Below are positions 1 through 35,666 of a stretch of DNA of 35,666 nt, piece after piece (position 1 is the stretch's first letter; each line of letters opens with the position of its first letter). The notes below the pieces were generated by a model. That model did no database searches. It was not told where the DNA came from and saw only the letters and a program-made list of their open reading frames with translations. The DNA lies in the NCBI RefSeq assembly GCF_027484545.1, contig NZ_JAIXST010000349.1:1-35666 (forward strand), in the 5' to 3' direction. The position numbers and the translations under genes are program-made. The stretch comes from Runella sp. (GTDB taxonomy: Bacteria > Bacteroidota > Bacteroidia > Cytophagales > Spirosomataceae).

Positions 1-24
1 GGTAGTGCTTCAATTATGGTGCTG
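1..24. repeat. IS1-family terminal inverted repeat, left copy
   Basis: Bases 1-24 begin GGTAGTGC and match the reverse complement of 857-880 at 22 of 24 positions. This is the distal end of the IS relative to tssC. Confidence 0.9.
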
Positions 25-739
25 AGAGCCCCATTGCATGATTCAAATTATGGTAGCATAAATAGAATTTGATAGCCCCAATGTGATTTTCTAATTTTTT
101 AGAAAATGAGAGGGTTTCTCTGACCAAACGAGATACTCTTTGACGTAGGGTATTGTTGAATCTTTCAATATGATTTGTGTATTTTTTTTGTTTGCAATAA
201 AGATGCCTTCCCTCTGGAATAACAGTTTTGTAGCTATCCCAGTCATCGGTATGAAATAATCCATATTCTCTAATTTGTTGAGGTATTTTCTCCCACAATG
301 CCTTGGCAGATTCTCTACTTCTATCGCCAACATGAAAAGCTATAATCTGCCGAGAATCTTTGTGCATAACCAGCCAAACATAGTAAACATTTTTTCGATT
401 TCCTACCCATGACCACAATTCATCGGCCTCATTATCAGCTAATTTTATGTAGTACTGGTCGTTATAATTTACTTTCTTGAAATTAATTTTACAATTTAAA
501 TCTTCGGGTAATTCCGCGTATATTTCTTTGATAAAAGCTAATAGCCAGCTTAAAGAAATACCCACGACCCGACAGATACCCCGAAGAGAGATACGCTCTG
601 ACAAAAGTCGTTTTATATAAACCTTCTTATCTGGTGAAATGAACCAGTCTTTGCCTTTATCAACCGCATCGGCGGTCCGAAAATTTATATCTACAATCTT
701 TGCACTTATTACAAGGTTTAAGATAGTCTGTAAAACCAT
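14..739 (-). CDS. IS1-family transposase, catalytic ORF
   Basis: About 240 residues of IS1 (InsB-type) DDE transposase. Visible family signatures are a helix-turn-helix region (RISLRGICRVVGISLSWLL), DELWSWVG with the first catalytic Asp, HTDDWDSY with the second Asp, and the C-terminal HIERFNNTLRQRV block followed by LSFSKKLENHIGAI, strongly conserved in cyanobacterial/Bacteroidota IS1 relatives. The apparent N-terminus at 739 is a TTG inside the upstream zinc-ribbon ORF, so the functional protein is probably a fusion made by frameshifting. The catalytic part looks full length. Confidence 0.88.
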   Translation of the reverse strand: MVLQTILNLVISAKIVDINFRTADAVDKGKDWFISPDKKVYIKRLLSERISLRGICRVVGISLSWLLAFIKEIYAELPEDLNCKINFKKVNYNDQYYIKLADNEADELWSWVGNRKNVYYVWLVMHKDSRQIIAFHVGDRSRESAKALWEKIPQQIREYGLFHTDDWDSYKTVIPEGRHLYCKQKKYTNHIERFNNTLRQRVSRLVRETLSFSKKLENHIGAIKFYLCYHNLNHAMGLSAP

Positions 740-794
740 TTTTCTTTACATTTGTGCTAAGGCAACGGGGGCATCTTTCGGGTGTATTACACAT
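660..794 (-). CDS. IS1-family InsA-like N-terminal zinc-ribbon ORF
   Basis: A 44-codon ORF starting at the ATG at 794 encodes a four-cysteine zinc ribbon (CPRC near residue 8, CNKCKDC near residues 28-34), the DNA-binding N-terminus typical of IS1 transposases. It stops at 660-662 and overlaps the start of the catalytic ORF. The downstream ORF is in the +1 (equivalently -2) frame, whereas classical IS1 uses a -1 shift. Either this copy uses an unusual frameshift or an indel separates the two parts. It is too short for most gene callers. Confidence 0.7.
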   Translation of the reverse strand: MCNTPERCPRCLSTNVKKNGFTDYLKPCNKCKDCRYKFSDRRCG

Positions 795-856
795 CAGGTA
801 GGTTATTTAGGTTCTTGGTAAAACAAAAATAACACCCCGATTGCCCCTTACAAAAT

Positions 857-880
857 CAGCACCATAATTGGCGCACTACC
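857..880. repeat. IS1-family terminal inverted repeat, right copy
   Basis: Bases 857-880 are the partner of 1-24. The last bases, read on the minus strand as GGTAG, complete the final codon of the interrupted tssC frame and give it a TAG stop. Confidence 0.9.
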
Positions 881-2234
881 TCAATTCCGAATCCCAATCG
901 CCTTTGGTACCTGTCATGTTGATGGCAAATACTTTGGCAGGAAAAAAGGGCTTCAAATCCATGTTAACAATGACGTGCGTAGGTTTTTCGGGGTGGCGTT
1001 TCACTTCCAGATTGCGATAATCTTCGATGATTTTGCCCGGTCCGCGAATCTCGGCGAGGAACTTGGAAATCTGCTTTTTGATGTCTTCCAACATCTTGTT
1101 ATCAATGTTTTCGAAGGTACGACGGTTCAGAAAATCCTGCATGATTTTGCCAATCCAGTCAAACACCCGAACCACACTATACGTCTGCAAACCTACGTTA
1201 TCGCCATCAAAAAGCGTTTTTGCCGACTGCGGCACCACCCGTCCCCACTCGTAAATGAGCGGAATTAAGCCTCGGTTCTCCAATTGAGCTACCTCGTTTT
1301 TGCGCATGGTGAACTTTGTTCCGCTCGCCATTTTGAGTTTTCCGTGGGCCAAACCTGCCGCCGGTTGGGCAATGCTGCCTCCCCAAAGCAAACCGGCCAA
1401 GGCCATCGACGGAGGAACAAAAAGGTGATCTTCTTCTCCAATATCGGTGTTGGCTTCACGGCCAACTACCCAGTTGGCAGGCATCATCACGTGCGATTTG
1501 TACGCATCCGAGCCTGTCAATTTATCTTTGTCAAAGGCCGCTTCCACATCTTCGGCACTGTCTAAGTGACGATAGTCGGTAAGTAACATTGCCTTGTTTT
1601 GATAGGCCAATTCAGCCCATTTATCCACGATGATATTTTTCTTTAACCAACCCGGTATCACCACCAGCGAATAGTTATTTGTTAAATCGAAGCGGTCGTA
1701 ATTATCCCGAAGTTCTTTGGCCAATTGCTCAAAAATCCCCGTTGGATTGCTGAATCCATCAATATCGGTTGTCATGTCGTTGCCGGCATCGAAAAGGGTC
1801 AGGTTTTTAACTTTTTCTTCGGCGGTATTTTCAAAAAACAACGCCAATGAACGATACGAGCGCTCCAGTTCTTCAGTCTGACTAAGGCAGTTGAGTAAAT
1901 TGGATTTGAGTGTTTCACCGGCCGAGGATGCTTTTTGTTCGGCATCGGCTACCATATCGGCTATATTATCGTGTGCTGAAAGTAAATCAGCTACGGCCTG
2001 AAGGCGTTTTTTAAGTTTTTTACGGTCGGCCTTGTTATCTTCTTCTTCCAAAAACATCGCTTTACGCGCCTTTTTGGTTGAATCCATATTTTCGGTGCCG
2101 TCCACAATGGTTTTAATAAACTCAAAACCACCGTATTTAGATAATTGTGGGACTATTTGAGTCAAAGGACGCGGTGCGGCCGCCTTCTCTTTGAAAAGTT
2201 CTTTCGATTGGGGTAGTTGTTCTTCTTGTGCCAT
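876..2234 (-). CDS. tssC: Type VI secretion contractile sheath large subunit (TssC-like), 3' end cut by IS
   Basis: The protein of 452 residues resembles the Bacteroidota (T6SSiii) TssC large sheath subunit, which with TssB builds the contractile tube around the Hcp tail. Support is the overall length, a central TssC-like block (DMTTDIDGFSNPTGIFEQL, then LVVIPGWLKKN, then VPPSMALAGLLWGGS), the C-terminal helical segment around RVFDWIGKIMQDFL, and adjacency to a TssB-sized gene and clpV. The ATG at 2234 is preferred over an upstream in-frame TTG. The last codon and TAG stop come from the inverted repeat of the IS1 element, so the native C-terminus is altered, probably by a few residues. The gap to tssB is 100 nt and the two are probably co-transcribed. 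Family assignment is by recognition only. Confidence 0.75.
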   Translation of the reverse strand: MAQEEQLPQSKELFKEKAAAPRPLTQIVPQLSKYGGFEFIKTIVDGTENMDSTKKARKAMFLEEEDNKADRKKLKKRLQAVADLLSAHDNIADMVADAEQKASSAGETLKSNLLNCLSQTEELERSYRSLALFFENTAEEKVKNLTLFDAGNDMTTDIDGFSNPTGIFEQLAKELRDNYDRFDLTNNYSLVVIPGWLKKNIIVDKWAELAYQNKAMLLTDYRHLDSAEDVEAAFDKDKLTGSDAYKSHVMMPANWVVGREANTDIGEEDHLFVPPSMALAGLLWGGSIAQPAAGLAHGKLKMASGTKFTMRKNEVAQLENRGLIPLIYEWGRVVPQSAKTLFDGDNVGLQTYSVVRVFDWIGKIMQDFLNRRTFENIDNKMLEDIKKQISKFLAEIRGPGKIIEDYRNLEVKRHPEKPTHVIVNMDLKPFFPAKVFAINMTGTKGDWDSELR

Positions 2235-2334
2235 AGCGGGTTTCAGTTGCAAAAGTTCGTCATTCGGTTAGGGGATGTAACCACACGGTACGCCGTTGCG
2301 ATAGAAATATAGGTTACATAGTTAAAGAGTTTGT

Positions 2335-2790
2335 TTATTCTTCGTCAATCGCGTCCAATTCGGCAATCATAGCCATGAGTGCTTCCAAAAAAGCCGCTTT
2401 TCCGGCGGGGTCAGCCAACAGTTTTTGAAATACTTTGTTGGTCATCAGGCGCTTGATCATGGTTTGAAAATCGTCTTCTTTACCTTTCAGTTCCTGCAAA
2501 AAGCCGCTTTGCTCAATCATCCCTTTCACCGTAAAAGCACTTACGCTCGTAAAATTCAGGGTTTCGTTCACTTCTGCTCCATCTTCAGTCGTATGAGTTA
2601 CATCCACTTGAGGTTGAAAATGATCAAACGCGTCCTGTAATTTTTGGATGCCTTCTACGGGCGCTTGGCTCATAGAATCAGCCGTAAACTTGCTGATGAT
2701 GGCGGTTTTGTTATCGTGCAAAAGTTTGATGGCTTCACTGGTGCCTTCGTCGATTACGACGCCGCCCAATTGGGGTTTTTCGATTGCCAT
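2335..2790 (-). CDS. tssB: Type VI secretion contractile sheath small subunit (TssB-like)
   Basis: 151 residues, right-sized for TssB. The N-terminus (MAIEKPQLGGVVIDEGTSEA) is followed by FTADSMSQAPVEG, a segment on acidic VDVTHTTEDGAEVNETLNF, and a helical C-terminus with many charged residues. It lies directly upstream of the TssC-like gene in the usual B-C order. TssB and TssC heterodimers form the sheath, which ClpV disassembles after contraction. The ATG at 2790 has an exact Bacteroidota -7 hexamer-like TACCTTTG about 40 nt upstream (2830-2837). The upstream region resembles that of the neighbouring CHAP gene (see regulatory features). The call rests mainly on context and size. Confidence 0.68.
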   Translation of the reverse strand: MAIEKPQLGGVVIDEGTSEAIKLLHDNKTAIISKFTADSMSQAPVEGIQKLQDAFDHFQPQVDVTHTTEDGAEVNETLNFTSVSAFTVKGMIEQSGFLQELKGKEDDFQTMIKRLMTNKVFQKLLADPAGKAAFLEALMAMIAELDAIDEE

Positions 2791-2829
2791 GGTCAGGAAT
2801 AAATTAGGGGTTATGTTTTATTTACGTAA

Positions 2830-2887
2830 CAAAGGTATTGGCTATGTTTCAACTATTTTAGCGTATAAATACGTGATTTTCAAATGA
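2830..2887 (-). promoter_or_regulatory. Promoter of tssB with conserved upstream element
   Basis: In gene direction a conserved upstream block (2855-2887, core TCATTTGAAAATCACGTA then CTAAAAT) is followed after 17 nt by TACCTTTG, an exact TAnnTTTG -7 motif. The same layout with the same 17-nt spacing occurs at 3452-3510 upstream of the CHAP gene. No normally spaced -33 TTG is seen, which suggests activator dependence. Confidence 0.65.
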
Positions 2888-2911
2888 CGTATTTTTACTC
2901 GTTATGTCTTT

Positions 2912-3394
2912 TTAAGGAGTGGCAATAGGGCGATAGAACCACCAATTTTTCGCAAAACTCCCTTTGACGGTTATTGTATTTTTACTTTTGAAGTATAAAG
3001 TACAGGATTGAACAGTACCGCCTTGAGGTATATTTTGTTCATAGACTTCCAATTCATCATTATCCCCTCCAACAACTGCCCCAATAATAGCTGTATGATA
3101 AGGCCAGGAAGAGTTTCCCCGTTCCTGATAAGCGCCGTTGCTTTCGGTGTATTTGTACAATTTAAACTGAACAATATCACCGGCCTGTAGCTGCCCAAAT
3201 GAATTAATAGCTGTACCCCATTTATAGGGAGGTTTAAAACTTTTCCCCATGACATCATTGGAAGTTTTTGCCCGGTTTTCACGAAGTGCTTCTTCGGCCA
3301 AATCCCAGCATTCGGAGGCACCGCTAATTTTACCTGTTACGTTTGTGCCTACTTTTGATTTTACCCAAGAAACTATTGTTTGATTAAGTCCCAT
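2912..3394 (-). CDS. CHAP/NlpC-P60-like cysteine amidase, candidate T6SS effector
   Basis: A 160-residue protein with the layout of a papain-like amidase: Cys29 in SECWDLAEEAL at the start of a helix, a strand LQAGDIVQFK (~69-78), His100 in WPYHTAIIG and a third polar residue in EVYEQN (~116-121). Such folds cleave peptidoglycan peptides or amide bonds. There is no signal peptide, so a toxin exported by the neighbouring contractile system is plausible (inference). The first residues MGLNQTIVSWVKS resemble those of the metallopeptidase gene at 7096-7686, as does the 5' leader. It lies between tssB and a gene of unknown function. No obvious small immunity gene with a signal peptide is adjacent; the 242-aa or 54-aa neighbour could be one. 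Confidence 0.65.
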   Translation of the reverse strand: MGLNQTIVSWVKSKVGTNVTGKISGASECWDLAEEALRENRAKTSNDVMGKSFKPPYKWGTAINSFGQLQAGDIVQFKLYKYTESNGAYQERGNSSWPYHTAIIGAVVGGDNDELEVYEQNIPQGGTVQSCTLYFKSKNTITVKGSFAKNWWFYRPIATP

Positions 3395-3451
3395 GATGCA
3401 AGTTACTTTTTAATTAATATCCTCAATTTCAATTGCTTTAATTGAACATAA

Positions 3452-3510
3452 CAAAGGTAATCGGTGATTATCAGGGATTTTAGAGTGCAACTACGTGATT
3501 TTTAAAATGA
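3452..3510 (-). promoter_or_regulatory. Promoter of the CHAP-like gene, same architecture as tssB promoter
   Basis: Reading toward the gene, the conserved block (3477-3510, containing AAATCACGTAGTT and CTAAAAT) lies 17 nt before TACCTTTG (3452-3459). Over 33 aligned positions the block matches the tssB one at 28, with one extra base. The start codon follows 57 nt downstream. Confidence 0.65.
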
Positions 3511-3543
3511 GGTATTTCTACGTGATGCCGGTACTGTTACGCG

Positions 3544-4272
3544 TTACCAGTCACCAACTTGATAATATATTTTCACTTTTACATCCGCTTTTTCAGCAGA
3601 ATCAAATGTTTTTGAGAATGCACTTTCTAATTTTAAATGTTCGCCAAGATTAAGAGTTGCCCCGGCCGATACGTCGTCCATTGATAGCTGGGTGCTCAAT
3701 CTACCATACTTACCTATCGTATCAAATGCTAAAGAGGGTTTTATCTTTGTCAAATAACTATCGTCGTACGAAATCACACCTCCTACCCGTGTATGACCCA
3801 TGATTTGAACATCATAACCTACCTGAAACCCTTTCGCTACTTCCGCCATGCTTGGAAGCCCTCCCTTAAATCCGCCTTCATAAAATCGCTGCACTCGAGT
3901 CAGAACCGAAGGGGAAAAGCCTAACGTCGGAGCTAGCAATACATTGGGAGCAAGCCAGCGATAACCGTGATTTTTCGTCAGAAACGGCAATAGATCCCAA
4001 GGCAAATGCGCCATCATTCCTACCAAAGAGTATTGACCCATATCATCTACCACCCCATGAGAATCAATGTGAACATCGCAACTGTTTCTATTGATTTGAA
4101 AATGAACCGATTCAGTAGGGCCTTTCTGACGATAACCCGTCCCCTTCGTTTTTGCGGCCATAAAACACCCCAAAAGAGTTGATTCATCGTCTCTGATGAA
4201 TTTTTCGTGTCTTTCGAGTCTTTGCTTCAAAGCTTCCCAACCAACACAATTGAATTCAAAGCCTATACCCAT
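3544..4272 (-). CDS. Unknown 242-aa protein in T6SS locus
   Basis: I do not recognise this family. The sequence begins MGIGFEFNCVGWEALKQRL, has a Cys/His-bearing stretch (HFQINRNSCDVHIDSHGVV, residues ~57-75), a central hydrophobic region (HLPWDLLPFL), and a C-terminal half with alternating hydrophobic/polar residues (from YDVQIMGHTRVGGVI to the end) that looks beta-rich. No signal peptide or clear membrane segment is visible. A GTG two codons upstream (4278) directly follows the stop of the small ORF at 4279; the ATG at 4272 is preferred. It is tightly linked to the 54-aa gene and clpV, so a role in the contractile system (effector, immunity or assembly factor) is plausible but unproven. Confidence 0.6.
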   Translation of the reverse strand: MGIGFEFNCVGWEALKQRLERHEKFIRDDESTLLGCFMAAKTKGTGYRQKGPTESVHFQINRNSCDVHIDSHGVVDDMGQYSLVGMMAHLPWDLLPFLTKNHGYRWLAPNVLLAPTLGFSPSVLTRVQRFYEGGFKGGLPSMAEVAKGFQVGYDVQIMGHTRVGGVISYDDSYLTKIKPSLAFDTIGKYGRLSTQLSMDDVSAGATLNLGEHLKLESAFSKTFDSAEKADVKVKIYYQVGDW

Positions 4273-4278
4273 CCCCAC

Positions 4279-4443
4279 CTAATAAATGGAATTTTGAGTG
4301 GCTTTAATCCCATACTCGTACAAATCAAGATGAATGTGCAGTTCAGTCAATCTTGCAAGAACTTTGTCAACGATTGCGTTCTTTTGCTTCTTTTTTTCAT
4401 CTTCATCTTCGCTAAACTCAACGACCGGACTTCCCATGTGCAT
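4279..4443 (-). CDS. Small charged protein, 54 aa, unknown
   Basis: A 54-residue protein (MHMGSPVVEFSEDEDEKKKQKNAIVD...) with a strongly acidic then basic patch near residues 10-20 and a predicted helix with leucines after it. It starts 26 nt after the clpV stop (4470) if the ATG at 4443 is used; an in-frame GTG at 4485 would overlap clpV. Its TAG stop lies 6 nt before the ATG of the 242-aa gene, so the two are probably translationally coupled. Function unknown; an adaptor, chaperone or immunity partner of the next gene is possible. Confidence 0.5.
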   Translation of the reverse strand: MHMGSPVVEFSEDEDEKKKQKNAIVDKVLARLTELHIHLDLYEYGIKATQNSIY

Positions 4444-4469
4444 TTCCGTTAAAAATGAATTATTTCTTT

Positions 4470-6974
4470 TTACTCTTTCACCCACTCAAACTCCCCATCT
4501 TCCCCCAATTTCAGGGTTATTTGCGAACCTTTGCCAATTTCGCCCGACACAATCATGCGCGAAAGCGGGCGGCGGATGCGGTTGCGAATTACACCCCGAA
4601 TGGGCCGCGCACCATACTTGGGTGTGAAGCCTTCCAATGCCAAAGCTTTACGGGCTTCGTCATCCAAGTGGAGTGTGATGCCTTGCTTTTCAAGTAGAGT
4701 AATGAGTGGCTTAAGCTGAATGTTGAAAATATTGACTACGGCGCTCTCCGTAATCGGACTGAAAGGGATAATTTCGGTCAAACGGCCCAAAAATTCGGGA
4801 CGGAAGTGCTTGGTCATCAAATCCAAGATATCGTTGGAGGCGGGGATTTTTCCCGCGCCAAACTGTGCCGCTATCCACTCCGAACCAATGTTTGAGGTGA
4901 AAAGTATAATGGCATTAGAGAAATCTCCCTCCCTCCCAAGTCGATCGTGGAGCGTTCCCTCGTCCAGTATTTGTAAGAACAAATCAAAGACCGAAGGGTG
5001 GGCTTTTTCGATTTCGTCAAACAATACAATGGCAAAGGGTTGCTGTTTGATTTTAGTCACCAGCAAGCCCCCTTCTTCGTAACCTACGTAGCCAGGAGGC
5101 GCGCCGTATAGCACAGCCGCAGAATGCTCTTCCTTAAACTCCGACATGTCAAAACGAATCAGGGCTTTTTCGTCGTTAAACAAAAAATCGGCCATCGTTT
5201 TAGCCAATTCGGTTTTCCCCGTACCCGTAGGCCCTGAAAAGAAAAACGAGCCAATCGGCTGTCCCGGGCGGCTCAAACCTGAGCGATTTTCTAAAATAGC
5301 ATCAGCAATGACTTTGGTCGCATGATCTTGACCGACCACGCGTTTTTTGAGGTGCTCGTCCAAAAGAAGCAATTTTTCCCGCTCTTTGGATTGAAGTTTC
5401 CCCAACGGAATTCCTGTTTTATGGGCTACTACGGCCGCTACATCGTGCTTTTCGACGGTTTCTTTTTTCTGTCCGCCCAATGTTTCGAGTTTTAGCAGTA
5501 AATCCGTCAGATAATCGGCCACGGCTTCGGGCAATTCCATCTGGGCAAGTTCTGATTCTTCTTCCAGCTGTCCCAATAAAATCGGACTCAACCGATGATG
5601 GAGTTGGCGTTCAAACCAGCGCAGTTCTTGACCAAACAAAATCGGATCTCCACTCCCGTGCAATTCACGTAGACTGAGGAGTTCGGTTCGCAAAAAATCT
5701 ATTTCCTGTTGGGTGGTTTCGCTCATCAACTTCATGGCGGCCATGGTACGGTCGATGAGGTCGATGGCGGCATCAGGCAAGCGGCGGTCTTTGATGTAAC
5801 GTCTTGCCAAACGGACAGTTTCGATAATAGTTCCATCGCCCACCTTGATTTGATGATGCTCCTCAAACAACGAAATCACCTTTCCAATCATCCGACTCGC
5901 GGTCGTTTCATCGGGCTCTTCTACTTTTACCAGTTCAAAACGTCGCGCAAAGGCTTCGTCGGGCTCCATAAATTTCCGAAACTCGTCGAGCGTAGTGGCG
6001 CCAATCACGGTCAACTCGCCACGGGCCAATTCGGGCTTAAGCAAATTGACCAGGCCCATCGCACCGCTTTGAGGGTCCATCAGGATGTGGATTTCGTCAA
6101 TAAAAAGCAGTGCCCGCTCGTATTGTTTTATTTCTGCAATGATATTTTTGAGGCGATCTTCGATTTCTCCTTTGTAAGAAGCACCCGCAATCAACGCGCC
6201 CATATCCAATTGGAACAAATAGGCATTTTGAAGGTGTCCCGGCACTTGTCCGGCCACAATCAACTGGGCTAATCCTTCCACTAAGGCCGTTTTTCCTACG
6301 CCCGGTTCACCCACAATAATTACGTTAGGTTTGGTGCGCCGCCCCAAGATTTCGACCGTCATACGGGTTTCCTTGTCGCGTCCGATAATGGGGTCCAGTT
6401 TTCCATCGCGGGCTACGGCGGTTTTATCCACACAATATTTAAACAAGGCTTTAGCGCCTGCATTTCCTCCGACTGAAGTAGCTGCCGATGTACCTTTGAC
6501 CGCACCGTTGGCAGGAGGGCTAACGGCAGTTTGTACGCCTGCTTCGGCCATTGCTTTTTCGAGCAATTCGGTTTCGGTCAGTGGAAACGATTTGAGTTGG
6601 TCTTTCTGAAATCCTACGCCCGGACGGGCAATGGCGGCCAGCACTGCCAAAGGCGACACTTCATCTTCTCCCAATTTCATCCTAATCACGTCCGATACTT
6701 CAAACACAGCCTGGGCCTGAGCATCACCGCGGGCTACCCCCTCAAGACGAGTGGATTTTGGGTATTTTTCGATGCGAATATCGGCCCAATCGCGGAGGTA
6801 ATGAATATCAATTCCCCAGACTGCCAGAACACTCGACAGACCTACATCATTGTTTAACAAGCCTTTAAGCAAATGCCCAGGCGAGAATGTAGCGTGCTGA
6901 TTTTCTTTTGCTACAGACTGCGCAATTTGAATGGCTTGTTTGAGATCACTACTGAAAGTTAATGTCGAGAGCAT
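4470..6974 (-). CDS. clpV: ClpV/TssH-type AAA+ ATPase
   Basis: 834 residues in the ClpB/ClpV family. It has a Clp N-domain (1-145), a first AAA+ module with Walker A GEPGVGKT (222-229), Walker B LFIDEIH (290-296) and sensor GATT (325-328), a shortened middle domain (~405-500), and a second module with GPTGTGKT (581-588), pore loop GYVG (628-631), LFDEIE (651-656) and sensor-2 GARPIR (788-793). ClpV unfolds contracted T6SS sheaths for reuse. The shortened middle domain and the nearby sheath genes argue for ClpV over a general ClpB disaggregase. The ATG at 6974 gives a normal N-domain; the 38 residues upstream in frame are not family-like. An ACCGTTTACTCAAT regulatory motif and a TAAGTTTG -7 element lie upstream. 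Confidence 0.85.
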   Translation of the reverse strand: MLSTLTFSSDLKQAIQIAQSVAKENQHATFSPGHLLKGLLNNDVGLSSVLAVWGIDIHYLRDWADIRIEKYPKSTRLEGVARGDAQAQAVFEVSDVIRMKLGEDEVSPLAVLAAIARPGVGFQKDQLKSFPLTETELLEKAMAEAGVQTAVSPPANGAVKGTSAATSVGGNAGAKALFKYCVDKTAVARDGKLDPIIGRDKETRMTVEILGRRTKPNVIIVGEPGVGKTALVEGLAQLIVAGQVPGHLQNAYLFQLDMGALIAGASYKGEIEDRLKNIIAEIKQYERALLFIDEIHILMDPQSGAMGLVNLLKPELARGELTVIGATTLDEFRKFMEPDEAFARRFELVKVEEPDETTASRMIGKVISLFEEHHQIKVGDGTIIETVRLARRYIKDRRLPDAAIDLIDRTMAAMKLMSETTQQEIDFLRTELLSLRELHGSGDPILFGQELRWFERQLHHRLSPILLGQLEEESELAQMELPEAVADYLTDLLLKLETLGGQKKETVEKHDVAAVVAHKTGIPLGKLQSKEREKLLLLDEHLKKRVVGQDHATKVIADAILENRSGLSRPGQPIGSFFFSGPTGTGKTELAKTMADFLFNDEKALIRFDMSEFKEEHSAAVLYGAPPGYVGYEEGGLLVTKIKQQPFAIVLFDEIEKAHPSVFDLFLQILDEGTLHDRLGREGDFSNAIILFTSNIGSEWIAAQFGAGKIPASNDILDLMTKHFRPEFLGRLTEIIPFSPITESAVVNIFNIQLKPLITLLEKQGITLHLDDEARKALALEGFTPKYGARPIRGVIRNRIRRPLSRMIVSGEIGKGSQITLKLGEDGEFEWVKE

Positions 6975-7001
6975 AGCGTAGGGCTTGGAGGATAAGTAAA
7001 T

Positions 7002-7051
7002 CAAACTTAGAAAAAGGCAACATGAATCACAAGAAGTATTGAGTAAACGGT
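7002..7051 (-). promoter_or_regulatory. clpV promoter with ACCGTT-type motif
   Basis: In gene direction ACCGTTTACTCAAT (7038-7051) is followed by an exact TAnnTTTG -7 element, TAAGTTTG (7002-7009), 27 nt before the ATG. This is the most divergent of the five ACCGTT motifs, and its A lies 77 nt before the start codon. Confidence 0.55.
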
Positions 7052-7095
7052 AGGGAATAATGAGGGAATGTAAAAAGTGATAACGCAACCTTTAA

Positions 7096-7686
7096 TTACA
7101 CTCCGTTTCCCTGAAAATACTTCCGGTTACTGGCATTAAATAAATCACTGCTTGCAGGATTTCTAAACAGAATGGATGCGTAACGGGAGTCATTCTCTAT
7201 GTTGGAACGGAGCCTTGTCAAGTCATCTGAATTGATATGTCCGGTGGCTCGGGTGTTTATACAACGACGGCCCACGCTTACTAAATCATCGGGTATGTCT
7301 CTGGTAAAGCCTGAATTGTGAAGATAATAACCCTGCGCAATATAGCCTGCTGCTTCGCTGTCTATTCCCAAAAGCCTCATGCTGGTTATGTCAAAATAGG
7401 CATGAACAGATTCATGTACAATCAAGGCATTAAAAAGTCTGGACCAGGTCATGGCAGGCCGAATGGTAAAACTATTCCCATCGCTTGTATAACCGCCGTC
7501 GGAGCCTGAGGGCAAAGTGGCAGCATCGCCGAAGGTGATTTTACCTCCTTCAATCGCCGTAATTACTTTTTGGAAAGCGGTATAGTCAATTTGGATAGTT
7601 CTGCCATCATCTCCCATAAAACTGAAGTTGATGCGGCGTGTTTCATTGCTTTTCAGCACTTGCAGAATGTGTTCTTTTAAGCCCAT
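7096..7686 (-). CDS. HExxH zinc metallopeptidase-like protein, candidate effector
   Basis: 196 residues with a clear zinc-binding HESVH motif (91-95) within a hydrophobic helix (LFNALIVHESVHAYFD) and Glu111 in IDSEAAGYIAQ as a plausible third ligand, a gluzincin-like arrangement. No signal peptide is seen. The N-terminus MGLKEHILQVLKS parallels the CHAP protein at 2912-3394. A small cytoplasmic metalloprotease upstream of clpV in a contractile secretion locus suggests an injected effector (inference), although an assembly or housekeeping role is possible. It starts at ATG 7686 and lies 93 nt downstream of an ACCGTT motif. The family was not identified. Confidence 0.62.
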   Translation of the reverse strand: MGLKEHILQVLKSNETRRINFSFMGDDGRTIQIDYTAFQKVITAIEGGKITFGDAATLPSGSDGGYTSDGNSFTIRPAMTWSRLFNALIVHESVHAYFDITSMRLLGIDSEAAGYIAQGYYLHNSGFTRDIPDDLVSVGRRCINTRATGHINSDDLTRLRSNIENDSRYASILFRNPASSDLFNASNRKYFQGNGV

Positions 7687-7765
7687 GATGCGTTCTGATT
7701 TTTAGTTAATTTTCTCAACTAAATTAAGGATAAAACAAACCTAAACAGCTACTAATCAGACCTGA

Positions 7766-7779
7766 ATTTACTAAACGGT
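7766..7779 (-). promoter_or_regulatory. ACCGTT-type motif upstream of metallopeptidase gene
   Basis: In gene direction the site reads ACCGTTTAGTAAAT. Its A lies 93 nt before the start codon. A TAGGTTTG -7 match (7736-7743) ends 44 nt after the motif start. Confidence 0.6.
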
Positions 7780-7785
7780 TAAAAA

Positions 7786-8598
7786 CTACCGATTCTGAAA
7801 CATGATCTTACTTAACGGTTCTTCTTTGATCTCAATCAAATCGCTGATGAGCCATCCGGAGTTGCTGCTTTCCCGGGTAAAGCTTTCAATTTTGATGACC
7901 CATCCTTTAATTCCGGTAAGAAAGACAGTAACCCGTTCACATTCATTAAACTTCACTAATTTACTGTCAACGGCAAAAATGAACGCACTCAACGCATCAA
8001 ATCGGAACGTAGAATCGGTATAACTGCGTAAAGGAGTTCCTGAACGTAAGGCATTGGAAAGGCTTAAAAAATTGGTTTCGTGCGAATTAGGCACTACTCC
8101 GCGTTGTTCTATTTTTTGTTCAAACTGCTCAATAAACGAGTCTGAAGCTCCCAGTAAAATCCATTGATGCACGTCATTGGTGATTTTGCGGCGAAACAAC
8201 AGATCGGCTAAATTGGTCGTACTGAAATATTCTACCCCACAGGAAGCAATGCTGTAAATCTGATCGTCAAACTTATTGATAAACAAGGGGTTATCGGCAT
8301 CGCAAACCAATTGCAAAAATCGTTTGAGTCGGTCGCGGTCCGGGCCTTTGTGCCAGCGATTATCTTCCGAATTGACCAATTTTTCGATGTAAGTCGCCCG
8401 AACCGCAGATAATTTAAGCGAATCGGGTGCTTTTTGCCCATTTGGAAGTCGATTGGCATTGAATCGATCATAAAATTCATCCAATTGCTTCACTTTCAGC
8501 AGCTGATTTTCAGGCGTTTTCATTCGTTTGGCGGACGATTGCCCCCAAAGATTTGATGTCAGCGACACCCAGGCCAAGAAGATAAAAGCGCGAAGCAT
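7786..8598 (-). CDS. Exported protein of unknown function, 270 aa
   Basis: A signal peptide is evident (MLRAFIFLAWVSLTSNLWGQ), so the protein is periplasmic or outer-membrane associated. The mature part is mostly alpha-helical in character in its first half, with Cys residues near LQLVCDADN and IASCGVEYF. The C-terminal ~70 residues (KLVKFNECERVTVFLTG onward) look like a beta-rich domain. I recognise no family. It starts at ATG 8598. The stop lies just upstream of the ACCGTT motif of the metallopeptidase gene, so it ends the envelope block of genes starting at 13145. Confidence 0.7.
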   Translation of the reverse strand: MLRAFIFLAWVSLTSNLWGQSSAKRMKTPENQLLKVKQLDEFYDRFNANRLPNGQKAPDSLKLSAVRATYIEKLVNSEDNRWHKGPDRDRLKRFLQLVCDADNPLFINKFDDQIYSIASCGVEYFSTTNLADLLFRRKITNDVHQWILLGASDSFIEQFEQKIEQRGVVPNSHETNFLSLSNALRSGTPLRSYTDSTFRFDALSAFIFAVDSKLVKFNECERVTVFLTGIKGWVIKIESFTRESSNSGWLISDLIEIKEEPLSKIMFQNR

Positions 8599-8734
8599 AT
8601 TTTTGTTACACGTGATCTATTAACCAACTACTGAAAAGAGCAAAAAGCAAGTGGCAATAAGCAAAAAAGACAAATGGCAAAAGGCAGAAGCAAGTTCAAC
8701 CTCAAACTGCAAACCGTAAACTGTTAACTGTAAA
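8599..8734. repeat. Low-complexity intergenic stretch with degenerate repeats
   Basis: Between two exported-protein genes this stretch has degenerate GGCAAAAAGCAA-like units (about 8639-8697), followed by AAACTG/TAAACC units (8703-8734). The second set, read in gene direction, is AGTTTACAGTTAACAGTTTA-like and directly follows the stop codon of the upstream gene. A similar array follows the kinase stop at 23954. Confidence 0.5.
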
Positions 8735-9367
8735 CTAATTAATCGGTTTAGCCTGTTTCGTGGTTTCAGTCACTTTGATGTTTCCGAATTTAATGATCCA
8801 TTGATTTTGTTTGTAAAAGTCCTCGTCCATCAGATTTTGAAGAGAAACATCCACATCTTTGGTCGTTTTGTCTTGGTAGATAATGTTTCCTTTGTCATCT
8901 TTTCCCGTAAACTCCTGCGAAAAAGTGGCCGTCGTGTAATACCCTCCATCGGCTCCTTTGCGGTAATCGCCTACGTAAGTGGCATCGTAAAATAGAATTT
9001 CAACTTGCGGATATTGAAGCGCTTTGAGCCGTCGGAAGTAATCAGCAACCGAGCGCGAAACGACCTGAGCCCCTTTTTTGCCCGAAGAAACCTGAACCGT
9101 AGATCCCGGTTGAAACAATTTGATGGCCTCTTTGATGGCTTTGTCCCGGTTTTCGTCCGATTGTTTTTTGTCCGAAATGATTTGTATGTACTCCTGTAGT
9201 CGCCCTACCTGCTGCTCGGTCCGTTTTTTAAATTCACCATCCAATTCTGCCCGCGTAGGGTCTTTCAACTCGCCCTGATACGCCGGTTTGGAAGGTTGCT
9301 GGGCTTTTGAGACGAAAGCGCTCAAAAGGAATCCCCAAAAAATAATTTTAAAGCAGGTAGATTTCAT
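8735..9367 (-). CDS. Exported protein of unknown function, 210 aa
   Basis: The ATG at 9367 gives a clean signal peptide (MKSTCFKIIFWGFLLSAFVSKAQ); an in-frame TTG seven codons earlier is less likely. The N-terminal part of the mature protein is a charged helix (ELDGEFKKRTEQQVGRLQEYIQII), followed by a region with GSTVQVSSGKKG and a beta-rich C-terminus (VEILFYDATYVGDY...). It follows the 805-aa gene by 21 nt and is probably co-transcribed with it. Function unknown; probably a periplasmic accessory of the same envelope complex. Confidence 0.7.
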   Translation of the reverse strand: MKSTCFKIIFWGFLLSAFVSKAQQPSKPAYQGELKDPTRAELDGEFKKRTEQQVGRLQEYIQIISDKKQSDENRDKAIKEAIKLFQPGSTVQVSSGKKGAQVVSRSVADYFRRLKALQYPQVEILFYDATYVGDYRKGADGGYYTTATFSQEFTGKDDKGNIIYQDKTTKDVDVSLQNLMDEDFYKQNQWIIKFGNIKVTETTKQAKPIN

Positions 9368-9388
9368 GTCAATGTTAGTGGTTGTCAA

Positions 9389-11806
9389 CTACTTGTTCGC
9401 AATATCCAAGAGTTCGGGATTAATAATAGCATCCAACTGTGCCACAGCTTCGTACGTCCGAAAATTTCGCAACGTAAGAGTGAGTTTTAAACCCGTACTT
9501 TGCAGTTCATAGCCCCCTTCCATGATAAAATCTTCGTTGGGAATAGCTTTAACAGGATCCCATTCTTCGGCATTTACCCATTTTAGTTTTTTGGAATTGA
9601 GAGACGCAACCAATTGGTTTTGAACTTTATAAGCAAATACATCCACATTTTTACCATTTTTGCCGATAAACGGCTCAGCAAACAGTCGTTTGGCCGTAGT
9701 GGGCAACTTCGTTTTTATCGTTTCAACTAATCCATTCAACGTAGAAGAAAGCGACAAAATATCGTTTCTTTCGGCGGCTTCTTTCACTTCCCATTCTTCA
9801 TTGGTAAAGGTCATAGCAGCAATCTCGACGCTTGGTGCTTTTTCAATCCCTTTGATAAACACCTGTTTCGTATCCCATTTACCATTGGGTAATTTATAGC
9901 GGTCAAACACCATCTTAAACTGCAACAGGTTATCCTGAGTCACTTCTACTCCGGGAAAATCTTTACTTCTTGATTTTCCTCTAAAGTTTTTCTTTACGTA
10001 CACATCCAGGTAGGGCGTTCCTTTTTCATTGAACAGCATCGGCGAAAACCGCGCTTTATCGATGGCAAAATCGACGTGGTAATTTCCAAACCACAACGAC
10101 AAATTATTGAGATAACTTTCCGCTTCAAACGCCTCTGGAAATTTGCCAGATTTAATCAATTCTACCGTCACAATGTCATTGGAAATACTCACTTTATCTC
10201 CTTTTTTGAAACAGGTCCGTACCAACTCCTGTTGATAATTGCTTTTTGCCTCATTAGTTTCCAGCGAATCGCCCATGTAGCGCAGGTTGAAGGCAAATTG
10301 ATTGTCCAGTAATTCCTGAATTTTATCTACCAACTTGTGGGTTTCTTCCGCCGTAGGTTGATTAAATGCCTGTTTTGGAGGCAAGAGAATATCGGCTTCC
10401 ACTTCCATTTTGTCCAATAATTTCCCCTGCACATTTTCCAAGCGGAGCGTAAATTTTGCCTGATTCCCTTTGAGAAGTTTGGGCAAAACGCTCAGTTTCA
10501 ATTCATCTTCGGCAGCTTTGTTGGATTCCAACGCCGCTATTTTTTTAGAACCCGGCACCGAAAACCCGGGATTGACCGGCGTTTGTACCATCCTAACTAT
10601 CAAATCTTTGACGGGTTCGTCCGACTCATTAATGATATTGTATTTGACCGTAGGTTGCGAAAGCAGGGTAATAAATCCTTCGCGAGTACCTTCCCATTTT
10701 ATACCGTCTTTGGCAAAATGAACCAAAGGCATCAGCGGCTCCTGTACGGGCACCGTCAGTTTTTCGTTGAAGTTGTACAAGCCGCTCGGCTCTTTTACAT
10801 TGACAGTAATGGTTGCTGTGGCAGCCGCAAAATTCGACGGAATAAAAAGCTCGCAGGGAATAATGATGGTTTCCCCCGCCAAAATGGTAGTGGGAGCAGT
10901 GCCGCCCGGTGTGATGGATTGGTCGTTGAACGTAAGGGTGATGGTGGGTTTGTTGAACATTCCACGGCCTTCGTTTTTCAACAAAAGCTTAACTGCTTTG
11001 GTACGACGTCCTTTTTCCAAAATTAATGGACCGTTGTTGGAAGCTACCAAACCCACGGCCTTCACCAACGGTACAGGCGGACTTTGGGTTTTAAACGTGA
11101 CGGGCACTTCGTCCCAAACATTCCCTGATTCACCTTCGAGTTTCAACAAAAACGAAGCTTTCCCATCCACCAACTGACCATTGGTACGAATCGTAACCTG
11201 AGCAATGCGATTACTGCCTCCTCGGACGTCACCCACGAGTACGGTGGGGTCAAATTCAATGCCTTTACCAATGGCTTGAGGGACAATTCGCACCAATCCT
11301 TTTTCAAATCGTCCTTCACCATCGTTGCGAACGGGTACTTTAAACGTAATACTTTGTCCGCCTTCCACAGACTCTGTACTTTTTTCCAATCGTTCTTTCT
11401 CGAACAGCGGTTTGGGGGGTTTAGGAATATCAGCCAATGAGCGCGGGTCCTGCCAATTGGGTTCAATTTTGCGCAGGTATTCCACGGCCCGCTCGGTGGG
11501 TTCGTCCAAAAACGATTTTTCGAGGTAGCGTTTTGCCTCGTCCTTTTTGCCCTGCATAAAATACGCCACGCCCAATTCCCGATTTGGAAAATATTCCGAC
11601 GGCCTGCCGGTCCGGGACGCAATGGCTTTGGTATCGGTATTGCTTACTTTCAGGGCCGCATCAAGGTATTCGACCGATTGCGCCCACTTTTGTTCCTGAT
11701 TTAACCGGGCTCCCGCTTTGTAAAAATCAACAAATTTCTGGGCTTTCACTTCCCGAGAAAAAAGCCAGGCAAACAAACAGATAATTAGTAAACTATATTT
11801 TTTCAT
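9389..11806 (-). CDS. Large periplasmic protein with TPR-like and Ig/CARDB-like domains
   Basis: 805 residues with a signal peptide (MKKYSLLIICLFAWLFSREVKAQ). The region at ~25-115 has TPR-like pairs (KWAQSVEYLDAALKV, VAYFMQGKKDEAKRYLEKSF). From ~130 to ~480 there are repeated beta domains of CARDB/Ig-like character, each with a NEGxGxF or similar turn (VRNDGEGRF, LKNEGRGMF, IINESDEPV). The last ~300 residues are mixed and unassigned. Such proteins usually scaffold or bind partners at the outer membrane or outside the cell. It lies 19 nt downstream of the FadL-like gene. No catalytic motif is seen. Confidence 0.72.
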   Translation of the reverse strand: MKKYSLLIICLFAWLFSREVKAQKFVDFYKAGARLNQEQKWAQSVEYLDAALKVSNTDTKAIASRTGRPSEYFPNRELGVAYFMQGKKDEAKRYLEKSFLDEPTERAVEYLRKIEPNWQDPRSLADIPKPPKPLFEKERLEKSTESVEGGQSITFKVPVRNDGEGRFEKGLVRIVPQAIGKGIEFDPTVLVGDVRGGSNRIAQVTIRTNGQLVDGKASFLLKLEGESGNVWDEVPVTFKTQSPPVPLVKAVGLVASNNGPLILEKGRRTKAVKLLLKNEGRGMFNKPTITLTFNDQSITPGGTAPTTILAGETIIIPCELFIPSNFAAATATITVNVKEPSGLYNFNEKLTVPVQEPLMPLVHFAKDGIKWEGTREGFITLLSQPTVKYNIINESDEPVKDLIVRMVQTPVNPGFSVPGSKKIAALESNKAAEDELKLSVLPKLLKGNQAKFTLRLENVQGKLLDKMEVEADILLPPKQAFNQPTAEETHKLVDKIQELLDNQFAFNLRYMGDSLETNEAKSNYQQELVRTCFKKGDKVSISNDIVTVELIKSGKFPEAFEAESYLNNLSLWFGNYHVDFAIDKARFSPMLFNEKGTPYLDVYVKKNFRGKSRSKDFPGVEVTQDNLLQFKMVFDRYKLPNGKWDTKQVFIKGIEKAPSVEIAAMTFTNEEWEVKEAAERNDILSLSSTLNGLVETIKTKLPTTAKRLFAEPFIGKNGKNVDVFAYKVQNQLVASLNSKKLKWVNAEEWDPVKAIPNEDFIMEGGYELQSTGLKLTLTLRNFRTYEAVAQLDAIINPELLDIANK

Positions 11807-11825
11807 ATTCCCAAATTCATTCTTC

Positions 11826-13145
11826 TCAGCTCCTTAAAAGCATTACTAAATCAATGGAAAAATAACTGCGCGTGTATTGATTAATCGACGTTGACGTACC
11901 TTGTGGATATTTCATTTGCTCGTAAGCTCCGTGAATTTTAAAACGGTCAAAAAACAGCGTGGCTCCGAAACTGAAACTTTTGGCTTTGCTGCTCGTTCCG
12001 TCGTTGTTGAGGTACGATTGCAGACGATACCCCCCCATGACCCGCACTTCAAATTGGGGTGAATCTACCAGAAAAAACTCAGCACCGCCTCTCAGTTGAT
12101 AATGATTGTTCTTGGCAATGGTAGCTCGTTCCGGCAAGTCAATCAGCAAGGGCACTCCACGGGTCGGATTGAGGCTGTTGAACTGATTATAATCAAAAAA
12201 AGTCTGTTGGATGGCCTGTTCTTGATAAGGAAGCACTTCCGCATCTGCCGATAGCAACACTCGCCAGAACGGGCGATACGCTACGCCAACGCCGGCCGTA
12301 AAAGGCATTTTGTATTTTTGGTCGTAGGATCGACTGATTCGGGTTTCCAAGCTGCTTGCCAGCACATTACCTTCCGACAAAAATTGATTTCGCAGCGAAA
12401 ACGGTGTCGAAACCCGTGCTCCGATGCGTAGTGGAAGGTTGTTTTCGTAAAAATCAAACATCACCCCTCCGATGAAATTAAGACCGCTAATTTTGTATTT
12501 TCCCTGTTCCCCGCGAACCACATTACCGGGCTGTTCCGTAGCTGAATACTCAAATTTATTTCCCAAAGCAAACCAGTAATTGGCCGTCAGTCCTACCGAC
12601 ATGTAAGGAGACATCTGATACGCTGCCGAGATAGAAGCTGTACTCAAATTGAGTGTACTTTTTAAGGTTTCGGTTGCCGAGGTCGACGTTTGGTTTAGCG
12701 TAAACTGATTGGCATCCGACGCACTTTGATAGGCCGCCGAAAACACCACGCTGGGGTCAAATCTTCCCAGACTGACGGGCTTTCCTTTCAGTACGGAGCG
12801 TTTGTAAGGAATGAGTACCCCCACAAAACCGGGAGCAAAGTTGGAAGCAAACGTAGCGGGCGTTGTTTCTGATTTCAGTTGGATGGAGCGATTTCGCCCC
12901 GAAATCAGTAGGTGCATTCCTTCGCCTTCTTCCAGTGTTTCAAAATTATAATCAATGGTAGCAGGTCCTGCCGGGTTCCAGTGAATGGCCGTAACATCGT
13001 CGGCGATGCCAATAAAAGCACCGCCCATTCCCATAGAACGAGTTCCCGGCCCCGTGAAATTGAGGTTCAGGTTTTGGGCGAAAGCAGAAAAACTGCCCCA
13101 TCCCATCAGGAAAAAACCCACTACTAAGATAAACCTTCCTCTCAT
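11826..13145 (-). CDS. FadL/OmpP1/PorV-like outer-membrane beta-barrel protein
   Basis: 439 residues with a signal peptide (to about residue 24, ending AFAQ) followed by the hallmark GPGTRSMGMGGAFIGIADDV and HWNPAG (about residues 32-60) shared by FadL/OmpP1/PorV-type barrels. The rest alternates hydrophobic and polar residues with aromatic girdles, as in a 14-strand barrel, and ends in the beta-signal-like FSIDLVMLLRS. FadL proteins take up hydrophobic compounds, and PorV relatives shuttle T9SS cargo to the surface. Because a T9SS-exported protein and a lipoprotein lie just upstream, a cargo-anchoring role is possible. It heads a probable operon with 9389-11806. Confidence 0.8.
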   Translation of the reverse strand: MRGRFILVVGFFLMGWGSFSAFAQNLNLNFTGPGTRSMGMGGAFIGIADDVTAIHWNPAGPATIDYNFETLEEGEGMHLLISGRNRSIQLKSETTPATFASNFAPGFVGVLIPYKRSVLKGKPVSLGRFDPSVVFSAAYQSASDANQFTLNQTSTSATETLKSTLNLSTASISAAYQMSPYMSVGLTANYWFALGNKFEYSATEQPGNVVRGEQGKYKISGLNFIGGVMFDFYENNLPLRIGARVSTPFSLRNQFLSEGNVLASSLETRISRSYDQKYKMPFTAGVGVAYRPFWRVLLSADAEVLPYQEQAIQQTFFDYNQFNSLNPTRGVPLLIDLPERATIAKNNHYQLRGGAEFFLVDSPQFEVRVMGGYRLQSYLNNDGTSSKAKSFSFGATLFFDRFKIHGAYEQMKYPQGTSTSINQYTRSYFSIDLVMLLRS

Positions 13146-13160
13146 AAGCAGTACTTAGAT

Positions 13161-13270
13161 TTGAGTATTGGGTATTAAGCACTGAAAATAGTCGATAACA
13201 TATTGTAAATCAACTACATATAAAATATTTTTGTCAGTCAAAATACTATAGACTTAATACTCAATACTAT
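13161..13270. repeat. Imperfect inverted repeat flanking an AT-rich intergenic segment
   Basis: TGAGTATTGGGTATTAAG (13162-13179) and CTTAATACTCAATACTAT (13253-13270) pair at 15 of 18 positions around about 73 nt of AT-rich DNA between the lipoprotein and FadL-like genes. It may be a degenerate interspersed repeat or a weak hairpin. Confidence 0.45.
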
Positions 13271-13273
13271 TTT

Positions 13274-13735
13274 TTATTTAGGAATCAAAATATACTCGTT
13301 GACTGTATCTCCAGTCTTGTCGCTTCGATACAATCGATTGATTTTCAATTCATTTTCCGAGACTTTATCAATAAAAAACTGAATGCCGTCTTTTACACAA
13401 TCGACCCCGTCGCTACAGGTAGGTTCGGGGCTTAAATCAAACAAAACCAATTTTACATTTTGTTCAACGCGCCATTTTCCCGTAAAATCAAAGCGGTCGC
13501 CTCCCTGGGCTACATCCGTAAATTTCACCGAATTGGCATCGCTTAAATCCAACACAAAAGGATCGTAATTGAAGAGATTTCCTCCCTGTCCTTTTACGTA
13601 TACCTTTATCCGGCTACCCTGAATATGTGTTGCCTCTTTTACTACCCACACCCGTTCCATTTGGGTCGTGACTTTTGGGGATTTGCAACTTATCAAAGCC
13701 ACCAATACCAAGAAAACGAGTAGGTTGGTTTTCAT
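13274..13735 (-). CDS. Small lipoprotein, lipocalin-like size, unknown function
   Basis: 153 residues with a lipoprotein signal peptide (MKTNLLVFLVLVALISC, lipid-modified Cys17). The mature domain contains alternating beta-strand-like segments (RIKVYVKGQGGNLF, FDFTGKWRVEQNVKLVLFDL) and ends YILIPK, compatible with a lipocalin-like barrel. It begins 5 nt after the stop of the T9SS protein, so the two form an operon. Typically anchored to the outer membrane; function unknown. Confidence 0.7.
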   Translation of the reverse strand: MKTNLLVFLVLVALISCKSPKVTTQMERVWVVKEATHIQGSRIKVYVKGQGGNLFNYDPFVLDLSDANSVKFTDVAQGGDRFDFTGKWRVEQNVKLVLFDLSPEPTCSDGVDCVKDGIQFFIDKVSENELKINRLYRSDKTGDTVNEYILIPK

Positions 13736-13740
13736 TTTTC

Positions 13741-16700
13741 CTATTCCTTTACAATTCTAAACGATTGTTTCTTATCACCCTGAACCACTTCCAGCCAATA
13801 GTTTCCGGCGGGAAAATCACCCATCTCCCACTGATGCTGTAGATTATAAAAAGATTGGGTTTTGAGCAAACTTCCTTTTACGTCGTAAAGTCGCAATTGA
13901 GTCGTTTGACCCGCTTTTCCATTTTTGATTTGAATAGTGAGCCAATAGGAAGTCGGGTTGGGAAATACCGATACGACGGATTTGGCCAACGTATCTTCTT
14001 CCACTGCCACCACCCGTTTGAGCGTAATTCTCAAGTTTTGGGTTCCTCCCAAACTCCCTACACCACAAACCCCGCTGATGCCCTGAAAACTAAACGTACC
14101 GTCGTTGTCAAATCGGAACGTCAGGGTCGTATCACCAGCATTACGTACGTTACGGGTTCCTGCGCTGAAAGTGAGCGTAAAAGGCCCGCTTCCCTGTATC
14201 CGTACCCGAGCCGCCAAATTATCGCCCGTTTTTCGGGCTACAATGGAGGTGTCATTTCGAGGGCTTAGCATCTGAGCCGTAGCCCGTTGAAGAATCGAAA
14301 ATGCAGCGGTGCTCGACTTATTCACCGTTGCGGATGTTTCTACCAACAATCGGTAATTTGTCCCTGCGGCTGCCGAAGCAGGAATCGTAGCCCGAATAGG
14401 ACTTCGAGTACCACTGCCTAAGCTTGTACCTATTTTTTGGTTGTTGGCATCAATTAAAAATACGTTGAAGGTACCCACGCCGTTAGAAGGTATAATGGTA
14501 AAATTAACATCAACGCCTGTTCCGGGACAGGCTGATGCAGAGGTGGCAGACACGTTATCAATCCCCGTAACGGGTTGGGTTGTTACGCTAATGCTTACCG
14601 TTCCTTTGGCAGTACAGCCATTGGCAGTGATTGTTACCTCATAATTTCCGCTCATCGCCGCTGTCCCGTTGGCGATTGAGGGATTTTGTTGGGTGGAAGT
14701 ATAGCCGTTGGGGCCCGTCCAGGCGTAGGTATAGCCCGTTCCGCTTCCCGAAGTAAGTTGTATCGTTTCTCCAACAATATACGTGGATTTAGAAGACGCT
14801 GCATTGGGAACCGGAATCGAATTTACGGTTACTTTGACCGTATCACGGGCCGTTCCGCAGGTGCTGGTTCCCGTCACCACGTAGATGCCGGAAACGGGAG
14901 TGGTCAGTTGCGGCGAACGGGTTGTGTTCGTAAAACTCGGCCCACTCCAACTATACGTTGCAAACCCATCGGTCGCCGAAAGTGCCACGGCTACCCCGGC
15001 ACATACCGATAATGGTTTGGTACCGTTGGCTGTTGCAGCGATGGTTGGGGTGGAAGTGACGGTAAATACATCGCTATTGGCCACATTTGTTGCTGCCGGA
15101 TTACTGCTTTTTATTCGTACACGATAACTTCCGGTGGGTAAACTAACGGGGATGATGTACACAATCGGGCTCGTGGGCGAAGTAGCGACGTTTGCCAAAA
15201 CCACCGAAGTACCAGCTTGATTCATTACATCAACGCTGAAAACATTGGCGGCATTAAACGTTCCAGTGGTTGTAAAACTCATCCGTAACGTATCCTTCAA
15301 GCACAGTGAAGTACGATTCAGAGTAGGTTTGGAGATAGTCACCACTACTGGCGCTACCGTGACAGTAACGGAGGAAGTATCCGAACACCCGGTGGTGGCA
15401 TTCGTGCCTTTTACAGTATATTTCCCACTCATGGCAACCGTCGCATTGGGGCGAGTAGGATTTTGTTGGGTAGATGTATAAGAAACCGGGCCACTCCACT
15501 CATAAGTAGTTGCACCGGAAGATTGTAATTTGATGGTATCGCCTACGGAATATGTTGCCGCCGGAATAGCGCTTGCGCGGATAGTGGGTAAGGCATTGAC
15601 CGTAAAAACATCACTGATAGGTGATTTGTAAGGAAAAGTTACCGAGGAAGGTGCAGGCACGCCGTTGATTTGAATTTTATAACGTCCGACCGGTAAATCG
15701 CGAGGAATAGTGACATTCAACGGAGTAGTAGTGCCGGAGGGAGCCAACGTTCTGACAAGGGTTGTACCTGCTTCATTCAGGACAAGCGCCGAAAACGTGC
15801 TGGAAAACACCTGAGTCCGCCAAACGAAGTTAATTGGGACGCTGGCTCCGAGACAAACGTTGGCAGCTATTGTAGGTTTTTGGATGATTGCCGGCAGGTT
15901 TCCGTTAATGTCAAAGGTCTGAGCATATACATCTCCCCGGCATTGACCGGTGGCGTTACGTTCGTCTTCCCACATGGCCAAATACGGATTGACGGAACCC
16001 AAACTATACGACAATTTGAGGTTTCCACGACTTTTAGAATCGTTGACACCGCAAATTTCCCTGCCCGGATCTGCCCAACTGCGGCTCACCTGATAAGTAT
16101 TGGAAACGTTAATTAACTGCCCATAGATTTTGTTATTAAATATTCCGGTCATGAAATATTTTTTATTTCCTAAATAAACATCCTCAATCAGAAGTCCTGT
16201 TATGGAACTCCCTCCCGAATTGTATCCCCTTGTTATGACCTCCAACTCATTACTCAATGAAGTCACCCCGTCAAAAATCCGCATTACCTGCGCATTATCC
16301 GATTGGTTTAGGTACAAAAAACAGGTAAGCCCTGAAATTCCGCCCGCTACGTTCACATTATTTAGGGCGGAAGATTTAAAAATGTTGGTCACCCCAATCA
16401 ACGTTGCATTGCTATGACGAAAACGGTGCGCTCGTACATCCGTTCCTACCCCAACCTGACCTCCGTTGCGGGCATACACCACCATTTCGTCGGTGGCGGG
16501 CTGAACGATAGCATTCTGAATATGAATGATTTGCTCTATATCTGCGGCATTATCAATTCTTCCGGTATGGGTTCGGGTTAAAGTACTGCCGCTGAGGGTA
16601 TATCGTTTGACATGTAATTGGCGATTGTTGTCACTGTGAGCCACAAATACCACCACTCCGCTGCCCCAGGCAGCACCAAATACCCGAGGCTTAGACTGAT

Positions 16701-17364
16701 CTCCCGCTTCTACTTCAGAGACCACTTCGGTAGGAGCTGCGGTAGGACTGCTTAAATTAATCAGAGTCAATTTTATATCTGAAGTTCCTCCAGAAGTACG
16801 GTACGTAGAAACAACGGCCAATCGGCCTCCATTCGGCACGAAAGAGGCACTCCATTCCAAATCGCCGCCGGTATACAATGCTAATTGATGCCCAATGCCT
16901 GAGTTGGCCAAAATCTGAGGAGCACCGTCACTAATGTTAATGACTTGCTGATAAAGTTCGGCATTGGACGATTTCACTACTCGATACACTATAATTGCCT
17001 GATTAGACCCATCGGCTCGAAACAACCCAACACTTTTAATTCCGTCGGCACAATTTGGGTCACTCAAGCCATTTACCGAAAAGGCAAGTCGTCCGCGTTT
17101 TCCCGCCGCATTGATATATTGGGTATTCGCATTGGCATCATAACGTTGCACATACATGGCAGCGGCATTGCCTTCTCTTTCTACCCAAGCCATAATGAAC
17201 CCGCCTGTCCCATCGGGAGTTACTCCGTATAAGGTAGAATTGTAAGCAGTACTGGCATCGCTGGAAATTCGCGTATTTTCGGTCGTAATTTCACTCCACT
17301 GCCCCCAACTATACAGGTTGCTTCCTATCAACAACACAAAAAGTACCCATCTCTTAATAGTCAT
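13741..17364 (-). CDS. Large T9SS-exported surface protein with Ig/PKD-like repeats
   Basis: 1207 residues. A signal peptide (MTIKRWVLFVLLIGSNLYSWGQ) precedes a beta-rich N-terminal region (to ~480) resembling a propeller, then several Ig/PKD-like repeats marked by YxWSGPxxYTSTxxNP-type and YTWTGPNGYTSTQQNPS-type turns (~550-1050). From ~1133 lies a T9SS type A C-terminal sorting domain (VFPNPTS... ending SFRIVKE). The protein is therefore secreted through the PorSS and attached at the surface. No enzyme motif is seen, so adhesion or structure is likely. It starts at ATG 17364, 91 nt downstream of an ACCGTTCAATAAAA motif. Confidence 0.85.
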   Translation of the reverse strand: MTIKRWVLFVLLIGSNLYSWGQWSEITTENTRISSDASTAYNSTLYGVTPDGTGGFIMAWVEREGNAAAMYVQRYDANANTQYINAAGKRGRLAFSVNGLSDPNCADGIKSVGLFRADGSNQAIIVYRVVKSSNAELYQQVINISDGAPQILANSGIGHQLALYTGGDLEWSASFVPNGGRLAVVSTYRTSGGTSDIKLTLINLSSPTAAPTEVVSEVEAGDQSKPRVFGAAWGSGVVVFVAHSDNNRQLHVKRYTLSGSTLTRTHTGRIDNAADIEQIIHIQNAIVQPATDEMVVYARNGGQVGVGTDVRAHRFRHSNATLIGVTNIFKSSALNNVNVAGGISGLTCFLYLNQSDNAQVMRIFDGVTSLSNELEVITRGYNSGGSSITGLLIEDVYLGNKKYFMTGIFNNKIYGQLINVSNTYQVSRSWADPGREICGVNDSKSRGNLKLSYSLGSVNPYLAMWEDERNATGQCRGDVYAQTFDINGNLPAIIQKPTIAANVCLGASVPINFVWRTQVFSSTFSALVLNEAGTTLVRTLAPSGTTTPLNVTIPRDLPVGRYKIQINGVPAPSSVTFPYKSPISDVFTVNALPTIRASAIPAATYSVGDTIKLQSSGATTYEWSGPVSYTSTQQNPTRPNATVAMSGKYTVKGTNATTGCSDTSSVTVTVAPVVVTISKPTLNRTSLCLKDTLRMSFTTTGTFNAANVFSVDVMNQAGTSVVLANVATSPTSPIVYIIPVSLPTGSYRVRIKSSNPAATNVANSDVFTVTSTPTIAATANGTKPLSVCAGVAVALSATDGFATYSWSGPSFTNTTRSPQLTTPVSGIYVVTGTSTCGTARDTVKVTVNSIPVPNAASSKSTYIVGETIQLTSGSGTGYTYAWTGPNGYTSTQQNPSIANGTAAMSGNYEVTITANGCTAKGTVSISVTTQPVTGIDNVSATSASACPGTGVDVNFTIIPSNGVGTFNVFLIDANNQKIGTSLGSGTRSPIRATIPASAAAGTNYRLLVETSATVNKSSTAAFSILQRATAQMLSPRNDTSIVARKTGDNLAARVRIQGSGPFTLTFSAGTRNVRNAGDTTLTFRFDNDGTFSFQGISGVCGVGSLGGTQNLRITLKRVVAVEEDTLAKSVVSVFPNPTSYWLTIQIKNGKAGQTTQLRLYDVKGSLLKTQSFYNLQHQWEMGDFPAGNYWLEVVQGDKKQSFRIVKE

Positions 17365-17441
17365 ACAACTTATATTTCAAGTAGTGGTATTTGATGCAAT
17401 TTACTGAAAATCAAAGGGACAATAAGAATTAAAGTTCGTGT

Positions 17442-17455
17442 TTTTATTGAACGGT
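17442..17455 (-). promoter_or_regulatory. ACCGTT-type motif upstream of T9SS protein
   Basis: In gene direction ACCGTTCAATAAAA, identical over 14 bases to the site upstream of the kinase. Its A lies 91 nt before the start codon, and a -7-like TCCCTTTG ends 44 nt after the motif start. Confidence 0.65.
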
Positions 17456-17474
17456 CAAAAATTTCAGGGATATT

Positions 17475-18707
17475 TTATCCACCGGGGATTTTTTTCTGAA
17501 GCGTGTCCTGATTTTTCTTTTTACTAAAGGATAATGTATTGGCAGTTACCCCATTTTGATCGGGCTTAGAAAGAGAATCCGCAGAAGCAATCTCCGTCTT
17601 TTTGGGTTTAGAAGGCAGACGCTTTGAATTGACGGAAGCAACCGTTGCTTTTTTTATTTCGGGGTCTGGTTTTTGGGTAATCGGTACAGTATCAGCCTTT
17701 TTTTCGGGAGGAGGTTTTGAATTGACAGGAGTAGGTTTTTGGGCAATTTTTTGTGGCTTTAAAAACCAATAGGCTCCAAATGCCAACCCTATCAACAAAA
17801 CAGACACGCCCAAGTACCAAAACCCCTGTCCCAGCTTGGCAGAAGGGGGTGTTTCGACCACAAGCTTATTTTCAACGGGAACATCAAAGGTAGATTCCAT
17901 CTCGTTAGAGGCCATTACCTGAATAGGTTCGACCCATTCTTTGGCAATAAGCGGCTCCCCTACCTCCGCGATTTGCACCAAATAACCCGAATAATTGTCC
18001 CGCGTATTGCCTTCACACAGGTTAAGAATGAGTTGGAGTTTTTTAGCGTCGTTTTGTTCGCTATCCAGAATCTGACACAAGGCTTCATCAGTTAAATTTT
18101 CGAGCACCCCATCGGTACACTGAAAAAAATAATCGCCCGGTTGTACATCCGTCAGTTGATTGATTTCAATGTCTGTTTCTTTATGCGAACCCTGAATCGC
18201 TCGGGTAATTACATTTCGTTCGGGGTGGTTTTTCGCCTGTTGCTCTGTGATTAGTCCCGTTTTGAGCAGGTAATTGACTTTGGAATGGTCTTCACTTTTA
18301 AAAACAATGGTACCCTGTCGGATTTGGTAAATGCGACTGTCGCCGATATGAGCAGCAGTGACGTCCTTTTCTCCAACCCCGACAAAAGTGAGGGTAGTAG
18401 CCATACCTCGCAACAGATGTTGTTGCTGTAACATGGCGTCGAACTGTTCGAGTACATGAGCAAACGCCGCTTTAATTACCGTTTCCGAATAGACCGAAGA
18501 AGGGTGTTTGGTAAAATAATCCGCAAACCCCGTCACGGCAATATGACTGGCCAGTTCTCCTTTTTGAGCCCCGCCAACGCCGTCGCAAACGATAAAAAAG
18601 CGATGTTGAGCGGTAGCCTCTCCCGCAGGCGGATAAATGGAATCCTCATTGTTTTCGCGTTGACCCTGAAACGTAAAACCCAAAGGGGGATGAATAGTGA
18701 TTGCCAT
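17475..18707 (-). CDS. PP2C-type Ser/Thr phosphatase with one transmembrane segment
   Basis: 410 residues. The N-terminal PP2C domain (1-~240) has the metal-binding and active-site motifs RENNEDS (17-23), CDGVGG (41-46), GMATTLT, HIGDSRIY and CTDGVLENLTD. A transmembrane helix follows (about 296-316, WYLGVSVLLIGLAFGAYWFL), then a Pro/Lys/Ser-rich tail likely in the periplasm. PP2C enzymes reverse Ser/Thr phosphorylation, and in classic T6SS the PppA phosphatase opposes the PpkA kinase and Fha. It is the last gene of a five-gene operon, 16 nt after the FHA protein; the kinase is divergent at 22418. Confidence 0.88.
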   Translation of the reverse strand: MAITIHPPLGFTFQGQRENNEDSIYPPAGEATAQHRFFIVCDGVGGAQKGELASHIAVTGFADYFTKHPSSVYSETVIKAAFAHVLEQFDAMLQQQHLLRGMATTLTFVGVGEKDVTAAHIGDSRIYQIRQGTIVFKSEDHSKVNYLLKTGLITEQQAKNHPERNVITRAIQGSHKETDIEINQLTDVQPGDYFFQCTDGVLENLTDEALCQILDSEQNDAKKLQLILNLCEGNTRDNYSGYLVQIAEVGEPLIAKEWVEPIQVMASNEMESTFDVPVENKLVVETPPSAKLGQGFWYLGVSVLLIGLAFGAYWFLKPQKIAQKPTPVNSKPPPEKKADTVPITQKPDPEIKKATVASVNSKRLPSKPKKTEIASADSLSKPDQNGVTANTLSFSKKKNQDTLQKKIPGG

Positions 18708-18723
18708 AATTAGTTCAAATTAC

Positions 18724-19476
18724 TTACCAAATGATGGTCTTGGAATAATCCGTACTCTGCACGTTGCGGGCGGCATCGCGAGCGTTACTTGCGGCTTTGG
18801 TAGTTTGCAACACCACCTTGGTACGCCCCATTTGAATAGTATCTCCGTCTTCGAGGTAAATGATATCTTCGGGTTCGAGTTTGATTTTTCGCATCGGGTC
18901 ATTGGTGCCCATCACAAAGGTTCCGTTTCGACTTCCGGCTTCTGAAATCAAGTACTGAAACTGTCCGAATTTATCACGGGTCACTTCCACAATCGCGTGG
19001 CGGCGACTCATCATTGCGTCTTCGCTTTCAATCAAAATATCAGCCGTAGGTACCGAACTTTTACGACCGATAACGTTAGGGCCAATACGCAAAGGATAGG
19101 TTTGAGCAGTTGCATTTTCGTCGTGTACCACAATAAATCCAACGGCTCCCGTCTGCTGAAAAATAGCATCCTGTTGTTTGGCAGCATCTGGCGAAGGCGG
19201 TTTTAGAAAAGGATTGCTTCCTCCGTTGGGCTCCGTTGTCCGAAAAAAATCAGCAGGCGGCGGCGGAATAGGCGGCATAAAATCAGAGGGCAAATAGCTA
19301 CCAGTTGGAGCGGGGGGCGGCATAGCCCCGGCTTCCTGAATCACTACATAAATGCACTTATCGGGGCGCTGTTGCACACAATTGAGCTTCGCAGGACTGC
19401 CTGGCAGCAATTTTACCGGCGATTGCCCTTTTTTAGTGTGTTGGCACTCTTTGCAACGGAAAACGTATTCAAACAT
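18724..19476 (-). CDS. Zinc ribbon-FHA domain protein
   Basis: 250 residues. The N-terminus carries four cysteines (C8, C11, C33, C41), probably a zinc ribbon. It is followed by a proline-rich linker (52-75) and an FHA domain (about 127-226) with its phosphothreonine-binding signatures: IGR (136-138), SRRH (157-160) and SRNGTF (182-187). FHA domains bind phosphothreonine peptides, so this is a likely reader of the adjacent kinase's signal. There is no membrane segment, suggesting a cytoplasmic adaptor. The gap to the PP2C gene is 16 nt. Confidence 0.82.
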   Translation of the reverse strand: MFEYVFRCKECQHTKKGQSPVKLLPGSPAKLNCVQQRPDKCIYVVIQEAGAMPPPAPTGSYLPSDFMPPIPPPPADFFRTTEPNGGSNPFLKPPSPDAAKQQDAIFQQTGAVGFIVVHDENATAQTYPLRIGPNVIGRKSSVPTADILIESEDAMMSRRHAIVEVTRDKFGQFQYLISEAGSRNGTFVMGTNDPMRKIKLEPEDIIYLEDGDTIQMGRTKVVLQTTKAASNARDAARNVQSTDYSKTIIW

Positions 19477-19492
19477 TTGTTAGTCAATAGTT

Positions 19493-20191
19493 TTATGCAT
19501 TCGGAAAATGCTCATCCAACGTATCATGGTGCGTTTCGTTAGGAGGATGGGTAAAACCAGAGGTATGGTCACCCTGGTGCAAATCGGACGAATGATGATG
19601 AAGCTCTTCTACATGAGCGATTTTTCCGTTATCAGGAATGAAAATGGAATTGGGTAAAAAGGCGTCGTTTTCTGCAAATGGTTTTAACACAGCAAAGTAG
19701 TCGTTTTGCACCACAGAATCCAGTCCGGTCCACTCCTCGGTGGTGTAGGTATTGTACCACTGCCCGCGCCATTCAAATACGCCTCCCATCCCTACCTGAA
19801 TTCGTGCTGCATCAAAAGCATCTTTAAATGTTCCGTCCTGACTGACTTCCGCAATTTCCAAAATAGATGGATTTGTATGTCCTTCCGAGGTTTCGGCAGA
19901 GGGTGGCGAGGTTCTGTGAAGCTCCGCAGATTCTTCCTCAGAAATCTCAGCAGATTCAGAAGACGATTCCATGACCTCAATTACCTCAGCTTCCTCATCA
20001 TTCATTGCCCACCAGGACACAAAAGCAATGTTTCCCAACATGATGACACCTGCTCCGGCCATTTCAGCAGGGGTCATTTTATCAGGACAAAATATTTTGG
20101 GCAATTCCCTCGACCGTGCGAGAGCAGGAGAAGGTTTTGATTGGGGTTCTGCTTTTTTAGGCATCCCCAACATTCCGGTTTCATCCAACAT
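19493..20191 (-). CDS. Single-pass membrane protein with GQWYxTY domain and His-rich tail
   Basis: 232 residues. A cytoplasmic N-terminus (~1-40) is followed by a transmembrane helix (about 43-63, ending AFVSWWAMN), an acidic linker, a conserved domain (~112-155, core GGVFEWRGQWYNTYTTEEW) and a C-terminus with repeated histidines (HHHSSDLHQGDH, ETHHDTLDEH). It is a paralogue of the neighbouring 380-aa protein; both share the FVSWxAMN segment and the domain. The histidine cluster may bind a metal. The domain recurs in Bacteroidota proteins but I cannot assign a function. Confidence 0.75.
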   Translation of the reverse strand: MLDETGMLGMPKKAEPQSKPSPALARSRELPKIFCPDKMTPAEMAGAGVIMLGNIAFVSWWAMNDEEAEVIEVMESSSESAEISEEESAELHRTSPPSAETSEGHTNPSILEIAEVSQDGTFKDAFDAARIQVGMGGVFEWRGQWYNTYTTEEWTGLDSVVQNDYFAVLKPFAENDAFLPNSIFIPDNGKIAHVEELHHHSSDLHQGDHTSGFTHPPNETHHDTLDEHFPNA

Positions 20192-20245
20192 GGTTTTTCC
20201 TTTTACTTATTTAACATTGTAACAGCCAACTCAGACGCTTTTTAG

Positions 20246-21388
20246 TTACGCTGTTTCAGAATTCATTGAATCTTCTGAATCCGAAACTCCCTGCGACGAA
20301 TCATCTTCCAAGCTAAGTATCTCCACATGTTCCATCTGCGCCATCAGGAGTTGGTCTTCCTGACCTAACGGCGTTGCCGTTTCAAGTCTATTATCACCAT
20401 CTGTATCCAAATCTACCACTTCCGACAACTCGCCCGAACCGGCGACCGAGCCCGTTGATTGCATGTGCATTTCAATAGGCTCCTGCAACGTTTCCGCGCG
20501 TTCTTCCAATACCTGCCCCTCGTCCGACACGGGAATAGCCGTTTCGAGTTTGCCGTCATTGTCTTTGTCTATGTACATAATGCTCGAAATACCTTCGCCG
20601 GGCTCGTCTTTTATGACAATATCCGCCAACCCGTCGTGGTTTTTATCCGATAGGATGGTATCTATCTCTCCGTCATTGTCCGTATCTAAACGTGCCACAA
20701 TCGGTTCTGCTTCCACCACAGCTTCGGGCGTTTCTTCCTGTTCGGCGGGACTTACAATCGGTTCAATGCGATTGGTAAACTCTTCTCTCATTTCGGCAGG
20801 CATCCTATTCCATTCTTCAATGGAATACGTACTGTACCATTGTCCTTTGTATTCAAACAAGCCCCCCGGCCCTACCTGCTCGCGCGCTTCGAGAAAAGCA
20901 TCTCTAAACTCGGAATCGTCACTGACTTTGGCGATTCTGATTTCATCGGGTAATACAGGCATAGCCATCGGTACAGGCTCTGGTTTGGGTACCGCAGCAA
21001 CGGGCCGGTGAACCGGCGGTGGCGGCGGAGCCGGCTTTTCTTCCGCAACAGGGGGCGGAGGAGTTTCCACCAATTCCTCTTTGGGTGCTTCCGGAATGAT
21101 AGGAACCACAGGAGCAGGGGCTGCCAGGGTCACCTCCGGTGTTTCCTCTCCATTGATCATTGCCCAGGAAACGAACCCTACACTTCCGATTGCTACCGTA
21201 CCAATCGCCAAACTGCCCACCAATTTTGTGTAATCACGCTTCGGCTTCGGCGGTACCTCCACTTCTGGAAGCGGCGGTGGCGGCGTAGCAGCAGCCATGA
21301 AGGGAATATTGGGAGGAGAGACCGGAGGCGTTTTTATAACAGGTTCGCCGGGAGCGCCAAAAAACTGAGTATGTTCATTCTGATTCAT
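20246..21388 (-). CDS. Single-pass membrane protein with GQWYxTY domain and Ca-binding-like repeats
   Basis: 380 residues. A proline-rich cytoplasmic N-terminus is followed by a transmembrane helix (55-77), a Pro-rich periplasmic linker (~85-145), a domain (~153-195, with GGLFEYKGQWYSTYSIEEW), and four DxDxDG-type loops (235-243, 248-256, 274-282, 328-336) resembling dockerin/EF-hand calcium-binding motifs. It probably lies in the inner membrane with its C-terminus in the periplasm. It begins 19 nt after the FHA membrane protein, within the same operon. Function unknown; a sensor or linker between kinase signalling and the envelope is plausible. Confidence 0.78.
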   Translation of the reverse strand: MNQNEHTQFFGAPGEPVIKTPPVSPPNIPFMAAATPPPPLPEVEVPPKPKRDYTKLVGSLAIGTVAIGSVGFVSWAMINGEETPEVTLAAPAPVVPIIPEAPKEELVETPPPPVAEEKPAPPPPPVHRPVAAVPKPEPVPMAMPVLPDEIRIAKVSDDSEFRDAFLEAREQVGPGGLFEYKGQWYSTYSIEEWNRMPAEMREEFTNRIEPIVSPAEQEETPEAVVEAEPIVARLDTDNDGEIDTILSDKNHDGLADIVIKDEPGEGISSIMYIDKDNDGKLETAIPVSDEGQVLEERAETLQEPIEMHMQSTGSVAGSGELSEVVDLDTDGDNRLETATPLGQEDQLLMAQMEHVEILSLEDDSSQGVSDSEDSMNSETA

Positions 21389-21407
21389 TTTCGATAACGT
21401 TTAAGAT

Positions 21408-22088
21408 TTATGATTTTATCCAAATCGCACTGCATTGTACGCAACGCTTTTGTTTTTTGTAATATTCGTAAGGGAACCCATACAAAGAGCGGCTGCATTT
21501 AGGGCACACGTAGTGAATTTTAAAATCGTTTTCGATTTCAGTAACCAAGTTTTGGGTTTTAGAAGATTTATTTTTTGTAAATAATTCTCGGGCAGCCATT
21601 CCTATACTGCTTCCGAGCATTGCCCCCCCACCCAGCCCTGCTGCCGTTCCAACCACCACTCCTGCAATAGGCCCCAAAAGGAGCGCGGGAGCTACAATCA
21701 GACAAACAGTCATGAAAGAATCCATCCCATTGTTACTCCGAGCCTGTTTTAAAAGCAGTTGGTAATTGTCCCATACACCCTGCAGTTTTGCAAACTCTAC
21801 TGAGTAGTCGTTGGGATTTTCCCGAGTGGTGCGAGCCGCGTCAAATATCTGTTGTAAATTCAGCCGCTGGTCTGCCAATAGAATAATATCATTATGACTG
21901 ATGCTTTTGCGTTTGATGCGAAATCCATTCACAAAGGTGCCATTGGTCGAACCTAAATCTTCGAGTACAATCGTATTTTTAGCGGGATCAATGACGGCCT
22001 TCGCATGTTGGGCCGATACCCCCCGTGAGTTGAAAACGACCTGTCCGGGGACGGGTTCAGTTCCTCGGCCAATCAAGATTACTTGCAT
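21408..22088 (-). CDS. FHA domain-membrane hairpin-zinc ribbon protein
   Basis: 226 residues. The N-terminal FHA domain (about 5-80) shows SAQHA (25-29) and LGSTNGTFVNG (45-55). Two glycine-rich hydrophobic helices follow (about 124-166) that look like a membrane hairpin, then a C-terminal zinc ribbon (C195xxC198 ... C216xxC219). It leads the five-gene operon and is divergent to the kinase gene. The FHA domain would read phosphothreonine marks, and the hairpin would tether it to the inner membrane. It mirrors the zinc ribbon-FHA protein at 18724, with the domain order reversed. Confidence 0.82.
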   Translation of the reverse strand: MQVILIGRGTEPVPGQVVFNSRGVSAQHAKAVIDPAKNTIVLEDLGSTNGTFVNGFRIKRKSISHNDIILLADQRLNLQQIFDAARTTRENPNDYSVEFAKLQGVWDNYQLLLKQARSNNGMDSFMTVCLIVAPALLLGPIAGVVVGTAAGLGGGAMLGSSIGMAARELFTKNKSSKTQNLVTEIENDFKIHYVCPKCSRSLYGFPYEYYKKQKRCVQCSAIWIKS

Positions 22089-22417
22089 TGAGTTGTAGTG
22101 TTACCCCTTGTTTGACAATTATTTACCTAAGCGATGGCTAATTTACAAAATAAGAATATGCGGAGATCATTAATTTTAGTGAACGGTCAAAGAATCTTTA
22201 AACAAAGCACTTACCCGACCTGCTATTTATTTTACGGTACAAAAATTATCTTCCGTGCAATCTGCTCACCTTCCCGCAAAAGCAACTTTGCAGACTTTCG
22301 CCGTATGAGCAAATGATTTCATTTACCGTTCAATAAAAATATAACTCCCGTTGACGGTTTTCAACCAAAACCATCGTATTTTGGCTAAACAATTGCCACA
22401 TTGCCGTTTGATAAATC
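22089..22417. promoter_or_regulatory. Divergent promoter region between FHA operon and kinase
   Basis: 329 nt with no gene. It carries two ACCGTT-type motifs, one for each divergent gene. For the operon (minus) ACCGTTCACTAAAA is at 22174-22187, 99 nt before its start. For the kinase (plus) ACCGTTCAATAAAA is at 22325-22338, 93 nt before its start. TATTTTG (22377-22383) is a possible kinase -7 element. A second short CCGTTGACGG lies at 22348-22357. Confidence 0.65.
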
Positions 22418-23953
22418 ATGACTTACGACGATTTTAAGAAACGTTACCGCTACGACCCTACCAACGATATTCTTGGTGAGGGGGCTTTTGGCAAAGTATT
22501 TCGAGCTACCGATACCGAAAGCGGCTCTACTGTAGCCATTAAAGTCGCGCCGGTTAATATGGCCAACGAAAACCACTCGCTCAAACACGAGTTTGAAACC
22601 GTCGGCAAAGTAGACCCGCACCTTCATATTGCCCTTTATGACGAATGCTATCGCTTTTCGGTGGAATGGGCGGGCTTGCACGATTTTGCCATTTTGGAGT
22701 ATTATCCAATGGGCAGCCTGGATAAAATCATCAAAAACCCCGCACTGACCGATTCCGACAAACACGACTTGGCATTGGGTATTTTGGAAGGACTCCGTCA
22801 TTTGCACAACACAGGCGCACAGGGAGTGGTGCATCGCGACTTAAAGCCCCGCAACGTGCTTATTCAGAAATGGCGCGGCAAGTACGTGGCCAAAATCACC
22901 GACTTTGGCCTAAGCAAGTTTTCTGATTCGATTTCCAACAGCGTGATTTCGCAGAGTTTTAAAGGAGGAACACTCAATTACGCTTCTCCCGAGCAAATCC
23001 GAGGAGAACAGATACGCCGCAATACCGATTTATGGTCGTTTGGGGTCATTTTGCACGAATTATTGACGGGTGAAGTTCCCTATAAAATTGACGACAGTTC
23101 CGAAAGTACACTCCGACAGGTATACGAGCGAATGAATCAGCAATCGTTGCCCGAGTCTTTTAAAACAATCAAAGAGCCTTACGCAACAGTGATCCAAAAG
23201 TGCCTGATAGTCAACCCTAATCTGCGCTACCGCAGTGCGGAAGAAGTATTGCAGGACATTCGAAAAGCACCCACTCTTCCTGCACCGCCACTACCTCCGG
23301 TCGTTGAGCCTAAAAAAGCGTTAAAAGATCAAACTGAATTTTTTGACGAAAGCCCTTTTGCCTCGTTGAGCAATTCGGTTTTTGGGTCAGGTTCCCAGTC
23401 CAACTCAACTCCCTCGGCAAATGCCGATAAATCTACTCCCAAAGATAATTTGGAAGGAAGCGGTTATGTAAAATCCGATCCGAAGCCCAAAGAACCAAAG
23501 AAAGAGAAGCCTAAAAAAGACCTTACGATGATGATTGTGGGGGCGGTAGCCATTTTGGGAATTATTACCTTTGCCGTCATTTATTTTGGAGGCAACTCTA
23601 AAAAAGCAGAGGCCGTTTCTTCCGATTCAACCCTTACCAACAGCATTAAAACACCCGTAGCAGTAGATACAACGGCCTTAGGCCAACAGGCAGACTCCTT
23701 GTTCAATCTCCCTAACTATCCTGAATATGCGCGGGTGGTTTTAAAAATAAACGAAGCTTACCCTGCTAACAGCGGCGGTCACAGCAAAAATGAGGCACTT
23801 CAAAAATTGAAAAAAGGGGCCGCCGGCTGGGAAAAATACAGTCTTTCTGAACCTGACAACCGAAGTTTTCTGGAAGCTTTCAGCAACGCCATCTTAATTC
23901 TTGATCCTTACGATATAAAAGGGTTAGAATTACAGAAAAAACTAAATAAGTAA
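22418..23953 (+). CDS. Transmembrane Ser/Thr protein kinase
   Basis: 511 residues. The N-terminal kinase domain (about 1-270) has the glycine loop GEGAFGKV (20-27), Lys42 in VAIKV, the catalytic loop HRDLKPRN (139-146), the DFG (162-164) and SPE (190-192) motifs, and the structural DLWSFGVILHELLTGEVPY (204-222). A Pro/Lys-rich linker leads to a transmembrane helix (about 370-390, MMIVGAVAILGIITFAVIYF) and a ~120-residue extracytoplasmic tail. It is an active-looking Hanks-type kinase whose partners are likely the FHA and PP2C proteins of the divergent operon, analogous to PpkA/PppA/Fha in T6SS. The target is not evident. Confidence 0.9.
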   Translation: MTYDDFKKRYRYDPTNDILGEGAFGKVFRATDTESGSTVAIKVAPVNMANENHSLKHEFETVGKVDPHLHIALYDECYRFSVEWAGLHDFAILEYYPMGSLDKIIKNPALTDSDKHDLALGILEGLRHLHNTGAQGVVHRDLKPRNVLIQKWRGKYVAKITDFGLSKFSDSISNSVISQSFKGGTLNYASPEQIRGEQIRRNTDLWSFGVILHELLTGEVPYKIDDSSESTLRQVYERMNQQSLPESFKTIKEPYATVIQKCLIVNPNLRYRSAEEVLQDIRKAPTLPAPPLPPVVEPKKALKDQTEFFDESPFASLSNSVFGSGSQSNSTPSANADKSTPKDNLEGSGYVKSDPKPKEPKKEKPKKDLTMMIVGAVAILGIITFAVIYFGGNSKKAEAVSSDSTLTNSIKTPVAVDTTALGQQADSLFNLPNYPEYARVVLKINEAYPANSGGHSKNEALQKLKKGAAGWEKYSLSEPDNRSFLEAFSNAILILDPYDIKGLELQKKLNK

Positions 23954-23995
23954 GTTAACAGTTTACAGTCCACGGTTTATAGTTCATAGTTTACA
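23954..23995 (+). repeat. Degenerate AGTTTACAG-type repeat after a stop codon
   Basis: Directly after the kinase stop, units such as AACAGTTTACAGTCC and CATAGTTTACA repeat with a roughly 8-10 nt period. Similar arrays follow the gene ending at 8735 and, partially, the cvfB-like gene (25677-25695). Confidence 0.5.
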
Positions 23996-24031
23996 CGGGG
24001 CCGCCCATGCGGTTTTACATTTTTTATTCTT

Positions 24032-24709
24032 TTGACAGAATTATTCAAAAAATACGCCGATACGTTTGCCTCCGTTGTCCCTTTCAATTGGTCGGAGGAC
24101 AGGTACCTGATTTTGGATTTTACGGATCAAAATCCCGATTTAGAGTTTGTTGATTTACGAAACAGTGCATCATTTTCCACGTACGTTTTTGGAAAATTAC
24201 GGTATGCAAACGCCGTGGTGGGCGTAGGAGGTTACAACGAACACCGAACCATCTACCGCCGCAGTGCGCATTTTCAACAAACGGAGGAACCGCGCTGCAT
24301 TCATCTCGGCATCGATATTTGGGCAGAGGCCGGCACACCCGTTTTTGCACCGCTTGCCGGACGCGTACACAGTTTTGCCAACAATGACAATTTCGGAGAT
24401 TACGGCCCCACCATTATTCTGGAACATCAGCTCGAAAATCAAACTTTTTATTCGTTGTATGGACATTTGAGTTTGGAGTCTCTGGAAGGGGTATACGAAG
24501 GAAAAACCATCGAAAAAGGGCAACAAATCGCTACATTCGGCCATTTCCCCATCAACGGCGACTGGCCTCCGCATCTTCATTTTCAACTTATGAACGACCT
24601 TCTGGGTCAAAAAGGTGACTTCCCCGGAGTATGTACGCTACGTGAACGCGAAAAATTTTTGCAACTTTGCCCCAATCCTAATTTAATTCTGGGTATTCCC
24701 GGACTTTAA
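24032..24709 (+). CDS. M23-family peptidase domain protein without signal peptide
   Basis: 225 residues from a TTG start. The LytM/M23 fold is indicated by His91 and Asp95 in HLGIDIW, YGH with His145, and the HLH motif (181-183), which together form the zinc site. M23 enzymes cut peptidoglycan cross-links, but this protein lacks a signal peptide, so it may be cytosolic, exported by another route or act in recycling. The only in-frame alternative, an ATG at residue 58, would remove a family-like N-terminus, so TTG is kept. It lies 78 nt downstream of the kinase, across the degenerate repeat. Confidence 0.78.
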   Translation: MTELFKKYADTFASVVPFNWSEDRYLILDFTDQNPDLEFVDLRNSASFSTYVFGKLRYANAVVGVGGYNEHRTIYRRSAHFQQTEEPRCIHLGIDIWAEAGTPVFAPLAGRVHSFANNDNFGDYGPTIILEHQLENQTFYSLYGHLSLESLEGVYEGKTIEKGQQIATFGHFPINGDWPPHLHFQLMNDLLGQKGDFPGVCTLREREKFLQLCPNPNLILGIPGL

Positions 24710-24729
24710 ACGCAGTTTTCTGCTTTAAT
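24708..24729 (+). terminator. Possible weak terminator
   Basis: A small hairpin (GCAG, TTTT loop, CTGC, with AAA/TTT flanks and one bulge) is followed by TTTAATTTT right after the M23 gene. Confidence 0.3.
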
Positions 24730-24783
24730 TTTAGGTTTTAAAGTTGTGTCACAAAAGTGGCCGAAACCCTCGCGGGATTCACA

Positions 24784-24814
24784 ATTCACTCAATCACTCA
24801 ATCACTCATTCACC
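24784..24814 (+). repeat. Tandem 8-nt repeat directly upstream of cvfB-like start codon
   Basis: ATTCACTC, AATCACTC, AATCACTC and ATTCACC follow each other, ending 7 nt before the ATG at 24822, so the array occupies the ribosome-binding region. Confidence 0.7.
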
Positions 24815-24821
24815 ATTACTT

Positions 24822-25670
24822 ATGGCAAATCGCAGCTTACGTATGGGGCAGTACAACCGCCTGAAAGTCATCAAACAATTGGATTTTGGAATTTATTTGG
24901 ACGGTTATGAGGACGAAATTTTGATGCCTACTCAATACGTACCTGCCGACGTCGAAATCGGCGATTTTCTGGATGTATTTATTTATCGTGATTCCGAAGA
25001 CCGCGCTATTGCCACAAGTCTTGAACCTTACGGCACCGTTGGCGAATTTGCCTATTTAACAGTCAACGCTGCCACCCCGTTGGGTGTTTTTCTGGACTGG
25101 GGTCTGCCCAAAGACTTGTTTGTGCCTTTCAAACAACAACGCGAAAACATGGTAGTTGGCAAATCATTTTTGGTTTTCATTCACTTGGATACTCAAACCG
25201 ACCGAATCGTAGCTTCGGCCAAAATTGAGCGTTTTTTAGAAGAAGATGTTTCCGAACTTTCCGAAGGAATGCAGGTAGATCTTTTGCCTTACGAATACAC
25301 CGACATGGGTATCAAATCCCTTATCAATCAGCGGTATATGGGCGTTTTGTACCGCGATGAAGTCTTCAAACCCATCGAATTGGGAAAACCGACCATTGGT
25401 TTTATCAAAAAAATCAGAAGTGACCAAAAAATAGATTTAGCACTGACCGAGCAATCGTACAATCGCATTGAAGGCAGTAAATCAGACCTTTACGACAAAC
25501 TTCAAGCCGCCAACGGCTTCCTGCCTTTTACGGATAAATCAGACCCGGCGTTGATTTATCGCACCTTTGGTATGTCCAAGAAAGACTTCAAAAAAGCCGT
25601 GGGTGGGTTGTTAAAAGAGAAAAAAATCACGTTGAAAGAAGACGGGATTCATGCCATAAGTCCACAGTAG
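24822..25670 (+). CDS. CvfB-like S1 RNA-binding protein
   Basis: 282 residues with three S1-like beta-barrel regions, including GIYLDGYEDEILMPTQYVPADVEIGDFLDVFIY (described from about residue 20), PLGVFLDWGLPKDLFVPF and LVFIHLDTQTDRIVASAKIERFL, and a C-terminal winged-helix-like part (FGMSKKDFKKAVGGLLKEKKI). This matches the CvfB/YitL family, RNA-binding proteins that affect virulence or stress gene expression in Gram-positives and are common in Bacteroidota. The ATG at 24822 is preferred over an upstream start because the earlier residues are unrelated. Confidence 0.85.
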   Translation: MANRSLRMGQYNRLKVIKQLDFGIYLDGYEDEILMPTQYVPADVEIGDFLDVFIYRDSEDRAIATSLEPYGTVGEFAYLTVNAATPLGVFLDWGLPKDLFVPFKQQRENMVVGKSFLVFIHLDTQTDRIVASAKIERFLEEDVSELSEGMQVDLLPYEYTDMGIKSLINQRYMGVLYRDEVFKPIELGKPTIGFIKKIRSDQKIDLALTEQSYNRIEGSKSDLYDKLQAANGFLPFTDKSDPALIYRTFGMSKKDFKKAVGGLLKEKKITLKEDGIHAISPQ

Positions 25671-25705
25671 GGGCAGTACATAGTTTACAGGCAACCTAAT
25701 TCATA

Positions 25706-25736
25706 AAAAAAGCGCGGCCAACGGTCGCGCTTTTTT
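25706..25736. terminator. Bidirectional rho-independent terminator
   Basis: An 11-bp stem (AAAAAAGCGCG with CGCGCTTTTTT) around a 9-nt loop, with A and T tracts on both sides. It ends the cvfB-like transcript. Confidence 0.85.
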
Positions 25737-25786
25737 GGTACCTATTTCTATTGTTTACCCCAATAGATTTTTTTATTTGATTAGAA

Positions 25787-25906
25787 ATGTCGCAGTTAAT
25801 AGGCAGTCTTACCCACAAAGACGCGGATGGAGATGAAAAGGTTGGAATGAAAGTCAAATTATTTTTCGATATGCCTTTTGTAACCTTAATGCCTTTTACC
25901 TTGTGA
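25787..25906 (+). CDS. Possible 39-aa small protein
   Basis: An ATG-to-TGA ORF of 39 codons (MSQLIGSLTHKDADGDEKVG then a hydrophobic LFFDMPFVTLMPFTL tail) lies alone between two terminators. No clear ribosome-binding site is seen. It could be a small membrane-associated peptide or a remnant of a degraded gene; the rest of this 350-nt intergenic region holds only terminators. Confidence 0.25.
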   Translation: MSQLIGSLTHKDADGDEKVGMKVKLFFDMPFVTLMPFTL

Positions 25907-25935
25907 CTATAGTTAGGCAAGCCTAAAACACAACA

Positions 25936-25961
25936 AAAGAGCCACTTGCGAGTGGCTCTTT
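25936..25961 (-). terminator. Rho-independent terminator of the M20 gene
   Basis: Reading on the minus strand, AAAGAGCCACT pairs with AGTGGCTCTTT over 11 bp around a 4-nt loop and is followed by TGTTGTG. It lies 60 nt past the M20 peptidase stop. Confidence 0.8.
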
Positions 25962-26020
25962 CGTTTGTATCTACGGTATAAACAGACTGTTTATTTGGCT
26001 TATTTTGCCTTTTGTTCAGG

Positions 26021-27697
26021 CTACTTCCCGCCTTCTATTTTCACTTTCTTCAACTCTTCTTTTTGGTCATCCCGAAGGGTCGGGTATTTGATTCCCAATT
26101 GTTCCAAATACGTTTTATACTTCGTAGGATCGTAGTAATATTTCGAAAGTTCGGGTTTGAATTTCTCCATAATGGTACGATTCAGATACACAGCAGGCAC
26201 TTCTTTGGGCGAAATCAAAGGCTCGTACTTCATTTCCTTCGTTTGCTCATTCTTGTAATAGTCCCACGCTTCTTTAATGATTTCGGGTTTCAACAGCATA
26301 TCCATCAGCGTCATTGCTTCGGCTTTGGCTCCATACACTACACCTTTGTGCGCAATGGGTGTCGCCATCGAAATGGCATTGGACCAGTGGTGGCCGGGCA
26401 GTCCGGGAATGTTGGATGGATAGCGCAAAACAACCGTTGGCAACGACCAGGATATATCAGCAATGTCATCGGAGCCTCCGCCCAAAGACATACCTTGTCC
26501 ACCCATCATTCGGGTAGGAGAATCTGCCGGTAGGCCAATGGTATCAATTTTCATCGCCAAGCCTTCTATTTTAGGAGCCTGTAATTCTTTTTGAGAAGCC
26601 TTTGCCAGCATTTGATCTTCTTCCGACCACGTGGGCAAACCTACTTTCTTAATGTTTTGATACATCGCTTCCGCAATGGGCTTGCTAAAATGCCCCGGCC
26701 ATGCCGACCCCAAGATTTCGTAACTAAATTTGGTATCCGTCATCAAAGCAGCTCCTTCGGCAATTTTGACCCCAATGTCAAACAGTTTTTTGATTTTGGG
26801 ATACGAACGTTCGCGGAAATAATACCAAACGGCGGCTTTGGAAGGAACAACGTTGGGTTGATCGCCTCCGTCAGGAATGACATAGTGCGAGCGCTGCGTC
26901 AATTCTAAGTGTTCGCGACGGAAATTCCAGCCTACGTTCATTAATTCTACGGCATCCAATGCACTCCGACCGCGCCAAGGGGCACCTGCAGCGTGAGCAG
27001 CAGCTCCTTCAAAATTGAAGCGTACCGACACCAAGCCATTGTTGCCCGCGTCGCCGTACGAAACGCCCAAATTGTTGGCTACGTGCGTAAAAATACACGC
27101 ATCCACGTCTTTGAAATAACCATCACGGACAAAAAAGGCCTTGGCTCCTACCAATTCCTCAGCTACCCCTGGCCAAAGAACTAAGGTTCCAGAGATTTTT
27201 TCGCGTTCCATGATTTCCTTCACGGCCAACGCCGAAATGATGTTCAGCGCCTGACCGGAATTATGGCCTTCGCCGTGGCCGGGAGCGCCCACGACGATGG
27301 GGTCCTGATAAGCTACGCCGGGTTTTTGCGAAGCTTTGGGAATGCAATCCACGTCAGAGCCAATAGCAATGACGGGTTTACCGCTTCCCCATTTGGCCAA
27401 CCACGCCGTGGGCATATTGGAAATGCCTTTTTCGATGGTAAAGCCGTTTTTCTCCAACAAATCAGTCAGGTACTTAAAACTTTCAACCTCCTGAAACCCT
27501 AATTCCGAAAAGCTGAACAACATATCATTGATTTGTTGTCCCATGACGGCACGTTTTTCAACGCCAGCCACAGCATCTTGCTTGAGTTTTTCAACACGAG
27601 CCTGTTCGGGAGTCAATTTGGGGGCTTTTTTGGACTGTGTCCAGCCCGGTGCACTAATGGCTGCTGCCAGCAGCGCGGCGTAGAGCGTTTTTTTCAT
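26021..27697 (-). CDS. Exported M20-family amidohydrolase (AbgB-like)
   Basis: 558 residues with a signal peptide (MKKTLYAALLAAAISAPGWTQ). M20 motifs visible include GSDVDCIP (metal-binding Asp), GAPGHGEGHNSG, PGVAEELVG (catalytic Glu pair) and AAHAAGAPWRGRSALDA. The arrangement is close to the p-aminobenzoyl-glutamate hydrolase subunit AbgB/aminoacylase group. It probably hydrolyses N-acyl or peptide-like amides in the periplasm. An exact -7 TATTTTTG lies at 27728-27735, about 30 nt upstream. It stands alone, between two terminators and the M56 gene. Confidence 0.87.
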   Translation of the reverse strand: MKKTLYAALLAAAISAPGWTQSKKAPKLTPEQARVEKLKQDAVAGVEKRAVMGQQINDMLFSFSELGFQEVESFKYLTDLLEKNGFTIEKGISNMPTAWLAKWGSGKPVIAIGSDVDCIPKASQKPGVAYQDPIVVGAPGHGEGHNSGQALNIISALAVKEIMEREKISGTLVLWPGVAEELVGAKAFFVRDGYFKDVDACIFTHVANNLGVSYGDAGNNGLVSVRFNFEGAAAHAAGAPWRGRSALDAVELMNVGWNFRREHLELTQRSHYVIPDGGDQPNVVPSKAAVWYYFRERSYPKIKKLFDIGVKIAEGAALMTDTKFSYEILGSAWPGHFSKPIAEAMYQNIKKVGLPTWSEEDQMLAKASQKELQAPKIEGLAMKIDTIGLPADSPTRMMGGQGMSLGGGSDDIADISWSLPTVVLRYPSNIPGLPGHHWSNAISMATPIAHKGVVYGAKAEAMTLMDMLLKPEIIKEAWDYYKNEQTKEMKYEPLISPKEVPAVYLNRTIMEKFKPELSKYYYDPTKYKTYLEQLGIKYPTLRDDQKEELKKVKIEGGK

Positions 27698-27727
27698 AGT
27701 TTAGGTTAAGAAAAAGTGTAATTCACC

Positions 27728-27735
27728 CAAAAATA
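27728..27735 (-). promoter_or_regulatory. -7 element of the M20 gene
   Basis: In gene direction TATTTTTG fits TAnnTTTG exactly, 30 nt before the start codon. No well-spaced -33 TTG is seen. Confidence 0.45.
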
Positions 27736-27777
27736 GAAAAAAACGTTTAAAATCGGTTTACATCAATGAAAGTAAAT

Positions 27778-30699
27778 TTAGCGGGTCGTTTTCAAATCAA
27801 TGCCTCCGTCATAGTCTGCAATGAGGTCTCCGTATTTCTCCTGCATCTTTGAGAAATTTCCCGTTTTTTTCCAACTTAATGCAGACTGAAATTTCCCTTT
27901 GTAGTTTTCAATTTGCTCTTCCTTTACGGGTTTGCCATCTATTAGGTAAATGATTTTAGCATCTTTAGGAAAACCAGCCCAAAATGGCTTATTATTCACA
28001 AAACCTCGAACAACAATCAGCATCACCTCATTACCCTCATCGTTTCTAAGAAAACGCTTGCTCAATCGTTCATTAAACATATTCAGCACTTTACGTACAT
28101 TTTCTACGGCTACCATTCGTTCTTCTTCCGTCTTAAAAAAGCAATCATCAATCGTCTTTATATCGACCACTCCATCCACTGCCCGTGCTCCGTATTTTGA
28201 AATGGCCTTTGGGTCATTGGGTTTTGCTACAAAAGTCATCCCAAACTTACTTGGATCAACGCGCGTCAGGACACTTGCCGGAAATTCTTCACCGTTTATC
28301 AAAACCAACGGGTTTTTACCCAAGTCATTGGCCGGCAAAAAAGTGCGTATGGTATCAGCAAACTGATACCATACTACATGAAGTGGCTGTTGCCGCTTTA
28401 TAGTTGGTGCAGGGAGTTTTTTAAAATCAAACTCTCTTCTTTCCATCCACACAATTTTTTCATTTTTAGCATCAATTTTGTGCTCTTTTACAAAAGCAGC
28501 ATATCTATTGTACTCAGGTTCAAGTATATCTACTTTTTTTATGTGAGAAGGACGTAATGACTTGACAACCTCCTCTATCACCTTCACTCCATCCAAATAA
28601 TAAATCGGAGATTTTCCTGCAGCCACATCTAAGCTAAATGTTGTGATCCTTTCGCCTCTTCGGGTAAAAATTAACCTATCTTTTATTCCTTCCGTTTTTG
28701 TCTTTATTTGAACTCGTTTGAAGAAAATATCATTCGAGTACATTTCTTTCACAACCTTGCTAAACTCCACTGAATTTTCATTCGTAATTACTTCGGTTTG
28801 GGCCGTTTTTTGGGGCTTAACTTCGGCTTTTTCGGGAACAAAAGGCTTTAAATGACCTTTTTTCTTCATTGCATCTGCCCACTCTGATGTGGTTTCAATT
28901 TGTACTTTACCTGTATTTTTATTAGCTCGGATAGTAATAGGCTCATCAAACCTATGCCTTTCACCCCCAAAATAATCATAGTGCCTTAAATCATTCAAGA
29001 CAACCGGTTGATTTATGGCGTTATTTTTATCATTTGTTAGTTTTAAATCGAAAGATAAAAGTTGTTGGTCAAATGTAGAATACTTTTCGTTTTTCATCAT
29101 TAAATCAAAACCTGCTTTTTTGAAATAAGAACTCACTCTTTGAAAAGTTTCCAAGTTTACTTTATCAGGATAAACAAAGTATTCAATTTGGTCTTGACTG
29201 AGTTTTAAAGTACATGACTCTCCTATAAATAAATCAATCAAATGCTCTTTTGAAGTAGTGGAAGATTGGGTGATGAATAATTTTTCATCTCCATAACACA
29301 AGGCAATGTGCGCCTTTCGGGTTGGGCTTTTGATTTGTAAATCCAAATAAGCACCCTGTTTCCCCAACTCTCTTGCCTCTGTCATATCAATAATTTCAGG
29401 GGTAGACAGTTGATTTGTTCTAAGATTTTTAACAGCCAAACCGATTTTAGACAATTTCCCTGCCACATCCACAGCTTGTTCCGTAATTACTATTTCCAGC
29501 TTATATGGTTTTGCAAGGATTCCATTTATAATTTTTATATCTTTGATATTGAGCGAATTAGGATTTACTAAATAATAAATAGCTCCACTTCGCAGTATTA
29601 CCAAATCATTCAGTGTAAGGTTATAATCACTAAAATATTTAGGCTTTGCCTTCTTTTGTTGTTCAAAATACCACCATACATGCTTATTATGTACTCTCAA
29701 TGGATACACCTTCACCGGCACATCTTTACCGGTTTTAGCTTTCGTAACACTTTCTTTGGCCACACTTTCTTTATACACAAACACTTCTTTACGCGGCGCA
29801 AAGGCCAAAACTCCGGCCAGTATCAGCGGCAGTAGAAAGACATATACTAATTTTTTCATGGCTATTGTTGGTTTTTGAAATAAGAAATGAATTCGATTTG
29901 TAACGGGGTGTTTTCCAAACGAATGAATCAATGAATGCGAAGAGTGTGTTGCCAATTTCAAAATCAAATGGGCGTAGGTTTTGGCGTCAAGTTGGGCCGC
30001 CAAGCGCTCATCTACCTCATATTCATGGATTTCGACCAGCGATTTTTTGCAGAGATACACAACGGGATTAAACCATAAAATCACTTTACAGAACTCAACC
30101 AACAGCACATCTACCGAATGAAACAGTTGGGCGTGCGTTCGCTCATGGAGCAAAACCTGTTGCGTTTCCTCTTCGGTCAATGCCTGTGAATTCAAAAAAA
30201 TAAGTCCAAAAAAGGAAGCAGCTGTAAAGGATTCCGACACTTCTACCCACTCTTTGTTGGCGTCATTTTGACGTTTTCTGCTCAAAAGGGCTATTTTCCA
30301 AAGTCTTCGTGCTAATACCATCAGAGCTATGAAAAGCCCAATACCGTAAACCCCTATACTCCACTCATCCCATGTCAGCGCAGGTGTATTTTCAAAAGAA
30401 GAGAGGATATTGGCTGAATCGCTTACAATTGCCTCAGGTTCAGCAGCCTTGGTATTGATTTTTTCTTCAAGACCCTCATTTTGCGGCAGAGAAATAGGTT
30501 CCGCTACTACAGGCTGTATCTCTACGATTCGCTTTTGCTCTAATTCTACCAACGGAATTATAAAACTGAGCAACAAGGCCAACAATAAGTAAATGCGGTT
30601 CAAACGGTGAAAGGTAAACCGTCGAAACAAAAAATAGTACAGCCCATAAAATAGTCCCAAACAGGCCGAAACTTTGAGCAAATACACGATCAGAAACAT
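27778..30699 (-). CDS. M56 (BlaR1-type) sensor metallopeptidase with TonB-plug-like repeats
   Basis: 973 residues from the ATG at 30699. The N-terminal BlaR1-like part has several transmembrane helices (about 1-25, 35-52, 115-135 and 284-300) and the zinc motif HERTH (185-189) with a later HEYEVDERLAA acidic segment. The long C-terminal region lacks a penicillin-binding domain and instead has segments like TonB plug domains (YLDGVKVIEEVVKSL, ISKYGARAVDGVVDIKT, YLIDGKPVKEEQIEN). In the M56/BlaI pathway a signal activates the protease, which cleaves the repressor. It follows the BlaI-like gene with a one-base gap. Confidence 0.87.
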   Translation of the reverse strand: MFLIVYLLKVSACLGLFYGLYYFLFRRFTFHRLNRIYLLLALLLSFIIPLVELEQKRIVEIQPVVAEPISLPQNEGLEEKINTKAAEPEAIVSDSANILSSFENTPALTWDEWSIGVYGIGLFIALMVLARRLWKIALLSRKRQNDANKEWVEVSESFTAASFFGLIFLNSQALTEEETQQVLLHERTHAQLFHSVDVLLVEFCKVILWFNPVVYLCKKSLVEIHEYEVDERLAAQLDAKTYAHLILKLATHSSHSLIHSFGKHPVTNRIHFLFQKPTIAMKKLVYVFLLPLILAGVLAFAPRKEVFVYKESVAKESVTKAKTGKDVPVKVYPLRVHNKHVWWYFEQQKKAKPKYFSDYNLTLNDLVILRSGAIYYLVNPNSLNIKDIKIINGILAKPYKLEIVITEQAVDVAGKLSKIGLAVKNLRTNQLSTPEIIDMTEARELGKQGAYLDLQIKSPTRKAHIALCYGDEKLFITQSSTTSKEHLIDLFIGESCTLKLSQDQIEYFVYPDKVNLETFQRVSSYFKKAGFDLMMKNEKYSTFDQQLLSFDLKLTNDKNNAINQPVVLNDLRHYDYFGGERHRFDEPITIRANKNTGKVQIETTSEWADAMKKKGHLKPFVPEKAEVKPQKTAQTEVITNENSVEFSKVVKEMYSNDIFFKRVQIKTKTEGIKDRLIFTRRGERITTFSLDVAAGKSPIYYLDGVKVIEEVVKSLRPSHIKKVDILEPEYNRYAAFVKEHKIDAKNEKIVWMERREFDFKKLPAPTIKRQQPLHVVWYQFADTIRTFLPANDLGKNPLVLINGEEFPASVLTRVDPSKFGMTFVAKPNDPKAISKYGARAVDGVVDIKTIDDCFFKTEEERMVAVENVRKVLNMFNERLSKRFLRNDEGNEVMLIVVRGFVNNKPFWAGFPKDAKIIYLIDGKPVKEEQIENYKGKFQSALSWKKTGNFSKMQEKYGDLIADYDGGIDLKTTR

Positions 30700-30700
30700 G

Positions 30701-31060
30701 TCATTGGTTATTGATAAGTTGGCGAAGTCGTTCGATTTCAGCGGGGTCCAACGTTTTGTCATTCACCATAAATGACAACAAACTCGCGGGCGAATTATCA
30801 AAATAATTGGCCAGCACCTTGCGAAAGGTTTGTTTTCCGTACTCTTCTTTGGGCACAATCGGAAAGTATTCGTAGGTCTTGCCATAGGCTTTAAATCCTA
30901 TATAGCCTTTTTTCTCCAAAATCCGCACCACCGACGAAATGGTGTTGTAAGGAGGCTTGGGGTCATCGTCCATGCGGTCAATGACATCTTTGACAAAGCA
31001 TCGTCCCAAATCCCAAATGATTTGCATGATGCGCTCTTCGGTGCGTGTTAGTTCTTCCAT
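30701..31060 (-). CDS. BlaI/MecI/CopY-family repressor
   Basis: 119 residues with an N-terminal winged-helix DNA-binding domain (TRTEERIMQIIWDLGRCFVKDVIDRM, then NTISSVVRILEKKGYIGFKAYGKTYEYFP) and a dimerisation/cleavage-prone C-terminus. It pairs with the downstream M56 peptidase in the standard order. Its promoter (TATGTTTG with TTG 20 nt upstream) ends only 4 nt before the ATG, so the transcript is probably leaderless. Two tandem 19-nt repeats overlap this promoter, suggesting autorepression. Confidence 0.9.
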   Translation of the reverse strand: MEELTRTEERIMQIIWDLGRCFVKDVIDRMDDDPKPPYNTISSVVRILEKKGYIGFKAYGKTYEYFPIVPKEEYGKQTFRKVLANYFDNSPASLLSFMVNDKTLDPAEIERLRQLINNQ

Positions 31061-31062
31061 GC

Positions 31063-31112
31063 ACCAAACATATAACGTATTTTTCAGTTATACAACTTAT
31101 TTTTCAGTTATA
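31063..31112 (-). promoter_or_regulatory. BlaI-type tandem operator and blaI promoter
   Basis: Two direct repeats at 31074-31092 and 31094-31112 (AAC[G/T]TATTTTTCAGTTATA, 20-nt period) lie between blaI and the divergent M14 gene. They overlap the blaI promoter: TTG, 20 nt, then TATGTTTG (31063-31070), 4 nt before the start codon. Confidence 0.75.
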
Positions 31113-31175
31113 TTTTTTCAACTCGTTTTAATACGAAATCCTTAACTTCGTAACCAAACTAAAAACCCTCGATAC

Positions 31176-33743
31176 ATGCGAAAATTTCTCCTAACCTTAC
31201 TGGTCTGCGGGGCACTCACTTCCTATGCCCAAAATGACTACTTTTTTCAAGGCAAAAAATTCAATGCTGCCATTCCTTCTCCCCAACAATTTTTAGGATA
31301 CGCCATCGGTGAGCATCAAACCCGCTACGACCGCCTTGTGGCGTACATGAATGAACTTGACCGCCTTTCTGACCGTGTTTCGGTAAATGTCATTGGCGAA
31401 ACACACGAAAAACGCCCGCAGTTGGTCGTGTTATTTTCGTCAGCGGCCAACATGGCCAAACTCCCCGTTATTCAAAATGACCGTTTTAAATTGGTTGACC
31501 CCACCGCTCCCCTACCCGACGTGTCCAAAATGCCCGTTTTGGTGCAACTCGGTGCCAACGTCCACGGCAACGAAACCTCTGGCGGTGAAGCGATGCTATT
31601 GGCGGCTTATTATTTGGCGGCCTGCGAAGACGACGACGCAAAAAAAATGTTAGACGAATCCCTCATTTTTATCGAACCCGTTTTGAACCCCGACGGCCGC
31701 GACCGTTTTGTGAGTTGGGTCAATCAAAATAAGGCAGCCCCTTTTGTGACTGACCCCAACGACCGCGAACACAACGAAGTATGGCCTGGAGGCCGCACCA
31801 ATCACTATTGGTTTGACCTCAACCGCGACTGGTACTTGGCCGTTCACGTAGAAAGCCAAAACCGTCTCAAATTCTATCATCAATGGTTGCCCAACGTGGT
31901 CACTGACCACCACGAAATGGGTACCAATGCGACTTTTTTCTTTGAACCTTCCAAAGAAAACGCCGAAAATCCGTTGGTGCCGCAGTACGTGTACAAAACC
32001 CTTAATACGAAGTTTGCGAAATACTACGAAAAAGCCCTCAACGGCATTGGCTCGCTGTATTATACCAAAGAATCGTTCGATAATTTGTATCCCGGCTACG
32101 GTTCCAGCTACCCCGATATTCAGGGCGGTTTAGGCTTGTTGTTTGAACAGGCCAGTTCACGCGGCTTTATTCAGGACAGCCAACACGGCCCCGTCACGTT
32201 TGCCTTTACGATTCGGAACCAATTGGTGTGTGCTTTGGCCACCTGTCAGGCCGCGCTCGACGAACGCCAAAATCTGCTCAAATTTCAGCGTGAGTTTTTT
32301 GCCTCGTCTATTACCGAAGCTAATAAAAGTGCCATCAAAGGCTACATCGTAGGAGATGCCAACGATGCCTCCAAACTGCGCAAATTTGCCCAAACGCTGT
32401 TTCATCACCGCATTGAAAGTTATCAACTAACTGATAACCTGACCATTGACGGAAAAACGTTTGAAAAAGGCAAAGCCCTTATTGTCCCCACTGCCCAGCC
32501 TCAATACCGCATGGTGCAGAGTATGTTTGAAAAACCCACCAAATTTGCCGACAGTCTTTTTTACGACGCTTCGGCCTGGAATATGCCGCTGGCGTTTGGT
32601 CTTTCGCACGCCGAAATCAAAACTGCTGTTACCAAAGGTGCCCACATTGGCGATGATTTTGTACAGGCAAATGTAATTGCTCCGACAAAATCAGATTACG
32701 CGTATTTGTTGGATTACTCCGATTTTATGGCCACCAAGGCTTTGTACAATTTATTGCAACAGGACATAATGGTCAAAGTAGCGACTCGTTCCTTTAAAAT
32801 CGGTGATAAAACCTACGGACACGGTGCGTTGATGATTCCAGTCGAAGGGCAAAAAATGAGCAAAGAAACCCTGTACGAAACAATGAAAGCAATAGGAAAA
32901 TCAGCAGAAGTCAACTTTGCAGGCATCGCTACGGGTTATAGCCAAACGGGGATGGATTTAGGAAGCAATTATTTCCAAAAAGTATCCAAACCCGAAGCAT
33001 TGGTTGTCACAGGACAGGGTGTAGCAAGTTATGAGGCGGGCGAAGTGTGGCATTTGCTCGACACGCAGGTAGGAATGCCCATCAGCAAGGTGGATATCAA
33101 TACGTTGCCTCGTGTGAATCTAAATCGTTACAATGTCATCGTGATGGTATCGGGGCAATACGACCGCTCTCTGGCGTTCAAAATCAAGCAGTGGGTTGCC
33201 AACGGCGGCACATTGATTACCCTCAAAACCGCTACGGAATGGGCCGTTCGCAGTGAGATGGTCAAAGAAAAACTGCGTACTTTGACGACAAAAGTAGATT
33301 CTGCCTCCCTCGCCAAACGCGGACGAATCAACTACGAAGATGCCTCCGCTTCTGAAGGCTCTAAAACAACGGGAGGAACGATGTTTGAAGCCGATTTGGA
33401 CATCACGCACCCGATTGGATTTGGCTATAAGAACCGTAAAATCACGCTTTATCGCAACAATAACACCCTTTTAGAGCCGTCAGTCAGCCCGTACAATACG
33501 GTAGTGCAATACACAGAAAAACCCTATTTGACGGGCTATGTGCATCCGCAAACCTTGAAACGAATCAGTGGCTCAGCAGGGGTCATTATCGCACCGGAAG
33601 GCACCGGACGCATTGTTTTATTTTCTGATAATCCCAACTTCCGGGGCATCTGGTACGGCACCGAAAAAATGTTCCTGAACGCCATTTTCTTTGGCTCCAT
33701 CATTGCCGCCCCCAATCCATTTGGTGCGGAGAAAGAAAATTAG
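31176..33743 (+). CDS. M14-family zinc carboxypeptidase, exported
   Basis: 855 residues with a signal peptide (MRKFLLTLLVCGALTSYAQ). The M14 zinc ligands are visible as His130 and Glu133 in NVHGNETSGG, and a later His in TDHHEMG (~246). DLNRDWY and the downstream beta-rich C-terminal portion agree with large Bacteroidota M14 peptidases. It likely degrades peptides in the periplasm or at the surface. It is divergent to the blaI gene and may be under the same operators, although its own -7 match is imperfect. Confidence 0.87.
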   Translation: MRKFLLTLLVCGALTSYAQNDYFFQGKKFNAAIPSPQQFLGYAIGEHQTRYDRLVAYMNELDRLSDRVSVNVIGETHEKRPQLVVLFSSAANMAKLPVIQNDRFKLVDPTAPLPDVSKMPVLVQLGANVHGNETSGGEAMLLAAYYLAACEDDDAKKMLDESLIFIEPVLNPDGRDRFVSWVNQNKAAPFVTDPNDREHNEVWPGGRTNHYWFDLNRDWYLAVHVESQNRLKFYHQWLPNVVTDHHEMGTNATFFFEPSKENAENPLVPQYVYKTLNTKFAKYYEKALNGIGSLYYTKESFDNLYPGYGSSYPDIQGGLGLLFEQASSRGFIQDSQHGPVTFAFTIRNQLVCALATCQAALDERQNLLKFQREFFASSITEANKSAIKGYIVGDANDASKLRKFAQTLFHHRIESYQLTDNLTIDGKTFEKGKALIVPTAQPQYRMVQSMFEKPTKFADSLFYDASAWNMPLAFGLSHAEIKTAVTKGAHIGDDFVQANVIAPTKSDYAYLLDYSDFMATKALYNLLQQDIMVKVATRSFKIGDKTYGHGALMIPVEGQKMSKETLYETMKAIGKSAEVNFAGIATGYSQTGMDLGSNYFQKVSKPEALVVTGQGVASYEAGEVWHLLDTQVGMPISKVDINTLPRVNLNRYNVIVMVSGQYDRSLAFKIKQWVANGGTLITLKTATEWAVRSEMVKEKLRTLTTKVDSASLAKRGRINYEDASASEGSKTTGGTMFEADLDITHPIGFGYKNRKITLYRNNNTLLEPSVSPYNTVVQYTEKPYLTGYVHPQTLKRISGSAGVIIAPEGTGRIVLFSDNPNFRGIWYGTEKMFLNAIFFGSIIAAPNPFGAEKEN

Positions 33744-33756
33744 TTGTTTCCTTGCA

Positions 33757-34064
33757 TTTGTCACGCTGAAAGCGGCTATTTTCGCGGACTTTACAGTATG
33801 TTTAAATTTTGTAAATCACTAATAGATAAAACCTTGCGCGGGGGAGTGCCTGTCCAGCGTGGTGCGCGTGAGGCTTGCGCGGAGGAGCTTTGGACAGGCT
33901 GCCCTTTTCTTTGCCGCCATGCGGCCCTGTTCGTTTCTTTTGGGCAATCGGACGGCCGAAGCCGCAAAAGAAATGAAGGCGCTCACCAAAGTAAACTTGC
34001 CAAAATGGCCAATACGAAGCAGAAAATTTTTAAACATACTCTTAGACGCTTTCAGCGTGACAAA
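33757..34064. repeat. 308-bp element with terminal and internal inverted repeats
   Basis: An intergenic element starting 13 nt after the M14 stop. Exact 18-bp terminal inverted repeats (33757-33774 TTTGTCACGCTGAAAGCG and 34047-34064) are followed inward by imperfect AGTATGTTTA-type repeats (33795-33810 and 34023-34040). Inside, GCCTGTCCA/TGGACAGGC (33848-33856/33891-33899) and TTCGTTTCTTTTG/CAAAAGAAATGAA (33930-33942/33965-33977) form two hairpins. This fits a MITE-like or otherwise interspersed repeat, or a structured RNA; no protein is evident. Confidence 0.7.
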
Positions 34065-34085
34065 ACTAAACCATTCAAACCCTTC

Positions 34086-35387
34086 ATGAAATTCAATCGA
34101 CTTTTCCTTATTCTCTTGGCCCTAACAGGCTTATTTTTTGGAAACACAACGAATGCTCAAACTGCCAAAGACAGCTTTGTGTACGGTGATTTGCTGCCGG
34201 ACGCCCCCGAATTGGCTGCACGGGGCAAATACGGCGTAGGTGTTCAAACCTTACAATTGGTCAACAAAAAGCAATTGGATATTCTTCATTCCAAAAACGG
34301 CAAAGATTCCCTCTATGACCGACCGCTGACGGTGGAAGTCTGGTACCCGGCCACCATCGCTCCCGACAAAAACCAACTCATTGAATACGACCAAGTAATG
34401 GGCTCCAGCAATGACCCCAAACGGCCTTTGATACCGTTTAAGTTTGCTGGACGTACCTTACGCGATGCTCCAACCGACAAAACGGATGGCCCGTATCCAC
34501 TGCTTATTGTGTCTCACGGCTATCTGGGTTCGCGCTATTTATTGACCTATTTGACCGAAAATTTGGCTTCCAAAGGCTATGTAGTCGTAGCCATCGACCA
34601 TACAGAATCTACGTTTCGGGATGCGGCCCCTTTTCCCAGTACGTTGCTCAATCGCTCATTGGACGATTTGTTTATTCTCAACGAAATGGCGCGTTTAGGT
34701 GCTAAAAACGGCAAAAGCTTTCTATCCGGTTTGGTCAATGCAGACAATACTGCTTTGATTGGCTACTCCATGGGCGGCTATGGCGTGCTAAATGTGGCCG
34801 GGGCAGGATACAGTGCGCAAGCCGTGAAGTTTTTCGGGCAAATGACCGCCGGCAGCAAAGCGTTGGAAATGCGCATGACGGGCAACGAAGCCTACAAAGC
34901 CTCGTTCGACTCGCGCATCAAAGCCGTGGTGGCTTTTGCACCTTGGGGCATGGAACGCGGAGTTTGGGATGCCGAAGGGTTGAAAGGTCTGAACATACCC
35001 ACGTTTTTTGTCGCAGGAAGTCAGGACGATATATCGGGCTATGAAAAAGGCATCAAAGCCATTTATGACGGCGCCGTCAATGCCGACCGTTTTATGTTGA
35101 CCTACCTCAACGCGCGACACAATGTAGCGCCCAATCCGCCGCCAACGGAAGCTTTAGCGCCGGGCTTACACATTGACGAATACCTTCGCTATGCCGAACC
35201 GGCATGGAACGAACGCCGCATCAACAACATCAATCAGCACTTTGTCACGGCATTCTTGGGCATTCGCCTCAAAGGTTTGGATTACAACAAGTACTTGGAC
35301 CTCAAAGAAAATTCCAACGAAGGGACTTGGGCAGGTTTCAAACCACGTACTTCGGTAGGTTTGGAATTACGCCATGCGAAGCCCTAA
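34086..35387 (+). CDS. Exported alpha/beta hydrolase (dienelactone/PAF-acetylhydrolase-like)
   Basis: 433 residues from the ATG at 34086, giving a signal peptide (MKFNRLFLILLALTGLFFGNTTNAQ). The alpha/beta hydrolase fold is shown by an oxyanion-hole region (SHGYLGSRYLL), the nucleophile elbow GYSMGGYG with Ser about 228, and later FFVAGSQDDISGYEKG with a candidate Asp. A long N-terminal extension upstream of 34086 would run through the repeat element and is not used. Substrates are unknown; ester hydrolysis is likely. The downstream hairpin at 35392 ends the transcript. Confidence 0.8.
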   Translation: MKFNRLFLILLALTGLFFGNTTNAQTAKDSFVYGDLLPDAPELAARGKYGVGVQTLQLVNKKQLDILHSKNGKDSLYDRPLTVEVWYPATIAPDKNQLIEYDQVMGSSNDPKRPLIPFKFAGRTLRDAPTDKTDGPYPLLIVSHGYLGSRYLLTYLTENLASKGYVVVAIDHTESTFRDAAPFPSTLLNRSLDDLFILNEMARLGAKNGKSFLSGLVNADNTALIGYSMGGYGVLNVAGAGYSAQAVKFFGQMTAGSKALEMRMTGNEAYKASFDSRIKAVVAFAPWGMERGVWDAEGLKGLNIPTFFVAGSQDDISGYEKGIKAIYDGAVNADRFMLTYLNARHNVAPNPPPTEALAPGLHIDEYLRYAEPAWNERRINNINQHFVTAFLGIRLKGLDYNKYLDLKENSNEGTWAGFKPRTSVGLELRHAKP

Positions 35388-35391
35388 AACA

Positions 35392-35432
35392 ATTGACTGT
35401 CTGCCTTCACCAAGAGAAAGCAGACAGTCAAT
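35392..35432 (+). terminator. Hairpin terminator after the alpha/beta hydrolase gene
   Basis: A 13-bp perfect stem (35392-35404 and 35420-35432, ATTGACTGTCTGC) with a 15-nt loop begins 5 nt after the stop codon. It lacks a long T tract, so it may instead be a processing or stabilising hairpin. Confidence 0.6.
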
Positions 35433-35558
35433 CATCAAGAACTTTTTATCAAGGCTTTGCTTCAATGTCAACATGAAGGTATTTAAGCCATTTCAGGTGT
35501 TCTCACCTGCAATACTTTGGCTGATGTTGTCCGACAAAAAGTTGTTGGGTGTTCTTCC

Positions 35559-35666
35559 AGTCGAGTAAGCAAGGGCATTTCAGCCCAAGCTTCTCACAGA
35601 ACCGTGCTTGAGATTCTCACCTCACACGGCTCTTGTTATCCATCATGCTTTTATTCCCAATTGCCA
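35559..35666 (-). mobile_element. 3' end of a group II intron (domains V-VI), cut by window edge
   Basis: On the minus strand a 34-nt domain V-like hairpin (35599-35632, beginning GAGCCGTG and ending CACGGTTC, carrying the AGC triad) is followed by a domain VI-like stem and CTTACTCGACT (ending about 35559). This is the typical 3' terminus of a bacterial group II intron. The rest of the intron, including any reverse transcriptase, would lie beyond the window. Confidence 0.75.

What the first reader, a model, noticed from the sequence alone, without database searches (positions are those of the whole stretch)
22174..22338. Five co-oriented ACCGTTYAnTmAAw motifs link kinase, FHA operon, T9SS protein, metallopeptidase and clpV
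Seen: ACCGTTCAATAAAA (22325-22338, 17442-17455), ACCGTTCACTAAAA (22174-22187), ACCGTTTAGTAAAT (7766-7779) and ACCGTTTACTCAAT (7038-7051). Each lies upstream of a gene on the sense strand, with its A 93, 91, 99, 93 and 77 nt before the start codon. In three cases a TAnnTTTG-like -7 element ends 42-44 nt after the motif start, and for clpV 50 nt. Consistent orientation and spacing argue for a binding site of an activator or alternative sigma factor. Inference: one regulon covers a phosphorylation module, a surface protein and a contractile system. The regulator is not in the window.
Basis: partly seen in the sequence, partly recalled or inferred. Interest (0 to 1): 0.78.

Follow-up and report, generated by a model that had tools for sequence, protein, structure and literature searches.

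The report
Shared activator site drives secretion-system genes
A short DNA motif sits in front of the main control points of a bacterial weapon (a type VI secretion system) in Runella and looks like the landing site of one activator protein, possibly of the AraC type, that would switch the machine and its phosphorylation controls on together.

Summary
All five motifs are real (0.03 expected). The window is a type VI secretion (T6SS) contig of Runella. Orthologous promoters keep the motif: FHA gene 7 of 7 genomes, kinase 6 of 6, clpV 4 of 4. The T9SS-protein site is partly conserved; the metallopeptidase-like gene has no ortholog. In a relative, clpV heads an operon-like run of T6SS genes. Runella genomes lacking this FHA gene have the motif too, so it is broader than T6SS. 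Over 60 non-orthologous promoters the sigma-A -7 box lies about 42, 52 or 63 nt after the motif start (period 10.4 bp, p<5e-5; 39 in-gene copies show nothing). That fits an activator on a fixed helix face, not an alternative sigma factor. Candidate regulators are two DUF6597-AraC proteins whose own promoters carry the motif (AraC-1 8 of 8, AraC-2 9 of 9); a blind search on AraC-2 promoters of other genera returns TACCgtTnAcTAAA. Against this: a genus without AraC-2 has phased sites, and none of 22 AraC promoters checked there (of 44) carries the motif. Site well supported; regulator open.

The parts
22174..22187 (-). motif ACCGTTCACTAAAA, 99 nt before FHA gene 21408-22088; heads the FHA-...-FHA-PP2C gene run
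   Evidence: conserved in 7 of 7 Runella genomes
22325..22338 (+). motif ACCGTTCAATAAAA, 93 nt before the Ser/Thr kinase gene 22418-23953
   Evidence: conserved in 6 of 6 genomes, also where other DNA separates FHA and kinase
7038..7051 (-). motif ACCGTTTACTCAAT, 77 nt before the conserved clpV start at 6974
   Evidence: identical 14-mer in 4 of 4 genomes, 76-122 nt upstream
17442..17455 (-). motif ACCGTTCAATAAAA, 91 nt before the T9SS-sorted protein gene 13741-17364
   Evidence: at 161-162 nt in G119 (one of its two copies) and G086, not found in G063, G031, G050
7766..7779 (-). motif ACCGTTTAGTAAAT, 93 nt before gene 7096-7686 (HESVH, metallopeptidase-like by eye)
   Evidence: gene has no tblastn match in the relatives' fetched clusters
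22138..22145 (-). proposed -7 box TAAATTAG of the FHA promoter, offset 42
   Evidence: kept in the ortholog alignment
22377..22384 (+). proposed -7 box TATTTTGG of the kinase promoter, offset 52
7002..7009 (-). proposed -7 box TAAGTTTG of the clpV promoter, offset 42
   Evidence: the same box in the relatives' sequences
17396..17403 (-). proposed -7 box TAAATTGC of the T9SS-protein promoter, offset 52 (TAnnTTGY type)
   Evidence: below the threshold used; TAnnTTGY type described in PMC9723704 (passage)
7719..7726 (-). in-phase -7 candidate TAATTTAG of gene 7096-7686, offset 53; the rival TAGGTTTG at 7736-7743 (offset 36) is closer to consensus but out of phase
21408..22088 (-). FHA-domain protein
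   Evidence: Pfam FHA
17475..18707 (-). PP2C phosphatase
   Evidence: Pfam PP2C_2
18724..19476 (-). second FHA-domain protein
   Evidence: Pfam FHA
22418..23953 (+). Ser/Thr protein kinase
   Evidence: Pfam Pkinase
4470..6974 (-). clpV (ClpB/ClpV-type ATPase; clpV by its place in a T6SS cluster)
   Evidence: ClpB and ClpV1 models both match below their cut-offs; start chosen by homology
876..2252 (-). tssC sheath gene
   Evidence: Pfam TssC
2335..2790 (-). small gene before tssC, tssB by position
   Evidence: no Pfam or NCBIfam match; 91-96% identical in 3 relatives at the same place

Best explanation
The motif, TnACCGTTnRnTMAAW, is the binding site of a transcription activator. Bound at about -47, -57 or -68, always on the same face of the helix, it recruits RNA polymerase to sigma-A promoters (shown: conservation and phasing; inferred: binding and activation). 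In Runella it couples the T6SS structural genes (clpV promoter) with the kinase gene and the FHA/PP2C gene run, so that the machine and its threonine-phosphorylation-type switch appear together. The most likely regulator is a DUF6597-AraC protein (AraC-1 or AraC-2) that also activates its own gene. Its two helix-turn-helix units would read ACC(GT)T and TAAA one turn apart. That last step is inference, at about 0.4 on its own.
For: Exact sites far above chance and clustered in this contig. Conserved at orthologous promoters: FHA 7 of 7, kinase 6 of 6 and clpV 4 of 4. -7 box offsets 41-42, 51-52, 62-63: 33 of 66 boxes against 6.1 expected, period 10.4 bp, p<5e-5; 39 in-gene copies show 2 of 14, p 0.37. 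The phasing is seen separately in Runella and in G036 of another genus, and weakly in G065 (5 of 18 against 1.7, p 0.016). AraC-1 promoters 8 of 8 with at most one mismatch; AraC-2 promoters in Runella 9 of 9 with at most two. Gibbs search on 19 of 22 AraC-2 promoters outside Runella gives TACCgtTnAcTAAA, score 173 against 125-132 in 14 shuffled sets. In its 19 aligned sites ACC is kept in 14, TAA in 14, GTT in 3 (counted). In G103, a Runella without AraC-2, 2 of the 9 sites looked at (of 19) are intergenic, against 39 of 63 in G000 plus G111 (one-sided Fisher p 0.03).
Against: No expression or binding data. G036 has phased sites but no close AraC-2 ortholog (best 30% identity), and none of 22 of its 44 HTH_18 genes, those whose promoters lay in the fetched loci, has the motif with fewer than two mismatches. 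AraC-1 has no close ortholog in G086, which keeps the FHA and kinase sites. 6 of 29 AraC-2 promoters have no match better than 4 mismatches. In G042 and G018, which have AraC-2, intergenic copies are not phased (1 of 5 boxes), so the family-wide link of AraC-2 and motif counts (616 against 263 control in 29 genomes with it, 819 against 828 in 72 without) rests partly on copies that do not look like promoter sites, and it is not corrected for descent. g21 genomes without AraC-2 show 3 of 8 boxes in phase (p 0.024). LytTR and NarL-type regulator genes also carry the motif.
Confidence: 0.68

Rival explanations
1. The regulator is a LytTR-domain protein; ACCGTTnR is its half-site.
For: LytTR genes are downstream of the motif in G111 and G095 (orthologs; Pfam run on the G111 one) and in G063. 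LytTR proteins are common in this phylum (recalled), so one could also serve G036.
Against: LytTR proteins of the kind described in PMC6193735 use two 9-bp direct repeats, mostly 12 and sometimes 11 or 13 bp apart (passages). The flanks show no clear second repeat: 1 to 3 of 60 at each offset of 20-23 nt up or down, background 1.4. In the AraC-2 promoter sites of other genera GTT, the LytTR core, is kept in 3 of 19 while ACC and TAA are kept in 14 of 19.
Confidence: 0.2
2. A NarL/FixJ-type response regulator or another global activator of Spirosomaceae binds the site, and the AraC genes are only conserved targets.
For: NarL-type genes lie downstream of the motif in G063 and twice in G036 (Pfam run on the G063 one), the only downstream family shared by Runella and G036 among the sites fetched; a HisKA_3 sensor kinase lies downstream in G000. 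Phased sites exist without AraC-2. It would explain both genera.
Against: These NarL genes were joined only by a BLAST cut-off of 1e-8 and the sites are not shown to be conserved. The NarL family is large (recalled), so a few hits are expected.
Confidence: 0.3
3. The motif is the -35 element of an alternative (ECF) sigma factor.
For: Fixed orientation and position upstream of genes.
Against: The distance to the -7 box varies by whole helical turns, which a two-part sigma promoter does not allow, and the -7 boxes are of the sigma-A type (PMC9723704, passages).
Confidence: 0.04
4. Chance or general composition of intergenic DNA.
For: About two fifths of the genome-wide matches lie inside genes (13 of 33 in G000 and 11 of 30 in G111), and the reversed control is not rare (19 against 33).
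Against: Ortholog conservation, phasing and clustering in this contig.
Confidence: 0.03

Closest known systems
AraC/XylS activator boxes (MarA/SoxS type; recalled)
   Same: asymmetric site of about 15 bp with two conserved parts one helical turn apart; activation from upstream of the -35 region; own gene among the targets
   Different: sequence differs; no paper in the library mentions DUF6597; spacing classes span three turns here
LytTR direct repeats (AgrA, HdrR; PMC6193735 and PMC4227749, passages)
   Same: the ACCGTTnR core resembles the recalled half-site; site lies upstream of the promoter
   Different: single site; no clear repeat 12 bp away; a TAAA part is conserved
Class I activators with helical phasing, such as CRP at -61.5, -71.5, -82.5 (recalled)
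   Same: active positions spaced by one helical turn
   Different: site is not a palindrome and is centred about -47, -57, -68
Transcriptional control of T6SS by an AraC protein: AggR and T6SS-3 of enteroaggregative E. coli (PMC10482370, passages)
   Same: an AraC-type activator turns on a T6SS
   Different: Bacteroidota T6SS; several promoters share one short site; candidate regulator lies outside the cluster and is unproven
Threonine phosphorylation pathway PpkA-Fha-PppA (PMC10482370, passages)
   Same: kinase, FHA and PP2C phosphatase genes lie in the T6SS cluster
   Different: here they share a motif with the structural genes; phosphorylation itself not tested

Membership tests
binding site of a class I-like activator | conserved in orthologous promoters beyond the flanks | tested here: met
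   FHA 7 of 7, kinase 6 of 6, clpV 4 of 4
binding site of a class I-like activator | fixed face of the helix relative to the core promoter | tested here: met
   period 10.4 bp, p<5e-5, no signal at 39 in-gene copies
binding site of a class I-like activator | promoter activity depends on it | not testable with these tools
   needs reporter or RNA data
AraC/XylS box | asymmetric, two-part site one turn apart | tested here: met
   blind search gives TACCgtTnAcTAAA; that the two parts are read by two HTH units is inference
AraC/XylS box | site at the promoter of an AraC gene | tested here: met
   AraC-1 8 of 8, AraC-2 9 of 9 in Runella
AraC/XylS box | candidate AraC present wherever phased sites occur | tested here: not met
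   G036 has no close AraC-2 ortholog; 0 of 22 AraC promoters examined there, of 44 genes, carry the motif with fewer than two mismatches
LytTR site | half-site core | tested here: met
   ACCGTTnR fits the recalled consensus at its first 8 positions; the ninth does not always fit
LytTR site | second direct repeat about 21 bp away | tested here: not met
   1 to 3 of 60 sites at each offset of 20-23 nt on either side, background 1.4
alternative sigma promoter | fixed spacing between the two elements | tested here: not met
   three spacing classes
T6SS locus (Bacteroidota type) | TssC, ClpV, TssD, VgrG, TssF, TssG, TssN | tested here: met
   window: TssC and a ClpB/ClpV-type ATPase; orthologous G063 cluster: PAAR, TssD, VgrG-type hub and OB domains, gp25, TssF, TssG, TssN. 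The remaining genes were not looked for in G000

The most novel reading that the evidence does not exclude
A so far undescribed activator regulon of Spirosomaceae: DUF6597-AraC proteins, self-activating, read a two-part TnACC(GT)TnRnTAAA site and switch on a Bacteroidota T6SS together with its kinase-FHA-phosphatase control module, besides some tens of other genes.
Probability: 0.38. Interest if true: 0.62.

Novelty: new member of a known kind. Interest (0 to 1): 0.5.

Why it matters
How T6SS genes are switched on in Bacteroidota seems little described: the word stem 'Bacteroid' does not occur in the main text of the review PMC10482370, and a search for Runella with type VI secretion listed one paper, on bacterial cell death (listing only). 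A defined site with a clear spacing rule, in named species, turns the question into a short reporter experiment and gives a short list of candidate regulators.

Tried and rejected
Alternative sigma factor: rejected because spacing varies by helical turns. LytTR: put behind because no clear repeat was found. Palindromic operator: a weak dyad in the 14-mer was considered by eye and not pursued. AraC-2 as sole regulator family-wide: weakened by G036, by G042/G018 where intergenic copies are not phased, and by g21 genomes without AraC-2 that still show 3 of 8 boxes in phase (p 0.024, two of the three from sites before the same gene in two genomes). Relaxed motif at FHA and kinase genes of five other-genus genomes: nothing better than 3 mismatches in 10 of 10 promoters, so the T6SS part is a Runella feature in this sample. 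Motif upstream (300 nt) of 16 other window genes: none with at most 2 mismatches in G000; in relatives a one-mismatch copy lies 21-22 nt before the g19493 ortholog in three genomes, and scattered two-mismatch copies elsewhere. Weaker copies also lie near the five sites themselves, such as ACCGTTAAGTAAGA 40 bp upstream of the 7096 site and a one-mismatch copy 15 nt before the kinase start; I did not work out whether they matter.

Samples and dropped rows: of motif matches, those examined in detail were G000 33 of 33, G111 30 of 38 (loci cap), G095 28 of 40, G063 12 of 29 (plus 3 in its T6SS cluster), G036 26 of 29, G065 14 of 23, G103 9 of 19 (the first listed). For G095, G063, G036 and G065 I chose places by eye, favouring A/T-rich forms, which biases the intergenic share but should not create phasing. 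The 60-site set was made from 123 sites: it keeps intergenic sites with a start within 300 nt (77), drops sites over 60% identical to an earlier one, and allows three sites (L013, L145, L154) flagged as inside an ORF that I judged to be promoters. The blind search dropped three of 22 promoters (two near-duplicates and one broken gene). One search listed 30 AraC genes of G036, but a recount showed that for 8 of them, long proteins, the promoter lay outside the fetched DNA, so 22 count.

Full report
What was checked. The five 14-mers are present exactly as stated and are the only five exact matches in the window (0.03 expected). Genome-wide there are 20 exact matches against 8 for the reversed pattern. 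With the broader form ACCGTTBRNTMAAW there are 33 against 19, 5 of them in this contig where 0.17 would be expected.

What the window is. The window is one whole contig of a 7.1-Mb genome. Its genes include tssC, a ClpB/ClpV-type ATPase, a Ser/Thr kinase, two FHA proteins and a PP2C phosphatase, so it is a T6SS cluster; the contig ends in an IS1-type transposase gene. In G063 the clpV gene is followed on the same strand, with gaps of at most about 153 bp, by genes up to position 60603 of the fetched region that include TssC (by orthology), PAAR, TssD, VgrG, gp25, TssF, TssG and TssN. So the clpV motif probably heads the structural operon; co-transcription is inferred from spacing only.

Conservation. 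The FHA promoter keeps the motif in 7 of 7 genomes, with changes only at positions 8 and 9. The kinase promoter keeps it in 6 of 6 and clpV in 4 of 4 (the other fetched regions did not reach clpV). In G063, G031 and G050 the DNA between FHA and kinase is different and longer, yet the kinase gene still has ACCGTTGGATAAAA 86 nt upstream. The T9SS-protein site is found at 161-162 nt in G119 (one of two copies) and G086 and not in G063, G031 and G050. The 7096-7686 gene (HESVH) has no match there.

Not T6SS-specific. Runella genomes without the FHA gene have as many copies: G111 41 against 19 control, G095 40 against 10, G075 36 against 14. That they lack the whole T6SS was not tested. Downstream genes in G000 and G111 include glutamate dehydrogenase-like, NUDIX-like, AraC, sensor kinase and glycosyltransferase-like genes (Pfam only for the six proteins, the rest read from sequence by eye).

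Spacing. In 60 non-orthologous sites from five genomes, -7-like boxes (TAnn plus at least three of TTTG) cluster at offsets 41-42, 51-52 and 63 after the motif start. 33 of 66 boxes fall in six chosen offsets where 6.1 are expected, the best period is 10.4 bp, and none of 20,000 shifted sets reached the observed values. The offsets were chosen after seeing the pooled data; the period test over 9.5-12 bp does not depend on that choice. G036, of another genus, shows it alone (12 of 18 against 1.7; period test p 0.0025), and G065 as a later replicate (5 of 18 against 1.7, p 0.016). The 39 copies inside genes show nothing (2 of 14, p 0.37). By PMC9723704 (passages) the sigma-A -7 box TAnnTTTG spans -12 to -5, which puts the motif start at about -54, -64 or -75.

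Regulator. Six downstream genes found are AraC-type (Pfam run on two: DUF6597 plus HTH_18). Following orthologs, AraC-1 has the motif 80-82 nt upstream in 8 of 8 Runella genomes with at most one mismatch, although the proteins are only 48-59% identical to the G000 one. AraC-2 has it 75-81 nt upstream in 9 of 9, two of them with two mismatches. A third group has it in 2 of 4 genomes, and of 18 further AraC paralogs one has it with at most one mismatch. A blind Gibbs search on 19 AraC-2 promoters of other genera returned TACCgtTnAcTAAA (score 173 against 125-132 in 14 shuffled sets); part of this score may reflect shared descent of the promoters. The parts kept best, ACC and TAA, are about one helical turn apart, as two HTH units of an AraC protein would need (inference). 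The recognition regions of AraC-1 and AraC-2 look alike (RQFER, mostly DQSH or DQNH) but with exceptions, and one motif-bearing group has the DYQH form common in paralogs without the motif (by eye), so this does not decide the matter.

Results against. G036 has no close AraC-2 ortholog, yet its sites are phased, and none of the 22 AraC promoters I could check there (of 44 genes) has the motif with fewer than two mismatches. G042 and G018 have AraC-2 but 11 intergenic copies examined show 1 of 5 boxes in phase. The correlation over 101 genomes is therefore weak evidence. g21 genomes without AraC-2 show slight phasing. LytTR and NarL-type genes also lie behind the motif. I therefore rate the site as well supported and the regulator as open.

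Known context. Threonine phosphorylation by PpkA, Fha and PppA controls T6SS assembly in several Pseudomonadota, and the AraC protein AggR controls one E. coli T6SS (PMC10482370, passages). I found no paper on this motif: searches (ACCGTT with LytTR; Runella with type VI secretion; DUF6597; Bacteroides T6SS with AraC) listed nothing recognisable on it by title and abstract start; only open-licence PMC papers were searched.

Noticed in passing
14-739: IS1-type transposase gene at the contig end directly after tssC; the contig breaks there, and the remaining T6SS genes were not looked for elsewhere in G000.
   Followed up: no
27778-31060: BlaI/BlaR1-like repressor and M56 sensor pair beside an M14 carboxypeptidase gene.
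   Followed up: no
7096-7686 and 2912-3394: Small genes inside the T6SS cluster, one with HESVH, one papain/NlpC-like by eye; the relatives' cluster has a PAAR-papain-fold protein followed by an Imm35 protein. Candidate effectors.
   Followed up: no
L205-L206 (G063 C1:332000-360000), L204, L207-L213: Arrays of AraC paralogs of the DUF6597 type in Runella, seven within about 20 kb in G063, only some with the motif.
   Followed up: partly
L001, L093, L127, L148: Motif 254-288 nt upstream of a glutamate-dehydrogenase-like gene (by eye) in G000, G111, G095 and G063.
   Followed up: no
L071, L099, L130: Motif 68 nt upstream of a NUDIX-like gene (by eye) in three Runella genomes; -7 box at offset 41 in L071 and, by hand count, in L099.
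   Followed up: no
L298, L308: In two g21 genomes the motif precedes an ECF-sigma-like gene (by eye) by 108 nt with a -7-like box at offset 51.
   Followed up: no
G036, G065 (L154-L173, L312-L331): Another genus uses the same phased site mostly for other genes than Runella and has no close AraC-2 ortholog.
   Followed up: partly
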